Origin: Magnetococcales bacterium WMHbin3
GTDB taxonomy: Bacteria > Pseudomonadota > Magnetococcia > Magnetococcales > Magnetaquicoccaceae
DNA length: 64,000 nt
Assembly (NCBI GenBank): GCA_002753185.1
Contig: PDZX01000001.1
Coordinates: 62,001-126,000, forward strand
Reading direction: 5' to 3'
The notes under the pieces are model-generated. The model ran no database searches. It was not told the DNA's origin and saw only the letters and a program-made list of their open reading frames with translations. The translations under genes and the position numbers were made by a program. Positions 1 to 64,000 of this stretch are shown here, one piece after another (position 1 is the stretch's first letter; every line of letters starts with the position of its first letter).

Positions 1-561
1 AAGATCCTCACCCACTGCGAACTGAAACAGGTGGAGTTCGTCCCGCTGATGGATCCCACCACCTGGCACATGGGCAATCCCCTGGTCGGCTTGCAGCAGG
101 GCGGGATCGTCTTTCAGCACACCGATGAACAAACCCCTCTGGATCTGTGGAACTCACTGCCGCCCTACGCCCAGTATTTCATGAAGGAAAACAGGATCCG
201 CTTTTATGGCGTGGATACCATTCAAATCGCCCGCGAATCTTGCCTGAACGACTCCTCCCTGATTCAACGCTTCCAGGGAGTGGTGCTGCTGGGGGTGTTC
301 CTGCGGGTGACGCCGTTCCGGGTCAATGCCGGCATGTCCGAAGAGGATCTTTTCACCAAAGTGGAAAAACCTCTGACGAAATATTTCGGCAAGCGGGGCG
401 GGAAGGTGGTCGAGGACAACCTGAACGCAGTCAGAAGGGGCTATCAGCGTGTCATGGAGGTGACCCCGGAAATCATGAATCAAACTCCCGCCGATGTGCT
501 CGCTTTGGGCAAGGAAGATTGGGATGCCAAGGGCAAGGATGTCAACGCCTTCTTCATCTAG
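1..561 (+). CDS. 2-oxoacid (pyruvate):ferredoxin oxidoreductase, C-terminal part of the alpha/gamma polypeptide (5' partial)
   Basis: The reading frame is open from base 1, so the gene starts upstream and only the last 186 residues are visible. The segment ends with KYFGKRGGKVVEDNLNAV, which resembles the end of the gamma (2-oxoacid oxidoreductase) domain, where a glycine-rich turn precedes a conserved VxxN. It lies 45 nt upstream of, and reads into, a gene carrying the ferredoxin and TPP domains of the same enzyme. The enzyme therefore appears to be split between its gamma domain and its iron-sulfur/TPP half. Role by family: CoA-dependent oxidative decarboxylation of pyruvate or a related 2-oxoacid in the cytoplasm, reducing ferredoxin. 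Substrate specificity cannot be read from this fragment. Confidence 0.75.
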   Translation, partial: KILTHCELKQVEFVPLMDPTTWHMGNPLVGLQQGGIVFQHTDEQTPLDLWNSLPPYAQYFMKENRIRFYGVDTIQIARESCLNDSSLIQRFQGVVLLGVFLRVTPFRVNAGMSEEDLFTKVEKPLTKYFGKRGGKVVEDNLNAVRRGYQRVMEVTPEIMNQTPADVLALGKEDWDAKGKDVNAFFI

Positions 562-606
562 GGAATTGCCTGACCGCGGCCAGACCGTGGTCCATGGAGG
601 ATCGTT

Positions 607-2241
607 ATGAGACAACGCGCGCTAATCTATTCGGAAGCCACCCCCCAATGGTATGACTCGACCCGTGCCAGGGAGGTCATGGACGCCTACAATTCGGGAG
701 CCAGTTCCAATCAGCCGGCGGATCGCTTCGTGGCCTGCTCGGTGATCCCGGCGGGCACCGGATCCTATCGGGATTTCTCCTACATCGCGCCCGATCTGCC
801 CGAATACACCGCCAGCAACTGCGTGGCCTGCATGGAGTGCGTGCAGAACTGTCCGGACTCGGCCATCTGGGGCAAGGTGTTGCCTCAGGAGAACGTGGAC
901 GCCACCCTGGTCGGCTTCCCGGACGAAAAGGATAAAAAGTTGCTCCAGGACCAATTGGTGCAGACCACCAAGTTCTGGAAGACCTACGAAAAGAAGAAGG
1001 GTAAGGCCACGGATGCCCCCGGCGGCGCCTGGTTCGGCATCTTCGTGGACCCGACCAAGTGCAAGGGATGCGGCGAGTGCGTCACGGCCTGCGGGGATCA
1101 TGGGGCGCTGGCGATGATCAAAAAAACGCCGGTCAACCTGCCTTATTTCTTCACCATGTGGGAGTTCTACAAAAAGGCCCCGCAAACCCCGGAAACCTAT
1201 ATCAACCCGAAGCTGAAAGTGGACATCATGCTGCGGGACGGGGCCAATCAGTACGTGGGCGGCGCAGGATCCTGCATGGGGTGCGGAGAGACCTCGGCCT
1301 ACCGGCAACTGCTGGCCATGACCTACGCCAAGGTGGGCAACAAGTACGGCATCGTCGCCAATACCGGCTGCAACACGGTGTATGGCTCGACCTATCCGTA
1401 CAACCCCTTCCGGGCGCCGTGGGTCAACTCCCTGTTCGAAAACGCCGCCACCGTGGCCATGGGAATCCGCAGCCACTGGGATCAGATCGGCAAGAAGGAT
1501 CACCACCTCTGGGTGGTGGGGGGCGACGGCTCCATGCTGGATATCGGCTTTCAGGCCCTGTCGCGCATGCTGACATCGGGCATGAACATCAAGGTCCTGG
1601 TGCTGGACACGCAGGTCTATTCCAATACCGGCGGTCAGGCCTCCACCGCCACCTTCATCGGCCAGGACGCCAAGATGTCGGTGCATGGCAGCCACATGCA
1701 AGGGAAATGGGAACGACGCAAGGAGATCGCCAACATCGCCCTGATGCACCCGCGGGTGTTCGTCGCCCAAACGGTCGGTCCGATGACCAACCACTTCTAC
1801 CGCGCCGTGGAACAGGCCCTGGAATTCGACGGACCCGCCCTGATCAACGTCTACACCACCTGCCAGCCGGAGCATCAGGTGGCCGACGACCGTTCCTGTG
1901 AACGGGCGATCCAGGCCGTGGAGTCGCGGGCCTTTCCGGTCTTCATCTACGATCCGGACGCGGGTCCGACCTTGGCCTCGCGTTTGTCGTTGCAGGGCAA
2001 TCCCTCCATGCGGCGCGACTGGCACTGGAAAAAGGATGCCAATGGGGTGGAAAAACCCTTCGATTTTATTGCGTTCGCCAAGGAGGAAGGGCGCTTCCAG
2101 AAGCATTTCGACAGGGAGGGTAATTCCAGCCAGGTTTTGCGCGAGTCTCAAAGAGATCGTCTTTTGAACTGGCGTTTGTTGCAGGAGTTGGCCCGCATTC
2201 CCAATGAGGATTGGATGGAAGAGATGGAGCGTACCGCCTGA
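607..2241 (+). CDS. 2-oxoacid (pyruvate):ferredoxin oxidoreductase, polypeptide with 2[4Fe-4S] ferredoxin and TPP-binding beta domains
   Basis: This 544-residue protein has two CxxCxxCxxxC clusters (C72/C75/C78/C82 and C152/C155/C158/C162), so it carries a bacterial 2[4Fe-4S] ferredoxin domain. The TPP domain follows: CMGCGE (223-228), C255 in NTGCNTVYGS, the GDGSMLD TPP/Mg site (306-312) and NTGGQAS (340-346). C223, C226 and C255 fit the proximal [4Fe-4S] cluster ligands of pyruvate:ferredoxin oxidoreductases. The order ferredoxin then TPP equals domains V and VI of single-chain PFOR, so the enzyme is split before domain V. The start is set by GGAGG about 6 nt upstream. It forms an operon with the upstream subunit. 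Pyruvate is the likeliest substrate; 2-oxoglutarate is not excluded. Confidence 0.88.
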   Translation: MRQRALIYSEATPQWYDSTRAREVMDAYNSGASSNQPADRFVACSVIPAGTGSYRDFSYIAPDLPEYTASNCVACMECVQNCPDSAIWGKVLPQENVDATLVGFPDEKDKKLLQDQLVQTTKFWKTYEKKKGKATDAPGGAWFGIFVDPTKCKGCGECVTACGDHGALAMIKKTPVNLPYFFTMWEFYKKAPQTPETYINPKLKVDIMLRDGANQYVGGAGSCMGCGETSAYRQLLAMTYAKVGNKYGIVANTGCNTVYGSTYPYNPFRAPWVNSLFENAATVAMGIRSHWDQIGKKDHHLWVVGGDGSMLDIGFQALSRMLTSGMNIKVLVLDTQVYSNTGGQASTATFIGQDAKMSVHGSHMQGKWERRKEIANIALMHPRVFVAQTVGPMTNHFYRAVEQALEFDGPALINVYTTCQPEHQVADDRSCERAIQAVESRAFPVFIYDPDAGPTLASRLSLQGNPSMRRDWHWKKDANGVEKPFDFIAFAKEEGRFQKHFDREGNSSQVLRESQRDRLLNWRLLQELARIPNEDWMEEMERTA

Positions 2242-2293
2242 GGCGTTATCGGATTTCGTTTCAACCGTATGCATGTGGCAAGGAGTTTACTCT

Positions 2294-3598
2294 ATGGAGC
2301 AGCACGCCGCAACCACCTCCAAAGGGCTGTTCAACGGCAGGGACCTGAAGACACTGGAACGGTCGCTCAACAAGGTGGACGATCTGTATCACGCCGACTT
2401 TCACTCCTGGCGGATCGCCACCTTCTTCCAGAGAATTTACAGCACCACCCATCAGCGCGGGGTGGGTTTCGAGGCGTTTTGCCGGGCCATCGACCAGGAT
2501 GGCACCTCCCGTCCCTCCGCATCGATCTTCGCGAATATCAGCGATCCGGAAGACGCGCTGCAGATGGACCGGATGCGTTGGTTGCTGCACACCAAGAATT
2601 TTCTGGCCTCGAACCTCGATGACCGCTGGCTGGTCACCAACATCCATCCACGCATGATGCTGGGCACCAAGGAGCCGGACGTGTCCTATCTGGCGGAGGT
2701 GCTCGATCATACCGGATTGCCGCCGCATCAACTGGTGGTGGCCCTGCGGGAGCATGCCGGCAACTTCGAAACCGTGCTGACCCGCACCATGGCGCAACTC
2801 AAGGAGTTGGGGTGTCTGGTGCTGTTCGACGACTTCCGGGCCGAGTCGGCCAATCTGGACCGCTTGTGGCGGTTGTCCCCGGACATCGTCAAGCTGGACC
2901 ACTCGCTGATCGACAATGCCCTCAAGAGCGGGCGGGCCAAGCGGATGCTCTTCAAGCTGGTGTCGTTGATCCATGCATCGGGCAGCCTGGTGTTGATGGA
3001 GAAGATCGAGACCGAGGAGGAGGCGTTTCTGGTGATGCGCCTGGAGGCCGACTTCGTGCAGGGCCGATATTTCGGCAATCTGGAGATGCGGGCCGTCCGC
3101 CAGGGCAGCGTGGACTGGGATGGGGCGTTCCGCAATCTGGCCATTCAGAGCGAGCGGCAGGTCTTCAAGGAGGTCCATTACCACAATCTGGAGATGGGCC
3201 ATTACAACAACGCGTTCATGGAGTGCGCCTGGGCCGTGGCGGACGACATCGCCCTGGAGGAGGCGGCGCAGCCATTGTTGAAACTCCCCAGGGTGGAGCG
3301 GGTTTATCTGCTCGATCACAAGGGGTTGCAGGTGAGCCAGAACGTCTTTCCGGACGAGCGTTCCTCGCATGCCGATCTTCGCTACAAGCCGTTGTGGGAC
3401 TCGTATGGGGCGACCTGGACGCGGCGTTCCAGCTTTCATGACGCGATTCACAATCCCGGTGTGGTGCAGGTCTCGAAGCCGTATCGCTCCAACACCAGTC
3501 TGAACATCTGCACCACCCTGTCGATGGCGATTCGCAAGGGAAGCCACGTCTATGTGCTCTGTTGCGACGTGGAGTGGAAGGAAGACAAGATCTTCTAA
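2294..3598 (+). CDS. Degenerate EAL-domain signalling protein with C-terminal Cache/YkuI_C-like domain
   Basis: 434 residues. The start at 2294 is chosen over upstream in-frame codons because AAGGAG lies 8 nt before it and the paralogue at 9066 begins at the same point with equal length. Residues about 50-290 follow the EAL fold in order: FEAF (for the EAL motif), TNIHP (for VNxS), LVVALREH (for LELEITES), LVLFDDF (for DDFG), VKLDHS (for KIDRSF), LMEKIET (for AEGVET) and FVQGRYF (for QGY). The glutamate of the LEITE motif is alanine, so c-di-GMP phosphodiesterase activity is doubtful, although the DD pair and the two other glutamates remain. The C-terminal 130 residues look like a Cache/PAS-type sensor, as in YkuI. 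It is probably a c-di-GMP binder or protein-interaction regulator. The 3602 gene follows after 3 nt. Confidence 0.75.
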   Translation: MEQHAATTSKGLFNGRDLKTLERSLNKVDDLYHADFHSWRIATFFQRIYSTTHQRGVGFEAFCRAIDQDGTSRPSASIFANISDPEDALQMDRMRWLLHTKNFLASNLDDRWLVTNIHPRMMLGTKEPDVSYLAEVLDHTGLPPHQLVVALREHAGNFETVLTRTMAQLKELGCLVLFDDFRAESANLDRLWRLSPDIVKLDHSLIDNALKSGRAKRMLFKLVSLIHASGSLVLMEKIETEEEAFLVMRLEADFVQGRYFGNLEMRAVRQGSVDWDGAFRNLAIQSERQVFKEVHYHNLEMGHYNNAFMECAWAVADDIALEEAAQPLLKLPRVERVYLLDHKGLQVSQNVFPDERSSHADLRYKPLWDSYGATWTRRSSFHDAIHNPGVVQVSKPYRSNTSLNICTTLSMAIRKGSHVYVLCCDVEWKEDKIF

Positions 3599-3601
3599 AA
3601 G

Positions 3602-4399
3602 ATGAACGCGGAACTGCAAACCATCATTCTGGGGCAACTCGAACGACCACGCAGCGTGACGACCCGCATCGATCCGGGTCTGGCGGGTCTGTTGCATGTG
3701 CAGGGGTGCAAACCGGGCGAGGCGCTCTCCGGCCCGGTTTTCAAGCTCGAGGAGTATATGCAGGAACTCCTGCTGTCGCGTCATTTCACGCCGGGGGACG
3801 CGGATCGCGCGGCCTGTGAGGTGGTGTTGCCCGATGGCGGGTTGTGTGGCGAGGCGGTGGCCGGGCTGGTGGCGGCGTTGTTGGCCCAACGGCCCGCCTG
3901 TCCCATGACGGTCGGGGAGCGGAGCGGTTTCCTCCCCTTGCCGGAGGTGGTGATCGCCCGTTATGTGTGGTTGTTGGCGTTGGATGCCCCCCTCGATCCG
4001 CGCGCTGCGGCCTTGATCGATGGCTGGCCCGGAGAGGAGCGGTTGCGGGCGCGCGCCTTGTGCCGGCGTCCGGTTTGGCGGGAGTCGGGCAGGGGGGAGA
4101 TGCTGATCGCCGCCTTGTCCGCGATGGTTGCCCGTGGTCGTGCCTCGGCGGAAAAGCTGGATTTTCTGACCCATTTCGCGCGCACCTACCGCTGCGAGGA
4201 TCTTGGCGCATTGCAACGCGGCCTGGAAGCCCTGGTGGAGTCCTACCGCATCGACTCCGAGCATCCCACCTACAACCCGCGCCTGGAAACCAAACAGGCC
4301 GAATCGATCCGCTCCCATCATTGCGACGAGAACGTGCGTCGTTTCCGGGTGGCCATGGCCAGGGAGATCCTGGAGGAGATGTTCGCGGCGGGGGGGTGA
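3602..4399 (+). CDS. Protein of unknown function
   Basis: 265 residues, beginning 3 nt after the stop of the EAL protein, so the two are very likely co-transcribed and translationally coupled. No family is recognised. The protein is soluble, with no signal peptide or membrane segment. It is rich in alanine, leucine and arginine, and its second half looks strongly helical. Its codon usage matches its neighbours. The only clue to function is the coupling to a degenerate EAL protein, which suggests a partner or output of that regulator; this is inference only. Confidence 0.6.
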   Translation: MNAELQTIILGQLERPRSVTTRIDPGLAGLLHVQGCKPGEALSGPVFKLEEYMQELLLSRHFTPGDADRAACEVVLPDGGLCGEAVAGLVAALLAQRPACPMTVGERSGFLPLPEVVIARYVWLLALDAPLDPRAAALIDGWPGEERLRARALCRRPVWRESGRGEMLIAALSAMVARGRASAEKLDFLTHFARTYRCEDLGALQRGLEALVESYRIDSEHPTYNPRLETKQAESIRSHHCDENVRRFRVAMAREILEEMFAAGG

Positions 4400-4415
4400 C
4401 CGCGCTTTGCCTTGT

Positions 4416-4991
4416 TCATCTGACCGGGGCAGGCAATCCTGGGCCGGATGGAGGCGCGCGCATCTCCTGGATGGCTGGAACATATTGCACCGGGATGGGC
4501 CATGCCCGCATGAGACCAAAAATCAGGCCGATTCCGCCAATGATCATGGCGCCCATCTTGATCACCATGCGAAGTTCGAGTTCCTTGAGGTCCCGCTGCA
4601 ATTCCGCCTTGGTGGTTTCGATCTTGGTATCCAGATCCTTGATGTCCCGCTGCAAATCCGCCTTGGTGGTTTCGATCTTGGCGTCCACAATGGCGATATC
4701 CCGCTGCAAATCCGCCTTGGTGGTTTCGATCTTGGCGTCCACAATGGCGATATCCCGCTGCAAATCCGCCTTGGTGGTTTCGAGCTTGACGTCCAGGTCC
4801 TTGATGTCCCTCTTGAGTTCCAGCACCTTGACGTCCAGGTTGGTGATATCCGCCTTGGTGGAGAGCTGATGACCCAGAATCTCCGTGAGCAGCAGTACCT
4901 GGGTTTCCGCCTGCTCCTCCGTGAAGCCGGTGGCCACCATCTGTTTCACGAAATGATGGGTGTCGAAGGCAATGGCTGACGACATGCTCAT
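4416..4991 (-). CDS. DUF1640-like coiled-coil membrane-anchored protein with 18-residue tandem repeats
   Basis: 191 residues. The start at 4991 has AGGAGG 9 nt upstream; a longer frame to 5081 lacks this. The N-terminal 50 residues (FDTHHFVKQMVATGFTEEQA) resemble the DUF1640/CCDC90 family. A long coiled coil follows, built from an 18-residue unit of the type ETTKADLQRDIAIVDAKI repeated about four times. A single C-terminal membrane segment (GAMIIGGIGLIFGLM) comes last. The architecture suggests an oligomeric rod anchored to the inner membrane. Function of the bacterial family is not established. The gene stands alone, convergent with the 3602 gene 16 nt away. The near-identical 54-bp units indicate recent repeat expansion, so length may vary between strains. 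Confidence 0.7.
   Translation of the reverse strand: MSMSSAIAFDTHHFVKQMVATGFTEEQAETQVLLLTEILGHQLSTKADITNLDVKVLELKRDIKDLDVKLETTKADLQRDIAIVDAKIETTKADLQRDIAIVDAKIETTKADLQRDIKDLDTKIETTKAELQRDLKELELRMVIKMGAMIIGGIGLIFGLMRAWPIPVQYVPAIQEMRAPPSGPGLPAPVR
4603..4818 (-). repeat. Four 54-bp in-frame tandem repeats within the coiled-coil gene
   Basis: The string TCCGCCTTGGTGGTTTCG recurs at 4603, 4657, 4711 and 4765, exactly 54 bp apart. The two middle units are nearly identical at the DNA level, and the last is more diverged. The period equals 18 codons, so copy-number change would lengthen or shorten the coiled coil without shifting the frame. Confidence 0.9.
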
Positions 4992-5090
4992 GTGGTGTTC
5001 CCTCCTGGTGGGAGCTTCGGACCCGGTTTGGACTTCCTTGTCATGATACTGGAACTCCCTGGCACAGCCAACAACAATCACGCCGCCATG

Positions 5091-5888
5091 TCATGATTTT
5101 TTTTCGAAAAACTCCCCGATCCGCTCCGCCACCTCTGCCGGCTTTTCCAGGAAAAAAAAGTGATCCGTCTCCTCGATGACGCGCAGTTCGGCGTCGGGCA
5201 AACGCGCGGCCAGCAGGATGGCGTTGGGCAATGGCACCACCGGGTCCCGATCCCCCGACAAGACCAGGACAGGCATGGTGAAAGCGGCCAGGTCCAGAGG
5301 GGGAGAGGCGAGAAAGCGGGCCACGGCGTCGTATTGTAACAGAACCTGTTCGGCATCGGGTTCGAATTGCAGACGCTGTTGCCGGATATAGGCGTGGGCT
5401 TGCGGATAGCGCGTGAACAACCAGGGACACATCATCTCGGAAAGGGCGGCGTTCACCCGATCTTCACGGCGCAGGCGGTAAACGGCGGCAATCTGCTCAC
5501 GGGTGAATACCGGAAAAAGCGCACGGAACTCCAGATCGTTGCAACTGGTACACATCAAGACCATGCGTCGCACCCGCCCGGCGTGCCGGGACGCCAGCAA
5601 TTGCGCCACGAATCCCCCCATGCTCAGGCCGATCACATCGAAACGCGTCTCCCCCAGATCGTCCATCAGGTCGATCAGGTCGTCGGCCAACGCCTCCAGG
5701 TCATACGGCCCGGTCGCGGGCGGGGAGAGGCCCATGCCGCGATTGTCCGGCAGCAGAAAACGATAGCGCCCCGCCAGCGGGGTCAGGCAGTGCCGAAACA
5801 TCCAGTTGGCGGTGGCAAAACCCGAAATGCACAAGACGGGCGAGCCGTCACCCAGGCTCTCCCAGTGACCGCGAAACCGTTTTGCCAT
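5091..5888 (-). CDS. Alpha/beta-fold hydrolase
   Basis: 265 residues from the ATG at 5888, which has GGAG about 10 nt upstream; a longer in-frame start at 5954 would run into the divergent promoter region. The protein shows an oxyanion/HG-like loop (SGFATANW), the nucleophile elbow GLSMGG with Ser89, an acid Asp215 in GDRDPVVP and a late His243 in ETDHFFF. The catalytic triad is therefore complete. Such proteins hydrolyse esters, lactones or thioesters; the substrate cannot be told. It is divergently transcribed from the acyl-adenylate ligase fusion gene at 5972, with only 83 nt between them. A shared promoter region and a role in acyl transfer or hydrolysis next to that ligase are possible but unproven. 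Confidence 0.8.
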   Translation of the reverse strand: MAKRFRGHWESLGDGSPVLCISGFATANWMFRHCLTPLAGRYRFLLPDNRGMGLSPPATGPYDLEALADDLIDLMDDLGETRFDVIGLSMGGFVAQLLASRHAGRVRRMVLMCTSCNDLEFRALFPVFTREQIAAVYRLRREDRVNAALSEMMCPWLFTRYPQAHAYIRQQRLQFEPDAEQVLLQYDAVARFLASPPLDLAAFTMPVLVLSGDRDPVVPLPNAILLAARLPDAELRVIEETDHFFFLEKPAEVAERIGEFFEKKS

Positions 5889-5971
5889 CCTTGCGATTCT
5901 CCACTTGTTGCCCGTTACCGTTGTGTGGGAAGATTGCGTCAACCCAATGACCACGGCAAGGGGGAATCGTC

Positions 5972-8900
5972 ATGTGGCGGGATTTCATCCAGGAACACGC
6001 GCTCCAGCGGCCAGGCCATGTGGCGCTCGTGGATCGCCCCACGGGGCAGGTTTTCAACTATTCGCAACTGGCGGCCCACATCGAACGTCTGGCGCGTCAT
6101 CTCGCGGCGCGCGGGTTGCGCCCCGGAGATCGGGTGGTCCTGCTCGCCCCCAACCGGTTGGAGCACGTCACCCTTTTTTTCGCCACGATTCGGCTGGGAG
6201 CGATCCTCGCGCCGATCGATCCCCGCCTCGCCCCGCAGGAACTGGACGCCATCCTGGCCGATCTCGAACCGGCCCTGGGTTTTGCCGATCCCCCCCGTCC
6301 GGGATTCGCAACCTTCGATACCCTGCTGGGGGATCCCGGTCATGCGGATTTGCCGCGCATCCCCATCGAGGACGACCGGGTATTGATGATCCTGCACACC
6401 TCCGGCTCCTCCGGGCGGCCCAAGGGGGTGATGTTCCATGCCGCCATGCTGATGGCCAACATCGCCAACACCCTCGACGCCGATGTCCTGCGCCGGGAGG
6501 ACATCTCCATCGTCAACACCCCCTATTTTCACACCGGGGGTTACAACGTCTTCTGCCTGCCCATGTTGTCGGTGGGGGGTACTTTGCTCCTGCATGCCCG
6601 TTTTGACCCCGGCCTGGTCCTGCGCGAGATCGACCAGGCCGGGGTGACGGTCTTCTGGGCCGTGCCCACCATGTTTCAGGCCATGTTCGACCACCCGGAT
6701 TTTCCGCGCACCGACTTTTCCCGCATCCGTTTTTTCCTCTCCGGCGGCGCGCCGCTGGGGTTGAATCTGATTCAGGGGTATCATCGCCATGGGGTCCCCT
6801 TCAAGCAGGGGTTCGGGCTGACTGAGGTGGGACCCAACTGTTTTCTTCTGGAAACCGCCGATGCCTTCGCCCACCCGGATTCCATCGGCAAACCCATGGC
6901 CCACTCCAAGGTGCGGGTGGTGGACGACCGGGGCCATCCGGTGGGGGTGGACGCGGTGGGGGAGATGTGGATCGCCGGACCTCATGTCTGCAAGGGCTAT
7001 TGGCGCAACGATCGGTTTTTCGCGGAGTCCATGCGGGGTGGATTTTTCGCCACCGGCGATCTGGTCCGGGTGGATCGGGACGGTTTTTATCATGTCATCG
7101 GCCGCAAGAAGGAGATGTACATCTCCGGCGGGGAGAACGTCTATCCCGGAGAGGTGGAAAAACAGATCGCCACCCATCCGGCGGTGGATCAAGTGGTGGT
7201 GGTCGGCGTGCCGGATCCCCGCTGGGGCGAAACCGGCCTGGCCTTCTGTGTCACCCACTCCCCCCTCGATCTGGAGGGATTGCGCAAACATCTCGATTCC
7301 CGTCTGGCCCGCTACAAGCACCCTCGTCATTTGCGGATTCTCTCGGCCATGCCGCTTCTGGCCAACGGCAAGATCGACCGTCCGGCGCTCAAGCGGCTGG
7401 GTGTTGGCGGCGACCCGGATGCCTGCTACCGTCGCGGCGTGGACGCCTTGCGGGCAGGACGACCGCATGATGCCGTGGAGTTGATCGGCCAGGCCATGGA
7501 ACTTGGCGCCGGAGTGGCGGCGTATCATGCCAATCTCGGCCTGGCGCTCCAGGCCGTGGGGCGTTTGGAGGAGGCGGTGGAGGCCTGCCGCCGGGCCGTT
7601 CAGCTTCAGCCGGGACTGCTCCAGGCCAGGCTCAATCTGGGGAGTCTGCTGGGCGAGCTGCAACGCTACGCGGAGGCCGAGGCCATCTTGCGGGAAATCC
7701 TGCGTGTCTTGCCCGATCACGCGGACGTTCATTTCAATCTCGGCAGGGTGTTGAGCGGACAACAGCGGTTCGATGAGGCCGAGGCGGCCTTCCGGGAGTC
7801 GCTGCGCCTGCGGCCCGCCAGCCCGGATGCTGCGGAGTGCCTGGCCGGCGTGCTCCTGCAACGCGGCAATCGGTTGAAGGGGCAAGGGCATCATGCCGAA
7901 GCCGAGGCCGTCTACCGCGAGGCGGTGGGCGTGGCCCCGGATCCGGCCGAGGCGTATCACAATCTGGGGGTGCTCTTCTCCGATCTGTGCCGCCATGCCG
8001 AGGCCGAGGCCGCCTTCCACCAGGCACTGCGCGCCCGTCCCAATTTCCCGGAAGCCCTGGTCAATCTTGGCATGCTCCTTTTGCGCCAGGGCAACTTCGA
8101 CGCGGGCTGGCCCCTCTACGAGTCACGCCGGCTCGCCCCCGGTCACCCGAACATCTCCGCGCCACCCTGGCGCGGGGAGGATCCGGCGGGCAAGACCATT
8201 CTGGTGGTGGCCGAACAGGGTTTCGGCGATACCATTCAGTTCTGTCGTTATCTGCCGCTGCTTGCCGCCAGAGGTGCGCGCAGCGTGATCCTGCTCTGCC
8301 AGCCTCCACTGCTGGAACTGCTGCGCACCCTGGCCGGTGCGCCTGAGTGGCTGGTGTTGACCGCCATGGGCGGGGCAGGGGGGGGATACTGCGACTATTG
8401 GACCCGGCTTTTGTCGCTGCCCGGCCTGTTCCGGACCACGCTTGCGACCCTTCCGGACACGCTGCCCTATCTGAGCGCCTCTCCGCAACGCCTGGCGCTG
8501 TGGGAGAGCCGTCTCCCGGCGGCTCCTTTCCGGGTGGGGCTGGCCTGGCGCGGCAGTCCCACCCACGTCAACGACCGCAACCGCTCCCTGCCGGAGGCGC
8601 GGTTGCTGGCGCCGTTGTGGTCGGTGCCGGGGGTGACGTTCATCGCCCTGCAAACAGGGGGGGAGGAGGTCGCTCCCACCCCGGAACCGCCAATGCTGGA
8701 TCCCGGCGGTTCGGTGCGGGATTTCGCCGATGTCGCGGCTATCGTGGCGCAACTGGATCTCGTCATTTGTGTGGACACCGCCCTGGCCCATCTGTGTGGC
8801 GCCTTGCATAAACCCTGTTGGGTGCTCCTGCCCGCCATCGGACCGGATTGGCGTTGGCTGGAGCACCGTACCGACTCCCCGTGGTATCCAAAAGTTATAC

Positions 8901-8986
8901 GCATTTGGCGTGGCGAATATTATAATGGGTGGTCTGCAATGATTTATAATATTAAAGAAACTCTGTTGCGCGTCACGGCGCAATAA
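5972..8986 (+). CDS. Tripartite fusion: acyl-adenylate ligase, TPR array, glycosyltransferase (GT9/GT41-like)
   Basis: 1004 residues in one uninterrupted frame. Residues 1-478 form a complete ANL-family ligase: the P-loop TSGSSGRPKG (143-152), GFGLTE (280-285), FATGDLVRVD (359-368), and the catalytic lysine K467 in LANGKIDRP. It should adenylate a carboxylic acid and pass it to CoA or a carrier. Residues about 481-720 are TPR repeats (PDHADVHFNLGRVL, PAEAYHNLGVLF and others). Residues about 740-1004 (KTILVVAEQGFGDTIQFCRY, then VCVDTALAHLCGAL) match the sugar-nucleotide-binding half of TPR-associated glycosyltransferases. Each part is well conserved, so the chain is probably expressed as one. 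The arrangement suggests acylation linked to glycosylation of a lipid, glycan or protein. The extreme C-terminus (YYNGWSAMIYN) is much more AT-rich than the rest. Confidence 0.85.
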   Translation: MWRDFIQEHALQRPGHVALVDRPTGQVFNYSQLAAHIERLARHLAARGLRPGDRVVLLAPNRLEHVTLFFATIRLGAILAPIDPRLAPQELDAILADLEPALGFADPPRPGFATFDTLLGDPGHADLPRIPIEDDRVLMILHTSGSSGRPKGVMFHAAMLMANIANTLDADVLRREDISIVNTPYFHTGGYNVFCLPMLSVGGTLLLHARFDPGLVLREIDQAGVTVFWAVPTMFQAMFDHPDFPRTDFSRIRFFLSGGAPLGLNLIQGYHRHGVPFKQGFGLTEVGPNCFLLETADAFAHPDSIGKPMAHSKVRVVDDRGHPVGVDAVGEMWIAGPHVCKGYWRNDRFFAESMRGGFFATGDLVRVDRDGFYHVIGRKKEMYISGGENVYPGEVEKQIATHPAVDQVVVVGVPDPRWGETGLAFCVTHSPLDLEGLRKHLDSRLARYKHPRHLRILSAMPLLANGKIDRPALKRLGVGGDPDACYRRGVDALRAGRPHDAVELIGQAMELGAGVAAYHANLGLALQAVGRLEEAVEACRRAVQLQPGLLQARLNLGSLLGELQRYAEAEAILREILRVLPDHADVHFNLGRVLSGQQRFDEAEAAFRESLRLRPASPDAAECLAGVLLQRGNRLKGQGHHAEAEAVYREAVGVAPDPAEAYHNLGVLFSDLCRHAEAEAAFHQALRARPNFPEALVNLGMLLLRQGNFDAGWPLYESRRLAPGHPNISAPPWRGEDPAGKTILVVAEQGFGDTIQFCRYLPLLAARGARSVILLCQPPLLELLRTLAGAPEWLVLTAMGGAGGGYCDYWTRLLSLPGLFRTTLATLPDTLPYLSASPQRLALWESRLPAAPFRVGLAWRGSPTHVNDRNRSLPEARLLAPLWSVPGVTFIALQTGGEEVAPTPEPPMLDPGGSVRDFADVAAIVAQLDLVICVDTALAHLCGALHKPCWVLLPAIGPDWRWLEHRTDSPWYPKVIRIWRGEYYNGWSAMIYNIKETLLRVTAQ

Positions 8987-9065
8987 TGTTGGCAAACCCG
9001 GGGCGGATTGCGTTAGAATCACCCGGCATCGCTTATCGTCACCTTGAGGTTTAAGGAGTGTCTCC

Positions 9066-10370
9066 ATGGAGCAGAAAGTCGCCGTCCCTTCCAGTGGGCT
9101 GTTTACCGGTCGGGATCCTCAAAGCCTGGAACGGTCATTGATCCATGTGGATGATCTCTTGCAGGCCGATTTCCACTCCTGGCGGATCGCCACCTATTTT
9201 CAGCGGGTCTACAGCACCACCCATCAGCGTGGCATCGGCTTCAAGGCGTTCTTTCGCGCCATCGACGAGGAGGGGGCGTTGCACCCCACGGCGACGATCT
9301 TCGGACGCATCGCCGATCCCGAGGACGCGATTCGCATGGATCGCATGCGGCTGTTGTTGCAGATCAAGACTTTCATGCAGGCGCGCATCGATGACCGTTG
9401 GCTCCTGACCAACATTCATCCCCGCATGATGCTCGGCACCAAGGATCCCGACGTGGAATACCTGGCCCGCCTGCTGGAGTATACCGGCTTTCCGCCCCAT
9501 CAACTGGTGATCGCCTTGCGGGAGCACGCCGGCAACTTCGAGACCGTGCTGACCCGCACCATGGATCAGCTCAAGGAGTTGGGGTGTCTGGTGCTGTTCG
9601 ACGATTTTCGCGCCGAATCGGCCCATTTGGACCGTTTGTGGCGGCTCTCCCCGGACATCGTGAAACTGGACCACTCCCTGATCGACAATGCCCTGCACAG
9701 CGGACGCGCCAAGCGGATGCTGGCCAATCTGGTCTCGTTGATCCACGCCTCCGGCTGCCTGGTGCTGATGGACATGATCGAAACCGAGGAGGAGGCCTTT
9801 CTCGCGATCCACCTGGAGGCCGATTTCGTGCAGGGGCGCTATTTCGGCAAACTGGAGCCAAGGGCCACCCGCTTGAGCGCCGTGGATTGGGATGGGGCCT
9901 TCCGCAATCTGGCCATTCGCGGGGAGCGTCAGGTCTTTCAGGAGGTGCATCACCACAACCGGGAGATGTCGCAATACACCAGCGAATTCATGGAGTGCGC
10001 CTGGGCCGTGGCGGACGACATCCCCTTGGAGGAGGCGGCGGTCAAGCTGCTGGATCTCCCCAGGGTGGAGCGGGTGTATGTGCTCGACCACCGGGGATTG
10101 CAGGTGAGCCCGAACGTGGTCCCCGCAAAGCGCGCCGCCCATGCCGATCCCCGCTTCAAGCCGTTGCGGGACTCCTATGGGGCCACCTGGACCCGGCGTT
10201 CCAGTTATCACGACGCGATTCACAATCCGGGCGTGGCGCAGATTTCGCCGCCGTACCGTTCCAGCATCACCCTGAACATCTGCTGCACCTTGTCGATGGC
10301 AGTTCGCAGGCGGGAACATGCCTATGTGGTGTGTTGCGATGTGGAGTGGCGCGAGGAAGAGATCGTGTGA
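9066..10370 (+). CDS. Degenerate EAL-domain protein, close paralogue of the protein at 2294
   Basis: 434 residues, the same length and domain order as the 2294 protein and clearly a recent duplicate. AAGGAG lies 8 nt before the ATG. It is more degraded at the EAL signature: the EAL-position glutamate is lysine (FKAF), the LEITE glutamate is alanine (IALREH) and the AEGVE glutamate is aspartate (LMDMIET). DDF and KLD remain. Phosphodiesterase activity is therefore unlikely, and c-di-GMP binding or protein-protein signalling is more plausible. The C-terminal Cache/YkuI_C-like domain is retained. It lies 79 nt after the ligase-TPR-glycosyltransferase gene and converges on the hybrid kinase gene, with 7 nt between the two stops. 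Confidence 0.75.
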   Translation: MEQKVAVPSSGLFTGRDPQSLERSLIHVDDLLQADFHSWRIATYFQRVYSTTHQRGIGFKAFFRAIDEEGALHPTATIFGRIADPEDAIRMDRMRLLLQIKTFMQARIDDRWLLTNIHPRMMLGTKDPDVEYLARLLEYTGFPPHQLVIALREHAGNFETVLTRTMDQLKELGCLVLFDDFRAESAHLDRLWRLSPDIVKLDHSLIDNALHSGRAKRMLANLVSLIHASGCLVLMDMIETEEEAFLAIHLEADFVQGRYFGKLEPRATRLSAVDWDGAFRNLAIRGERQVFQEVHHHNREMSQYTSEFMECAWAVADDIPLEEAAVKLLDLPRVERVYVLDHRGLQVSPNVVPAKRAAHADPRFKPLRDSYGATWTRRSSYHDAIHNPGVAQISPPYRSSITLNICCTLSMAVRRREHAYVVCCDVEWREEEIV

Positions 10371-10377
10371 CCCCGCA

Positions 10378-12891
10378 TCAGGGCAGGCGGTCCATCAACA
10401 TCTCGTAGACGCAAACGCATTCGGCCTCCAGCTCACTGTAGAGCCTTTGTGCCTTTGGCCATTCCTCCGCGCGGATCGCCGTGCCGATCTGGTTGGCGCA
10501 CAGCCGGATGCGGTCGGTGCCCAGGGTGGTGGCGAGCTTGACGATCTCCCTGGTCTCCTCGCCAGCCCGTTTGACGTTCTTCTCCTCCAGGGCGGCGCGC
10601 AGACCTTGCAGCAGCAGGCGTGGTCCCTTCAGATAGAGCGAACTGGCTTCCCGCGTCACGCTGCCGGAGCCTGGTTCGCGGTTGCGGTGTCCGAGGTACG
10701 CCCTGGCCGTCACGTTGAGCAGCGCCACCGGTCGATAGGGCTTCACCAGATACTCCTGCATGCCGGAACTCATACACAGATCCCGCTCCCCCGGCAGGTC
10801 GCGGGCCGTGACGCCCACGATCGGCGTCTGTGCGTGCGGGCCGCCCCCCGCGCGCAGCAGCCGGGTCAATTCATAGCCATCCATCTCTGGCAGGTTGAGG
10901 TCCAGGACGATCAGGTCGAACCGTTCTGCCGAGTTCAGGCGTTCCAGGGCCTCCCGGCACTCCTTGACCCCCACCGCCGCATGGCCGACCTGTTCCAGAA
11001 TCGAGGCGGCCAATTGGCGATTCTCTTCCAGTTCCTCGACCAGCAGGACCCGCAAGGGGGAGGAGACCACATCCCCGGCCAGGAAGGTCTCGTCTGCGCA
11101 CTCCATCTCCACGGGCCGTTCCATGAGGGCGAGAATCGCGCGCAACAAGGAGGCGCGCTTGAGGGGTTTGTGCAAGGAGAGCATCTCCCCGAACGTGGCG
11201 GTCAAGGCGTGCGGCGCCACCGAGAAATGGGATGGCAACAAGACCAGCAGCTTGCCGCGCCATCCCTCATGCCGTTGCCATTCCGGCAGTTGCGTCTCCA
11301 TCTCCTCCGAGAGCGCCTTTTGGTCCATGATCACCACGTCCCAGGGGCGTTCCTGCTCGCGCGCCCGTTCCAGCATCGCGGGCAGGGCCATCGGATCCTC
11401 CACCTCATCGGCGTCGGCGCCCAGGCTCTGCAACATCTCCATGGCGATCACGCGGCCCATGGGGTGGCGGTCCACCACCAGCACCCGCACCCCCATCAAC
11501 GGGTTCATTACCCCTCCCTCGGCTGCCATGGGGTTGGCATTCCTGGCCACACCGAAACCCAAGGTGACATGGAAGACGGTGCCCTCGCCGGCTTCGCTCT
11601 CCACCCGGATTTGGCCGCCCAGCATCTCCACCAGCCGTTTGCCGATGCTCAGCCCCAGTCCCATGCAGCCGGCTTTGCGATTGGCTGGCGCGTCCGTAAT
11701 GTGCAATGGCTCGAAAATCCGTTCCGGACGATCCCAGGGCAGCCCGATGCCGGTATCGGCGATGGAGAAGGTCAGCACCGCCTCGGCGGTTTGTGCCACG
11801 GCATGGGGATGGCCGGCGGGCTGCACCAGCAGGGTCACCTCTCCGGACTCCGTGCATCGTATCGAGGTGGCGATCAGGTCGAGCAGAATGCGGGTGAGAG
11901 CGCCGGGATCACCCACCAGCCTGTCCGGGGTTTCCGGCGCGATGTAGCAGTAAAGTTCCAGGTCCTTGGCGTGGGCGCGGGTGGCGATCAGTTCGCTCAG
12001 GTTTTCGAGGGTGACGCGCAGAGGAAAGGAGATTTTTTCCGGCAGGATTTGTCCGGATTCCAGCCGGATCAGGTCGCGCATTTCGTTCAGCAGGCCAAGC
12101 AGCCCTTGCGCCGCGCCGGCAATGGCGCGCAGCTTTTCCCGCGTCTCGGCGGGGGTCGGGGTGGCGAGCAGTTGCTCGGCCTGGCCGACGATCAGGGACA
12201 ACGCCGGACGGAACTCCTGGCTGAGGTTGGTCAGGAGGTCGTTGTTGGCATTGTTGTCCGTTTTCGGTGGTGGTGTTGGTTGCGGCGTGGGGGGAGGTTC
12301 CCGGAGTGTCAGGATGATGTCGCCTGGCGTTTCGCCGCCATAGCGCGCGAAGTTGGTGGTGGCTTCCACCGGCAGTGAGGTCTCCTGGCGGGTCAGCAGG
12401 AGCAGTGCGCTCTTTTCCAGCATCCCGTCCAGGATCCGGGAGCGGATCTGATCCTGGGTCAGCAGGGATTCGTCGTCCTGGCCGGGGGATTGGAAGAACT
12501 TTTCGGCATCCTGGCCCAGGAGCGCGGTCTGGTCGTATTCGGTCCAGCGCAACAGCGTCTGGTTGACGGCCTTGACCCGGCACTGTGCATCCAGGACCAG
12601 CAGGCCATCCGGCATGCTCTCCAGAATGGCGTCGATGAACTGCTCGGAACGGGTCAGCCGGTTCACATGGCAGGCCCGTTCCGACTGATAGCGCTTGAGC
12701 AGGAAACGGTATGCCATGAACAGCACGCCGCACACCCCGATAAAGACGAACGTCACCGCTGGCAGGGAGGTGCGTACCTCCCTGTCCAGCAGCAGGCCGC
12801 CGATGGTCAGGACGCTGCCGAGCAAAAAGGAGGCGATGACCGGCCATAATCCCCGCAGGAACGGAGTGCATTGCTTTTCTGGGCCGTTCAT
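10378..12891 (-). CDS. Hybrid sensor kinase-like protein (2 TM, PAS, degenerate DHp, HATPase, REC-REC, Hpt-like) lacking phosphoacceptor histidines
   Basis: 837 residues. Two membrane segments (about 12-34 and 44-64) are followed by a PAS domain (about 80-190), a DHp helix, an ATPase domain with ADTGIGLP and GLGLSIGKRLVE, two receiver domains and a C-terminal Hpt-like helix bundle. The H-box reads NLSQEFRPAL, with Gln (codon CAG, 12217-12219) where the kinase histidine should be. The N-box asparagines are replaced (LLDLIATSIRCT). The Hpt motif aligns with Arg at the histidine position (TREIVKLATTLG). Receiver 1 keeps its Asp (VIMDQ) but not the acidic pair. Receiver 2 is canonical (VLDLNLP, GVTAR, LVKPY). 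It probably acts as a ligand- or partner-regulated pseudokinase, or as a receiver phosphorylated by another kinase. Confidence 0.82.
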   Translation of the reverse strand: MNGPEKQCTPFLRGLWPVIASFLLGSVLTIGGLLLDREVRTSLPAVTFVFIGVCGVLFMAYRFLLKRYQSERACHVNRLTRSEQFIDAILESMPDGLLVLDAQCRVKAVNQTLLRWTEYDQTALLGQDAEKFFQSPGQDDESLLTQDQIRSRILDGMLEKSALLLLTRQETSLPVEATTNFARYGGETPGDIILTLREPPPTPQPTPPPKTDNNANNDLLTNLSQEFRPALSLIVGQAEQLLATPTPAETREKLRAIAGAAQGLLGLLNEMRDLIRLESGQILPEKISFPLRVTLENLSELIATRAHAKDLELYCYIAPETPDRLVGDPGALTRILLDLIATSIRCTESGEVTLLVQPAGHPHAVAQTAEAVLTFSIADTGIGLPWDRPERIFEPLHITDAPANRKAGCMGLGLSIGKRLVEMLGGQIRVESEAGEGTVFHVTLGFGVARNANPMAAEGGVMNPLMGVRVLVVDRHPMGRVIAMEMLQSLGADADEVEDPMALPAMLERAREQERPWDVVIMDQKALSEEMETQLPEWQRHEGWRGKLLVLLPSHFSVAPHALTATFGEMLSLHKPLKRASLLRAILALMERPVEMECADETFLAGDVVSSPLRVLLVEELEENRQLAASILEQVGHAAVGVKECREALERLNSAERFDLIVLDLNLPEMDGYELTRLLRAGGGPHAQTPIVGVTARDLPGERDLCMSSGMQEYLVKPYRPVALLNVTARAYLGHRNREPGSGSVTREASSLYLKGPRLLLQGLRAALEEKNVKRAGEETREIVKLATTLGTDRIRLCANQIGTAIRAEEWPKAQRLYSELEAECVCVYEMLMDRLP

Positions 12892-12908
12892 GCCGTGGCG
12901 CGGTCAGG

Positions 12909-13601
12909 TTACGCCTTTTCCGGGGGCACCTGGAAGCCGGCCTCCGTCATGGCCGCGAGGATGATGCGCACGGTCTGGGGCGGGGAGTAACGGTCGGTAT
13001 TGATGATGAGGTCGAATCCCTGTTCGGCGCGCGGAAACCGTTTGGAGACTTTTTTCTCGAAATCGGCGCGTTCCTCGTTGCACTTGATGACCAGTTTTTC
13101 GGCCTTGTCGAGTTTCATGTCGCGATTTTTGGCGATCCGTTTGGCGCAGGTCGCCAGAGAACCTTCCAGGCGCACGCGCAGGGTGCGTTTTTTTGGCAAC
13201 AGAAGATGGGCGGCCCGGCCCACGATCACCCCACCCAGGGGCGCGATTCCCAGGATGACCTTGGCCATGTAGCGGAAATAGGCCTCGGAATTGATGCTTT
13301 TCTTGGAAAAGAAGGCGTGCAGGATGTCGTCCACCAGATTGGTCACCCGTTCGTCCAGGCTGGCCAGGAGGTGCTTGTCATCCTTGGTTTCGTTGACGAT
13401 GGCGTTCAGCAGTTCTTTGTCGAAGAGTTGCACGCCCAGGCGTTCCGCCAGCAGTTTGGCCGTTGTGGAGCCTCCGGCCCCGTAGTGACGGGAGATGGTC
13501 ACCAGGGGGCGCATGAGGGTCGAGCCGTCGGTGGCCTTTTCGGTTTCGTACATCCCGGCGCCCACGATGGACTTGACCAGTTGCAAGGATTCTCTTGTCA
13601 T
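12909..13601 (-). CDS. Cytidylate kinase-like P-loop protein (Cytidylate_kin2 type)
   Basis: 230 residues from the ATG at 13601, which has AGGAAAGG upstream; longer in-frame starts pass through a strong hairpin. A nucleotide-binding loop of the atypical form TISRHYGAGGSTTAK lies at residues 35-49. The later segment GGVIVGRAAHLLLP and the arginine-rich LRVRLEGSLATCAKRIAK fit the cytidylate-kinase-like family, whose members are usually not the housekeeping Cmk. It sits 88 nt downstream of the PPK2 gene on the same strand, separated by a perfect 14-bp hairpin. It probably phosphorylates a nucleotide or related substrate; the true substrate is unknown. Confidence 0.75.
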   Translation of the reverse strand: MTRESLQLVKSIVGAGMYETEKATDGSTLMRPLVTISRHYGAGGSTTAKLLAERLGVQLFDKELLNAIVNETKDDKHLLASLDERVTNLVDDILHAFFSKKSINSEAYFRYMAKVILGIAPLGGVIVGRAAHLLLPKKRTLRVRLEGSLATCAKRIAKNRDMKLDKAEKLVIKCNEERADFEKKVSKRFPRAEQGFDLIINTDRYSPPQTVRIILAAMTEAGFQVPPEKA

Positions 13602-13638
13602 ATGTTGCCTTTCCTCGTTGCGATAGCGCGAACCCGCT

Positions 13639-13668
13639 GGTCGCGCGATTGCTGGCAATCGCGCGACC
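13639..13668 (-). other. Perfect 14-bp inverted repeat between ppk2 and the cytidylate-kinase-like gene
   Basis: GGTCGCGCGATTGC (13639-13652) pairs exactly with GCAATCGCGCGACC (13655-13668) around a 2-nt centre. It lies in the transcribed spacer after the ppk2 stop. No U-run follows on the minus strand, so it is not a standard terminator. It may be a 3' stabiliser of ppk2 mRNA, a partial attenuator or a protein-binding palindrome. Confidence 0.7.
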
Positions 13669-13689
13669 GGAGTTGACCAAAATGGCGCA

Positions 13690-14583
13690 TCAGTCGATGC
13701 CGATCTCCTCGGAGACCGTGCGCACGACCCGCTTGTCGTAGTCGAGCAGTTCCTTGTTCTTGCCCTTGTAGGGGAGTTGGCTCAGGAAATATTTGATGCT
13801 GTGGATGCGCGCCCGTTTTTTGTCGTCCGACTTGACGATGGTCCAGGGACATTCCGGGGTGGAGGAGTAGAAGAACATGTCCTCCTTGGCCTTGGTGTAG
13901 TCCTCCCACTTGTCCTGGGACTCTTTGTCCACCGGAGAGAGTTTCCACTGTTTGAGGGGATCGTTCAACCGGCTGTTGAAGCGGCGCAGTTGTTCTTCCT
14001 TGCTGACCGAGAAATAGAACTTGAACAGAATGATTCCGGAGGCGACCAGCATCCGTTCGAATTCCGGGACCGAGCGCAGGAATTCACGCACCTGATCCTT
14101 GCTGCAGAAGCCCATGACCCGTTCCACCCCGGCGCGGTTGTACCAGCTGCGGTCGAACATGCAGATTTCGCCGGCGGAGGGGAGGTGTTTGATATAGCGT
14201 TGGAAGTACCACTGGGTACGCTCCTGGTCGGTGGGCTTTTCCAGGGCGACCACATGACAGCCGCGCGGGTTCATGTGTTCGATGAAGCGCTTGATGGTGC
14301 CGCCCTTGCCGGAGGCGTCCCGTCCCTCGAAGATGGCGATGATCTTGAGGCCGTTTTCCTTGACCCAGTTTTGCATCTTGACCAGCTCGATGTGGAGCGG
14401 GGTCATGATGTTGAGGTACTCTTCCTCTTTCATTTTCTTGAACGTGGGGCGGGCGCTCCGTTGCGCCTGTTGGCTCCCCTTGCCGAGAATGATTTTGTTG
14501 GCGCCTGCTTCCGCAGCCAGACGGCTGCTCAGAAGACCGGAATTGTCCTCGCCTTTTTCTTCATCTGTCTTGCTGTTGCTCAT
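13690..14583 (-). CDS. ppk2: Polyphosphate kinase 2 family protein
   Basis: 297 residues. The start at 14583 is chosen because GGGAGAG lies just upstream; a frame extending to 14802 has no comparable site. The Walker A motif FEGRDASGKGG is at 85-95 and the Walker B region CMFDRSWYNRAG at 141-152, both hallmarks of PPK2. The lid region with GCHVVALEKPT and the arginine-rich RTQWYFQRY follow. PPK2 transfers phosphate between polyphosphate and nucleoside mono- or diphosphates in the cytoplasm. The length and single domain fit the short class I/III proteins. Nearby CHAD and CNNM genes suggest a polyphosphate and divalent-cation neighbourhood. Confidence 0.92.
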   Translation of the reverse strand: MSNSKTDEEKGEDNSGLLSSRLAAEAGANKIILGKGSQQAQRSARPTFKKMKEEEYLNIMTPLHIELVKMQNWVKENGLKIIAIFEGRDASGKGGTIKRFIEHMNPRGCHVVALEKPTDQERTQWYFQRYIKHLPSAGEICMFDRSWYNRAGVERVMGFCSKDQVREFLRSVPEFERMLVASGIILFKFYFSVSKEEQLRRFNSRLNDPLKQWKLSPVDKESQDKWEDYTKAKEDMFFYSSTPECPWTIVKSDDKKRARIHSIKYFLSQLPYKGKNKELLDYDKRVVRTVSEEIGID

Positions 14584-15048
14584 GCCGCTCTCCCGGTATT
14601 CGTGGAACATGTTAATACAAACTAATGTATCAAGCACTCCTCCCGCGCATCGAAGGTAGCGAAATGATAGTGCCGCCTTGTGCGGGTGTCCATGCTTTCT
14701 TGCAGCCGGTTGCGGGATAGGCGCATTTTTTTTGCTTCTCGCATGGTGGTTGGGTGGGGATTGCGCATTCGGTCGTTTTCTGGTGACACCATGGTGAGCC
14801 AAGACGTTATTGAAAAATAATTCAACATTGTTAAAAAAACTTCAAACGTGACGTTGTGGCGGTTTGTTTGAAATTTATTTAAATTTTTATTAATTAATTA
14901 TTTAATTGATGCGCGAATCACATCGATGCTAAACCACCAAAATTCCCGGCGGATCGGCTGGGAAAAATGCGTGTGCGATCTTGAGCGAACCTCGCGTTCA
15001 GGTCGCCTCAGGTCTGTCGGGAGCAAGCCAGGTTAAGGAGTGTGGAGC
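14584..15048. promoter_or_regulatory. 465-bp divergent intergenic region between ppk2 and the first CNNM gene, with a very AT-rich core
   Basis: No coding gene is seen. Bases about 14810-14910 are strikingly AT-rich (for example ATTAATTAATTATTTAATTG), unlike the GC-rich surroundings. The region should hold divergent promoters for ppk2 (minus) and the CNNM gene at 15049 (plus). No single convincing -35/-10 pair was found, so the AT-rich tract is noted only as a likely promoter or nucleoid-protein target. Confidence 0.45.
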
Positions 15049-16542
15049 ATGGAGTGGGCCGAAAATATCGAATTGATCCTGAGACTGGTGTTGCAAGTCA
15101 TATTGCTTTCCATGTCGGCATTCTTTTCCGGATCCGAGGCGGCGCTTTTCTCCCTGAGCCGCATCGACCTGGAACGGTTCCGCAACACCCGGCATCCCAT
15201 GTCGGAGCGGATCCACATGTTGCTGGACGAACCGCGACGATTGATCATCTCCATCCTGTGCGGCAACGAACTGGTCAATATCGCCTCCTCGGCCAACATG
15301 GCGGCGTTGCTGTTGATGTTCTTCACCGAGGCGGACACCCAGTGGATCAACATCGTCATCATGGTGCCCATGCTGCTTCTGGTGGGGGAGGTGACGCCCA
15401 AGACCTATGCTGTGACCTTTCCGCACGTTTTCGTCACGAAGCTCTCGGCTCGTCTTCTGCCGAACTGGATTCAGCTGATCACGCCGCTACGTGATGCGGT
15501 GCGGTTCGTGGCGGATCGCATCACCACGTTCATCGTGGGCGAGGCGATGAAACAGGACAACATCCTGAATGTCGATGAGTTTCGCACCCTGGTGGAAGAG
15601 AGCGAGGCCACCGGCGTGATCGACGCCACCGAGCGCATCCTGATCGACAACATGTTGCGCGCCTCCCAGACCGACGTCTATCACATCATGACCCCGCGCA
15701 CTGCCATGTTGAGCCTGGATGCGGATCAACCCCTGGAGGAGTTGTTCGAGAAGTTTCGCACGCTCCGTCATCTGCGCGTGCCGGTGTTCCATCACCATCC
15801 GGACAACATCGTGGGGTTTTTGCACTCCGAGGACATGTTGCGGTTGCAGCGCCGCAAGGCCAATCTGGGCAAGGTCTACCTGCCGGGACTGTTGCGGCCC
15901 GCCCACTTCGTCCCGCCCACCAAAAAGGTGGACGAGATGTTTGAATATTTCCAGCAGAACAAGACGCGGGTGGCGCTGGTGCTCAGCGAGTACGGTGGCG
16001 TGTTGGGGCTGGTCACCATGAAGGATGTGCTGACCTTCATCTTCGGGGAAATTTCGGCCGTGCATGTCGGGGGACCGAGTTATCGGGAGGAGGAGGGGGC
16101 CTATATCGTCTCCGGCGATATGCGGTTGGAAAAGTTCAATCATATCACTGGATACGGCATTGCCGACTCCGTGATGTTCACCATCGGCGGGGTGGTGTTC
16201 CGTCTCTTCGACCGGCTGCCGCATGAAGGCGAATCCATCGTGGACAACAATTTGCGGTTCACCGTTCTGGAGATGGAGGGGTTGCGCGTCAAGACCCTGT
16301 GCGTCATGCCGGTGGGTCTGGACGACGAGGAGTCCAAGGAGGATGAAAAAGGGGGTGAGTCCTTCTCTTCCGGCGCGGTCGCGGTCAAGGACGCCTTCGA
16401 TCGCTTGGCCAACAATGCTGGCGATGAGAAGAACGAAACGGGCGAAATCCGCGAGACCATCGTGGAAGGGGATTTGTGCGATTTGAATCCGGAAGCGGAA
16501 GGGCTGGAGATGGATGGGGAGAAACCCGCCGACTCCCCATGA
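15049..16542 (+). CDS. CNNM/CorC-type membrane protein with CBS pair (divalent-cation transporter family)
   Basis: 497 residues. The ATG at 15049 has AAGGAG 8 nt upstream, which excludes the in-frame GTG at 15040. An N-terminal CNNM/DUF21 membrane domain (about 1-180) shows the typical SAFFSGSEAALFSLSRIDL and a TPKT motif in GEVTPKTYAV. Two CBS repeats follow (about 200-330: DVYHIMTPR, then LSEYGGVLGLVTMKDVL), then a CorC_HlyC domain (about 345-430). A glutamate-rich tail ends the protein. By family it is a cytoplasmic-membrane Mg2+/Co2+ exporter or exchanger, gated by nucleotide binding to the CBS pair. A second CNNM gene follows 75 nt downstream in the same direction, so the two may form one transcription unit. 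Confidence 0.88.
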   Translation: MEWAENIELILRLVLQVILLSMSAFFSGSEAALFSLSRIDLERFRNTRHPMSERIHMLLDEPRRLIISILCGNELVNIASSANMAALLLMFFTEADTQWINIVIMVPMLLLVGEVTPKTYAVTFPHVFVTKLSARLLPNWIQLITPLRDAVRFVADRITTFIVGEAMKQDNILNVDEFRTLVEESEATGVIDATERILIDNMLRASQTDVYHIMTPRTAMLSLDADQPLEELFEKFRTLRHLRVPVFHHHPDNIVGFLHSEDMLRLQRRKANLGKVYLPGLLRPAHFVPPTKKVDEMFEYFQQNKTRVALVLSEYGGVLGLVTMKDVLTFIFGEISAVHVGGPSYREEEGAYIVSGDMRLEKFNHITGYGIADSVMFTIGGVVFRLFDRLPHEGESIVDNNLRFTVLEMEGLRVKTLCVMPVGLDDEESKEDEKGGESFSSGAVAVKDAFDRLANNAGDEKNETGEIRETIVEGDLCDLNPEAEGLEMDGEKPADSP

Positions 16543-16617
16543 GGCGGGGCACCAGGGGGCAGGGCGTATCCGGCGGTTGGCAAACGTTGCGGCACATGAT
16601 GAGAGGGCTATCGGAAC

Positions 16618-17880
16618 ATGGAACTGTTAATTGAATTGTTGATCATATTGGTGTTTTTGATTTTCAAGGGATTCTTTTCGGGATCCGAGATCGCCATGGT
16701 CAACTGCGACAAATTGAAACTCAGGCACATGGCGAAGATGGGAAACCAGGGAGCACAAAAGGTTCTGGATTTCTACAAGACGCCGGACATCATTCTCGGG
16801 ACCACGCTGGTAGGCACCAATATCGCCACGGTGACCATCTCGACCTTGGCCGCCCTGATCTTCATCGATCTGTTCGGATCGATGGGGGATATCATCGCAG
16901 TGTTGATCTTCACGCCGTTCCTGTTGATTCTGGGCGAGATCGTCCCCAAGAGCGTTTATCAGCAGAAGTCGGATACGATTGCGACGTACATCATTTATCC
17001 GTTGCGTTTTTTTTCCATCCTCTATTATCCCGTCATCTTCGTCTTCAGCCGTCTGGCCCGTTTGGTCACCCGTCTGGTGGGCGGCAACATCAAGCCCAAG
17101 AGCGGGTTCATCACCCGTGAGGAACTGAACACCCTGCTCGAAATCTCGGAAACCCCAAGCCAGCAGCGCCGTTTCGACAAGGAACGGGTGCGGCGGATCA
17201 TCCGCTTCGCCGATACCACCGTGGGCGAGGCGATCATCCCTCTGGCCGAGGTGATCGGGATTCAGGATACGGCCACCATGAGCGAGGCCATGGACATGGT
17301 GTGGCGAACCGGCTTCAATCGTTTGCCGGTTTATCATGGCAACATGACCAACATTCAAGGCATTCTCACGTTGGACACCTGGGCCTTGTTGGACCCGGAC
17401 ACCGCGAACAAACCGTTCGAGGCATTCATGCAGTCCGCTTTGTTCGTTTCGCCGAAACAGACGATCGACCAGGTATTGCCCATGTTGCAACTGCGCTCCA
17501 GGGATCACATGGCTGTGGTGGTGGACGAATTCGGTTCCGCGACCGGCATCCTCACGATGGAGGACGTCTTCGAGGAGGTGGTGGGGGAGATCGATGTGGG
17601 CTATGATTTCGAGGAGTATCAAACCAGGAAGCGCCACCGTATCCAGGCCATGGGCGATCATGTCTTCCTGGCCGACGGGCGCACTCCGATTTCGCAACTC
17701 AATGATCAACTGCACCTCTCCTTGCCGGTCGATTTGGCCCACACGCTGGGTGGCTATCTGATCGTGCGTCTCCGTCAGATTCCGTCCAACGGGGTCCAAT
17801 ACCAGGAAGACACGCTTCGTTTCACGGTTCAGGATGTCACGGATCGGTGTGTCAACAAGGTATTGATCGAGTTGATCTGA
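16618..17880 (+). CDS. CNNM/CorC-type membrane protein with CBS pair, second copy
   Basis: 420 residues with the same domain order as the gene at 15049 but lacking the long acidic tail. The CNNM domain begins with KGFFSGSEIAMVNCDKLKL and carries GEIVPKSVYQ. A CBS pair lies at about 190-320 (VVDEFGSATGILTMEDVFEE), and a CorC_HlyC domain ends the chain. The two proteins are divergent, so this is an old duplication or two subunits rather than a recent copy. A heteromeric transporter is possible. Expected role: Mg2+/Co2+ efflux or exchange at the inner membrane. Confidence 0.88.
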   Translation: MELLIELLIILVFLIFKGFFSGSEIAMVNCDKLKLRHMAKMGNQGAQKVLDFYKTPDIILGTTLVGTNIATVTISTLAALIFIDLFGSMGDIIAVLIFTPFLLILGEIVPKSVYQQKSDTIATYIIYPLRFFSILYYPVIFVFSRLARLVTRLVGGNIKPKSGFITREELNTLLEISETPSQQRRFDKERVRRIIRFADTTVGEAIIPLAEVIGIQDTATMSEAMDMVWRTGFNRLPVYHGNMTNIQGILTLDTWALLDPDTANKPFEAFMQSALFVSPKQTIDQVLPMLQLRSRDHMAVVVDEFGSATGILTMEDVFEEVVGEIDVGYDFEEYQTRKRHRIQAMGDHVFLADGRTPISQLNDQLHLSLPVDLAHTLGGYLIVRLRQIPSNGVQYQEDTLRFTVQDVTDRCVNKVLIELI

Positions 17881-18129
17881 TCGCGCCTGACGGCTGTCTT
17901 TTTCCTTTACACCATCTCCTCGTCTCGGATAGAATCCACCGATCGCGAGGAGGAAAGGTCGGTGTGGGATGCGTTCGTGAGGTTTTTTTACAAAAAAAGT
18001 TTTTACAATAGCGACAAAAAGCTATCGAAAAGACTTTGTTGCAATAAAAAAATTATTGAACAAACATTTCATGGTTTTGCAATACACTGGTAAAAACTAA
18101 TTTAAAAAGAACGATGCGAGGGACACGAC

Positions 18130-19098
18130 ATGACAAAAACACCAAAGAGCAAGGGAACGCCGGTCGTAACAAAAGCAACGCCGCCCGTCAAGGGAGTTCC
18201 CCTTACCGATCGAAACAGCACAGGCGAAGCCTTCGGACTCATCCTCCAGTACAATTTCAATATGATGCTCAAGTGGGCGCCCGTTGCCCGCAAGGGCGAG
18301 GATATCGAGGGGGTTCATCAGGCGCGGGTTTCGTTGCGCCGTTTGCGCAGCGCGGTGGGATTGTTCCGCAAGGCGATTCCCCGCGAGATCACCGATTCCT
18401 GGAATGTTGAGATGGGCTGGGTCGCCTCGGCCATGGGCGCGGCTCGGGACCTGGATGTCTTCATCGCCGAGGGTCTCGCGGCCATGGCGGGCAAGATCCC
18501 CCTGGAATCCGGCGAGAAGAAATTGCTGGAACTGGCCACCCGCAGCCGGGACAAGGCCTACGAGGATATCCGGGCCATGATGGACGGCGAGCGCTATCGC
18601 GCTTTTGTCAACGACTTTCCCAAGTGGCTGGACGCCGAGGGGTGGAAGCAGGGGGACCTGTCCGAGGTAGTGCGTGCCGGCATGGACAAATCCATTCGCA
18701 AATACGCCGTCACGATGCTCGGCAAGCGCATGCGCACCACGTTGGCCTTCGGCGAGCGGATGGGTTCCATGACCACCACGGAACTGCATGCCTTGCGTAT
18801 CGAATGCAAAAAGCTGCGCTATGCCTTCGAGTTCTTCCAGCCCCTCTTCCCCGGCCATGGAATGGTGGAATTCGGTTTGCATCTCAAGGGGTTGCAGGAT
18901 CTGCTGGGCATCATGAACGACGTGACGGTGATGCATGGCCTGCTGGACAAACTCCTGGACGGGGTGACCGACCTGGAGACCATGCAGTTCGCGGGCGCCC
19001 TGATCGGCTGGCGGGCGCGTCAATACGAGGAGGTGCGCGGGCAACTGGATGCGCGCTGGAACGAATTCGCCAGTGTCGCGCTCCCCTGGATGAAGTGA
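18130..19098 (+). CDS. CHAD domain protein (polyphosphate-associated)
   Basis: 322 residues, soluble and helical. The CHAD signatures are present: EGVHQARVSLRRLRSA with His63 in the first half, and the second-half motif H220-x-L-R-I-x-x-K-K-L-R-Y (220-231). CHAD domains bind inorganic polyphosphate through conserved histidines and basic residues and often locate to polyphosphate granules. The N-terminus (about 25 residues, TKTPKSKGTPVVTK) is basic and probably disordered. A 249-bp AT-rich spacer precedes it, so it has its own promoter. A PPK2 gene lies 3.5 kb upstream, which supports a role in polyphosphate metabolism or storage. Confidence 0.88.
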   Translation: MTKTPKSKGTPVVTKATPPVKGVPLTDRNSTGEAFGLILQYNFNMMLKWAPVARKGEDIEGVHQARVSLRRLRSAVGLFRKAIPREITDSWNVEMGWVASAMGAARDLDVFIAEGLAAMAGKIPLESGEKKLLELATRSRDKAYEDIRAMMDGERYRAFVNDFPKWLDAEGWKQGDLSEVVRAGMDKSIRKYAVTMLGKRMRTTLAFGERMGSMTTTELHALRIECKKLRYAFEFFQPLFPGHGMVEFGLHLKGLQDLLGIMNDVTVMHGLLDKLLDGVTDLETMQFAGALIGWRARQYEEVRGQLDARWNEFASVALPWMK

Positions 19099-19099
19099 A

Positions 19100-20041
19100 T
19101 CACGTCCGATTCGTCAGTGCGCGCAGCAGGGCCGGAATCGCCGCGCGCAGGTCGGCGGCCAGGAAGACGTCCGCCATCCGGCCCATGGGGGCGTTGGGGT
19201 CGATGTCGATGGCGGCGATCCGTTTGGCCTCCTTGATGCCCGCCAGGTGCTGAATCGCTCCGGAGATGCCCACGGCAACGTAGACCTCCGGGGCGATGAT
19301 CAGGCCGGTCTGACCGATCTGCAGGGAGACGGGGGCCAAGCCTTTGTCCACGGCGGCGCGGCTCGCCCCCGCCGCCCCTCCCAGTGCCCTGGCCAGGGCC
19401 TCCACGAGGGCGAAATCCTCACGGGTTTCCAGGCCGCCGCCGCCGGCCACCACCACCCGCGCCGTGGCCGGATCTGCCGTCCCTGCGCGCGTGCCGGGGA
19501 GAAATGCCATCCTTCGGGAGAGGCCGAGCGGGGGGATGTCCGTGATTTGGCGCGTGTTCCCCATGGGGTTGGCAGCGGGCGCCGGTGCAAAACGTTCGGC
19601 GCGCACGGTCAGCAGGATCGGATGGCCCGTTGTCCGTACCAGTGCCAGGGCGGCGCCCGCGTGGATGGGACGCAGGAAATGGCGTTCGTCGCGGATTTCC
19701 ACCACCCCGGTGACCGGCTGACACCCCAACAAACCGCCCAGGCGCGGAATGAACTCGGCGCCAAACAGCGAGGCTGCTGCCAGGACATGGGAAAACTCCC
19801 CGGCGATCCGGGCCACCCAAGCGGCCAGATCCTCCATCGCGATCCGCTCCTGGCCGGGTTGCTCCCCCCACCAGGCTTCCGTCACCCCGTCCAGCCGGAT
19901 GACCTGTTTCGCCAATTCACGGCTGCCCGTTCCGGCGGCGAGCGTCACCACCTCGCCCACGCCGCGCGCGGCGGTCACGAGTCTGGCCACTTGATCGACG
20001 GCTTGCGCCGCCGCAGGGTCCGTGAGAACCAATACGGTCAT
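19100..20041 (-). CDS. etfA: Electron transfer flavoprotein alpha subunit
   Basis: 313 residues from the ATG at 20041 with GGAG 7 nt upstream. The C-terminal FAD domain is typical of ETF-alpha: GLAPVSLQIGQTG, then VAVGISGAIQHLAGIKEAK and IDIDPNAPMGRMADV. The N-terminal half is the more variable ETF domain. ETF normally pairs with a beta subunit to carry electrons from dehydrogenases to ETF-quinone oxidoreductase. No etfB lies next to it; the neighbours are an unrelated CHAD gene (1 nt between convergent stops) and a divergent VOC gene. Either etfB is elsewhere or this copy serves another partner. Confidence 0.88.
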   Translation of the reverse strand: MTVLVLTDPAAAQAVDQVARLVTAARGVGEVVTLAAGTGSRELAKQVIRLDGVTEAWWGEQPGQERIAMEDLAAWVARIAGEFSHVLAAASLFGAEFIPRLGGLLGCQPVTGVVEIRDERHFLRPIHAGAALALVRTTGHPILLTVRAERFAPAPAANPMGNTRQITDIPPLGLSRRMAFLPGTRAGTADPATARVVVAGGGGLETREDFALVEALARALGGAAGASRAAVDKGLAPVSLQIGQTGLIIAPEVYVAVGISGAIQHLAGIKEAKRIAAIDIDPNAPMGRMADVFLAADLRAAIPALLRALTNRT

Positions 20042-20125
20042 GATGCACTCCAATGACGAAGCAATGGATCGCAATTGTCAATAGCAGACGGTATCCTCGT
20101 TCAGGAAGGAAAAGGCAAGGACAAA

Positions 20126-20731
20126 ATGGATGACAAGAACCGCTCCCAGGGAGCGACCGGCTTGCGGGGCATCCACCATCTGGCGATGGTGACCGCCGAT
20201 CTGGACCTCACGACCCGCTTCTGGCGGGACCTGATCGGCCTGCGATTGATTTACACCCATGGCGCGGAAGGGTATCGGCAATATTTCTTCCAGGTTGCGT
20301 CCGGCGTGCTGCTCTCCTTCTTCCAATGGCCGGGCGCGGAAAAAATTCCCTTCCACCGCCATGGGGAGCCGGATCAGTCGGCCAGGGTCTTCGATCACGT
20401 CTCCTTCGCCATGGACGACGACGATGCCCTGTGGGCCATGGCCGACCGGTTGACGGCGGCCGGGTATCCGGTCTCCGACGTCATCGATCACGGTTTCATT
20501 CATTCGATCTACAGCTACGATCCCAATGGCATTCCCATCGAGTTCACCTGCCCGGTGGCAGGGGTGAACGATCCGGAGCGCCATCCCCTGTTCCGGGACC
20601 GGAATCCCTTGCCGGAGGCGTCGCGGGGTCCGGATCCGATCGCGGGAGTCCATCCACCGCCCGAACCCCTGGACGACGAGGAGAAGGTGATCCTGCCCGG
20701 CGCGGGGAGGGAGGATTTCTTGCGCACTTGA
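20126..20731 (+). CDS. VOC (glyoxalase/dioxygenase superfamily) protein
   Basis: 201 residues. The ATG at 20126 is preferred to an in-frame TTG at 20075. The vicinal-oxygen-chelate fold is shown by GIHHLAMVTADLDLTTRFWRD near the N-terminus, DHVSFAM in the second beta-alpha module and GIPIEF with the late glutamate. The His and Glu ligands for a divalent metal are therefore in place. A proline-rich tail of about 50 residues is unusual and of unknown role. The reaction cannot be inferred: family members include glyoxalases, ring-cleavage dioxygenases and fosfomycin-resistance enzymes. It lies divergent from etfA. Confidence 0.75.
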   Translation: MDDKNRSQGATGLRGIHHLAMVTADLDLTTRFWRDLIGLRLIYTHGAEGYRQYFFQVASGVLLSFFQWPGAEKIPFHRHGEPDQSARVFDHVSFAMDDDDALWAMADRLTAAGYPVSDVIDHGFIHSIYSYDPNGIPIEFTCPVAGVNDPERHPLFRDRNPLPEASRGPDPIAGVHPPPEPLDDEEKVILPGAGREDFLRT

Positions 20732-20807
20732 CAACCACGCGAACGGTGTCATGATGGATCATGTGTAAAACGCGATGCAACATGAACATGAATGGGTGAG
20801 CGGCGCG

Positions 20808-21767
20808 ATGCAATTGACGGAATTGGCTCAGGGTCTCCAATTGGAACCGCCTGGCGAGGAAGCGGAAATCAGCGGAGTTGCCCCACTGGAGCACGCGGGT
20901 CCAGGGGACCTCTCTTTCGTGGTGGCCAGGAAATGGCTGGCCGGAACCACGCGGGCCGCCGCGCTGCTGGTGCCTCCGGATCTGGCCGAGGCCGCCAGGG
21001 AGGCGACCGGTCTGCCCTTGCTGATCAGCCGCGTTCCGGCCCTGGATGCCGGGCGGGCCGCCCTGCTGCTGGGGGGGCGCGTCCTGCGGGTGAGCGGAAT
21101 CCATCCCACGGCAGTCATCGATCCGAGCGCGCGCCTGGCGGAAGGGGTGAGCGTCGGTCCCTTGGCGGTGATCGGACCCGAAGTGGTCATCGGTCCCGAC
21201 AGCAGCATCCATGCGGGCGTGGTGATCCATGACCGTTGCGAGATCGGCGCCCGCTGCGTGATTCACGCCAACGCCGTGATCGGCGGCGACGGCTTCGGCT
21301 ACGAGAGCTTCGACGGCGCGCATCACCGGATTCCCCATCTGGGCATCGTCCGCATCGGGAATGACGTGGAGATCGGTTCCGGGACCACCATTGACCGCGC
21401 CCGTTTCGGCGCAACTTCGGTCGGCGACGGGACGAAAATCGACAACCTCGTGCAGATCGCCCACAACGTCACCATCGGTCGCGCCTGCATCATCGTCAGC
21501 CAGGTCGGCATCGCCGGTTCCTGTCGGATCGAGGACGGGGTGGTGCTGGCCGGACAGGCGGGCCTGGTGCCGCATGTCACCGTCGGGCGTGGTGCGCGTG
21601 TGGCCGCAGCCACAGGCGTGGCCGTGGATGTCCCGCCCGGAGCGGCCTGGTCGGGGTGGTGGGGGGGACCGCATCGGGAAAATCTGGCCCAGATCAATGC
21701 GCTGCGCAAGCTCCCCGAGTTCATGAAAGCCATGCGCGCCTTGATGCAGGGGCGCGATGTCAAATAA
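20808..21767 (+). CDS. lpxD: UDP-3-O-acylglucosamine N-acyltransferase
   Basis: 319 residues from ATG 20808, the start that best matches the usual LpxD N-terminus and has GGTGAG upstream; an in-frame ATG at 20775 would add 11 residues. The N-terminal uridine-binding domain ([16 protein letters not shown]) is followed by a left-handed beta-helix of hexapeptide repeats ([14 protein letters not shown] to the [13 protein letters not shown] region) and a C-terminal helix. The catalytic histidine lies in [10 protein letters not shown]. LpxD adds the second 3-hydroxyacyl chain in lipid A synthesis, in the cytoplasm. Its presence shows a lipopolysaccharide-making outer membrane. It lies outside the common bamA-lpxD-fabZ cluster. 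Confidence 0.93.
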
Positions 21768-21776
21768 TTCACGCTC

Positions 21777-22421
21777 ATGCCCTCCCGGCATGGAGCGAAA
21801 ATCTCCCTCAATCTCCTCGGCAAGGCGCCCGTCCCCGGTTTCGTCAAAACCCGCCTGATCCCCGCGCTTGGCGCGGCGGCGGCCACCCGTGCGCATATCA
21901 TACTTTTGACACATCTGACCCGTATCGCCAGCGACTGGTGCGCCGCAGCCCCTGAAAATCGCCTGTTGCGCCTCTGGTGCGCCCCAGACGCCAGCGATCC
22001 GTGGTTCCGTACTCTGGTAGCCACTCCCGCCCAACTCAGGGATCAACCGGAAGGCGATCTGGGGGCGCGTCTGGCGGCCATCGCCGCCAGCGGCCTGGCC
22101 GAGGCGCAAGGGGTGATGCTGCTCGGCGGCGATGCCGCTTCCCTGACACCCGCTGACCTGAATCGGGCCGGGGCCATCTTGCGGCGTCATCCTGCGGTGA
22201 TGATCCCCGCCAGGGATGGCGGTTATCTGCTGTTGGGACTGCGCGCCAATGCCCCGGAACTCTTCTCCGACATGCCCTGGGGAACCGAACGGGTCGCCGC
22301 CGTCACCCGTGCGCGGTTGCGCCGGCTTGGCTGGTCCTGGGAAGAGTTGCCCGGCCACTGGGATGTGGATCGGCCTGAGGATTGGGAAGAATTTTGCGTA
22401 CTTCACGATTTGGCTCAGTAA
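21777..22421 (+). CDS. DUF2064 / TIGR04282-family glycosyltransferase-like protein
   Basis: 214 residues, 9 nt after lpxD and probably co-transcribed. The N-terminus SLNLLGKAPVPGFVKTRL matches the nucleotide-binding start of the DUF2064 GT-A family. The region VMLLGGDAASLTPADL replaces the usual GxDxP with GGDAAS, and ARDGGYLLLGL is the conserved GGY motif. Members are annotated as arsenosugar-biosynthesis glycosyltransferases, but many occur without arsenic genes and none is seen here. The acceptor is unknown. Adjacency to lpxD may be incidental. Confidence 0.75.
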   Translation: MPSRHGAKISLNLLGKAPVPGFVKTRLIPALGAAAATRAHIILLTHLTRIASDWCAAAPENRLLRLWCAPDASDPWFRTLVATPAQLRDQPEGDLGARLAAIAASGLAEAQGVMLLGGDAASLTPADLNRAGAILRRHPAVMIPARDGGYLLLGLRANAPELFSDMPWGTERVAAVTRARLRRLGWSWEELPGHWDVDRPEDWEEFCVLHDLAQ

Positions 22422-22452
22422 ATGCATAAATCGAGATTACGTATGGTTCGAT

Positions 22453-22532
22453 ATGGGTCCGGTTGAAAAGATCGGCCCGTTTGTGCACTAAGAAAAGACT
22501 CTATCAAGAATGGATCTTTTCAACCGGCCCAT
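22453..22532. repeat. 20-bp inverted repeat with 39-nt loop upstream of the recombinase gene
   Basis: ATGGGTCCGGTTGAAAAGATC (22453-22473) pairs with GATCTTTTCAACCGGCCCAT (22513-22532) with one bulged T. It lies in the 173-bp gap between the DUF2064 gene and the recombinase gene. It could be the terminator stem of the upstream operon, the end of a small element, or a recombinase binding site. Confidence 0.7.
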
Positions 22533-22594
22533 TTTCGTCCTGTATTCGCACATTGATTATTACGTTTGGCATCAATAAATAACAGGAGTTTTCG

Positions 22595-23452
22595 ATGATG
22601 GGCGATTTCCCCAAAATCTCACAGGACGAAACCATACTCAATCCGCAGGTCAAGGCGTTCGCCCAGGCAGCCAGCTTGACGGATGCCACCCGCGCGGCCT
22701 ACTGGGGCGACTTGCGCCGCTTCATCGACTGGGGCGGGGCCATCCCGGCCCACGAAAAGATGGTGGCCAACTATCTGGTCGAACACGCCAACAGCCATAA
22801 ATTCGCCACCCTGGCACGCTGGCGCGTCTCGCTGGGCAAGGCCCATTCGGCCCAGGGACTGGCCGACCCGACCAAGAGCGAACTGGTCAACTCGGTGATC
22901 AAGGGCATCAGACAGAAACACGGCCGCGAACAGCGCCGGGTCGCCCCCCTGACCGCCACCCAAACCACCGCCGTGATCCATGCCATGAACGACCGCCTCA
23001 AGGATCTGCGCGACAAGGCCCTGATCCTGGTAGGGTTCGCCGGCGGGCTGCGCCGCTCCGAACTGACCGGCCTCACGGTGGAAAACCTGCGGGAACGCAC
23101 CGGCGGCATGGAGTTGACCTTGAATACCGGGCGGATCGTCATGATCCCCAATGGCCCGGATCCCATCTGCCCGGTGACGGCCCTGAAAGCCTGGCTGGAA
23201 GTCTCCGGCATCACCACCGGCGGGGTGTTCCAGGGCATCAATCGTCATGGCCGCCTCTCCGGTCAGCCCCTGACCGGCCACGGTGTCGCCCTGGTGATCA
23301 AGGAACGGGTGAAAGCCGTGGGTCTGGATCCCTCCCGCTACAGCGGCTGCAGCCCGCGCGTGGGCGGCATCCTGGAAGGATCGCAAGAGGACGGCATGAT
23401 CGGCGGCGGCGGACACCAGATCCCCATCCCCAAGGCGGCGGCAGCCCACTGA
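22595..23452 (+). pseudogene. Tyrosine recombinase/integrase, C-terminally decayed
   Basis: 285 residues. The SAM-like core-binding domain (about 15-110) and the first catalytic box with arginine (GFAGGLRRSELTGL) are well conserved. At the second box, where active members of this family read GHSLR, it reads GCSPR (22-23 kb frame ending near 23370), so the catalytic His is Cys. The chain then diverges (EGSQEDGMIGGGGHQIPIP) and stops without the nucleophilic tyrosine. It is therefore almost certainly inactive as a strand-transfer enzyme. No frameshift that would restore the motif was found by eye. It sits between two strong hairpins, with no other mobile-element gene nearby. Confidence 0.65.
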
Positions 23453-23462
23453 CCTCTCCCTG

Positions 23463-23497
23463 GCACGGTCGGCCCGCCCTGGCGCGGGCGACCGTGC
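23463..23497 (+). other. GC-rich hairpin after the recombinase gene
   Basis: GCACGGTCG (23463-23471) pairs with CGACCGTGC (23489-23497), extended by CCCGC/GCGGG with one bulged base. There is no following U-run. It lies 10 nt after the recombinase stop and contains the alternative GTG start (23494) of the permease, which argues against that start. Confidence 0.65.
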
Positions 23498-23532
23498 ATG
23501 CCCGCTTCTCGCACTCCCCCCCGAATCCGCAC

Positions 23533-24846
23533 ATGTCCCAGTTATTCTCCTCCGGCGTGTTGCCGGGCTGGTTGCGTTCCCTCGACATCTATTTCGAACG
23601 GCGGGTGTTGGTGATCTTTCTGCTGGGCTTTTCCAGCGGCCTGCCACTGGCCCTGACGGTGGGTACCCTGGCGTTGTGGATGGCCGAAGCCGGGGTGAGC
23701 AAGAGTTCCATCGCCCTGTTCGCCCTGGCCGGGACACCCTACACCTTCAAGTTTCTCTGGTCCCCGCTGGTGGACCGCATGCCGATCCCCTTCCTGACCC
23801 GCTGGTTGGGACAACGGCGCGGATGGGGCCTGCTGACACAACTGGCCCTGATGGGATCCATCCTGATGCTGGGGACGAGCGACCCGTCCGGCGCTCCGTT
23901 GCAGACCGCCATGTGGGCGCTGGCCGTGGCTTTCTGGTCCGCGACCCAGGACATCGTGATCGACGCCTACCGCGTGGAATGCCTGGAAGAACGCCAATTC
24001 GGCGCCGGGGCGGCCATGATCGTGTTGGGGTATCGTTTGGGCATGGTGGCTTCCGGGGCGGGCGCGCTTTATCTCGCCACCTTCTGGGGGTGGAAAACGA
24101 CCTACGCCGTCATGGCGCTGCTGATGAGCGTGGGCATGGTCACCCTGCTCGCCAACCAGGAACCGCGCCATCCAACCACCGCTCCCGACGCCTCTATCGC
24201 CGGGGATGGGCCGCTGGCGCGGACATGGGGGTGGCTGCAGGGGGCCGTGGTCGCTCCGTTCGCCGAGTTCATGGGACGACGCGGCTGGCTTTTGACCCTG
24301 CTGTTCATTTTGATGTACAAATTCGGTGATGCCCTGGCCGGGGTGATGAGCACGCCGTTCTACGTCGAGCTGGGCTTCTCGAAAATCGAGATCGCCAACG
24401 TCACCAAATTGTTCGGCCTGGTCGCGGTCCTGGTCGGGAGCGTGCTCGGTGGAATTTTGACGGCCCGCCTGGGGATCATGCGCGCCCTGTTGTTGAGCGG
24501 CCTTCTGCAGATGTTTTCCAACCTGATGTTCGTCCTGCTCGCCTGGTCCGGCCACTCGACCGGAATGCTGATCGTGACCATCGCGGTGGAGAACGTCACC
24601 GGCGGCATGGGAACCGCCGCCTTCGTGGCCTATATCTCGCGCTTGTGCAACGTGGCCTATACCGCCACCCAGTACGCCCTGCTCTCCTCGTTCATGGCCT
24701 TTGGCCGCACCCTGCTCGCCTCTTCCGGCGGGTGGCTCGCCGAACAGATGTCCTGGGCCGCCTTCTTCCTGGTCACCACCCTGGCCGCCATTCCGGGATT
24801 GCTGTTGTGGATGCTGATGGTCAAATGGTTCCCGGAAAGGCCATAA
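23533..24846 (+). CDS. AmpG-type MFS permease
   Basis: 437 residues from ATG 23533, chosen because the in-frame GTG at 23494 lies inside a hairpin; neither start has a clear ribosome site. About 12 membrane segments. The family signs are LGFSSGLPLALTVGTLALWM, YTFKFLWSPLVDR and ATQDIVIDAYRVE, all typical of AmpG-like muropeptide permeases and related acetyl-CoA transporters. The likely role is import of anhydro-muropeptides for cell-wall recycling at the inner membrane; no ampD or nagZ lies nearby to support this. Its end overlaps the comEC start by 22 nt. Confidence 0.82.
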   Translation: MSQLFSSGVLPGWLRSLDIYFERRVLVIFLLGFSSGLPLALTVGTLALWMAEAGVSKSSIALFALAGTPYTFKFLWSPLVDRMPIPFLTRWLGQRRGWGLLTQLALMGSILMLGTSDPSGAPLQTAMWALAVAFWSATQDIVIDAYRVECLEERQFGAGAAMIVLGYRLGMVASGAGALYLATFWGWKTTYAVMALLMSVGMVTLLANQEPRHPTTAPDASIAGDGPLARTWGWLQGAVVAPFAEFMGRRGWLLTLLFILMYKFGDALAGVMSTPFYVELGFSKIEIANVTKLFGLVAVLVGSVLGGILTARLGIMRALLLSGLLQMFSNLMFVLLAWSGHSTGMLIVTIAVENVTGGMGTAAFVAYISRLCNVAYTATQYALLSSFMAFGRTLLASSGGWLAEQMSWAAFFLVTTLAAIPGLLLWMLMVKWFPERP

Positions 24847-27200
24847 CCCCCACCCCGAACCGACCCGTCGCCAACCCGGCCCTGTTTCTGGCCTGGATGT
24901 TGATCGGCCTGATCGCGCTCTTGCCGGATCTGGCCAGCCAGCGCGCGGAACTGCTCGCCATCGCCGCCATTCCCGCCCTGGCCGCCTGCTGGTCGCGCCG
25001 TGACGCCAATCCCTGGCCCCTGGCGCTGGCTGGTCTTGTCTGGGGGTTGTGCATGGTCCGCTTTCACCCCCTGGTCACGCCGAACCTCCCGGAGGGAGTG
25101 GCGGGGGCCAAAACGGTGCTCCAGGCCGTGGTGGCGGATCGGGAGGACCGGGACGACTCCACCCTCCTGCTTCTGGACGATGTCCGGGCGGGGGAGTGGC
25201 AGGCCTCTGGCATGGTGCGCCTCACCTTCAACAAAAAAAATCATAAGGCGCCCTTGCCGAGCGTGCTTCCCGGCGACCGGATCGAGGTCCCGGCACGGCT
25301 CCACCATCTCTCCTCCTTCCGCAATCCCGGCGGTTTCGATTATCGGGCGTACCTGCTGGAACAGGGGGTGATCGCCAGCGGCAGCGCCAACGGCCCGGCG
25401 GTCAAAATCGCCGAGACCGGGGCGTGGCGCTGGAACCGCTGGCGGCAGGAGATCAGCGCATGGCTCGCCGCCACCTTGCCCGCGTCACGGCTCGGTCTGG
25501 CCGAGGCCCTGCTGGTGGGCAAGCGCGGCCACATCGACGCCGCCTTGCAGGATGCCCTGTTCGTTTCCGGAACCTATCACCTGATTTCCATCTCCGGTTT
25601 GCACCTCTCGTTGGTGGGGGGATCGCTCTATTTTCTGTTCCGTCTCGCCCTGGTGACGATCCTGCCCCTGGCGCGGCGCTGGGACATGAAACGGCCTGCG
25701 GCGCTGCTGACCTTTCTGCCGCTGACGGCCTACGCCCAACTGGCCGGCTGGTCGGTGCCGGTGCAACGCTCTTTCATCATGGTGGGGATGTTCCTGCTCG
25801 CCGTGGCCTGGCAGCGGCAGCGGCAATCCTGGCGGGTGCTCACCTTCGCGGCCATCGCGGTCCTCACCTGGCAGCCCGACCAGTTGACGAACGCGGGGTG
25901 TCAACTCTCCTTCCTGTGCGTGGCGGTCATCCTGTACCTGCTTGAGCACTTTCCGGTCAAGATCTGGTGGCAAAAGGTGCTCTGGACCCTGGGATCCACA
26001 GTGGCCGTGGAACTGGCCACCGCCCCGATCACCCTGTACAGCTTTCATCGCCTCTCGCCTTACGGCATCCTGGCCAATCCCCTCGCCATTCCCCTCGTGG
26101 GGGAGTTGGCCACGCCCCTGGGGCTGCTGGCCCTGGTGGCGCGGCCCTTCTGGACGCAAGGCGCGGACGCTCTGCTGGTGGCCATGGGCTGGACTTTGGA
26201 GTGGTATCGCGGGCTGATCGAATGGACCGCCACCCTGCCGGGGGCATGGAGCCGTTTCGCCGGGCCGCCTCTGCCGGGGGTGGTGCTTTATCTGGCTGCC
26301 GGCTGGGTGGCGCTCGCCCTGCGCCGACCCGGAACCTGGCATTGGCAACGGGCATTGCTGATCGGGGTGGCGATTGCCGGCCTTTGGTGGCCGAGGGATT
26401 TCCGGGCCGAAACCCTGTTGCGGCTGATCGTCCTGGATGTGGGGCAGGCGCTCTCCATGGTGGTGAAGATGCCCCATGGGGGGTGGATGGTGGTGGACGC
26501 GGGCGGGGTGGTCACCTCCCGCTTCAACGTCGGCGAGGGGGTGACCTCTGCGGTCTTGTGGCATTATGGGGTCGAGCGGCTGGAACGGGTGGTGGTCAGT
26601 CATCCGCAGCACGATCACATGTCCGGGGTGGCCGCCATCATGCGGAATTTTCCGGTGGGTGGCTTGTGGATGGCGCGGGTCACCACGGAGGAGCTGCGCG
26701 ATCATTCGGTAAATGGCCTGTTGGCAGCCGCCGAGCGGGAGCGGGTGCCGGTACGCTTTTTCGATGCCCCGACACGCTTTGCGGACGGAGAGGGGGAAAT
26801 ACGCATCCTGCCGCCCATGCCGGCGAGCAACAAGACGAAGCTCAATGACCGCTCCCTGGTGGTGGAGTTGCGGCATGGACGGCACCGCTTTCTTTTGACC
26901 GGGGATATGGAGAGCCGGGAGGAGTCCTGGCTGCTCGCCCAAAACGCCCTGACGCCGGTGACCATGGCGCTGGTCCCGCACCACGGCAGTCTGACCTCCT
27001 CCACGTCGGCCTTCGTGCGCATGGTCCGACCGGAACACGCGGTGGTCAGCGTGGGGCGGGGCAATCCGTGGGGTTTTCCCAAGGAGGCGGTGACGCGGCG
27101 CTGGGAGGAGGCGGGCGCCCGCCTGTGGCGCACCGACCGGGACGGCGCGGTGATGTTTGCCAGTGACGGCGAACAGTTGACGATCACAACCGGAGAATGA
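24825..27200 (+). CDS. comEC: ComEC/Rec2-type DNA-uptake channel protein
   Basis: 791 residues. The ATG at 24825 overlaps the permease end by 22 nt; the longer frame back to 24645 would lie inside that gene. The N-terminal membrane/OB part is followed by the competence domain (LISISGLHLSLVGGSLYFLF, VPVQRSFIMVGMFLL) with many membrane segments. A metallo-beta-lactamase-like domain completes it (VLDVGQALSMVVK, SHPQHDHMSG, LTGDMES, VPHHGS). The HxxxDH metal site is kept. The protein should import single-stranded DNA across the inner membrane during transformation. Its full length suggests competence, or at least DNA-uptake ability. Confidence 0.9.
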   Translation: MVPGKAITPTPNRPVANPALFLAWMLIGLIALLPDLASQRAELLAIAAIPALAACWSRRDANPWPLALAGLVWGLCMVRFHPLVTPNLPEGVAGAKTVLQAVVADREDRDDSTLLLLDDVRAGEWQASGMVRLTFNKKNHKAPLPSVLPGDRIEVPARLHHLSSFRNPGGFDYRAYLLEQGVIASGSANGPAVKIAETGAWRWNRWRQEISAWLAATLPASRLGLAEALLVGKRGHIDAALQDALFVSGTYHLISISGLHLSLVGGSLYFLFRLALVTILPLARRWDMKRPAALLTFLPLTAYAQLAGWSVPVQRSFIMVGMFLLAVAWQRQRQSWRVLTFAAIAVLTWQPDQLTNAGCQLSFLCVAVILYLLEHFPVKIWWQKVLWTLGSTVAVELATAPITLYSFHRLSPYGILANPLAIPLVGELATPLGLLALVARPFWTQGADALLVAMGWTLEWYRGLIEWTATLPGAWSRFAGPPLPGVVLYLAAGWVALALRRPGTWHWQRALLIGVAIAGLWWPRDFRAETLLRLIVLDVGQALSMVVKMPHGGWMVVDAGGVVTSRFNVGEGVTSAVLWHYGVERLERVVVSHPQHDHMSGVAAIMRNFPVGGLWMARVTTEELRDHSVNGLLAAAERERVPVRFFDAPTRFADGEGEIRILPPMPASNKTKLNDRSLVVELRHGRHRFLLTGDMESREESWLLAQNALTPVTMALVPHHGSLTSSTSAFVRMVRPEHAVVSVGRGNPWGFPKEAVTRRWEEAGARLWRTDRDGAVMFASDGEQLTITTGE

Positions 27201-27744
27201 CCGCCGCCTCCGGAAGGGTGGGGGCGATGGCGCCGCCGAGGGCGTGCAGGGCCTCCAGGTAGGGGGCCGCAGCGAGGGGGAAGAGTGGTCCTGGGGTGAC
27301 GGGGGAGCACAAGGTCACTCGATGGTTGCACCCGGCCAGTCCGGCCGCCAGGCGGGCCGCCTCGGTCAGCAGGTCCGGGGTGTCATCGGCGTTCAGGAGG
27401 ATGGCGATGGGCTTGACCCCCGGTTGGCCGGGTTGCGTGGGCCAGTGCATTTGTGCAATTGTCAGTGAAAAATCGCTTTCACGGATCATGCGCCCCAGGT
27501 TGGCCAATCCCCCCGGCAGGATCCCTTGCGCCGGAGGCGGGCCATGGTGTCGGGCGTGGTCATGGGCGCAATAGATGCGCGCCTCGCCGGGCCGAAAGGT
27601 GGTCCAGGATGGGTGCGCGACGTGGTGGATCCCCTGATCCAGGAAAAAAATCTGGGCGCGCCACTCCGGCCCCAGACGGTTGACGATGACCATTTCCCAG
27701 GTGTCCGGCAGGGTGGCGCGCGTGACGATCAGGGTGAGGAGCAT
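27184..27744 (-). CDS. Putative DsrE-like protein
   Basis: 186 residues, overlapping the comEC stop by 17 nt tail to tail. Two Rossmann-like halves are suggested: the first begins LLTLIVTRATLPDTW and has AQIFFLDQGIHH, and the second begins VKPIAILLNADDTPDLLTEAARLAAGL and has HRVTLCS. This pattern (hydrophobic strand, amphipathic helix, then a dGV-like loop) resembles DsrE/DsrF/TusD-fold proteins in tandem. The assignment is weak. It lies 6 nt downstream of a methyltransferase gene on the same strand, so the two are very likely co-expressed. Confidence 0.5.
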   Translation of the reverse strand: MLLTLIVTRATLPDTWEMVIVNRLGPEWRAQIFFLDQGIHHVAHPSWTTFRPGEARIYCAHDHARHHGPPPAQGILPGGLANLGRMIRESDFSLTIAQMHWPTQPGQPGVKPIAILLNADDTPDLLTEAARLAAGLAGCNHRVTLCSPVTPGPLFPLAAAPYLEALHALGGAIAPTLPEAAVILRL

Positions 27745-27750
27745 GGGGAT

Positions 27751-28977
27751 TCAGTGGGTGTTTTTGATCAGGCTCAGATATTGTTGTCCGCGTCCCCACC
27801 AGTTGCAGAATGCATTGAACGGCTGCGGTTGCAAGCGGCCTTCCGCCACCTGCCGGATTCCGACGGCGAAGTCCGCCATTCCCGCGCAAGTCTGCCGCAT
27901 GACGGGCGGGAGCAGGCGCCCCAGTTGGTCGAGCAGCACGATGACCTCATCGAGCGGATCGTAGGAGAGGGTGGCGATGATCCGCGAGCGGATCGTGCTG
28001 ATCTCCTGGCAGATGTGATCGATCTGGCGATTTTTGGCCAGATCTGCGCTCTGCCCGTTGGCGACGATGACCTCCTTGTCCACCCGGCAATCCAGCAGCG
28101 CGGGCAGGAATGCCCAATACTCCTCCAGGACCAGCGCGTTGACCGGGTCGTTGCCATCGACCGTCTTGTACCAGCGCAAGTCGCGAAAAAAGCGGGGCGA
28201 GGAGGCGTGGAAGCGGAAGGCATCGTCCATGGCGTGCAGTGCGTCGGGAATGGAGAAGAAATCGGCCCCGTTGACGCCATACCAATGGAAGAGAATATTG
28301 TCCGTCACCCAATCCTCGATGGAGCGGGTGGAACATTGAAAAAAGGCGAGATGCTTGCCGAACAGCGAAGCGGCGATATTGACCTGTTCGTCGAAGTTGC
28401 TGCTTGCCATGGCAATGGCCGGATAGCAGAGTTGCCGGCAGGTTTCGGCCAGATAGCTGACCGCCGATGAGGTGGTGGTGATCAACATCCCTCCGGGCGC
28501 GCAGAACCTCCCCAATCTTTTCAACACCTCGCCTGGGACGCGTTGGCCGGGAATGCACCCTTCGCAAATGACCAGGTCGAATTGTTGATCGCATTCGTAT
28601 TCGATGAAATTGGCGTTGATCAGGGTGCAGTTCCGGCTCAGTTGGCCGTGGTCGATCTTGTGCCGGATGGCGGACAAACTGGCCGGATTGCCATCCACCA
28701 GATGGTAAAGGCCGGGTTGGAGATGGTTGGTGTAAACGGCGTTGTCGCCCGTGCCGGGACCGAATTCGATCACCGAGCGCCCGCGCAGGAATTGAGGCAC
28801 CAGCCCCAGGGTGCGGTAAAGATAATCCCGTCGTGCGAAATGGCGCGCCAGGTCCGTCAGATCCTGTTTGACGGGGATGACGTTTTGTTTGGCATAAAAT
28901 TCCAGGAATGAAACCGTGTGATCCGGATCCGGCTGCCAGGGGGTCGTCTTCATGCATGATGACGGATGGATTGTCAT
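27751..28977 (-). CDS. Class I SAM-dependent methyltransferase
   Basis: 408 residues. ATG 28977 is preferred because AGG lies 7 nt upstream; an internal ATG at 28953 is possible. The SAM site is VIEFGPGTGDNAVYT (about 69-83), followed by LVDGNPASL (acidic strand-2 loop) and FDLVICEGCIPG. The C-terminal half (about 220-408) has no recognised domain and is helical. It resembles methyltransferases of surface-glycan or secondary-metabolite clusters, but the substrate is unknown. The neighbouring putative DsrE-like gene is 6 nt downstream. Confidence 0.78.
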   Translation of the reverse strand: MTIHPSSCMKTTPWQPDPDHTVSFLEFYAKQNVIPVKQDLTDLARHFARRDYLYRTLGLVPQFLRGRSVIEFGPGTGDNAVYTNHLQPGLYHLVDGNPASLSAIRHKIDHGQLSRNCTLINANFIEYECDQQFDLVICEGCIPGQRVPGEVLKRLGRFCAPGGMLITTTSSAVSYLAETCRQLCYPAIAMASSNFDEQVNIAASLFGKHLAFFQCSTRSIEDWVTDNILFHWYGVNGADFFSIPDALHAMDDAFRFHASSPRFFRDLRWYKTVDGNDPVNALVLEEYWAFLPALLDCRVDKEVIVANGQSADLAKNRQIDHICQEISTIRSRIIATLSYDPLDEVIVLLDQLGRLLPPVMRQTCAGMADFAVGIRQVAEGRLQPQPFNAFCNWWGRGQQYLSLIKNTH

Positions 28978-29091
28978 AAGCTGACCTTTTCTCAAGGGGT
29001 AGAAGGCCTGAATGCGCTGCATGCCGTATTGATCAAGCAAGATTCGTTCCGGTTGCAGGGGCGAAAACCGGGCAAAATTTTCCTGCCGCAG

Positions 29092-29544
29092 TCACCAGTA
29101 CCGCCCGGCCCCGGCCACGCTCAAGACCAGAATGCCCAACACCAGGTTGACCTGCATGATGCGCCGCAGCCGTTCGATGTACAGGCCCGCCTCCGGAATC
29201 AGGAGTTCGCGCAGCATGCGATGCATGGGCAGGAAACCACGAAAGTAGGCAAGCAGAAACAATCCGATCATCACCCAGCCTGCGGCCTGCATGACGTGAA
29301 TATGCAGGCCCAGGGCGACAAACCCGCCGAAACCTTGAAAAATCATCCAGTAGCCGGTGGCGGGCAAGGTGATGACCGCTACCCAGACCAGGGGAATGAA
29401 ACGGTTCAGAACCCGCGACCACAACGCGACCCGCATGGGCATGTCCAGCGTCCCGGCGGCGGGACGCAGGATCAACAGGGCGAATGTCATCCCCCCAACC
29501 CAGGCCATGGCGGCCAGCAGATGCAATGCGAAGGCAATCGGCAT
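29092..29544 (-). CDS. CopD-like integral membrane protein
   Basis: 150 residues with four predicted membrane helices. The N-terminal FALHLLAAMAWVGGMTFALL and the HIHVMQAAGWVMIGLF segment carry histidines placed as in CopD/DUF2269 membrane proteins. Family members are linked to copper uptake or to heme or quinone binding, without a firm function. Located alone between the methyltransferase and two very small genes on the same strand, 24 nt after the 29569 gene. Confidence 0.7.
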   Translation of the reverse strand: MPIAFALHLLAAMAWVGGMTFALLILRPAAGTLDMPMRVALWSRVLNRFIPLVWVAVITLPATGYWMIFQGFGGFVALGLHIHVMQAAGWVMIGLFLLAYFRGFLPMHRMLRELLIPEAGLYIERLRRIMQVNLVLGILVLSVAGAGRYW

Positions 29545-29568
29545 GGAGACCCCCCCTCGACGATGCTT

Positions 29569-29826
29569 TCAGAAGCGATGCGACGACGGCTCCAGGGAAG
29601 GGGAATGGATGACGCCACCACCCACGAACCTCATGGCGGGAGGCTCGGCGAAGATGGAAGGCTCACGGTCGTGGAGTTCGATGCCATCCTCCTCCGAGTA
29701 GAAGGTCGGCTCCTGAGCCTGGGACAGAGGGGCATGGCGCGGGGGACGCGCCTTGCGCTTGTAACGCATGGGCAGCAGATTGTCCAGACGGGCCAGAAAC
29801 GATGCATGATCATCCAAACGTTTCAT
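29569..29826 (-). CDS. Small protein of unknown function
   Basis: 85 residues, no recognised family. Its ATG shares one base with the stop of the upstream gene (TGATG), so it should be translated by re-initiation. The sequence is charged, with many prolines and no membrane segment. A basic stretch (MRYKRKARPPRHAP) is followed by an acidic part. Probably a partner of the 53-residue protein encoded just upstream. Confidence 0.5.
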   Translation of the reverse strand: MKRLDDHASFLARLDNLLPMRYKRKARPPRHAPLSQAQEPTFYSEEDGIELHDREPSIFAEPPAMRFVGGGVIHSPSLEPSSHRF

Positions 29827-29987
29827 CACAGCACCTCATTGCGCGAAGCAGCGGCGAAGGCTGCCCGTTTTTGTTTTTTGCTGTCGATCATCTCCTGCAA
29901 CATCCTGACGGTATCGCCTTTGCCCTTGTCATGGGACAAGGCGCCCGTCCCCTTTTTCCGTCGTTCGATCCGTTCCAAATCGCTCAT
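29826..29987 (-). CDS. Very small basic/charged protein of unknown function
   Basis: 53 residues beginning MSDLERIERRKKG. The ATG at 29987 has AGGAG 7 nt upstream, a good site; a longer frame to 30053 is not supported. It is rich in Lys, Arg, Glu and Asp, likely helical, and reads RMLQEMIDSKKQKRAAFA near its end. It is translationally coupled (TGATG) to the 85-residue gene downstream. No family is recognised. A palindrome TTTCGCGC/GCGCGAAA (30068-30096) lies in its upstream region and could be an operator. Confidence 0.5.
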   Translation of the reverse strand: MSDLERIERRKKGTGALSHDKGKGDTVRMLQEMIDSKKQKRAAFAAASRNEVL

Positions 29988-30161
29988 GAGCGTCTCCTCG
30001 TATTCAGGTGTCGTATTGCGGACGAGTTTGCCTGCTCGCAATATGCACGCCATCTGGGGGGAATTTTTTTCGCGCGGCGTGCAAGAGAGCGCGAAATTTG
30101 CATTCTCATGCGCTCATCATTGGCTGGCATTTCTCCCCCAGGAATCGAGGCGACACCCACC

Positions 30162-31931
30162 ATGCAAGACCCAACCGTGCTCCTCCCCCGGCAGGCCGAC
30201 ACCCTGGCGCCACTCTGGCCGGAAAAGGTGGTGGCCATCTGTTTCTACGGGCGCAGCGGCAGCTATTTCCTGCAAAGCCTGCTGGACAGCCACCCCCGCC
30301 TGCTGACCATTTTCGGCAACCTGTACACCTACTTTCACGAATTCTGGGAAGCCCACCGCCATCTGGAACGGGACAAGCTGATTCTGGCCTTCTGCCAGTA
30401 CTACGCCTTCCTCTTCGACGGGGCCAACCGCTGTCCGGCGGATCCCAAGGGCGAACTGGACAAAATGGGCAAGAACGAAGATCAGAAGGTCGGCGTCGAT
30501 CCCGTGCTGTTCCTGCATGCCTTGCACGGCATATTGGATACCGTCGAGAATTTGACGCGCCGCCGGCTGTTCCAGGCGGTACACATGGCGTTTCATATCG
30601 CCCTGGGCCGCACCCCGCATTCCGATCCCATCATCGTCTATCAGTTGCACAATCCCAGGGACGAACGGACGGTGGCGCTGCTGGCGGATTTTCCCGACAC
30701 CATCTTTCTGCACATGATCCGCGAGCCTTCGCAGAGCCTCAACTCCCATATGCGGGTCTATATCGACCGTGATGACGTCGATTTCGAAGCGATCAGTTTC
30801 TGTTGGGTCCTCAACGGCATCGTGTCGGGCGGCAAACCCATCGTCAAGGACTACAAGGATCGTTCCCGCGCCGTGCGGTTGGAGGATTTGAAGGAGGATC
30901 CCCGTGGCGTCATGGAACGGGTCCGCCGCTGGATCGGCATCGAATGGCATGACTGCCTGCTGGAAAGCACGGTGTATGGCAAGCAGTTCTGGTTCACCAG
31001 CGGCGAGGGCAAACGACTGGGCGGGTTCGAAAAAGAGCACCTCAAAAAAAAGAGGAGCAAATATTTCAATTGGTTCGATCATATCCGACTGGATCTGCTG
31101 CTGGCCGCCAAACGGCAATTCTGGGGTTATCCCGCACCGGTCTGGTCCCGATGGGATTGGCTGGTCCGGGCGATGTTCTGGTCCGCGTTCGTGCCGATGC
31201 GTATGGAACGGACTTTCGCGCCCGGATCGCAACTGGGGATGCAGGGCGACTGGTGGCTGGTGCGCCAGACCCTGTGGCGGGGGTGGCGCGAACGGCTGCA
31301 CCCCCAACGCGGCGAAATCCCGTTGCTGGAAGAGCAGCCTGCATCGGGTTATCTCGCCTCCTGGAAAATGGTGGCCGACAAGGTGATCGCCGCCATCCCT
31401 CTGGGCGAGGACGAGCCTGCCCGCCTGGAGGCGGAACGGCAACTGCGCATGGCCTTGCGCCACTTCCCGCGTGAGCCGGGCCTGTATGGCAGATTGAGCC
31501 TGATCCTGATGGCCGGCAAACGGGATCAGGAGGCGTTGGAACTGTTGGACAAAGGGATGCGCCTCACGGACGAGGCGCCGGAGATGTTGATGGAACGCGG
31601 CTTCTGGCGGCTGCGGCGCAATGACCTGGATGGCGCGGAGGCCGATTTGCGGCGCTCCCTGGAAAAGGGCGAACGCCCCCTGGTCGCCTCCCTGGTCAAC
31701 CTGGGCGGGGATGTTTGCCTGCGACGCGGGCAGGTGACGGAAGGCAAGGGCTATCTGCGCACGGCGGTCACCATGGATGTGGGAAATGCCCAGGCATGGG
31801 CGTTCCTGCTGCTGGCGGCCCACCACACCCGCGACCGGATCACCATCACCACGGCCAGACGCCAGTTGCGGATGCTGGATGCCAACCATCCGGTCCTGCT
31901 CTGGTCGAACGGCCAGGAGTCGGCAGGATGA
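30162..31931 (+). CDS. Sulfotransferase-like protein with C-terminal TPR region
   Basis: 589 residues from ATG 30162; the frame is open 360 nt further upstream but that part overlaps the two small minus-strand genes. The PAPS-binding 5'-PSB loop is CFYGRSGSYFLQSLLDSHP (27-45). The 3'-phosphate motif is FLHMIREPSQSLNSH (182-196). A sulfotransferase fold therefore spans about 20-290. After a linker with aromatic residues, TPR-like repeats run from about 420 to 580 (DGAEADLRRSLEKG, NLGGDVCLRRGQ). It should sulfate a glycan, lipid or protein using PAPS. The stop overlaps the ATG of the next gene (ATGA), so it is coupled to a PEP-utilising enzyme. Confidence 0.75.
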   Translation: MQDPTVLLPRQADTLAPLWPEKVVAICFYGRSGSYFLQSLLDSHPRLLTIFGNLYTYFHEFWEAHRHLERDKLILAFCQYYAFLFDGANRCPADPKGELDKMGKNEDQKVGVDPVLFLHALHGILDTVENLTRRRLFQAVHMAFHIALGRTPHSDPIIVYQLHNPRDERTVALLADFPDTIFLHMIREPSQSLNSHMRVYIDRDDVDFEAISFCWVLNGIVSGGKPIVKDYKDRSRAVRLEDLKEDPRGVMERVRRWIGIEWHDCLLESTVYGKQFWFTSGEGKRLGGFEKEHLKKKRSKYFNWFDHIRLDLLLAAKRQFWGYPAPVWSRWDWLVRAMFWSAFVPMRMERTFAPGSQLGMQGDWWLVRQTLWRGWRERLHPQRGEIPLLEEQPASGYLASWKMVADKVIAAIPLGEDEPARLEAERQLRMALRHFPREPGLYGRLSLILMAGKRDQEALELLDKGMRLTDEAPEMLMERGFWRLRRNDLDGAEADLRRSLEKGERPLVASLVNLGGDVCLRRGQVTEGKGYLRTAVTMDVGNAQAWAFLLLAAHHTRDRITITTARRQLRMLDANHPVLLWSNGQESAG

Positions 31932-34240
31932 GCCGATTCTCCACCAAGGCCGGCACGCTGGTCGCGCTGCGCGGGTTGGTGCGCGGGGCCGGGATCCTGC
32001 CCCTGTCGCGCTTCACGGTGATGCAATGGCGGGCGGATCCGGCTGCATGGATGGCGCGCGTCGCCCTGGAGGCGGGACCACCCCCCTGGATCGTGCGTTC
32101 GAGTTGCGGCCGCGAGGACTCCGCGCGCGCCTCCCACGCCGGCGCCTTTCTGTCGCGGCTCCATGTCCCCGCAGAGGGCCTCGGCGAGGCCGTCGAACAG
32201 GTCATCGCCGCCTATGGCGCAGGCTCCCCGGACGACGAGGTGTTGATTCAACCCATGCTGCAAGGGGTGATCCGCTCCGGCGTGGCCTTCAGTCACGACC
32301 CCAACACCTGCGCCCCCTACCGTGTGGTGAACTGGGCGGAAGGCGAGGATACCGCGACGGTGACCGGTGGCATGGGGGGACGGACCTGGCAGCAGGCCGC
32401 GCTCTCCCCCCATGGGCCGCCCGCCTCCCTGGCCGGCGTCCTGGCCCTGATCGAGGAGCTGCTCGCGCTGTTCGGCGGCATCCCCCTGGACTGCGAGTTC
32501 GCCGTGACCCGCGCCGGATCCGGGGAACGGTTGTGGCTCCTGCAGGCGCGTCCCCTGATCCTGGCCCGCGCCCCGGAGTCCGATGGCGGCCAGGCCGCGC
32601 GTCTGCGGCGCGTCGAGGAGAAGGTGAGTCGCGGCATGTGTTCCCATCCGTTTCTGATCGGACGGCGCACCGTCTACGGCGTGATGCCGGACTGGAATCC
32701 CGCCGAGATTATCGGCGTGCGGCCCAAGCCCCTGGCCCTCTCCCTCTACCGGGAGCTGATCACCGACGCGGTCTGGGCCTACCAGCGGCACAATTACGGC
32801 TATCGCAACCTGCGCAGTTTTCCGTTGATGCCGAATTTCTTCGGGCTGCCCTATATCGACGTGCGGCTGTCGTTCAACTCCTTCATCCCGGCGGATCTGG
32901 ACGAAGGGCTGGCGGGACGGCTGGTGGACTACTACATCGACCGTCTGCTGGCCGAACCCTCCCTGCATGACAAGGTGGAGTTCGAGATCGTCTTCTCCTG
33001 CTACACCCTGGACCTGCCGGAGCGCCTGGAGCGGTTGAACGGCATCGGCTTCGGCGCGCTGGATCGGGAACGGATCGCCGTCAGCCTGCGCAAGCTGACC
33101 AACCGCATCATCCATCCCACCGAGGGGCTGTGGCGTCAGGACGCCGCCAAGCTGGAGATCCTGCGCGCCAGGCGCGAGGAGCTGTATCTGGCCACCGCCA
33201 ACCCCCTGGAGCGGATCTACTGGCTGCTGGAGGACGCCAAGCGTTACGGCACCCTGCCGTTCGCGGGTCTGGCCAGGGCGGGATTCATCGCGGTGCAGAT
33301 GCTCCAGTCGCTGGTGGCGGTGGGGGTCTTCGGTCGCGAGGAGTACGATGCCTTCCTGGGTGGGGTTTCGACGGTGAGCGGGCAGTTGGCCAGGGACCGG
33401 GCATTGCTGGACCGGACCTCGTTTCTGGCCCGGTACGGCCACTTGCGGCCCGGCACCTACGACATCCTGTCGCCCCGTTACGACGAGGCGCCGGATCTCT
33501 ATTTCGACTGGAGCCAACGTCCCCCGACGCCGGAACCGGCAAAACCCTTTTCGGTCACCCTGCCGCAGATGCGGGATCTGGTGAAACGGCTGGAAAGCCA
33601 TGGTCTGCTGCCCGATCCGGTGGGATTGTTCGATTTCCTGCAGGCGGGCATCGAGCTGCGGGAGTTGGCCAAGTTTCATTTCACCCGCAATCTTTCCGAC
33701 ACCCTCGCGCTGGTGAGCGAGTGCGGGGCGGGCTGGGGGTTTACCCGCGAGGAGATGGCCTTCTGCGACATCGGCGTGTTTCGCGAGTTGTACGTGGCCG
33801 CCGCAGATCCGGAAATGCTGCTGGCCCGTTCCATCGAGCAGGGCCGCGCCCGCTATCGCGACGCCCTGGCGTTGTCGTTGCCGCCGGTGATCGCGCGACC
33901 GGAGGATGTCTGGGGATTCGAATGGCCGGAGTCCGCGCCCAATTTCATCACCCACAAACAGGTCATCGGCCCGACTTGCGACTGCGACGCGCGGGAGCGA
34001 CTGGCCGGGGCGGTGGTGTGCATTCCCAACGCGGATCCCGGTTTCGACTGGCTGTTTGCCCATCCCATCGCCGGCTTGATCACCGCCTGGGGAGGGGTCA
34101 ACTCCCATATGGCGATCCGCGCCGGGGAACAGGGGCTGCCCGCCGTGATCGGGGCCGGAGAGGCGAACTACCGGCGCTGGTCCGGGGCGCGGCGGATTCT
34201 GCTGGATTGCGCCGCCAGGCGGGTGGAGATCCTGTCGTGA
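31928..34240 (+). CDS. PEP/pyruvate-binding, PEP-utilising enzyme (PEP synthase-like) of non-standard architecture
   Basis: 770 residues, ATGA overlap with the sulfotransferase gene. The N-terminal 215 residues form the ATP-grasp/PPDK_N-like domain: IVRSSCGREDSA (R57), HAGAFLSRL, VLIQPMLQGVIRSGVAFSH and ending LLQARPLIL. The C-terminal 100 residues form the swivelling phosphohistidine domain with GGVNSHMAIRAGEQGLPAVIG (His727). Between them lie about 450 residues of unrecognised helical sequence instead of the canonical PEP/pyruvate TIM barrel. It resembles the phosphotransferase layout of rifampin-phosphotransferase-like enzymes: ATP-grasp, middle domain, mobile His domain. It may phosphorylate a small molecule or glycan using ATP. 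The coupling to a sulfotransferase hints at a shared product. Confidence 0.72.
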   Translation: MSRFSTKAGTLVALRGLVRGAGILPLSRFTVMQWRADPAAWMARVALEAGPPPWIVRSSCGREDSARASHAGAFLSRLHVPAEGLGEAVEQVIAAYGAGSPDDEVLIQPMLQGVIRSGVAFSHDPNTCAPYRVVNWAEGEDTATVTGGMGGRTWQQAALSPHGPPASLAGVLALIEELLALFGGIPLDCEFAVTRAGSGERLWLLQARPLILARAPESDGGQAARLRRVEEKVSRGMCSHPFLIGRRTVYGVMPDWNPAEIIGVRPKPLALSLYRELITDAVWAYQRHNYGYRNLRSFPLMPNFFGLPYIDVRLSFNSFIPADLDEGLAGRLVDYYIDRLLAEPSLHDKVEFEIVFSCYTLDLPERLERLNGIGFGALDRERIAVSLRKLTNRIIHPTEGLWRQDAAKLEILRARREELYLATANPLERIYWLLEDAKRYGTLPFAGLARAGFIAVQMLQSLVAVGVFGREEYDAFLGGVSTVSGQLARDRALLDRTSFLARYGHLRPGTYDILSPRYDEAPDLYFDWSQRPPTPEPAKPFSVTLPQMRDLVKRLESHGLLPDPVGLFDFLQAGIELRELAKFHFTRNLSDTLALVSECGAGWGFTREEMAFCDIGVFRELYVAAADPEMLLARSIEQGRARYRDALALSLPPVIARPEDVWGFEWPESAPNFITHKQVIGPTCDCDARERLAGAVVCIPNADPGFDWLFAHPIAGLITAWGGVNSHMAIRAGEQGLPAVIGAGEANYRRWSGARRILLDCAARRVEILS

Positions 34241-34243
34241 GGC

Positions 34244-36433
34244 TCACTTGAAGCGGAAGTGCTTGGCCCCGTCCCAGTTTTCGGGCGGCGGGGATTGCAT
34301 GAAGTGCATGCAGCGCTGCCGATAGAGGTTGCCCAACCCGGAGTTGGGGGAGTGGGCGAGCAGAACCCGGCAGGCCTCCAGCGCCTTGCTCCATTGCCTG
34401 GCTTGATAGAACACGAAGATCGGCGCCCACAGCGACAGTTCCGCGAGCTGGTGATCGGTGACCAGCAGGTGTCGCGGACCTTCCCGCAGGCCGAGCAGTT
34501 CGTACAGGGGCACCGGCTGGGTGGCGCCCTTGGGCACGGCCAGGTCCACCTGACGGGTGACGAACTCCGGTTCGAGGCGCTTGGCCACCGCGTCGGTGAT
34601 CAGGATCTGGGTGCCGTAGACCTTGTTGAGTCCCTCCACGCGGGAGGCGAGGTTGACGGCGGCGCCCATGGCGGTGTAATCCATGCGATCCGGCGAGCCG
34701 ATGTTGCCGATGATCACCTCGCCGGTGTGCAGGCCGAAACGGGTGGGCAAGACGGGTTGCCCCCGTTCCTGCCAGACGCGGTTCAGGGCGTTGCTGGCAT
34801 GGGCGCAGGCCAGGGTGGCGATGCACGCCTGGACGGAATGCTGGTCGGTGCGCTGGGGGGCGTTCCAGAAGGCCATGATGGCGTCGCCGATGTATTTGTC
34901 GATGGTGCCCCCGTGTTCGAGGATGGATTTGGTCATCTCCCGCAGATACTCGGAGACCAGGTCGGTGAGTTGTTCCGGGGGGAGGCTTTCGGCCAGGTGG
35001 GTGAAGTTGCCGACATCCGTAAAAAGCAATGTAATTTCTCGACGCTCACTGTGCCGGCCGATGTTTTCGCCGGTGGCGATGAGTTGCCGCACCAGGGCCT
35101 TGGGGACGTATTGGCCGAAAATGTTGAGGGCGTTTTTCATGGCGCCGATGGATTGGGTCAGGGCGCGGATTTCCGTGATATGGGAGTGGACCGGCACCGG
35201 GCCTTCGAGTTGGAACTGTTGGATGCGGCTGGTCTCCTGGGCCAGTTGGCGCAGCTTGCTGGTGAAACGGCGGGAGACCAGCCAGGTGATGGGCAGGGTC
35301 AGCGCCAGGGCGCACAGGGAGAAAAACAGGCCGCGGATGCCGGTATCGGCGATGGGGCCGAGGAACTCGCTGACGGGGACGGTGACCGCGATCATGGTTT
35401 CCCTGGCGTAGCGTTCCGGGAGCGGGGTGATCAGGCCGATGTGTTGCTGGCCGTGGACCGGGAAGATGGTGCCGTTGACCCACGATCCGTTGAGGTGGCG
35501 CGTCACCAGTTCCTCGATGACGGGATTGCGCAGGTCGGTGACCTTGGCGATCTTGAGGGTGGTGGCGCCGGTGAGGTCGTTGACGAAGACCTGCATGGTT
35601 CTGCTTTCGTCCGGATGGACGATCACCTCGCCCTTGCGGTTGAAGAAGAGGATCTGGCTGGAGGGGCTGAACTGCTGGTGTTGCAGGAACTCGGAGAGGT
35701 GGCTCAAGGTGATGTCGATGCCGAAGACGCCGCCGCTCTCCTTGCCCTGGAGGCGATGGGAGAAGGTGATGCCCGGTTTGCGGATGCTGTGGTAGATGTA
35801 GGGATCCGAGACCTTGACGTCGCGGTCGTCCGGGCTGGCAATGAACCAGGGACGTTGGCGGGGATCGAAGGTGGTGGTGTCCGGGGGGTGAGAGCCTGCC
35901 TTGTTGCCTGCCACGTCCAGGAAGCTCCACTGCTTGAACGACGGTTGCCCGGATCGGGCAATGACGGTCAGCACGCCGAAGTGGGCCTGTTCGGGGGGTT
36001 GCAGGGATTGCTTGAAGCGTGGCTGCGAGTCGAGGTTGACCAGTTGCAGGAAGTCGCCGTTGTCGTAGCCGACATACAGGGAGAAGATTTGCGGATACTG
36101 GAGGATGGTTTGGAAGAGGTCGTCCAGGCCGGGGTAGGGGGTGGTTTCGGAGGGGTGTTGCCGCAGGCGTGACTCGGCGCTGAGGATGGTGGCCAGGCTA
36201 TGGATGGGGTCGTGGGTGCGCTGGTAGCGTTCGACGATTTTGTGGTTGACCTCCTGGAGCAGGAGTCGGGCGGAGGCGGTGGCGGTTGCCGCGTTTGCGG
36301 CGTAGTTGTACCAGGTGACGATGCCGACCAGGGTGCAGATGAGCGTCAGAAAGATGGCCGTCAAGCTGGCGTGGAACGAGATGGAGCGGTCTTTCCGGAA
36401 CATTTCAGGGGTGGTCCGGTTGGGGTGCGGCAT
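34244..36433 (-). CDS. Membrane class III adenylate/guanylate cyclase with Cache sensor domain
   Basis: 729 residues. The start at 36433 overlaps the Nudix gene by 29 nt; an ATG at 36403 would give 719 residues. A membrane segment at about 22-44 is followed by a periplasmic double-Cache-like domain (about 50-350: FDPRQRPWFIAS, FGIDITLSHLSEFL), a second membrane segment (about 365-385), a HAMP-like helix and the cyclase domain. The cyclase keeps metal-binding LLFTDVGNFTHLAE and YIGDAIMAFW plus the transition-state region DYTAMGAAVNLASRVE. A C-terminal TPR-like tail follows. It should make cAMP (or cGMP) in response to an extracytoplasmic ligand. Three cyclic-nucleotide-binding proteins lie within the window. 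Confidence 0.88.
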   Translation of the reverse strand: MPHPNRTTPEMFRKDRSISFHASLTAIFLTLICTLVGIVTWYNYAANAATATASARLLLQEVNHKIVERYQRTHDPIHSLATILSAESRLRQHPSETTPYPGLDDLFQTILQYPQIFSLYVGYDNGDFLQLVNLDSQPRFKQSLQPPEQAHFGVLTVIARSGQPSFKQWSFLDVAGNKAGSHPPDTTTFDPRQRPWFIASPDDRDVKVSDPYIYHSIRKPGITFSHRLQGKESGGVFGIDITLSHLSEFLQHQQFSPSSQILFFNRKGEVIVHPDESRTMQVFVNDLTGATTLKIAKVTDLRNPVIEELVTRHLNGSWVNGTIFPVHGQQHIGLITPLPERYARETMIAVTVPVSEFLGPIADTGIRGLFFSLCALALTLPITWLVSRRFTSKLRQLAQETSRIQQFQLEGPVPVHSHITEIRALTQSIGAMKNALNIFGQYVPKALVRQLIATGENIGRHSERREITLLFTDVGNFTHLAESLPPEQLTDLVSEYLREMTKSILEHGGTIDKYIGDAIMAFWNAPQRTDQHSVQACIATLACAHASNALNRVWQERGQPVLPTRFGLHTGEVIIGNIGSPDRMDYTAMGAAVNLASRVEGLNKVYGTQILITDAVAKRLEPEFVTRQVDLAVPKGATQPVPLYELLGLREGPRHLLVTDHQLAELSLWAPIFVFYQARQWSKALEACRVLLAHSPNSGLGNLYRQRCMHFMQSPPPENWDGAKHFRFK

Positions 36434-37019
36434 GGGCGTGACGCAGGGCCTCCCGGTTGAGGAGCAGCCATTGCATGGCCAGCACGGCGATGGCCGAGTC
36501 GAGGGTATGGTCGTGGAGCCATTGGCTTGCGGTGGCGAAGGGGACGAGGAGGGGTTGGATGTCCTCGTCTTCGGTCGTCAGGCCGCCGCCGCCCTCCGGG
36601 GGGCATGAGGAGTCGAACAGGCCGCAGAAGAGGTGGATGCGTTCGCTGCTGCCGCTGGGGCTTAGGAAAAAGGTGCGGACGTGGCGCAGGTCGGTGAGGT
36701 GCCAACCGGTCTCTTCCAGGACCTCGCGGCGCGCGACCGCTGCGGGGTTGGTTTCCTTGCCGCAGGAGCCGGCGACGATTTCGACGATCCAGCCCGACTC
36801 CTGGCGCATCAGGGGGCCGAGGCGGAACTGGCGGATCAGGCCCACCTGATCGTGTTGCGGGTCATAGAGGATCACGGCGGCGGCGTCGCCCCGTTCCAGG
36901 ATTTCCAGTTCCACCTCGCGGCTCATGTGGCCGTCGAATCGTTGGTAGCGCAGGCGGGTTTTCAGCAGGCGAAAGAATCCCCGATAGAGTTCATCTGTGC
37001 GCAGCAGTTCGATATTCAT
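36405..37019 (-). CDS. Nudix hydrolase (ADP-ribose pyrophosphatase-like)
   Basis: 204 residues from ATG 37019; the longer frame begins with TTG. The Nudix box reads GSCGKETNPAAVARREVLEETGW, which keeps REVLEETG but has Thr at the first glutamate position of the GX5E part. The preceding WIVEIVAG is typical of ADP-ribose pyrophosphatases (NudF), as is the GGLTTEDEDI region after the box. Likely reaction: hydrolysis of ADP-ribose or a related nucleotide sugar. It lies 18 nt downstream of a small gene and overlaps the cyclase gene, so the three probably form one operon. Confidence 0.8.
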   Translation of the reverse strand: MNIELLRTDELYRGFFRLLKTRLRYQRFDGHMSREVELEILERGDAAAVILYDPQHDQVGLIRQFRLGPLMRQESGWIVEIVAGSCGKETNPAAVARREVLEETGWHLTDLRHVRTFFLSPSGSSERIHLFCGLFDSSCPPEGGGGLTTEDEDIQPLLVPFATASQWLHDHTLDSAIAVLAMQWLLLNREALRHAHAAPQPDHP

Positions 37020-37037
37020 GGATCCAGTCAACCGGTT

Positions 37038-37241
37038 CTAAAAGAAGGTGCGTCGTTCCAGCCAGATCTTGTCTTGGAAGTAGTCCAGCACGCCGTTCAC
37101 GCGGCGTTTCTGGGTCTCGTCCATGGGATCGGATTGGGGCAGGCCATCCAGTTCCAGGCGGGCGAGGAATTCATCATACACGATCGGAACGGTTTGCAGC
37201 ATGTTTATTTTGTTTTGGAGCGTATCGGTTCCGGCGCCCAT
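37038..37241 (-). CDS. Small protein of unknown function
   Basis: 67 residues beginning MGAGTDTLQNKINMLQ. The ATG at 37241 has AGGGAG about 9 nt upstream. It is acidic to neutral, helical and soluble, with no known family. A sigma-54-like sequence lies on the minus strand at 37302-37287, 46 nt upstream of the start. First gene of the probable operon with the Nudix hydrolase and the cyclase. Confidence 0.55.
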   Translation of the reverse strand: MGAGTDTLQNKINMLQTVPIVYDEFLARLELDGLPQSDPMDETQKRRVNGVLDYFQDKIWLERRTFF

Positions 37242-37286
37242 GTTGGTGACTCCCTGGTTGGAGTGAAAAACGGATGTTAGTGAAAA

Positions 37287-37302
37287 TTCAATTCTTGTGC
37301 CA
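37287..37302 (-). promoter_or_regulatory. Weak sigma-54-like promoter for the 37241 gene
   Basis: Minus-strand TGGCACAAGAATTGAA matches the -24 element fully but has GA where the -12 GC should be. Distance to the start codon (46 nt) is right. Reported because it mirrors the plus-strand site. Confidence 0.3.
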
Positions 37303-37610
37303 ACAGGAAAAACGAATAAAATAAAGATGTTATTTTGTCCACGGTCGTGGCCGGGGTGGTTCGGGCGGCAGATCTTGCCTGCTGCAACCGGCATGGAATA
37401 TGCGTGATTCATCCTGTCGGACGATTGCGCCGATAAGGATATTGACGGGTTGAGGCATGGTCTTGCATGATTCCGGGGCTGGACAGCGTATCGAGACGGG
37501 TTTCCCTTCTCGGCGCGCCAGCCCATCGGGATCCTGGGGATGGGGGGCGGCGAGGTATCGTTTCTTGACACATTCCCTGGAATTGCTTGAAAAAATTTTA
37601 TATAATGGCA

Positions 37611-37626
37611 TGGCACGGGGAATGCT
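37611..37626 (+). promoter_or_regulatory. Sigma-54-like promoter for the 37681 gene
   Basis: TGGCACGGGGAATGCT fits TGGCACG-N4-TTGCW with one mismatch in the -12 element; the invariant GG (37612-37613) and GC (37624-37625) are 10 nt apart. The predicted transcript start near 37637 would leave a leader of about 45 nt. Confidence 0.5.
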
Positions 37627-37680
37627 TTGTCCCTTTTCGCTCAAGTCTAGGATTCACCAGCGATGCGAGGAGAGGGAAAG

Positions 37681-37857
37681 ATGGCCAATTTGCGGATTGT
37701 TGTCAGTCAGCGGGATTACAAGATCCTGGATGAGGATGCCCATCGTTTGATCTGTGAGGGGATATCCAGTTACCGGCGGGCGCTGATGCTGTACGAGCGT
37801 CTGATCCGTTTGCAGGAAGGCGAGCTTGCCTGGCCTTCGGCGGGTTTTGCACCATGA
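37681..37857 (+). CDS. Small protein of unknown function
   Basis: 58 residues beginning MANLRIVVSQRDYK. The start is fixed by GAGGAGAGGGAAAG just upstream; an in-frame ATG at 37663 would place that site inside the gene. It looks like a short beta-helix-helix protein, with a central helix-forming YRRALMLYERLIRLQEGE. No family is recognised. It lies behind a sigma-54-like promoter and 13 nt before the cyclic-nucleotide-binding gene, so the two are likely one operon. Confidence 0.55.
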   Translation: MANLRIVVSQRDYKILDEDAHRLICEGISSYRRALMLYERLIRLQEGELAWPSAGFAP

Positions 37858-37870
37858 TCCGGAGTAACTG

Positions 37871-38545
37871 ATGCGTGAGATCGAGGGATTGGATGTCGGC
37901 GACTTGAGGTCGATTTTCGACAGGATCGATTTTTTCGCCTTTTTTTCGCCAGAGGAGTTGGATGCGCTGATCGGTTCGCATCTGCATGTCGTGGCCTATG
38001 ATGTGGGGGAGTATCTGATCAAGGAGGGGAGTGCCGACGAGCGGAGTCTGTTTTTTCTGTTGTCGGGTGGGGCGAGCGTGGTCAAGCGTGGGGCGCGCTT
38101 TCCGTTGGTTTCCTTGCATCCGGGGGATTTTTTCGGGGAGGTCTCCTTTCTCACGGAGCGGGTGCGCACCACGAACGTGATCGTGCATCCCCCGGATCGG
38201 CGGGACGAGGGGGGGGGCGATGAGGTGCCGTGGCGTGGGGTGGATCAGGCGGCCACGGTGGTGCTGCGTTTTGCGCCGGAGTTGATGGCCGATATGGAGA
38301 TCGGGCTGAGGATCAAGTTCAAGGATTTGATCATAGGGCATTTATCCGATCGGGTGGATGCCACGCACGAGCAGGTGGTGCGTTTGACCGGGCAGGATCC
38401 CATGTTGACCGTGGATCCGGAGTTGGAGCGGGAGTTGCGGGAGTGGAATCGTTCCCTGGAGGAGCGGGAGCGGACCAAGGATCGTCTGATTGCGCAGTTG
38501 GCGGAATTTCTGGATGAGTTGAACCGTTGTTTGGTGATGGAGTAA
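37871..38545 (+). CDS. Cyclic-nucleotide-binding domain protein with insertion and C-terminal helix
   Basis: 224 residues; GGAG lies 6 nt before the ATG. The cyclic-nucleotide-binding domain spans about 15-160. The phosphate-binding cassette is HPGDFFGEVSFLTERVRTTNVI, with the key Glu and Arg present. An insert of about 25 charged residues (HPPDRRDEGGGDEVPW) follows the cassette and is absent from the two paralogues at 48276 and 58176. A C-terminal coiled-coil-like helix (about 185-220) replaces any DNA-binding domain, so it is not a CRP-type regulator. It may sense cAMP made by the cyclase encoded 1.5 kb away. Confidence 0.75.
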   Translation: MREIEGLDVGDLRSIFDRIDFFAFFSPEELDALIGSHLHVVAYDVGEYLIKEGSADERSLFFLLSGGASVVKRGARFPLVSLHPGDFFGEVSFLTERVRTTNVIVHPPDRRDEGGGDEVPWRGVDQAATVVLRFAPELMADMEIGLRIKFKDLIIGHLSDRVDATHEQVVRLTGQDPMLTVDPELERELREWNRSLEERERTKDRLIAQLAEFLDELNRCLVME

Positions 38546-38572
38546 TTTATAATTTTTTATGGAGATTTTTGT

Positions 38573-38615
38573 CGTTTCTGACTTACGTTAATTGAATTAT
38601 CGTAAATCAGAAACG
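38573..38615. repeat. 15-bp inverted repeat between convergent genes (cyclic-nucleotide protein and rdrB)
   Basis: CGTTTCTGACTTACG (38573-38587) pairs with CGTAAATCAGAAACG (38601-38615), one mismatch, 13-nt loop. A T-run precedes and an A-run follows it on the plus strand, the opposite of a normal intrinsic terminator on either strand. It may still act as a transcript-end stem for both genes. Confidence 0.65.
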
Positions 38616-38624
38616 CAAAAAAAT

Positions 38625-41045
38625 TCAGGGATTTTCCAAGAAGCGATACGTTTGCGCATTGACCGCCAATCTCTCGATCTGCTCCATGGCCTCGTTGGCC
38701 GAGAGATGGAATTCACGGGTCAAGGTCTCGTAGACATGGGCGTATTCGTTGCGCAGGTTGGTGGCGAAGATGCCGGGGTCGTCGGTGGCCAGACACACCG
38801 CCGGGAGATGATCCCGCTCCAGGCCCTCCTGAATCCCCAGCCAGCGCCAGAGATGGTGCTCCTTGTGGGAATGGTAGAAACTGATGCGGACGTTGCTGGT
38901 GGGCATGGACTCGATGACGATCTCCTTCTCGTGCAGGATCTTGAGCAGGTTGGTCTGCATGCGTTGCAGGATCTCCTTGTTGAAACGCCGGTCATGCAAA
39001 TCGACGGTTTTCCATTGGTCGCCACGCGAGACGACATGAGGAAGGTGGTATTGCAAAAAGCGAAAGAATGCCGATGGGTTCTCTTTTTTCGCCTGCTCGA
39101 TCCTTTCCCATTCCTCCTGGGCGCGGAACTCCAGACCATCCATGTTCTCGCGTTCGGGAAAACAGGCGATCAAGGGATCCAGGCGACGCAGCTTCCACGC
39201 CTCCCACAGGGTGGAGGGGAGCACGGGGTCACCAAAAACCTCCAGGGCCAGGCTCTCGATCTCATCGCGAATGGAGGCAGGGGCCTCCTGGCCGCCGTTG
39301 TTTTCCTGTCCCAACAGGAAACGGGCGAACAGCAGATTGTCCAGCACGTCCTGCTTGGAGATGGGGATGGAGGGTTGCATGGTCGTCAACCACAATTCCG
39401 GGTCGATCCCCACCGCCGTGGCATGGCCGATGCGGTTGCCACGTCCCAGATCCAGGAACATCACGGCCTCGTAAATGGCCCGCATGCCGGAGAGGAGATG
39501 GACGAAATCCTCGCCGACGTGGTAGGTGAAATGCACAAAACCCGCGCGCCGGAAGCGCCGGTAGAGGGGCGCGAACACCTCCGGACCGGCGTAGAGTTCG
39601 TTGTTGGCCGCGTCGATGCCGGTCCAGTGATGTTTCAACAATCGGGAATCGCGCCGAACCGCGAGCAATGACCGCGCCGTCCGCTCCAGACTGGTGCGCA
39701 GCCCTTGATGCCGCACGCCGAGCTTCATGCATTGGTCCTGCCCGGCTTTGTCCGGCTTTTTGATGAAATGGGCGATCAGACGCAATTGCAATTTTTTGGG
39801 ATTGGGGAGTTGCTGGTCATTGAAGAAATCGATTGGACCTTTTCCCTGGAATTGCGCATACCCTGAAAAAATTTTTTTCAACAGTTCGACATTCTCCCGA
39901 TAGCTCTCCCTGGGGGCGAAACGGCCTTCCAGATAGGAGATGTCCCGACCGCGATTGCCGATCAACTGAAAAAATCTGGCCTTGTACTCTTTTTCCGAAC
40001 TGGAGCGCAGCTCGTTGTTAGCGAAATTTTCGAATTGATCGAAGCCGAACTGTTCCTGCTGCTGCACCATGAAGCGGTGGAAAAATCCCCACAGCAGCAG
40101 GTAGAGGTGGTAGGCACGGACCATCACCTCGTCGTGGCACATGGAGAAAAAATGGCACATGTGGACATGGAACATCCCTTCCAGGATGGTGGAGGGGTGG
40201 CACGCAAAGGCAGTGTCGATCCGGGAGAGGGGATGATACCAGGGGAGGACCAGATCCGGATCCATGAAAGGCATGGCCTTCAGGTTGCGCATCCGATCGA
40301 ATCCGGCCCTTGTCAGCCGCTTTCTGCGATAGAGATGGAGGATCATGGCCTCCCGCAGGCAGGCTGCCAGACGCAGGCGGTCGAAGATCTCCTTGGGTTC
40401 GATCCCCGGCTCCACCTGATCGAACTGCTGGCGGACGATGGGGTTGTCCAGGGCGGTGCGGAACTCCCGATAGAAGGCATTGCAATCCTCCAGGGCATTC
40501 AGCCAGACCCGGTCGGGTTCCGTGGTGCCGTTGAGGTGCATGTGGAGTTCCATCAGCCCGTGTGTGCGGATATGCCGTTCCAGTTGGGGAATGAAAGGCG
40601 AGGGGAGGGTGGTCCGGCAGAGGTTCGGGTTCAGATACGCGTCGCCGTAGCGGAGCATCTCCTCCCAGTCGAATCCCGGCGCACCGAATCGGTCGAAGAG
40701 GACGAAGGCCACCAGGGGCAGGGCGGGGATGCGTGTCAGGATGCCCTGCCAGGTGTCCAATACGTGTGGTTGGACATGGACAACCGGCCCGCGGGTCTCC
40801 AGGTACTCCTCCGTGACCCGGCGCAAGGTTTGCCACAGGACGGGGGCGAGATCGGGTGTTATTGGCAGGGTCTGGTGGCCGAGATTGGTGAAAAAATGGT
40901 CCGGCCGCCTGAAATCGATGTTGCGTTCGATCAGATGGAGACGGGCACGGATCTGGGCGACGGTGGGCTGCCTGCCGCGCAGATAGTCGCGCAGGCTTTC
41001 CGTGTCCGCAAGGAGTTGGCGCAGGATCAGGGATGAGGAGACCAC
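38625..41045 (-). CDS. rdrB: RdrB-like adenosine deaminase of a RADAR anti-phage system
   Basis: 806 residues, GTG start at 41045 with AAGGGATAAGG just before it, 3 nt after rdrA. The adenosine-deaminase active site is complete but spread over a much longer chain than housekeeping Add: metal ligands H168/H170 in MELHMHLNG, H509 and catalytic E512 in YHVGEDF, H541 in RIGHATAVG, the SMPTSN motif (713-718), and D755/D756 in ATDDPG. About 160 residues precede the first motif and 330 lie between HxH and HVGED. This size and pairing with a large P-loop ATPase match RdrB, which in RADAR deaminates adenosine (adenine nucleotides and RNA have been proposed as targets) on phage infection. A solitary AMP-deaminase-like enzyme is the main alternative. 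Confidence 0.85.
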   Translation of the reverse strand: MVSSSLILRQLLADTESLRDYLRGRQPTVAQIRARLHLIERNIDFRRPDHFFTNLGHQTLPITPDLAPVLWQTLRRVTEEYLETRGPVVHVQPHVLDTWQGILTRIPALPLVAFVLFDRFGAPGFDWEEMLRYGDAYLNPNLCRTTLPSPFIPQLERHIRTHGLMELHMHLNGTTEPDRVWLNALEDCNAFYREFRTALDNPIVRQQFDQVEPGIEPKEIFDRLRLAACLREAMILHLYRRKRLTRAGFDRMRNLKAMPFMDPDLVLPWYHPLSRIDTAFACHPSTILEGMFHVHMCHFFSMCHDEVMVRAYHLYLLLWGFFHRFMVQQQEQFGFDQFENFANNELRSSSEKEYKARFFQLIGNRGRDISYLEGRFAPRESYRENVELLKKIFSGYAQFQGKGPIDFFNDQQLPNPKKLQLRLIAHFIKKPDKAGQDQCMKLGVRHQGLRTSLERTARSLLAVRRDSRLLKHHWTGIDAANNELYAGPEVFAPLYRRFRRAGFVHFTYHVGEDFVHLLSGMRAIYEAVMFLDLGRGNRIGHATAVGIDPELWLTTMQPSIPISKQDVLDNLLFARFLLGQENNGGQEAPASIRDEIESLALEVFGDPVLPSTLWEAWKLRRLDPLIACFPERENMDGLEFRAQEEWERIEQAKKENPSAFFRFLQYHLPHVVSRGDQWKTVDLHDRRFNKEILQRMQTNLLKILHEKEIVIESMPTSNVRISFYHSHKEHHLWRWLGIQEGLERDHLPAVCLATDDPGIFATNLRNEYAHVYETLTREFHLSANEAMEQIERLAVNAQTYRFLENP

Positions 41046-41048
41046 GCC

Positions 41049-44000
41049 TTATCCCTTGGGGTAGATGAGATTGACGATGTACTCCTTGGCCACCTGCAAA
41101 ACCGGGTTGCCCTTTTGCGCCAGGCGATAGTGCCGCATCTTCAGCAGGAATTCCGCCGCGATCTCCTCGGCGATCCTTTCCACGTCCTCGTACTGGAGGC
41201 GTTCCGACTTCAGCCGCCGGAACAATTTGTTCTCCGTCATGAGGTCCAGAAACTCCCGATCCCGGGCCGACAGGGCGAGGCTGGCGTTTCTTTTGCCGGT
41301 ACGTGGCGCTTCGGGTCCCATGCCTGCGGGCGGCGGTTGTTCTTCCGGCGCGCTTTCCGCTTCCGCCGGTTCTTCGCCAGGGAGTGGCATGGTGCGTAGA
41401 TCCATGAAGCGTCTGTCTACAGCGATCAGCACGGAATTGAGCGGATCGAAAAGATTGTCGAAACAGTCTTGACCGTGATAGGTCGGTTTCAGGGCGTTCG
41501 GGTGCAACGAATTGGCGCGCAGAATGAATTGAAACAAGGATCCCGGCTGGGGGTCGTTTTCGACATACAGCCCCCAAACCGGACAGGAGGCGACCCAGTG
41601 GAAAAAGGGGGTCTTGTCCTGCATGATGTCAAAGGAATCGCTTGCATTGGGGGTCTGCGCGACCAAACGGATATTCTTGTAGAATATCTTGTCGGACAAG
41701 GTGGCGTTGCGAAAGACCTCTGCCCGTTCCACGCTCCAGCTCTCTTCGATGAGGATGGCGTTCAGCAAGGCGATGATCTGGCGGTGCAGCAGATGGCCAA
41801 GGTAGATGTGATGGATTTTAAAAAGGTTGTCCTGACTGTCCAGGGTCTGCGTGAAGCGGGTCCATGCCCTGGCCAGCACGACCATCGAGATGCCTTGTTT
41901 CGGGGCGGCTTTGATCCAGTTTTCGATCGCATTGAAAAAGTCCGCATCGCCGGATTCCTCATCGGACGCTTCCGGTTGCTCGAAATCCTCAGGCTCCAAC
42001 TCTTCCGTTGTTGTTGGCGAAGTGTCATCGCTGTCCAACATCTTGAACCAGGGAGTGGTGTAAATGATGGAAGAGAGCCATTTGACAGTGGTCAGCAGGG
42101 TGAATCGTTCGTTGTTGTCGCCCTTGGCGTAATAGATCAATTCGCCAAGAGCGGCAAGCATGGGAAAGATGGAATAGATGGGTATTTTGTTGCCATTCTT
42201 ATTCCGGGTCAGGGTCAAGGGGAGATAGACGGCATAACGATGCCACGAGGAAATGCCGTTGTAAAGATCGCCAAGCCGATTGAAATAGCCCGCCTTCATG
42301 TTTGTCAAAGGATGCTTGACGTCAATGAGGCCATGGAATCTTTTGGCGTAAGAATCCGGGGCTTGCGTGCGGATCCATTCGCTCAACCATGAGGTATCAC
42401 GATTTTGCACAATGAGCGAGTTAGGTATTTGATAAAGGATGGCAATTTGGCGGAAATCCCCATCTTGCCAACTCAAGCGCACTCTTTTATCGCCTTGATT
42501 GAGTGCCCGCAAGGTGACGATGCCTTTGTTCAGGAACTGACGAAAACGACTGCTTTTGTCCGCGCTGCTCAACAGGGCGTGCATGCAAGCCGTTGCCTTG
42601 CGGGCAATGTCGATTGAATAATTATTGTATTTTATGCCAAGAAAATCAATATAATTGTAGAGTGTGATCGGTGAAGCGGAATATTGAGCGATTTGCCAGA
42701 CCGTCTGCGTCAGGGCGATCTTGATGAAATATTTGAAATACAAATCCGGATTCTTGCGGGCGACATGGGTCACCAAAGCGCCCATGGCGATCATTTGGCC
42801 GTCGATCTGACGATCGTTGAATTCGGGACGCAACCGGAAACCGCGTTCCAAGAGATTGTTGTTGACCAGACTGAGCAGCAGGTTGTCCAGGATGTTGGCT
42901 GGATTGGGATGCTTCAGTTCGTTGGGCCGAAAGCCGCCCTGGTCCAGTGGCACGAAGAACATGTCCACCAGATGGCCGTAAAACGCATCGGAGTAACCGG
43001 AGGACTCGCCCCGGTTCTGCAAGGCGGCACGCAGGAAGTTTTGATTGAAACGAATGGATTCTCGGAAAAAATAGCGTTGCAAGGCCAGTTTGTCGTTGGA
43101 ATTGTTGATGCTGAATGCCTGCTGGAAAATGTCGCTGACAAATTGTTCGATACTCCCCTTTCCGTCGTAACACAGATCGTATTTATATAATGTTTCGTCG
43201 AGAGTGATCAATTCGATGCGTCGTTCTGTCTTTAAAACTTTAAGGAGGTACTCCTTTTCAAGATTATTTAACACTTCTAAATATTTTTTATCATTATTAT
43301 CAAATCTGATCAAACCTGAATTGAAATTCAGATATTGATTCTGCCGCACCATGATCGAATAGAGATTGATGTCCCCCGAAAGCACGGCAATGATCTGCGG
43401 GGTGGTCAGGTATTTACGAATCACCTCAAGCAAAGGCCAGCCGGACTTGCAATGGGTGTCGATGTCGTCGAACATCAACAGAAAGGCTTCCTTTTTCAGC
43501 AGCTTCAGACTCAGATTGACAAAACAGTGAAAGCGGAACGCCAATTCGATGCCGGCTTGCACATGGTTCGATTCGGTCTCCATCACCCGATGGGGATCGG
43601 TCCAGTTTTGCGCCTTGAAATCGTTCAGCCCACTGCCATCGAGAATACCCAACCCCTTGGCCAGTTTGTTGAGGGCATTCAACCAGTCTTGATAGGCCCC
43701 ATCCTTGGAACACCAGGAATCGGAGCCTCTGGAGTCATGATCGGTAAGGCATTTATCACGCAATTCCGGCGCTTTCCGATGATCCAATACACGCTGGCGG
43801 ATCAACGTGATGATGTGAAGGAAGGCGTGGCCCTCGCTCGCTTGCAAGGTCGGATCGAGGATTTTTAAAAGATCGATCCTGGTGTTGAGCTTGTTGTTAT
43901 TTTTTATTATTTCAAGCATGCTTAATAAAAATGATGTCTTGCCGCTTCCCCGTGGCCCAGAAATCAGAATTGTATCATGATGGTGAATTGGGTCTAACAG

Positions 44001-44168
44001 GTTGTTTTTGTCAAGTTTTTGTAAAAAAGGATCGATCTTGCCGAGGCTCTGCTCCACATGACGAAAAAAGGAGTCCTTGGCATCTCGTTGGATGATCTCC
44101 TGCTCGTCGAACGCCTGGGCATCCCCGGAACGGGTCAGATTAATGAGAATTACAGGTTTTTCGCTCAT
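41049..44168 (-). CDS. rdrA: RdrA-like P-loop ATPase of a RADAR anti-phage system
   Basis: 1039 residues. Walker A is SGPRGSGKTSFLLSML (70-85) and Walker B LLMFDDIDTHC (230-240), followed by a sensor-like VLSGDINLY (262-270). This is a STAND/KAP-related AAA+ layout with about 770 further helical residues of no known domain. The size, the position directly before the giant deaminase and the 3-nt spacing all match RdrA, which assembles into rings and guides or activates RdrB. Base composition is visibly more AT-rich than neighbouring genes, especially at 43200-44000, a sign of horizontal transfer. It starts at 44168 with a weak AGGA; no other ATG is better. Confidence 0.83.
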   Translation of the reverse strand: MSEKPVILINLTRSGDAQAFDEQEIIQRDAKDSFFRHVEQSLGKIDPFLQKLDKNNLLDPIHHHDTILISGPRGSGKTSFLLSMLEIIKNNNKLNTRIDLLKILDPTLQASEGHAFLHIITLIRQRVLDHRKAPELRDKCLTDHDSRGSDSWCSKDGAYQDWLNALNKLAKGLGILDGSGLNDFKAQNWTDPHRVMETESNHVQAGIELAFRFHCFVNLSLKLLKKEAFLLMFDDIDTHCKSGWPLLEVIRKYLTTPQIIAVLSGDINLYSIMVRQNQYLNFNSGLIRFDNNDKKYLEVLNNLEKEYLLKVLKTERRIELITLDETLYKYDLCYDGKGSIEQFVSDIFQQAFSINNSNDKLALQRYFFRESIRFNQNFLRAALQNRGESSGYSDAFYGHLVDMFFVPLDQGGFRPNELKHPNPANILDNLLLSLVNNNLLERGFRLRPEFNDRQIDGQMIAMGALVTHVARKNPDLYFKYFIKIALTQTVWQIAQYSASPITLYNYIDFLGIKYNNYSIDIARKATACMHALLSSADKSSRFRQFLNKGIVTLRALNQGDKRVRLSWQDGDFRQIAILYQIPNSLIVQNRDTSWLSEWIRTQAPDSYAKRFHGLIDVKHPLTNMKAGYFNRLGDLYNGISSWHRYAVYLPLTLTRNKNGNKIPIYSIFPMLAALGELIYYAKGDNNERFTLLTTVKWLSSIIYTTPWFKMLDSDDTSPTTTEELEPEDFEQPEASDEESGDADFFNAIENWIKAAPKQGISMVVLARAWTRFTQTLDSQDNLFKIHHIYLGHLLHRQIIALLNAILIEESWSVERAEVFRNATLSDKIFYKNIRLVAQTPNASDSFDIMQDKTPFFHWVASCPVWGLYVENDPQPGSLFQFILRANSLHPNALKPTYHGQDCFDNLFDPLNSVLIAVDRRFMDLRTMPLPGEEPAEAESAPEEQPPPAGMGPEAPRTGKRNASLALSARDREFLDLMTENKLFRRLKSERLQYEDVERIAEEIAAEFLLKMRHYRLAQKGNPVLQVAKEYIVNLIYPKG

Positions 44169-44221
44169 GGCACACGGATCCTGTCAATCTAGGGATAATG
44201 ATACAATTATAAAAACACTTC

Positions 44222-44252
44222 ATAATATGCCGTTGATTGGTTCGTTAGTCAA
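44222..44252 (-). promoter_or_regulatory. Candidate sigma-70 promoter of the rdrAB operon
   Basis: On the minus strand, TTGACT (44252-44247) and TATTAT (44227-44222) are separated by 19 nt. The start point would lie near 44215, about 47 nt before the rdrA ATG. The spacer is long, so strength is probably modest. Confidence 0.4.
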
Positions 44253-44541
44253 GGATGATTTGCAAAAAAGAGGTCCGTGAATCGGCATTCGGAGTTATCG
44301 CGGTTTTGATGATGATTTTTTATTAAGTTTAAATTATTTTTATAATAATAACCTTTACCCCTCCCAGCCACCGCCGCTTCGGTCAGCCCGAATCATGCCT
44401 TCCCAAATATCAGTTACGTCAATTGCGACGGCGCATGAGCTGCTGTGAGAAAAATGGTTGCGTGACGTTCCGTTACAACTGCCTCGGCACCAACCCGCCA
44501 TCCCATGACCGGTAAAAAAATGACCTATAAAAAAAATTTGC

Positions 44542-44571
44542 TTGCTAAAAGCACACTCAATTGGCTATGAT
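44542..44571 (+). promoter_or_regulatory. Promoter of the cold-shock gene
   Basis: TTGCTA (44542-44547) and TATGAT (44566-44571) are 18 nt apart. The predicted leader of nearly 90 nt, with a U-rich stretch, is typical of cspA-like mRNAs whose 5' region controls translation in the cold. Confidence 0.5.
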
Positions 44572-44665
44572 CTGCTGCAAGAGGGGATAAGCGGGAAGAC
44601 AGTGATTGTTTTTTCTTTTATCCTATAGTCATAAAAAAGTCCAAGTCAGTCAGGAGTCGAAAACA

Positions 44666-44878
44666 ATGTCGCAATCGGTACGTGGTACGGTCAAATGGTT
44701 CAACAATTCCAAAGGGTTCGGCTTTCTGGCCCCGGAAGACGGCAGCGAGGATGTCTTCGTGCATTTCTCCGCCATCAAGGCCGACGGATTCAAATCCCTG
44801 GAGGAGGGACAAAAGGTGAAATTCGACGTGGTGCGCGGTCAGAAAGGACTGCAAGCCGCCAACGTCGAACCGGCCTGA
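44666..44878 (+). CDS. Cold-shock protein (CspA family)
   Basis: 70 residues, one OB-fold. RNP1 is KGFGFL and RNP2 is VFVHF, with the aromatic residues for nucleic-acid binding in place. The ATG at 44666 has AGGAG about 10 nt upstream. It binds single-stranded RNA and acts as an RNA chaperone in the cytoplasm. A strong hairpin terminator follows (44911-44938). It is transcribed divergently from the RADAR operon. Confidence 0.95.
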
Positions 44879-44910
44879 ACACCCCCCACTGGAACCCGCA
44901 ACCAGCCACG

Positions 44911-44942
44911 CCGCCCGAAGCCCCCCGGCTTCGGGCGGTCTC
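44911..44942 (+). terminator. Intrinsic terminator after the cold-shock gene
   Basis: CCGCCCGAAGCC (44911-44922) pairs perfectly with GGCTTCGGGCGG (44927-44938) over a CCCC loop, followed by TCTCGTTT. The U-run is imperfect, but the 12-bp GC-rich stem is strong. Confidence 0.75.
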
Positions 44943-44963
44943 GTTTGGCACGAACCACACGCA

Positions 44964-46073
44964 ATGCTCGCCGAATTCTCTGAAAAATACTTCTTCCTCA
45001 AGGCGTTTCACGGCTTGACCCTCACCCTGGTCCTCTCCCGTGAGAGCGATCCGCGACCCGAAACCGTGCATGCCCTGGCCGGGGTGCTGCAAGACCTCTC
45101 CGCCCATCGGGTGAAGGCGCTGTTTCTCGTCCAGGAGAGCCGCCAAACCCACGATTTCCTGCACGCCCTGGACGAACGCCTGCATCACGCCTGTCACCAA
45201 CTGGCCACCTTCCGGCCCGACGAAATCCCGGTGGCCCTCTGGCGCCGCTCCGCCATGTGGACCTCCCTGGGCTTCGCCACCCTCGAAACCCCCGTATTCC
45301 TGGAACAGGTCGCCCGCTTAGGCTGCGCCCTGCGCCTGCCCCGCGTGCTGCTCATCGACCAGACCGGCGGAGCGGGGTGGCGCGATGAAAACGGCCTCCG
45401 CCCCGGCTTCGTGAACGCCCACCGCCTGCGCAAGCTCCCGGAAACCCCGGAAAACCGCCTGTTCCTGCCCGCCATCCGCGCCTTGCTGGCCGGCGGCGTC
45501 GGGGCCGTGACCCTCTGCCGGCTCCAGGATTTGGAAACCGAACTCTTCTCCTACGAAGGCGCGGGCATCTTCTTCGCCCGCCGCCACTATTGCCAGGTGC
45601 GCCGCCTGACCCTCGACGACTATTCCCAGGCCGCCGCCATGATCCGCCGTGGCGAAAAGGAAGGCTTTCTTCTGCCCCGCTCCGACGAGGATGTCACCGC
45701 CCTCCTGACGCAAGGCTACGGGGCTTTCATCTCCGAACACCACCTCGCCGGGGTCTGCGGCCTGGTCACCGCCCCCTACCGGGAGGAAAATGGCGGCGAA
45801 ATCACCGCGCTCTACGCCCTGACCCGCTTCCATGGCGAAGGGGTGGGGGCGCGCATGGTCACCCGGATCGTCCAGGAGGCCAGGCGTGGCGGCCTGCGCG
45901 CCCTGTTCGCCTGCGTGGGAGACCGGCGAGCGGTGGAATTTTTTGGCCATCACGGCTTCCGGACGGTTGCCCATTCCGCCCTCCCCGATGCAAAATGGCG
46001 CCATTACGATCCGGCGCGCAAGTCCCGCATCACCTGTCTGCTCAAGGACCTGCCGCCACTTGCCGGGGGATAG
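44964..46073 (+). CDS. ArgA-like GNAT acetyltransferase with reduced amino-acid-kinase-like N-terminal half
   Basis: 369 residues. The C-terminal GNAT domain (about 215-350) begins VRRLTLDDYSQAAAMIRRGEKEGFLLPRS, a close match to N-acetylglutamate synthase, and continues with EITALYALTRFHGEGVGARMV (acetyl-CoA loop) and EFFGHHGF. The N-terminal 200 residues sit where ArgA has an amino-acid-kinase domain (starting FSEKYFFLKAFHG) but lack its glycine-rich phosphate loop and look shortened. Expected reaction: acetylation of glutamate as the first step of arginine synthesis; the altered N-terminal half could mean different feedback control or substrate. It lies 6 nt before thiO. Confidence 0.68.
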   Translation: MLAEFSEKYFFLKAFHGLTLTLVLSRESDPRPETVHALAGVLQDLSAHRVKALFLVQESRQTHDFLHALDERLHHACHQLATFRPDEIPVALWRRSAMWTSLGFATLETPVFLEQVARLGCALRLPRVLLIDQTGGAGWRDENGLRPGFVNAHRLRKLPETPENRLFLPAIRALLAGGVGAVTLCRLQDLETELFSYEGAGIFFARRHYCQVRRLTLDDYSQAAAMIRRGEKEGFLLPRSDEDVTALLTQGYGAFISEHHLAGVCGLVTAPYREENGGEITALYALTRFHGEGVGARMVTRIVQEARRGGLRALFACVGDRRAVEFFGHHGFRTVAHSALPDAKWRHYDPARKSRITCLLKDLPPLAGG

Positions 46074-46079
46074 AGCGCT

Positions 46080-47171
46080 GTGGAGGAGATCGTCGTCATC
46101 GGCGCCGGAGTGATGGGGTGCGCCTGCGCCCATCGCCTGGCCGAAGCGGGCCACAAGGTCACGCTGTTGGAAAAATCCCTGCCCGGCGCGGAATCGTCGG
46201 CGGCGGCAGCCGGCATTCTGGGCGCCCAGTCCGAGGTCTCCGGCCCCGGTTCGTTCCTCGAACTCTGCCTGGCCAGTCGGCAGCGGTTTCGCGACTATGC
46301 CCGCGAGTTGACCGAACTGACCGGCGTGGCCACCGCCTACGAGGATTCCGGCGTCCTGGAAGTGGCCCTGGATCCCGCCGAGGGCCGCATCCTGGCGGCC
46401 CGCGCCGGCTGGATGGAGGAGCGCGGCCTGCGCGTCGCAGTGCTGGACCGGGAGGAGGCGCGCCGTCTGGAACCGGCCCTGACCGAATCGATGGTCGGCG
46501 CTGCCTGGTTTCCCGACGACCACCAGGTGGACCCGGTGGCCCTGGCCGCCGCCCTGGCCGCCGCCGCGTCCCGTGTCGGCGCGCGCTTTCGTTCCGGGGA
46601 GCGGGTGCGCGAGGTGATGACCCGCGACGGACACGTCACCGGCGTGCGCGTCGGCGACGGGGTGTTGCCAGCGGATCGGGTGGTGGTGGCGGGCGGGGCC
46701 TGGAGCGGCGAAATCCGTGGCCTGCCCCCGTTGCGCGCCTCGGTCAAGCCGGTGGCGGGGCAGATCGTGCGCATGGAGTGCCGTCCGCCCTTCTTCCGGC
46801 ACGTGGTGTACGGCTGCAAGGGATACGTGGTCCCACGCCGGGATGGGCGGGTGGTGATGGGGTCCACCCTGGAGGACCGGGGCTTCGACAAGGCCGTCAC
46901 CGTGGCCGGCCTGCACCGCATCACCGGCATGGGCATGGAGATGGTCCCGGCATTGCGCGATGCCCGCTTCGGCGGGGCCTGGTCCGGCCTGCGGCCCGGC
47001 ACCAGCGACGGCCTGCCCCTGCTGGGCGAGTCGGCCACGGTGCGCGGACTCTATTTTGCCGCAGGACATTATCGCAACGGCATCCTCCTGACCCCCATCA
47101 CCGCCGAGGTGATCCGGGACCTGATCCAGGGGACGTCACCCCCGGTCGATATTACCCCCTTCGCCCCATGA
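46080..47171 (+). CDS. thiO: Glycine oxidase ThiO
   Basis: 363 residues with a GTG start 6 nt after the preceding gene. The FAD-binding DAO fold starts VIGAGVMGCACAHRLAEAGH and has ESSAAAAGILGAQSE; the C-terminal motif RPGTSDGLPLLG and GHYRNGILLTP are typical of ThiO, with the His-Tyr-Arg-Asn-Gly stretch. ThiO oxidises glycine to the imine for the thiazole part of thiamine. No other thi gene lies here, so its clustering with mnmA is the main context. The stop overlaps the mnmA start (ATGA). Confidence 0.88.
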   Translation: MEEIVVIGAGVMGCACAHRLAEAGHKVTLLEKSLPGAESSAAAAGILGAQSEVSGPGSFLELCLASRQRFRDYARELTELTGVATAYEDSGVLEVALDPAEGRILAARAGWMEERGLRVAVLDREEARRLEPALTESMVGAAWFPDDHQVDPVALAAALAAAASRVGARFRSGERVREVMTRDGHVTGVRVGDGVLPADRVVVAGGAWSGEIRGLPPLRASVKPVAGQIVRMECRPPFFRHVVYGCKGYVVPRRDGRVVMGSTLEDRGFDKAVTVAGLHRITGMGMEMVPALRDARFGGAWSGLRPGTSDGLPLLGESATVRGLYFAAGHYRNGILLTPITAEVIRDLIQGTSPPVDITPFAP

Positions 47172-48253
47172 GCGGTCATGGGCAACGGGCCGCTGTGGCC
47201 ATGTCCGGCGGCGTGGACTCCGCCACCGTGGCGGCGCTCCTGGTGGAGCAGGGCCACGAGGTCATCGGCCTGACCATGCGCCTGTGGGATCGGGGGGATG
47301 CGGCGGGTCGCGCTCCGGGCCGCGCCTGTTGCGCCACCGAGGATGTCCATGACGCCAGACGGGTGGCGCAAACCCTGGGCATCCCCTTCTATGTCGTCGA
47401 TTTGACGGCCGAATTCCGGGAGGCGGTGGTGGAGGATTTCCTCGCTGCCCACGCCGCCGGACGCACGCCGAACCCTTGCGCACGCTGCAACGAGGTGCTG
47501 AAATTCCGCCATCTCCTCGACCGCGCCCGGCAGTTGGGGGCCTCGTTCCTGGCCACCGGCCACTACGCCCGCATCGAGGAGGTGGAGGGCGAGCCGTGGC
47601 TGATGCGTGGCCTGGATCCGGGCAAGGATCAATCCTATTTCCTCTTCGCCACGCGCCGCGAGGATCTGCCCGCGATCCGTTTTCCTCTGGGGGGGATGCG
47701 CAAGGAGGAAACCCGCGTCCGCGCCGGGGCCATGGGGCTGCACCTGGCGCGCAAGCGCGAGAGCCAGGACCTCTGTTTCCTCCCGGACGGCGACCCTCAT
47801 GATTTATTCGTTCACTCCGGGCGAACCGTGCTGGCGCAACCCGGCCCCATCTGCGATGATACGGGCCGTCTGCTGGGGGAACATCGGGGCCTGGGATATT
47901 ATACCATCGGCCAACGCCATGGCCTGGGCATCGGCGGCGCCCCCCATCCGCTCCATGTGATCGCCATCGAGCCGGGGGAAAACCGCCTGGTGGTGGGGCC
48001 GGCCTCTGCCCTGATGCGGGACGGACTGGAGCTTGCGGCGCTCAACTGGCTGCCCCGGCACCCCTTGACCGAGCCGGTCGCCGTCTTGGCGCAAATCCGT
48101 TACGCCTCGCCCCCCCAGCCGGCCCTCCTCACCCCGCTGGGCGGCGACCGGGCGCGCATCGATTTTCGTTCCCCTCAGAGGGCCATCGCCTCCGGGCAGG
48201 CCTGCGTCCTGTATGCCCAAGACCGGGTCCTGGGTGGGGGATGGATCACCTGA
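47168..48253 (+). CDS. mnmA: tRNA-specific 2-thiouridylase MnmA
   Basis: 361 residues, starting at ATG 47168 in an ATGA overlap with thiO. The ATP-pyrophosphatase loop is AMSGGVDSAT (SGGVDS at 13-18). The two catalytic cysteines are C102 in NPCARCN and C201 in SQDLCFLPDG. The PP-loop, central and C-terminal beta-barrel domains are full length. It thiolates U34 of Lys, Glu and Gln tRNAs. A much longer open frame upstream in this phase is only a shadow of thiO. Confidence 0.95.
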   Translation: MSGHGQRAAVAMSGGVDSATVAALLVEQGHEVIGLTMRLWDRGDAAGRAPGRACCATEDVHDARRVAQTLGIPFYVVDLTAEFREAVVEDFLAAHAAGRTPNPCARCNEVLKFRHLLDRARQLGASFLATGHYARIEEVEGEPWLMRGLDPGKDQSYFLFATRREDLPAIRFPLGGMRKEETRVRAGAMGLHLARKRESQDLCFLPDGDPHDLFVHSGRTVLAQPGPICDDTGRLLGEHRGLGYYTIGQRHGLGIGGAPHPLHVIAIEPGENRLVVGPASALMRDGLELAALNWLPRHPLTEPVAVLAQIRYASPPQPALLTPLGGDRARIDFRSPQRAIASGQACVLYAQDRVLGGGWIT

Positions 48254-48275
48254 CGACCTTACCGGAGACCACATC

Positions 48276-48719
48276 ATGGAACTGAAACCCCTGTTGGACA
48301 AGATTCCCTTTTTCGCCCAGTTCACCGACGGGGAAAAGGAGCGCATCTTGCGCATGAACTGCTATTTCGCCAAATACAAGGCCGGCGATTTCATCATCCG
48401 CGAGGGTTCCCTGGACAACAACTCCATGTACATCATCCTCAAAGGCGGGGCGCACGTGACCCAGAACCCCTTTCCCGACACCCCCATCGCCACCCTGGAG
48501 GCCGGCACCGTGGTCGGGGAGATCTCGTTTCTCACCCTGCAGCCCAGAATCAGCAACGTCATCGCCCGCGAACCGACCGTCTGTTTCACCATCAACGGCG
48601 CCACCATGGAGGATCTCCCCTCCCCGTTGCAACACAAAATCAAGGACCGCCTGATCGAAATCCTGGTGAAACGCCTGGAAACCATGAACCAAACCCTGGT
48701 GGACCTCATGCGGCGTTGA
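48276..48719 (+). CDS. Cyclic-nucleotide-binding domain protein, stand-alone
   Basis: 147 residues; ATG 48276 has GGAG 9 nt upstream. A single cyclic-nucleotide-binding domain: the cassette is EAGTVVGEISFLTLQPRISNV, with Glu and Arg kept. It ends in a helix HKIKDRLIEILVKRLETMNQTL almost shared with the 58176 protein, so the two are close paralogues. There is no DNA-binding or catalytic domain. It probably works as a small ligand-dependent adaptor. It lies 22 nt after mnmA, with no obvious functional link. Confidence 0.78.
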   Translation: MELKPLLDKIPFFAQFTDGEKERILRMNCYFAKYKAGDFIIREGSLDNNSMYIILKGGAHVTQNPFPDTPIATLEAGTVVGEISFLTLQPRISNVIAREPTVCFTINGATMEDLPSPLQHKIKDRLIEILVKRLETMNQTLVDLMRR

Positions 48720-48811
48720 GCGCTCCTTAACCATGGCCGGAAAGAATATGCTCGCTCTGAAGGTGGGGGAAAACGGCTATTGCATTCACTTTTGAAGCTA
48801 CGGTCGGGTAA

Positions 48812-49042
48812 GCCCCCGGAATCCAAATTGAGCCTTTCCCGGTTTATGTCGGGCGGATTCTCACGGGACACGAGTGGTATCACGACGCGGAATTCACTAC
48901 CGCCTGGTGGGCGCATGGGGTGGGACTGGCAGTCGGCGCGGCCTGGCTGCGGCGCAAGGGCCATTGGCGGCTGCTGCACCTATTGGGCGACACCACGATT
49001 GCGGGAAAGCAAACAGCGCCCGATCAATCCACTCTGTCCTGA
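48812..49042 (+). pseudogene. Possible gene remnant in a 304-bp non-coding gap
   Basis: Between the cyclic-nucleotide gene and the toxin-antitoxin pair there is no good gene. One frame is open from the TAA at 48809-48811 to a TGA at 49040-49042 and reads as protein-like sequence (TGHEWYHDAEFTTAWW, then KGHWRLLHLLGD), but it lacks a start codon and ribosome site. It may be the tail of a decayed gene. Its end overlaps the antitoxin gene on the other strand. Confidence 0.25.
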
Positions 49043-49266
49043 TCGTGTATGGGTGGCACGTCGGGAACCTGGGAGAGGGCTTGATGGAACAAGGCCAGAT
49101 CCCCACGCATGGCCCGGTCACGCAGCAGCCTTTCGGTGTCCAGGGCCGACACCTTTTCCGCGATGGCGGTCACGAACAGCTGGTTCATGGAGGCGTTTTC
49201 ATCCCTGGCGAGACGCCGGGCCGCATCCAACAACGAATCGGGCAATCGCAAGGCATATTGGCTCAT
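49024..49266 (-). CDS. Antitoxin-like ribbon-helix-helix protein
   Basis: 80 residues. The ATG at 49266 has GGAG 8 nt upstream and overlaps the stop of the PIN gene (ATGA). The N-terminal MSQYALRLPDSLLDAARRLA followed by SMNQLFVTAIAEKV is the beta-helix-helix pattern of HicB-like/Arc-type antitoxins. The C-terminal tail (about 50-80) should wrap the toxin. Expected role: neutralise the PIN protein and repress their operon. The order, toxin first, is the reverse of the common one. Confidence 0.75.
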   Translation of the reverse strand: MSQYALRLPDSLLDAARRLARDENASMNQLFVTAIAEKVSALDTERLLRDRAMRGDLALFHQALSQVPDVPPIHDQDRVD

Positions 49267-49685
49267 TGCGTGGTCTCCTGTAACCCTAACCAAAAGCCGC
49301 GTGGGGTCAGCACCTGGATACCGAACCGTGCCGCCTCACTGAAATCCTTGATATTGAAGGTAACGATGACCTCGGAATTGCTTGCTACCGCCAATTCAAG
49401 AACCATGTCGTCCGCCGGGTCGGGCAGTATCGGTCGCCACAGGTAATGCAGCCGAACCGGATTGGAAAGTGCGGCAATGATGTCCAGGATCGTATCGATC
49501 TCGGCGGGCGCCAAGCTGATGCCGATGTCCGGACGTTTCAGCACTGCTTCGTATTCCAGAAACAGTGGAACCGAGATTTGTGGATGAAATCGCCTCAACG
49601 GCATCTGCCGTAGCAGACGGAAAGACGCACCCTGGTTCGACCTGAGTCCCGCAACCAACACGTTGGTGTCCAATACGACTCGCAT
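49263..49685 (-). CDS. PIN-domain toxin (COG1569 type)
   Basis: 140 residues starting MRVVLDTNVLVAGL. Acidic active-site residues are D6, E44/E46, D92/D93 and D114 (in TFNIKDF), enough for the Mg-dependent ribonuclease site. The family cleaves RNA, often tRNA or rRNA. It is the first gene of a two-gene operon with the antitoxin at 49024-49266. The 232-bp upstream gap should hold their promoter. Confidence 0.82.
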   Translation of the reverse strand: MRVVLDTNVLVAGLRSNQGASFRLLRQMPLRRFHPQISVPLFLEYEAVLKRPDIGISLAPAEIDTILDIIAALSNPVRLHYLWRPILPDPADDMVLELAVASNSEVIVTFNIKDFSEAARFGIQVLTPRGFWLGLQETTQ

Positions 49686-49917
49686 GGTTCATCCCGCAGA
49701 TCCCGATGTGGCGTTCAACCCTTGCGCCAGGGTAAAGGCATGCCGATGCGGTTTGAGCATGGTTCATATCGCATTTGATATCACGATTTTGCATGACTGT
49801 CACCTCTTTTTTTGTCTTGTGCTGTCGGGCGCTTTCGTAAATTGTGAAAAAATGAGGCTTTCTTGACCTGAATCAATTGCATTGCGTCGCCAGTTTGGCA
49901 ATATTTGCTGCTGGAAT

Positions 49918-50619
49918 TCACTCCGTCAGAACCAAACGATAGCCGATGGAAGCGACGGTAACGAAATGCTTGGGGGAGGTGGGATCGTGCTCCAGCTTGC
50001 GGCGCAGGTTGGACATGTACATGCGCAACGAATAGAGGTTGTCGGTATGGGATGGGCCCCAGACATCGCGCAGCAGAGCATGATGGGTCAGGACACGCCC
50101 GGCGTTGGCGATCAGGATTTCCAACAGCCGGAATTCGAGGGCCGTCAAATGCACATCCGTGCCGTTTCGGGTGACCTGACGCTGTTTTAGACATACGGCA
50201 ACCTCGCCGATGTGCACGACGGCCGAGGTGTCCGGTTGAGGATGGGACGCCCGTCGCAGCAGCGCGCGGACCCGTGCGAACAACTCCGGCACTCCGAAGG
50301 GTTTGGTCAGATAATCATCGGCGCCCGCATCGAGCGCCGCGACCTTTTCGGCTTCCTGGGTACGCGCCGAAAGAATCAAGACGGGCAGGTTGCTCCAGGA
50401 ACGCAGTTCCCGGATGAGATCGATGCCATCCATATCCGGCAGACCGAGATCGACGATGACCAGATCCGGACGGCGGGTTTTGATTTCAATCATCCCGCGT
50501 GCGCCGGTTTCCGCCTCCACCACATCGTAACGCGCCTCCTCCAGGGCCATGCGCACGAAGCGACGGATCGGGGGTTCGTCCTCGATCAGGATGATCCGAA
50601 AGGCAGGAGCGCTATTCAT
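49918..50619 (-). CDS. kdpE: KdpE response regulator
   Basis: 233 residues from ATG 50619; a longer frame to 50793 lies inside kdpD. Receiver: phosphoacceptor D57 in VIVDLGLPDMDG, acidic pair in LIEDE and K in LTKPFG. The OmpR-type winged helix follows, with LTALEFRLLEIL and SLRMYMSNLRRKLE. It overlaps kdpD by 8 nt. It activates kdp transcription in response to low K+ or osmotic stress through KdpD. Confidence 0.93.
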   Translation of the reverse strand: MNSAPAFRIILIEDEPPIRRFVRMALEEARYDVVEAETGARGMIEIKTRRPDLVIVDLGLPDMDGIDLIRELRSWSNLPVLILSARTQEAEKVAALDAGADDYLTKPFGVPELFARVRALLRRASHPQPDTSAVVHIGEVAVCLKQRQVTRNGTDVHLTALEFRLLEILIANAGRVLTHHALLRDVWGPSHTDNLYSLRMYMSNLRRKLEHDPTSPKHFVTVASIGYRLVLTE

Positions 50620-53311
50620 GCGTCGGTTCCTCCAGCAGGGGAGGCGGCATGCCCAGCGGGAAAAGCAACGTGAACTTCGCTCCGCCTTCCGCGCGGTTTT
50701 CGGCGTGGATCGTGCCACCATGGGCCTCGACGATCGCCTGGGCGATCGGCAGCCCAAGCCCGAAGCCGGATGTCGCCCCTTCCCGTTTGCCACGGGTGAA
50801 TTTCTCGAACAGCTTTTTTTCCATACCGGGGGGAAATCCGGGGCCGTCGTCCTCCACCGCGATGGCCACGCAATCGTTGGCCATCCTGGCGGTAATGGCG
50901 ATGATGGTTCCTGGAGGGGTGTGCCGGGCGGCGTTTTCCAGGAGATTGTTGAACACCCGTTCCATAAGGTCGGTGTCCATTTCGATCAGAGGCAGATCGT
51001 CGGGCAGCGTGACGCGCACCGCATGACCGGCCAGTACCGGGGCACAGTACTCCATGGAGAGTCCGATCACTTCCTCGAACGTTTGCCAGGTCCGGTTCAG
51101 GGTGACATGGCCCATCTGCATCCGGGCCATGTCCAACAGGTTGTTGACCATGGCCACGGTGCGGATGACCTGGTCGCGGATGGCCCGGGCCACCCCGGAA
51201 TGGGGTTCCGGCAGCGCCGGCGAAGCGATGAGCATGGCCTCGGCCATGCCCGATATGGCGGTCAAGGGCGTGCGCAGATCGTGGGAGATGGCCGAAAGCA
51301 GAGAATTGCGTAACCGTTCCGATGCCACGTTCACCTGGGCCTCCTGGCTCATGGAGACGTAATGGATCCGTTCCAGGGCGATGGCGATGAGGGTGGCGCT
51401 GGTCTCCAGAAGTTGCTGTTGATCCGGAGGAAGTTCCCATCGCTCCCCTTCGGGCACGAAGGCCAACACGCCGCAACGTCTGGAGGGCGCCTTGAGCGGC
51501 AGGTAGACCGCTTGCGCCGAAGGCAAGGTATCCGTGCCACGACCGGCGCTTTGACTGTGATCATGGCTCCACTGGGCGATGCCGTCATCCACGTCGCCAA
51601 GGGTGGGCGACCCTTCCGCCAAGTTCAACCGCTTCTCCTTGTCCGGAAGAAAAACCGCCACTTGCGCATTGAACCCCCGCTGGAAGAACTGGCGGCAGAT
51701 GGTCACGATCTGTTCCACGCTCAAGGCGCTGGAAAGATCCCGCGACATTTCGTAAAGGGCATGGGTCCGTCGTTCACGTTTGCCGGCGGCGGCGGCCTGA
51801 AAGCGCAAGCCGGCCGTCAACTGGCCCACCACGAGGGCCACGGTCAACATGACCGCAAAGGTCACCAGATAGCGGGCGTCGCTGACCGCAAAGGTCAGGC
51901 GTGGCGGAACGAAGAAAAAATCGAAACTTGCCACCGACAGGAACGAGGCCGCAATCGCCGCCCGTTTGCCCGATCGGACGGCGATGAGGACCACGGCCAG
52001 CAAAAAAATCATGACGATATTGGTCAATTCCAACAGATCGAGCAAGGGTGCGCTGCATGCGGTGACCAAAGAGACGGTGAGCAGCGCTTCGCCGAACGGA
52101 CGCCAGTTGGTGGTCGGACGGCTGCCTGGTGACGGATGGTCTGGGCCGTCCTTGCGCCCGGAGTCCTCGCGGGCGATCTGGAGCAGCTCCAGATCGGGAG
52201 CCTGGCGGCCGAGTTGTTCGGCGAAACCGTGTTGCCAGAACCGCCTGTGATAACGGTCCCGTCCCACCAGCAGAGTGCCCAGGTTGTGTTCCCGCGCATA
52301 GCTGATCGTGGCCTCCACCGCGTTCTGGGCGGTCAGGCTGGCGGTGTGCGCCCCCAGTTCCCGAGCCAGATTCAGCACCTTCAGCACCCTGGAGCGCGCG
52401 GTGTCCGGCTGGGATTGCATCGCCGGGGTTTCGATGGCCAAGGCGTGCCATGGCGCCCCGGTCTGATTGGCGCGCCGTGCTGCCCGACGCACCAGTTTTT
52501 CGCTGTCCGGTCCTGGTCCCACGCAGACCAGCACCGTTTCCCTGGTCGGCCAGATGGTGGCCACCGAAGCGTCGCGTCGCCAGGCGCGCACGTCGCCGTC
52601 CACCCGGTCGGCGGTTCGGCGCAGGGCCAGCTCCCGCAAGGCAAACAGATTGCCCTTGCGGAAGAAGTTCTCCATCGCTCGTTCCGCCTGTTGCGGGATA
52701 TAGACCTTGCCCTCCCGCAGCCTTTGCATCAGGTCTTCGGGAGGGAGGTCCACCAGGATCATTTCCGTGGCCCGGTCGATGACGTGATCGGGTACGCGTT
52801 CCAACACCCGGATGCCGGTAATCTGGCTGACCACGTCGTTGAGGCTTTCCACATGCTGGACATTGACGGTGGTGTACACGTCGATACCCGCCGCCAGCAG
52901 TTCCTCGATGTCCTGCCAGCGTTTGGGATGACGTGATCCGGGGGCATTCGTGTGCGCTAGCTCGTCCACCAGGATCAACCGAGGGCAGCGTTGCAGGGCG
53001 CCATCCAGATCGAACTCCTCCAGGTGGTGTCCTTTGTAGATGACCTGTTGCCTGGGCAGAACTTCCAGATGGCGCAGCAGGTCGGCGGTTTCCTTGCGGC
53101 CATGGGTTTCCACCACGCCTGCCACGATGTCCATTCCCTGGTTTCGCAGGGTCAGGGCGGCATGCAGCATGGCGAAGGTCTTGCCGACTCCGGGTGCGGC
53201 GCCGAAAAAGATCTTCAGTTTGCCCCGCTCGGCACGGGACTCCTGCTCGGCCAACTGGGCCAGCAATTGGTCGGGATCCGGGCGGGTTGGCGGGATGGGA
53301 TCGGCGATCAT
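50612..53311 (-). CDS. kdpD: KdpD sensor histidine kinase
   Basis: 899 residues, the usual length. The N-terminal KdpD domain has Walker A GAAPGVGKTFAML (37-49) and the typical HTNAPGSRHPKRWQDIEELL region. A universal-stress-like domain follows (about 255-370), then four membrane helices of DUF4118 (about 400-500), a GAF-like domain and the kinase core with ISHDLRTPLTAI, a complete H-box, and the ATPase boxes EDDGPGFP and GFGLGLPIAQAIVE. It senses K+ limitation and controls KdpE phosphorylation. Confidence 0.95.
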   Translation of the reverse strand: MIADPIPPTRPDPDQLLAQLAEQESRAERGKLKIFFGAAPGVGKTFAMLHAALTLRNQGMDIVAGVVETHGRKETADLLRHLEVLPRQQVIYKGHHLEEFDLDGALQRCPRLILVDELAHTNAPGSRHPKRWQDIEELLAAGIDVYTTVNVQHVESLNDVVSQITGIRVLERVPDHVIDRATEMILVDLPPEDLMQRLREGKVYIPQQAERAMENFFRKGNLFALRELALRRTADRVDGDVRAWRRDASVATIWPTRETVLVCVGPGPDSEKLVRRAARRANQTGAPWHALAIETPAMQSQPDTARSRVLKVLNLARELGAHTASLTAQNAVEATISYAREHNLGTLLVGRDRYHRRFWQHGFAEQLGRQAPDLELLQIAREDSGRKDGPDHPSPGSRPTTNWRPFGEALLTVSLVTACSAPLLDLLELTNIVMIFLLAVVLIAVRSGKRAAIAASFLSVASFDFFFVPPRLTFAVSDARYLVTFAVMLTVALVVGQLTAGLRFQAAAAGKRERRTHALYEMSRDLSSALSVEQIVTICRQFFQRGFNAQVAVFLPDKEKRLNLAEGSPTLGDVDDGIAQWSHDHSQSAGRGTDTLPSAQAVYLPLKAPSRRCGVLAFVPEGERWELPPDQQQLLETSATLIAIALERIHYVSMSQEAQVNVASERLRNSLLSAISHDLRTPLTAISGMAEAMLIASPALPEPHSGVARAIRDQVIRTVAMVNNLLDMARMQMGHVTLNRTWQTFEEVIGLSMEYCAPVLAGHAVRVTLPDDLPLIEMDTDLMERVFNNLLENAARHTPPGTIIAITARMANDCVAIAVEDDGPGFPPGMEKKLFEKFTRGKREGATSGFGLGLPIAQAIVEAHGGTIHAENRAEGGAKFTLLFPLGMPPPLLEEPTHE

Positions 53312-53327
53312 GGTTTTGTTGGCCCCG

Positions 53328-53900
53328 CTATTCCAGTCGATCCATGGCCAGATTGAGGGTCATGACATTGACACGAGGTTCGCCCAGCAGTCCGAAGGTG
53401 CGTTCTTCGGTATGCCTGACCAGCAGTTCCTTAAGTTGCGATTCCGGAATGTTCCGTTCCCTGGCGACGCGCGGCAGTTGCCAGAGCGCGGCTGCTGGAG
53501 AGATATGCGGATCCAGACCACTGGCGGATGCGGTGACCAGATCCACCGGAATCGGCCGGCTCTGGCCCGGATCGCTGGATGCGAGTTCGGCGATGCGGTT
53601 TTTGATCCTCTCCTCCAGGGCCGGGTTGAGCGGCCCCAGATTGGAGCCGTTGGAAGAGGCGGCATGATACGGCATGGGGGTGGTGGCCGAGGGCCGTCCC
53701 CAGAAATAGCGGCGCTCGGAGAAAGGTTGACCCACCAATGCCGATGCCACCGGCTCGCCCCGGATCTCAAGAAAACTGCCGGAAGACTGGAAGGGAAAGA
53801 TGGCGCGCGCCAGACCGGTGACCAGGGCCGGGTAGATCCCCCCGGTCAGCAGGGTCATCACCAGGAGCAGAAGCAATGCGGATTTGAGTTCCTTGATCAT
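53328..53900 (-). CDS. kdpC: KdpC subunit of the K+-transporting ATPase
   Basis: 190 residues. One N-terminal membrane helix (ALLLLLVMTLLTGGIYPALV) and a periplasmic domain with SERRYFWGRPSAT, SNGSNLGP and SASGLDPHISPAAA are diagnostic. It ends with VNVMTLNLAMD. KdpC stabilises the KdpFABC complex and raises its K+ affinity. It lies 10 nt after kdpB and 16 nt before kdpD. Confidence 0.95.
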   Translation of the reverse strand: MIKELKSALLLLLVMTLLTGGIYPALVTGLARAIFPFQSSGSFLEIRGEPVASALVGQPFSERRYFWGRPSATTPMPYHAASSNGSNLGPLNPALEERIKNRIAELASSDPGQSRPIPVDLVTASASGLDPHISPAAALWQLPRVARERNIPESQLKELLVRHTEERTFGLLGEPRVNVMTLNLAMDRLE

Positions 53901-53910
53901 GTCGATGTCC

Positions 53911-55971
53911 TCACGTCAGATGGAAGACGACCAGCAACAGGTCGATGGCTTTGATGCCGATGAAGGGGACGATCAGACCGCCCACACCGTAGATCAGCAG
54001 GTTGCGCCGCAGCAAGGCGGCCGCACCCACCGCCCGGTAGGCCACCCCCTTGATGGCCAGCGGAATCAGGGCAATGATGATCAGGGCGTTGAAGATCACC
54101 GCCGACAGGATCGCCGAGGCCGGAGTGGCCAGCCCCATGATGTTGAACCCCTCCAGAACCGGATAGGTGGAGGCGAAGGCCGCCGGGATGATGGCAAAGT
54201 ACTTGGCTACGTCGTTGGCGATGGAAAAGGTGGTCAGTGCGCCTCTGGTCATGAGCATCTGCTTGCCGGTCTCCACCACTTCGATGAGCTTGGTGGGATT
54301 GGAGTCCAGATCCACCATGTTGCCCGCCTCCTTGGCCGCCTGGGTGCCGGTGTTCATGGCCACGGCCACGTCGGCCTGGGCCAGGGCAGGGGCGTCGTTG
54401 GTGCCGTCGCCCGTCATGGCCACCAGGCGTCCCTCCGTCTGGTATTGACGAATCAGTCGGAGTTTGGCCTCTGGGGTGGCCTCGGCGAGAAAGTCGTCCA
54501 CTCCGGCCTCGGCGGCGATGGCCGCCGCCGTGAGCCGGTTGTCGCCGGTGATCATGACCGTTTTGATGCCCATGCGCCGCAATTCGGCGAAGCGTTCCTT
54601 GATGCCGCCCTTGACGATGTCCTTCAATTCCACTGCCCCCAGGGGGCGCGCCCCTTCCGTCACCACCAGGGGCGTTGAGCCGCGACGGGCGATCTCCTCG
54701 ACGCTCTTTTGCAGGGGAGCGGGCCAAATGCCGCCCTGACTTTCGACATGACGGCGTACCGCTTCCGCCGCCCCCTTGCGGATGCTCCGCCCCTGCCAGT
54801 CGATGCCGCTCATGCGGGTCTGGGCGGTGAAGTGGACAAAGGTAGCCCCTTCCGGATGGATGTCGCGGCCCCTTTGCTGCAATTTTTCCTTGGCCAGGGA
54901 GACGATGGAACGTCCTTCCGGGGTCTCGTCGGCCAGGGAGGCGAGCAGTGCCGCGTCCGCCAGTTCCTTTTCGCCCACGCCGGAGGAGGGAACGAAGGTA
55001 GAGGCTTGACGGTTGCCCAGGGTGATGGTGCCGGTCTTGTCCAGCAGCAGCACATCCACATCTCCCGCCGCTTCCACTGCCTTTCCGGAAGTGGCCAGCA
55101 CGTTTTTTGCCATCATGCGGCTCATCCCCGCCACGCCGATGGCCGACAGCAGTCCGCCGATGGTGGTGGGAATCAGGCAAACCAGCAGCGCGGTCAATAC
55201 CGTGACTGTCACCGGCGTCCCCGAACCGGCGGTGGCAACACCATAAATCGAAAAAGGCAGCAGGGTCACGGTGGCCAGCAAGAAGACCAGGGTCAGCATC
55301 ACCAACAGGATGGTGAGTGCAATCTCGTTGGGGGTCTTTTGCCGTTTGGCCCCTTCGACCATGCCGATCATGCGGTCCAGAAAACTCTCGCCCGGATTGA
55401 CCGCGATGCGCACGACCAGCCAGTCGGAAAGCACCCGGGTGCCGCCGGTGACGGCGGAAAAATCGCCTCCCGACTCCCGGATCACCGGCGCGGATTCGCC
55501 GGTGATGGCGGACTCGTCCACCGACGCCACCCCGGACAGGACTTCGCCGTCACCGGGGATGATGTCGCCGGTGGTGACCAGGACCACGTCGTCCTGGCGC
55601 AAGGCTTCGGACGGAAGAGAGTCCCACTGGGCGTCGGGGCGCGGTTCCCGGAGTTTCTTGGCCATGACGCTACGCCGCATTCCTTTGAGCGCGGCGGCTT
55701 GGGCCTTGCCGCGGCTTTCCGCCACCGTCTCGGCCAAATTGGCGAACAGCACCGTGAACCACAACCATAGGGTCACGGCCAGGATGAAACCGGCGGGGGC
55801 CTCGCCTTGACCGATCAGCGCCTGAATGTACAGACCGCTGGTCAGCAGGCTGCCCAGCCAGACCACGAACATGACCGGGTTGCGTACCTGGTAACGGGGC
55901 GAGAGTCGTTTGAACGAGTCGATCATCGCCGTCTTGAGCAGCATTGAGTCACGAAAGGATTGCGTTTGCAT
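53911..55971 (-). CDS. kdpB: KdpB ATPase subunit
   Basis: 686 residues, P-type ATPase. TGES is at 157-160 (actuator loop, with the serine phosphorylated in other KdpB proteins), phosphorylated D311 in [12 protein letters not shown], and [10 protein letters not shown] in the hinge. The membrane segments are typical ([16 protein letters not shown] type at the C-terminus). It hydrolyses ATP to drive K+ uptake through KdpA. Confidence 0.96.
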
Positions 55972-55987
55972 GAGAGGTTTCTCCAGT

Positions 55988-57772
55988 TCAATTTCCGGCG
56001 ATCATCTGGACATGCTCCACGATTGGCCCCAGGGCCAACGCGGGCAGAAAGGTCAATGCGCCCACCACGATCACCGTGCCGACCAGCACCGCCACGAACA
56101 GTGGGGTATGGGTGGGCAGGGTGCCGGCGGAAGGCGGGATGCTCTTTTTGGCGGCCAGTGAGCCGGCGATGGCCAGCACCGGGATGATCACCCAGTAGCG
56201 GGCCAGGAGCATGGCCACGCCCAGCATGAGATTGTAGAAGGGGGAGTTGGCCGAAAGTCCGGCAAAGGCGCTGCCGTTGTTGTTGCCCGCCGAGGAAAAG
56301 GCGTAGAGGATTTCCGAAAACCCATGCACGCCGGGATTGGCGATGCCCGCCCGTCCGACCTCCGTTGCCACCGCCAGGGCGCTCCCCAGAAGCACGGCCA
56401 GGCAGGGAACGAGAATCGCCACCGAGGCCATTTTCATCTCGAAGGCCTCCACCTTCTTTCCCAGATATTCGGGGGTGCGTCCGATCATCAGTCCGGAGAC
56501 GAAGACCCCCACCAGGGCGAAGACGATCATGCCGTAGAGACCGGATCCCACCCCGCCGAAGATCACCTCGCCCAACTGCATCAGCCACATGGGGGCCAAT
56601 CCGCCCAGTGGGGTGAAGGAGTCGTGCATGGCGTTGACCGAACCGTTCGAGGCGGCGGTGGTGGCCGTGGCCCAGAGTGCCGAATTGACGATGCCGAAGC
56701 GGACCTCCTTGCCCTCCATGTTGCCTCCGGGAGCGTGGTCGGAAGCGGACACCTCCAGGCCGAGCTTCTGGAAAAGCGGGTTGCCGGCCTGTTCCGCACC
56801 GACGCACAGCGCCAACAGGCCCACGAAGACGATGGTCATGGCCGCCAGGATCGCCACGCCCTGCCGGTTATCTCCCACGAAGCGCCCGAAGGTGATGCAC
56901 TGCGCTGCGGGAATCAGCAGAATGGCGAGCAGTTCGAGCAGATTGGACAAAGGTGTGGGATTTTCCAGCGGATGGGCGGAATTGACGTTGAAAAAACCTC
57001 CGCCGTTGGTGCCCAACTGTTTGATCGCCACCTGGGAGGCCGTCGGTCCCAGAGCGATGACCTGTTCGGTTGCCGTTTTTTGTGCCATGACCGGCGATGC
57101 GTCGGCGCCGGCAGCGGGGGCGTCATAGGTCACCGGTTGCAGCAATGGGATGGTACGGTAGGGTTCGAAGGTCTGCACCACCCCCTGGCCGACCAGAACC
57201 GGGGCGAGCAGAAGGCTCAAGGGCAGGAGGATGTAAATGGTGGAGCGCGTCATATCCACCCAGAAGTTGCCGATGTGATCCGTCTCCCGTTGGGTGAAGG
57301 ACCGCATCAGTGCCGCCAGCACCGCCATTCCGGTGGCGGCGGAAAGGAAATTCTGTACGGTCAGGCCCAACATCTGGGTCAGGTAGGACATGGTCGTTTC
57401 GCCACCGTACCCTTGCCAGTTGGTGTTGCTGGCGAAGCTGACGGCGGTGTTGAAGGCCGAATCCGGCGCGAGATTGGCCATCGCCTGGGGATTGAACGGC
57501 AATCCTGCCTGTATCCGCTGGAGGAGGTAGACGGTCAGCAGACCGAGCAGGTTGAAGGTCAGCACGGCGCGTGCGTACCGGCTCCAGGACATCTTTTGTC
57601 CATGATCGATACCACAAAGACGGTAGATGCCCCGCTCCACGGGAGCGAGCCAGCGCAGCCATGCGGGGAGGTCATCCCGATAGACTCTGGCCATCAGCAG
57701 ACCCAGAGGCCAGGCGAGGAGCATCAACAGCACCAGATAGAGCACTGGTTGCAACAGGGCGTTGACGGTCAT
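55988..57772 (-). CDS. kdpA: KdpA K+-channel-like subunit
   Basis: 594 residues from ATG 57772 with GGAG 8 nt upstream; the longer frame to 58009 would swallow kdpF. It has about ten membrane helices and four pore-loop regions, including the selectivity-filter sequences [35 protein letters not shown] and AGNNNGSAF. It binds and conducts K+ at the inner membrane. Its ATG overlaps the kdpF stop (ATGA). Confidence 0.95.
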
Positions 57773-57861
57773 GAGAATTGCTCCGGCATAAACAAGACGA
57801 CGCCAAGGTAAACGAACACCACCACCGTAAAACCGAGTCCGATCAGATAGAGCATGGACAT
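57769..57861 (-). CDS. kdpF: KdpF small subunit
   Basis: 30 residues, too short for ordinary gene calls: MSMLYLIGLGFTVVVF, then [14 protein letters not shown] single membrane helix of the right length and with the typical end makes it KdpF. The ATG at 57861 overlaps the stop of the upstream peptide gene (TGATG), and its stop overlaps the kdpA ATG. It stabilises the KdpFABC complex. Confidence 0.88.
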   Translation of the reverse strand: MSMLYLIGLGFTVVVFVYLGVVLFMPEQFS

Positions 57862-57950
57862 CAGCGTCTCCGTAACCGTTCCAGCAAGGGGATGATGGCG
57901 GCCGATCCGGCAAAAAAGCCGATGGCCAGAACAAGCATGTATGCATCCAT
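57861..57950 (-). CDS. 29-residue single-helix membrane peptide, first gene of the kdp operon
   Basis: The peptide reads MDAYMLVLAIGFFAGS followed by AAIIPLLERLRRR: one hydrophobic helix and a basic end that should face the cytoplasm. The ATG at 57950 has AGGAG 8 nt upstream, the best ribosome site of the operon, and the TGA overlaps the kdpF ATG (TGATG). It is therefore very likely translated, and it should set kdpF translation. No function is known. It could be an accessory subunit of the Kdp complex or a leader peptide. Confidence 0.65.
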   Translation of the reverse strand: MDAYMLVLAIGFFAGSAAIIPLLERLRRR

Positions 57951-58175
57951 GACGGGTACTCCTGAGTGAGGGAGTTGAGGGGGAAATGATGGAACCCGAT
58001 GGTATGCAATACGAGATATAAATGGGTTATTAAGTGAGTCCGGCCATCTCAAAATTTCATCAATGGTTTCGTGATGCCTCGATAACCGTTCCCCTCAGGC
58101 CCTTTACATTCGTCGCGGGATTGGTTACCATTTTGATAGTTGCAATCCACCAGCCCTTTATGACGGAACCACGCG
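57951..58175. promoter_or_regulatory. 225-bp divergent region between the kdp operon and the third cyclic-nucleotide gene
   Basis: No gene is seen. On the minus strand a TTTATATCTCGTATTG stretch near 57998-58025 is AT-rich, as expected for a KdpE-controlled promoter, but no exact site can be fixed. The plus-strand promoter of the 58176 gene must also lie here. Confidence 0.35.
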
Positions 58176-58613
58176 ATGATTGCCAGACAATTGCTGGACA
58201 GCATTCCCTTTTTTTGGAACTTCTCGGACGAGGAGAAGGATCACCTGTTGAGCCTGGACAACTACTTCGAGAGCTTCAAGCCCGGCGAGTTCCTCATCCA
58301 CGAAGATGCCGAGGACAATGCCCTGTATATCATCCTCAAGGGCAGGGCAGAGGTCACCAAGAACTCCAAGCCCAAAAGGGTCATCGCCACCCTGGAGCCG
58401 GGCACGGTCGTGGGGGAGATCTCCTTTCTCACCAATCGTCCCCGCACCACGAACGTCATCGCCAGCGAAAAGATGATCTGTTTCACCATCAATGGCCAGA
58501 CCATGACCGAACTGAGTTCCCACATGCAGCACAAGATCAAGGATCAACTGATCGAGATTCTGGTGCAACGCCTGGATAACATGAATCAAACCTTGCTGGA
58601 ATTGGCGCGTTGA
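58176..58613 (+). CDS. Cyclic-nucleotide-binding domain protein, stand-alone
   Basis: 145 residues, close paralogue of the 48276 protein over its whole length. The cassette is EPGTVVGEISFLTNRPRTTNV with Glu and Arg kept. It ends with HKIKDQLIEILVQRLDNMNQ. The ribosome site is weak (GGAA). Its location divergent from kdp may be chance, but Kdp is a second-messenger target in other bacteria (c-di-AMP), so a link is conceivable. Confidence 0.78.
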   Translation: MIARQLLDSIPFFWNFSDEEKDHLLSLDNYFESFKPGEFLIHEDAEDNALYIILKGRAEVTKNSKPKRVIATLEPGTVVGEISFLTNRPRTTNVIASEKMICFTINGQTMTELSSHMQHKIKDQLIEILVQRLDNMNQTLLELAR

Positions 58614-58717
58614 GCTAGAATCCATTCAACCGGTATTCCCTTGTTGCCGATAGGATAGAGAAGGAACCAGCGGCTGTTGCGTTAACGTAAGTTTGGATTG
58701 GGCGAGCGGGGAGTTTC

Positions 58718-59131
58718 ATGTTCAACGCCATACCAGCGGTCAATCTCTTGGGGGTGAGCAATCCCTTGCTGGAGCAAACCAATCTGGCACGGGCTTCTCA
58801 GAACATCCGCACCCACAATGCCGAACAGCTCTCCTCCCGCAACGTGGAGGATGTCAAGCACAACGCCAAGAGCCGCGCGGTCAGACGCGACCACTCCACG
58901 GATGAGGACGAGGACGAGACCGAGGAGGAGGGCGAAGGCGCCTACCCGCAACCCTTCAACAAACCTTCCATCCAGGAGCGCCAGAACCTCGCCCGGCAAG
59001 GCAAGGTGAGCCTCAATCAACGCGCCGTGACCGCAATGTTCCTCAATCAGGCGAAAAGCGGCGGTGGCAAGGGGGAGCCTACGGCCAGAGGGGCCGGAAG
59101 CGGTGAACCTTCCATCGACGTGGTCGCCTGA
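58718..59131 (+). CDS. Protein of unknown function, acidic middle region
   Basis: 137 residues, GGGGAG upstream of the ATG. The first part (NAIPAVNLLGVSNPLLEQTN) is hydrophobic-polar and the middle is a run of Asp and Glu (STDEDEDETEEEGEG). The rest has QAKSGGGKGEP and similar flexible stretches. It is probably largely disordered. No family recognised. It is followed 15 nt later by a cysteine-containing small gene on the same strand. Confidence 0.55.
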   Translation: MFNAIPAVNLLGVSNPLLEQTNLARASQNIRTHNAEQLSSRNVEDVKHNAKSRAVRRDHSTDEDEDETEEEGEGAYPQPFNKPSIQERQNLARQGKVSLNQRAVTAMFLNQAKSGGGKGEPTARGAGSGEPSIDVVA

Positions 59132-59146
59132 CCTCCGGAGGGTGTG

Positions 59147-59419
59147 ATGTCCCGCCCGCCATCCGACGCGACGCCTGCTGGCGTCGATTGTCTCAAATGC
59201 CGTCATTTTCAGGTCACCTGGGAGCCGGATTATCCGCGCGGCTGCCGGGCCATGGGGTTCAAGACCGCCCTGTGGCCCTGGCAGGAGGTGTTGCGGAGTT
59301 CCGGCGAACCCTGTCTCAGATTCGAGCCAAAGCCCGCCAATCATCGCCAGGAACCCTCCCGCCCGGCCAGGGAGGGGTCGCTTCCGCCGGTTGCCGGTGG
59401 TTTTTCCCGCAAGGTTTGA
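59147..59419 (+). CDS. Small cysteine-motif protein
   Basis: 90 residues from ATG 59147 with GGAGGG just upstream. The conserved core is C-L-K-C-R-H-F (CxxC), then TWEPDYPRGCRAMGF and a final SSGEPCLRF. This four-cysteine pattern occurs in a widespread small family sometimes mislabelled uracil-DNA glycosylase. It probably binds a metal ion. The function is unknown; the tail of about 25 residues is basic and proline-rich. Confidence 0.6.
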   Translation: MSRPPSDATPAGVDCLKCRHFQVTWEPDYPRGCRAMGFKTALWPWQEVLRSSGEPCLRFEPKPANHRQEPSRPAREGSLPPVAGGFSRKV

Positions 59420-59444
59420 GCAAAATCGGTGGGTTCCATAAAAA

Positions 59445-59460
59445 TGGCATTGAAATTGCT
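59445..59460 (+). promoter_or_regulatory. Sigma-54 promoter upstream of the AbrB-like/nucleotidyltransferase-like gene
   Basis: TGGCATTGAAATTGCT matches the consensus TGGCAC-N5-TTGCW with a single change, and GG (59446-59447) and GC (59458-59459) are exactly 10 nt apart. Transcription should begin near 59471, just after the ATG at 59469, which supports ATG 59517 as the start of the gene. Confidence 0.65.
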
Positions 59461-59516
59461 TGAATTAAATGGACATCACCACCGCCCAGCCGTGGCCCAG
59501 GAGGGAAAAAAAAGAA

Positions 59517-60074
59517 ATGCAAGCCATTGAAATTCAGGCTGATATCACTCAGGAAGGACAGATTTTCCTGCCGCACCCCTATCGCGACCTCTATGGACGA
59601 CAGGCACGCATGATCCTGTTGTTCGATGAAATGACGACTGGCGCCGGGGAAGAAACAGAGCGGGGCAAACCACGCTCCCCCCACCCGCGACCCGCCCACC
59701 CGGTCGATCCGTCCCGGATTGCCAGCTCCGCGCAAGGCATGCGAGAAGCGCTGGTGCAAACGCTACGCGACTCCCTGCCCGGCCTGCTGGCGGTCTATCT
59801 GGTGAAGGGGATGGATGACGAGACCGTGGAACTGGCCATGTTGCTGGAAGGGTTCGCCGATCCGGTGGTGTTGTGGTCCCTGGCCGACGACCTGAGCACC
59901 GTGGCCGGCGGCACGGTGAATCCGCTCGACCTGCGCAACGTCCCCACCATCCGGCAACATCATGTCATCACCACCGGCGAGCGGCTGTGGGGCGTCGAAC
60001 CACAGGCCGGGATGTTCGAGTGTTTCGTGTTGAGCGAAGAGAACGCCTTCGGAGAGATGCCGACCACCTGCTGA
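59517..60074 (+). CDS. AbrB-like segment fused to a degenerate MNT-type nucleotidyltransferase
   Basis: 185 residues from ATG 59517, which follows AGGAGGG by 11 nt; ATG 59469 has no ribosome site and lies at the predicted transcript start. Residues about 3-35 (IEIQADITQEGQIFLPHPYRDLYG) resemble an AbrB/SpoVT swapped-hairpin strand. Residues about 70-180 follow the MNT fold: helix, then VYLVKGMDDETVELAMLLEG, DDLSTVAGGTVNPLDLRNVP and TTGERLWG. The catalytic GS(x)n-DxD is gone (KG, and ELA instead of DLA), so it cannot be an active nucleotidyltransferase. It may act as an antitoxin-like binder; no HEPN toxin is adjacent. Confidence 0.55.
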   Translation: MQAIEIQADITQEGQIFLPHPYRDLYGRQARMILLFDEMTTGAGEETERGKPRSPHPRPAHPVDPSRIASSAQGMREALVQTLRDSLPGLLAVYLVKGMDDETVELAMLLEGFADPVVLWSLADDLSTVAGGTVNPLDLRNVPTIRQHHVITTGERLWGVEPQAGMFECFVLSEENAFGEMPTTC

Positions 60075-60098
60075 CCGGGCCGGCTCAGGGGAGGGGGA

Positions 60099-60326
60099 TC
60101 AGGCCAGCTTTTCGCGGATTGCCTGACAAATGTCGTAGTACGATGTCATTCCTTCCATCTCGGCCACCGTCAGGGTGATGCCGAACTCCTGCTCCAGCGC
60201 CAGGCAGAGGTTGAGGTGATTGAAGGAGTCCCAGGAAGCCACGGACTCCATGGCGGTGGCGTCATCGATTGCTTGCGGTTCCAGATCCAGGATATCCGCC
60301 ATCAGCCGCTTGATTTGCTCTTCCAT
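60099..60326 (-). CDS. Acyl carrier protein
   Basis: 75 residues, acidic, four-helix type. The phosphopantetheine site is SWDSFNHLNL with Ser34 after Asp33, inside the first 40 residues. Its ATG lies 65 nt before the end of the FkbH-like gene, so the two overlap in different frames. It should carry a glyceryl or acyl unit loaded by the FkbH-like protein. It is not the fatty-acid ACP, judging by context. Confidence 0.85.
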   Translation of the reverse strand: MEEQIKRLMADILDLEPQAIDDATAMESVASWDSFNHLNLCLALEQEFGITLTVAEMEGMTSYYDICQAIREKLA

Positions 60327-62202
60327 GCTCTTCTCCGGTCAGGGTAAACCAGGGGGGCATGCCCACCTCCCCGGCAGCGAACTCCAACACCCACACGCTT
60401 TCCCCCAGGGTGTCAGAACGCAGGGCAAAGCCATGTCTTTCGTACATCGGGCGGGCCGGCAGGTTCTTGGGCGTCGGGATCACCCGGCCCAGCACCCCCG
60501 CAAGTCCCAGTTCACGCGCCTTCCGGCACAGGGTGGCGAGCATCGCGGTCTCCACGGTGCGACCGATCACCCGGCAACTGAGCAGAAAGGTCTCCACCTC
60601 CAGGAGAGGCTCGGCGCGCGCCTTCGTTGCCATCATCACCCCCACGATGCCATTATCGCCGAAACGATCCTCCACGCGCACGGTAAAAAGCGACCATGCG
60701 GGGTCCTTCATGCGTTTGGCCACCTCTTCTTCGCTGAAACGCAGGGTGGTCAGATTGAATTGATTGGTCTTTTGGGTCAACTGGGCAGCACGGGTCAGGG
60801 TGGCGGGGGTCAGCGGGGCAATGGTCAGACGCATCCGCAGCGAGGCATAAAACCCCTCCAGCGAGCCGCTGGCGGCCTGAAGCGCATCGATTTGCGCCTT
60901 CTGCCAGTAAAGATCGCCACGCTTGCGATCCTCGGCGGAGAGCTGCAATGTGTCGAACCAGCCGTCATGCAGCAGGCGATTCACCGCCTCCTCGGGTTGG
61001 GCGGGGAAGGGGATCACGGTCACCATGGGCAGCGCGGCCTGGACCTGGGCACACTCCATGGGGCTGTCATCCAGGAAGACCATGTGCTCCAGACCGATGT
61101 TCAGGCGCCGGGCGATGGACAAAAGCGATTCGGATTTCGGCTGCCAGTGGATCTCCATGGCGGCGAAGTGCTCCTTGCGCACCACCATGGCCGGATGGGC
61201 GCGGAATACCTCCTCCACGTCCTCGGGATTGTTTTTGCTGGCAATGGCCAGCAGGACGCCCCGCGCGTGCAGCCGCAGCAGGGTGCGTTGCAGGGCGACG
61301 AAGGCGCTGCCCGGATAGTCGGCGCCCAGCCGGATGCCATGGGGGCCGTCCTCTCCCAGAATGCCCCCCCACAGGGTGTTGTCCAGATCCACCACCAGGC
61401 ATTTGCGGCTCAGTCCGGCCCTGGCGCGCAGGAATTTCAGATATTCGGCGGCCAGGTGGGGCAGCATGCGCTGGGCAATCGGCGCCTTGGCCATGTGGGC
61501 CATGCGCGGGTCATGCCAGTTCTCCGCGCCGAAGCGGGCCACCACTCCGGCGTAATCCACCACATGACACCCCCGGAAGCGCCGGACCAGCTCCAGCAGG
61601 GCGGAATTGACCGCATGCGTCGCCTCCCGTTCGCCGAAGGGGGGGAGGTGGCCGTCCAGGATGCCCAGCAGCGGGTGACGGGGAGGTTCGAGATTGTTCA
61701 GCAGCAACAGGGCGTTGGACTGTTTGCGCAAAGCGACGATCAGGGGTTCTACCGCCCCCAGCGCCTGTTCCACCAGGGTGCTCATGTCGCTGCCTTCCAG
61801 GGAGAGGCTCTCCGCGTAAAGGGCGGGCAGCAACCGCTCCCCCTCGATGGCCAGGATCACCACGTCGGGCCGGAAGGCGTACAGACCGCTCGACGGATCG
61901 ATCAGTTCCTGGTGGTATTGGGCGAAGCCGGCACGGTACGGGAGGATGCGCAGGCCATTGGCCATGCCCAGGGCCAGCAGGGGATCCAGGATGAATTCGA
62001 TGGAAAAGGAGGCCAACAGGGCCACCCGCAAAGGGATCAGGCCCAGTTCCCCTTCCGGCAGCGACTCCATCTGGCGGCGCACCATGCGCCAGCGCCCCCC
62101 GTCGGTGCTTTCGGCCAGGTAGGCCAGGGCGGCGTTGCGGGTGGCATGCGCTTCCCGGCGTTGCAGGCAGGAAAGGAAATGGTCACGCAGGTCAGAGGTC
62201 AT
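60262..62202 (-). CDS. FkbH-like HAD-family protein (glyceryl/acyl-carrier-protein loading type)
   Basis: 646 residues. N-terminal about 260 residues form an SGNH-like region. The HAD core has LVVDLDNTLWGG (D272/D274), AIASKNNPEDV and VFLDDSPMECAQV. The C-terminal 190 residues form a GNAT-like domain (VRVEDRFGDNGIVGVMM, RVIGRTVETAMLATL, FALRSDT). This is the layout of FkbH proteins, which take D-1,3-bisphosphoglycerate, dephosphorylate it and load glyceryl onto a carrier protein. A carrier gene follows directly (65-nt overlap), which supports that chemistry. Related proteins also serve sugar acylation in surface-glycan clusters. Confidence 0.8.
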   Translation of the reverse strand: MTSDLRDHFLSCLQRREAHATRNAALAYLAESTDGGRWRMVRRQMESLPEGELGLIPLRVALLASFSIEFILDPLLALGMANGLRILPYRAGFAQYHQELIDPSSGLYAFRPDVVILAIEGERLLPALYAESLSLEGSDMSTLVEQALGAVEPLIVALRKQSNALLLLNNLEPPRHPLLGILDGHLPPFGEREATHAVNSALLELVRRFRGCHVVDYAGVVARFGAENWHDPRMAHMAKAPIAQRMLPHLAAEYLKFLRARAGLSRKCLVVDLDNTLWGGILGEDGPHGIRLGADYPGSAFVALQRTLLRLHARGVLLAIASKNNPEDVEEVFRAHPAMVVRKEHFAAMEIHWQPKSESLLSIARRLNIGLEHMVFLDDSPMECAQVQAALPMVTVIPFPAQPEEAVNRLLHDGWFDTLQLSAEDRKRGDLYWQKAQIDALQAASGSLEGFYASLRMRLTIAPLTPATLTRAAQLTQKTNQFNLTTLRFSEEEVAKRMKDPAWSLFTVRVEDRFGDNGIVGVMMATKARAEPLLEVETFLLSCRVIGRTVETAMLATLCRKARELGLAGVLGRVIPTPKNLPARPMYERHGFALRSDTLGESVWVLEFAAGEVGMPPWFTLTGEEHGRANQAADGGYPGSGTASNR

Positions 62203-63043
62203 AGCAGTACTCCCCTGCCATCGCCATGTCCATTAAGGCGTCTCGCACGTCGCGGGCGTTGAGCAGCAGCAGATCCCCGCTTCCCATCCGGAGATGACGC
62301 CACCCACCCCGGCGGGATCGCAGCATGGGCACGACGCGGGCGATCCTGCGACGGCGGGAGAGTTCCGGATCGAACAGGCGCGTGGTGGTGGTCACGGTCT
62401 CCCCCGATGCGTTGCGAAAGGCAAGGGTGAAGGTCTCCCTGGTAAAGGGCGAGCGTGGCAGGCGTGGCTCCAGAAGTTCCTCAACGGTATGGAAAAAAGT
62501 CATTGAAGCAATCCCAGCACCCAAGAATAGAATCTTGCCGTCGGCTTCCAGGAGTTTGGCATAGGGGGAGCCGCGTCCGCAAGGGGTGGCGCAGGCGGCG
62601 TGGTCGCGGGCGAACTCCGCAGCCCGACTGCCCCAGATGGCCGTGGCATGGGTGGGGTGGGGAGAGCGAATCACCCCTGGGGAGCGGCGGAACAGTTCGG
62701 TGAGCAGCCCGGAGCGGGAGGGGGTGCGGTTGAGGTCGAACGTGGCCCCGGAGCGGACCCACTCCAGGGCGCTGCCGGGAAAGGGGAGGGTGGGCATGAG
62801 CAGGACCCCCTCCTCGCCGACGCACTCTTGCAATACGGTCAGGATGTCGGAGAGTTTGCCGGTGAAGCACTCCAGGCGATCCAGCGCGGAGTGGACCAGC
62901 AGGGCATCGCCTGGCCGGATCCCCAGGTCGCGCAGCGTCTGGCGCAGATCGTCGGGGCCGAAGCCGTGGCGGCGGCGCAGCCAGGCCAGGCGCAGCCGTT
63001 TCCAGGTTCCCTTGAGGCGGTTTTTCCATGGGACGGGGATCAT
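62192..63043 (-). CDS. AAC(3)-family N-acetyltransferase
   Basis: 283 residues; the true start is ATG 63043, in an ATGA overlap with the upstream gene, although the frame is open further. Motifs of the family: DALLVHSALDRL, LLMPTLPFPGS, RSPHPTHATAIWGS and TPCGRGSPYAKLLE. The catalytic His in HPTH and the pantetheine-binding residues are present. The family includes aminoglycoside 3-N-acetyltransferases, but members in glycan or secondary-metabolite operons acetylate amino sugars. Its place here beside FkbH-like and carrier genes favours the latter. It overlaps the FkbH-like gene by 11 nt. Confidence 0.8.
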   Translation of the reverse strand: MIPVPWKNRLKGTWKRLRLAWLRRRHGFGPDDLRQTLRDLGIRPGDALLVHSALDRLECFTGKLSDILTVLQECVGEEGVLLMPTLPFPGSALEWVRSGATFDLNRTPSRSGLLTELFRRSPGVIRSPHPTHATAIWGSRAAEFARDHAACATPCGRGSPYAKLLEADGKILFLGAGIASMTFFHTVEELLEPRLPRSPFTRETFTLAFRNASGETVTTTTRLFDPELSRRRRIARVVPMLRSRRGGWRHLRMGSGDLLLLNARDVRDALMDMAMAGEYCYDL

Positions 63044-64000
63044 GGATCTCTTGTCGCGCTCTGGAGGAGCAGGGCGTCCAGGAGGTACTTGGTGGCCCAG
63101 TTGGGAAAACCGGCGGTCATGTATTCGCCGAGGAACATGGGGAACGATCCGGCCAGGGCGCCCTGCATGGGGGTGCAGGGGTAGTCGGTGACCTGCACGC
63201 CCTTGAGGAAATCGGTCAGGCGGTTGGCCGCGTCCAGGAACTGGCGATCTCCGAGGGCCTGATGGAGCCGGAAACAGACCACGGCGAGTTGCGCGTTGCC
63301 GGTCAGGCAGGAGCTGAAAGATGCCGGGGTCCAGTCGGCGTGGAAGCGGCCCGGCAGAAAGCCTTGTCGGGTGATGGCGCCGAGCATTGGCGTCATGCCG
63401 CGCGCCGCACTTGTCACCAGATCCTCGCGCCCGGCGGCCAGCCCCGTCTCCAGCAACCCTTGCAGGGTATAGCCGATGGTGTGGGTGAGGGGTGCATCCG
63501 GGCGGGTGAGGCAGTTGTGGGGGAACCAGCCGTTGGCGGTTTGCAGATTCATCGATGCCTGAGCGGCGTGCAGGGCGGCCTGGCAATAGCCACGTTCATT
63601 GATCAATTGACCGAAACGGTAGAGGCTCCAGGCGCACAGGCAGTTGTAGGTCTTGATGGGGGCGTGGGTCACGAAATCGCCGTGGGTGCGGAAGTGGCCG
63701 TCGTCGCCCTGATCGCGCAGCAGGAAATCGGCGGCCTTGCGGGCCGCATTTTGAATGATATTGTCCGCAGTGGTTTCCAGCAGGGTGCAAAAACCGTCCA
63801 GGACCATGCCGGTATTGAAGACCGCCGGGGTCTGCCGATCCGCTGCAACAACCGGTCCCCCTTGCACCGCGCCGCTGGGCATCTGCACGGCGGCCTCCCA
63901 CCGGGCCATGGCGTGGGCCGCATCCCGAAAAGCGCCATCATTGGCATGCTCGGCATAATGAACCAATGACGAAATAATATAACCGGTCGTCTCCGGGTAG
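63040..64000 (-). CDS. Alpha/alpha-barrel protein of glycan or secondary-metabolite operons (5' partial)
   Basis: The frame is open to the window edge, so the start lies outside; 319 residues are visible. The first visible residues YPETTGYIISSLVHYAEH and the repeated helical motifs (DFVTHAPIKTYNCLCAWSLYRFG, GWFPHNC) are typical of alpha/alpha toroid proteins such as those annotated as prenyltransferases, terpene-cyclase-like or glucuronyl-C5-epimerase-like, which are common in surface-polysaccharide clusters. The reaction is not known. A TTG at 63966 is not the start. Its stop overlaps the next gene by ATGA. Confidence 0.6.
   Translation of the reverse strand, partial: YPETTGYIISSLVHYAEHANDGAFRDAAHAMARWEAAVQMPSGAVQGGPVVAADRQTPAVFNTGMVLDGFCTLLETTADNIIQNAARKAADFLLRDQGDDGHFRTHGDFVTHAPIKTYNCLCAWSLYRFGQLINERGYCQAALHAAQASMNLQTANGWFPHNCLTRPDAPLTHTIGYTLQGLLETGLAAGREDLVTSAARGMTPMLGAITRQGFLPGRFHADWTPASFSSCLTGNAQLAVVCFRLHQALGDRQFLDAANRLTDFLKGVQVTDYPCTPMQGALAGSFPMFLGEYMTAGFPNWATKYLLDALLLQSATRDP

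What the first reader, a model, noticed from the sequence alone, without database searches (positions are those of the whole stretch)
38625..44168. RADAR-type anti-phage operon: RdrA ATPase plus giant RdrB deaminase
Two genes 3 nt apart encode a 1039-residue P-loop ATPase and an 806-residue adenosine-deaminase-family protein. Seen directly: SGPRGSGKTS and LMFDDID in the first; HMHLNG, HVGED, GHATAVG and ATDDPG in the second, all catalytic positions kept. Established: this pair and size define RADAR, in which RdrA rings recruit RdrB to deaminate adenosine during infection. Inference: a functional two-gene core with no accessory membrane protein in the window. It sits in AT-rich DNA unlike its neighbours, so it was probably imported.
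Basis: partly seen in the sequence, partly recalled or inferred. Interest (0 to 1): 0.85.

Follow-up and report, generated by a model that had tools for sequence, protein, structure and literature searches.

The report
Divergent RADAR anti-phage operon in Magnetococcales
This is an intact but distant relative of a known bacterial antiviral system (RADAR), in which an ATPase partners a giant enzyme thought to wreck the cell's ATP pool during phage infection; its kind is known, but standard annotation misses it.

Summary
The finding holds. On the minus strand, rdrA (41049-44168, 1039 aa) and rdrB (38625-41045, GTG start, 806 aa) lie 3 nt apart, with all quoted motifs present. The pair matches E. 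coli RADAR, whose cryo-EM structures are solved. RdrB aligns nearly full length to 8fnv (E 1.7e-84), and its predicted structure (pLDDT 91) matches 8fnv/8hr7 (TM 0.80-0.84). A profile of 42 RdrA relatives matches E. coli RdrA end to end (E 2e-172). All published ATPase and zinc/catalytic residues are kept. In an RdrB tree the window falls in one supported clade with E. coli RdrB. RdrA sits beside RdrB in 80 of 90 related loci, nearly all found with RdrB alone.

The host is inferred to be Magnetococcales: the same pair sits at the same place in the same-genus genome nNGHbin2 (70/73% identical). Purifying selection (dN/dS 0.29-0.36) argues for function. Synonymous divergence of the pair (0.50-0.73) is about twice or more that of flanking genes (0.22-0.31), suggesting allele exchange at a fixed locus.

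Corrections: only rdrA is clearly AT-rich; the likely substrate is free ATP/dATP, not RNA. NCBI's equivalog models miss this clade. Verdict: real; new member of a known kind.

The parts
41049..44168 (-). rdrA: 1039-aa AAA+ ATPase of RADAR
   Evidence: PADLOC RdrA 1.9e-24; PDB 8fnt 3.5e-28; family profile vs E. coli RdrA 2e-172 end to end; predicted fold matches 8hr8/8fnt, TM by target 0.68-0.76
38625..41045 (-). rdrB: 806-aa adenosine-deaminase-fold protein of RADAR (GTG start, conserved as GTG in nNGHbin2)
   Evidence: PADLOC RdrB 8.7e-27; PDB 8fnv 1.7e-84 over residues 68-803; predicted fold pLDDT 90.7 matches 8fnv/8hr7, TM 0.80-0.84; start codon
43932..43961 (-). RdrA Walker A, SGPRGSGKTS (residues 70-79; E. 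coli G81-K82-T83 region)
   Evidence: R73, G74, G76 and K77 invariant, T78 nearly invariant in 42 homologues; alignment
43458..43478 (-). RdrA Walker B, LMFDDID (D234, D235 = E. coli D221, D222)
   Evidence: D234, D235, D237 invariant; alignment
43371..43373 (-). RdrA sensor 1 Asp266 (E. coli D253)
   Evidence: nearly invariant; alignment
43050..43052 (-). RdrA sensor 2 Arg373 (E. coli R377)
   Evidence: invariant; read from the profile alignment
40536..40544 (-). RdrB zinc motif H168-x-H170 (E. coli H152, H154)
   Evidence: invariant; alignment
39510..39521 (-). RdrB H509 (zinc) and E512 (catalytic), HVGE (E. coli H498, E501)
   Evidence: invariant; alignment
39423..39425 (-). RdrB H541 (E. 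coli H530)
   Evidence: invariant; alignment
38778..38783 (-). RdrB D755-D756 in ATDDPG
   Evidence: D755 invariant, D756 nearly invariant
44224..44252 (-). possible sigma-70-type promoter of the operon (TTGACT, 17 nt, CATATT); the TTGACT box is kept in nNGHbin2
   Evidence: weak: consensus scan, 10 promoter-like sites against 4.1 expected in the stretch; two-species alignment

Best explanation
A two-gene RADAR anti-phage system of the E. coli P0304799.3 type, intact and probably functional. RdrA forms a ring of AAA+ ATPases whose alpha-helical C-terminal lobe may sense infection, and whose crown docks on the shell-forming deaminase RdrB. On phage infection RdrB converts free ATP and dATP to ITP and dITP, so the nucleotide pool is spoiled and phage replication stops. 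Shown here: gene identity, fold of each protein, intact active sites, conserved pairing, purifying selection. Inferred from E. coli RADAR (PMC9994260): ring and shell assembly, ATP-to-ITP chemistry, the sensing role of the C-terminal lobe, and defence itself.
For: Sequence: PADLOC RdrA and RdrB; 8fnv 1.7e-84 and 8fnt 3.5e-28; family profiles against E. coli RdrA 2e-172 and RdrB 7e-220, both nearly full length. Structure: RdrB model pLDDT 90.7, best hits all E. coli RADAR RdrB with ordinary adenosine deaminases far below (7e-6 against 3e-39); RdrA model pLDDT 76.9, the 19 best hits all E. coli RdrA. Active sites intact. RdrA next to RdrB in 80 of 90 related loci, most of them found with RdrB only. 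Tree: window and E. coli RdrB in one clade, SH-aLRT 99. dN/dS 0.29 (rdrA) and 0.36 (rdrB) between two species. Relatives lie beside type I restriction genes and beside dcm/vsr genes.
Against: Nothing was measured: no phage assay, no enzyme assay. Scores against NCBI's RdrA and RdrB equivalog models are far below cut-off (139.8 of 600; 158 of 800), although a Pantoea protein 91% identical to the solved E. coli RdrB also misses that cut-off. The E595-E597 trimer-interface glutamates and crown residues K150/E151 of E. coli are not kept residue for residue (read by eye). The window is not a defence island in the ORFs scanned.
Confidence: 0.93

Rival explanations
2. A metabolic adenosine/AMP deaminase beside an unrelated P-loop ATPase.
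For: RdrB does match Pfam A_deaminase (1.4e-15) and TIGR01430 weakly.
Against: TIGR01430 score 62 is far below its cut-off 216.55. Length 806 aa and near full-length match to 8fnv, fold match to RdrB over the whole chain, and conserved pairing with RdrA all exclude it.
Confidence: 0.01
3. A decayed or silent RADAR remnant.
For: MAG-derived assembly, strong divergence, unusually diverged alleles between sister species.
Against: Both frames are intact in two species, all catalytic residues are kept, and dN/dS is 0.29-0.36.
Confidence: 0.04
4. A CRISPR-linked CARF-adenosine deaminase (Cad1-type) effector.
For: Weak PADLOC CARF_ADA hit, 3.1e-9, over residues 682-790, within the shared deaminase fold.
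Against: The hit covers only the deaminase C-terminal part; RdrB models score better; Foldseek to Cad1 is only TM 0.25.
Confidence: 0.01

Closest known systems
E. coli P0304799.3 RADAR (RdrA 8fnt/8hr7, RdrB 8fnv/8fnw; PMC9994260)
   Same: Gene order, gene sizes, AAA+ motifs (Walker A/B, sensors 1 and 2), zinc and catalytic residues, near full-length alignment of both proteins in family profiles, predicted folds.
   Different: RdrB 25% identical over the structural alignment, RdrA 14-17%. RdrA is 1039 aa against 947, partly a longer C-terminal tail after about residue 920 with a poorly predicted linker 924-960. The trimer glutamates E595-E597 and crown K150/E151 are not kept.
RADAR of Magnetococcales MAG nNGHbin2 (JADGAR010000012.1 = G001, L049/L065)
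   Same: Same genomic place, same 3-nt gap, GTG start of rdrB, 70% (RdrA) and 73% (RdrB) identity.
   Different: Synonymous divergence of the pair 0.50-0.73 against 0.22-0.31 for flanking genes.
Aliivibrio/Salmonella plasmid RADAR, the branch named by NCBI's RdrA and RdrB models (L145, L064)
   Same: Two-gene RADAR, same catalytic domain.
   Different: A separate deep branch; RdrB alignable only over residues 476-793, about 28% identity.
Cad1, CARF-adenosine deaminase of type III CRISPR
   Same: Adenosine-deaminase fold; ATP-to-ITP chemistry in antiviral immunity (title and abstract of PMC11645235).
   Different: CARF sensor fused to the deaminase; no RdrA; weak fold match, TM 0.25.

Membership tests
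RADAR (E. coli type) | rdrA and rdrB in tandem, no further gene needed | tested here: met
   3-nt gap, same strand; both flanking genes on the opposite strand
RADAR (E. coli type) | RdrA AAA+ motifs: Walker A, Walker B, sensor 1 (D253), sensor 2 (R377) | tested here: met
   G74/G76/K77/T78, D234/D235, D266, R373; alignments and conservation
RADAR (E. coli type) | RdrA alpha-helical C-terminal domain without other known homology | tested here: met
   Family profile aligned to E. coli RdrA residues 7-937; fold matches 8hr8 over about 990 columns, TM by target 0.75. Confidence in the lobe is moderate (pLDDT 50-65 around residues 530-630)
RADAR (E. coli type) | RdrB zinc tetrad and catalytic glutamate (H152, H154, H498, E501, H530) | tested here: met
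   H168, H170, H509, E512, H541 invariant in all homologues aligned
RADAR (E. coli type) | RdrB insertions 1-3 around the deaminase core | tested here: met
   Predicted fold matches RdrB chains over 842-854 columns, TM 0.80-0.84, against TM 0.24-0.29 (by query) for ordinary adenosine deaminases
RADAR (E. coli type) | Interface-3 glutamates E595-E597 needed for shell assembly in E. coli | tested here: inconclusive
   Aligned stretch in the window is GDP with a 2-residue gap; alignment is weak there
RADAR (E. coli type) | RdrA crown residues K150, E151, R162 needed for docking in E. coli | tested here: inconclusive
   Read by eye: K150 and E151 not kept, R162 is a lysine (K171); neighbouring L169, A170, G172 nearly invariant
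RADAR (E. coli type) | Heptameric RdrA, dodecameric RdrB, RdrA-RdrB complex | not testable with these tools
   Only single chains were predicted
RADAR (E. coli type) | ATP/dATP to ITP/dITP on infection and anti-phage protection | not testable with these tools
   Needs experiment
NCBIfam equivalog models NF041743 (RdrA) and NF041744 (RdrB) | Score above the curated cut-off (600 and 800 bits) | tested here: not met
   139.8 and 158 bits. All 44 RdrB relatives scanned, including a Pantoea protein 91% identical to solved E. coli RdrB, match but best E is only 1.8e-55, so none can reach 800 bits. This is a limit of the models' scope, not a defining trait of RADAR
Metabolic adenosine deaminase (TIGR01430) | Score above curated cut-off 216.55; about 320-350 aa single domain | tested here: not met
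   62.1 bits; 806 aa with large insertions

The most novel reading that the evidence does not exclude
The locus is a fixed chromosomal slot at which whole RADAR alleles are exchanged by homologous recombination between closely related Magnetococcales, keeping the flanks, and the fastest-changing stretch (RdrA residues about 505-620, in the C-terminal lobe) is the part that recognises phage.
Probability: 0.25. Interest if true: 0.5.

Novelty: new member of a known kind. Interest (0 to 1): 0.27.

Why it matters
It extends experimentally solved RADAR into Magnetococcales and shows that the E. coli-type RADAR clade, spread over at least ten phyla in the RdrB tree, is missed by the equivalog models NCBI uses to name RdrA and RdrB. 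Counts of RADAR from those models are therefore too low. The sister-species pair with highly diverged RADAR alleles inside conserved flanks gives a natural comparison for finding which part of RdrA recognises phage.

Tried and rejected
A single-protein scan of genome contigs found nothing; a six-sequence alignment found 308 relatives. No relatives in phage genomes. Plasmid relatives exist. Consistent accessory genes: in the 90 loci no neighbour family recurs in more than 5 loci. A small family of 206-224 aa hydrophobic proteins sits next to the pair in 5 relatives, with no PADLOC match; nothing like it adjoins the window's pair. Rejected: metabolic deaminase, Cad1-type effector, pseudogene (see rivals). 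Considered and not claimed: positive selection on RdrA. The most diverged block still has dN/dS near 0.3.

Full report
WHAT IS THERE. The genes on both sides lie on the opposite strand. Downstream of rdrB is a cNMP-binding-domain gene (37871-38545); upstream of rdrA is a cold-shock protein gene (44606-44878). So the pair stands alone as a two-gene unit. A TTGACT box upstream of rdrA is kept in the sister species, but the promoter call is weak.

IDENTITY. PADLOC names both proteins (RdrA 1.9e-24, RdrB 8.7e-27). Against the PDB the best hits are E. coli RADAR proteins: RdrB 8fnv 1.7e-84 over residues 68-803, and RdrA 8fnt 3.5e-28 over the N-terminal ATPase. Profiles from 42 RdrA and 44 RdrB relatives align with E. 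coli RdrA (2e-172, chain residues 7-937) and RdrB (7e-220, residues 2-797) nearly end to end. So the fast-changing C-terminal half of RdrA is homologous too.

STRUCTURE. The RdrB model (pLDDT 90.7) has RADAR RdrB chains as its eight best PDB hits (E 1e-36 to 3e-39, TM 0.80-0.84); the next hit, an ordinary adenosine deaminase, is at 7e-6. The RdrA model (pLDDT 76.9) has E. coli RdrA chains as its nineteen best hits, then S. suis RdrA. Oligomers were not predicted.

ACTIVE SITES. From the published E. coli residues (PMC9994260), Walker A, Walker B, sensor 1 and sensor 2 map to G74/G76/K77/T78, D234/D235, D266 and R373. The zinc tetrad and catalytic glutamate map to H168, H170, H509, H541 and E512. 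All are invariant or nearly so in the family. Residues that E. coli uses for RdrB shell assembly (E595-E597) and for docking (K150, E151) are not kept, and R162 is a lysine; alignment is weak there, so this is inconclusive.

RELATIVES. A scan with a six-sequence RdrB alignment found 308 relatives in one-per-species genomes, of which 80 were fetched. Across 90 loci RdrA lies next to RdrB in 80 (one locus, nNGHbin2, is counted twice, as L049 and L065). In eight of the other ten, less than 2 kb of upstream DNA is held. In one (L053) an 838-aa ORF lies directly upstream and may be a very divergent RdrA. Only L108 lacks RdrA despite enough DNA. Since most loci were fetched with RdrB alone, this pairing is an independent test. 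Some relatives sit behind type I restriction genes (L072, L118, L121, L133), and one beside dcm and vsr genes (L061), which supports a defence role by association. In a quick RdrB tree the window, nNGHbin2 and E. coli RdrB fall in one clade (SH-aLRT 99). The proteins that NCBI names RdrB (Aliivibrio), and two others from this order (G012, G030), form a different branch. The tree has long branches and no bootstrap, so only the broad split is used.

ANNOTATION GAP. NCBI's equivalog models need 600 and 800 bits; the window scores 139.8 and 158. Among 44 RdrB relatives all match NF041744 but the best E-value is 1.8e-55, too weak for 800 bits. That set includes the Pantoea plasmid protein (L063), 91% identical to the solved E. 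coli RdrB over the tree columns, and it is annotated 'hypothetical protein'.

HOST AND NEIGHBOURS. Genome G001 has the same pair in the same place. Its contig has the same length (84,098) as JADGAR010000012.1, Magnetococcales MAG nNGHbin2, so the window is inferred to be Magnetococcales. Window 31996-48731 is collinear with it at 85%. Only these 2 of 11 same-genus genomes have the pair. In the others checked, the left-flank and right-flank genes lie on different contigs, and in G010 other genes stand where RADAR would be. That fits a gain, or a rearrangement, in the ancestor of these two.

DIVERGENCE. Between the two species dS is 0.50 for rdrB and 0.73 for rdrA, against 0.22-0.31 for five flanking genes; dN/dS is 0.36 and 0.29. 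Identity drops from about 90% in the flanks to about 75% inside, with edges near 39.0 and 44.6 kb. Exchange of RADAR alleles by recombination at a fixed place explains this best, but differences in codon bias or mutation rate are not excluded. RdrA residues 505-604 are the most diverged block (52% identity, dN 0.37), but its dN/dS is about 0.3. In other relative pairs the slowest part is always the ATPase core and the fastest varies within the C-terminal half.

COMPOSITION. rdrA is 50.5% GC (lowest slice 43.8%), rdrB 58.9%, the cNMP gene 58.5%, GNAT 66.7% and thiO 71.5%. 'AT-rich' is fair for rdrA only.

HOW IT WORKS. By homology: RdrA ring plus RdrB shell; on infection ATP/dATP become ITP/dITP and phage replication is limited (PMC9994260). 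That paper did not reproduce strong RNA editing for E. coli RADAR. None of this was measured for the window's proteins.

VERDICT. A real, intact, divergent RADAR; new member of a known kind. Interest is modest: the value lies in the annotation gap, the new host group, and the sister-species allele comparison.

Noticed in passing
window 37469-37535: A structured element (hairpin, MFE z-score -4.57) present exactly once in 10 of 11 same-genus genomes and in none of 30 other genomes of the order; no Rfam family. Usually about 340-450 nt upstream of a cNMP-binding-domain gene, but about 3.8 kb away in G007. Candidate genus-specific RNA or DNA element.
   Followed up: partly
window 48731-58101: About 9.4 kb present here and absent from nNGHbin2 at the same place, flanked by two cNMP-binding-domain genes about 71% alike in DNA; it holds KdpA (55988-58009), a P-type ATPase like KdpB (53911-55971) and a response regulator (49918-50793), so a potassium-transport operon was gained or lost between repeats.
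   Followed up: partly
L050 (G012), L051 (G030), L052 (G026), L053 and L054 (G046): Other Magnetococcales carry RdrB-like genes of very different branches, 21-25% identical to the window's RdrB; RADAR seems to have been acquired several times in this order.
   Followed up: partly
L078, L079, L110, L113, L125, next to the RADAR pair: A family of 206-224 aa hydrophobic proteins adjoins the RADAR pair in these relatives and has no PADLOC match; possible accessory membrane protein.
   Followed up: partly
L050 4920-6653: Immediately downstream of the G012 RADAR pair lies a gene for what looks by eye like a multi-pass membrane histidine kinase, followed by a gene that looks like a response regulator; chance neighbour or regulator.
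   Followed up: no
L062 12444-14045: An adenylosuccinate synthetase gene is encoded close to the RADAR pair on Rhizobium plasmid pRLN3; it converts IMP towards AMP, which is curious beside an ATP deaminase.
   Followed up: no
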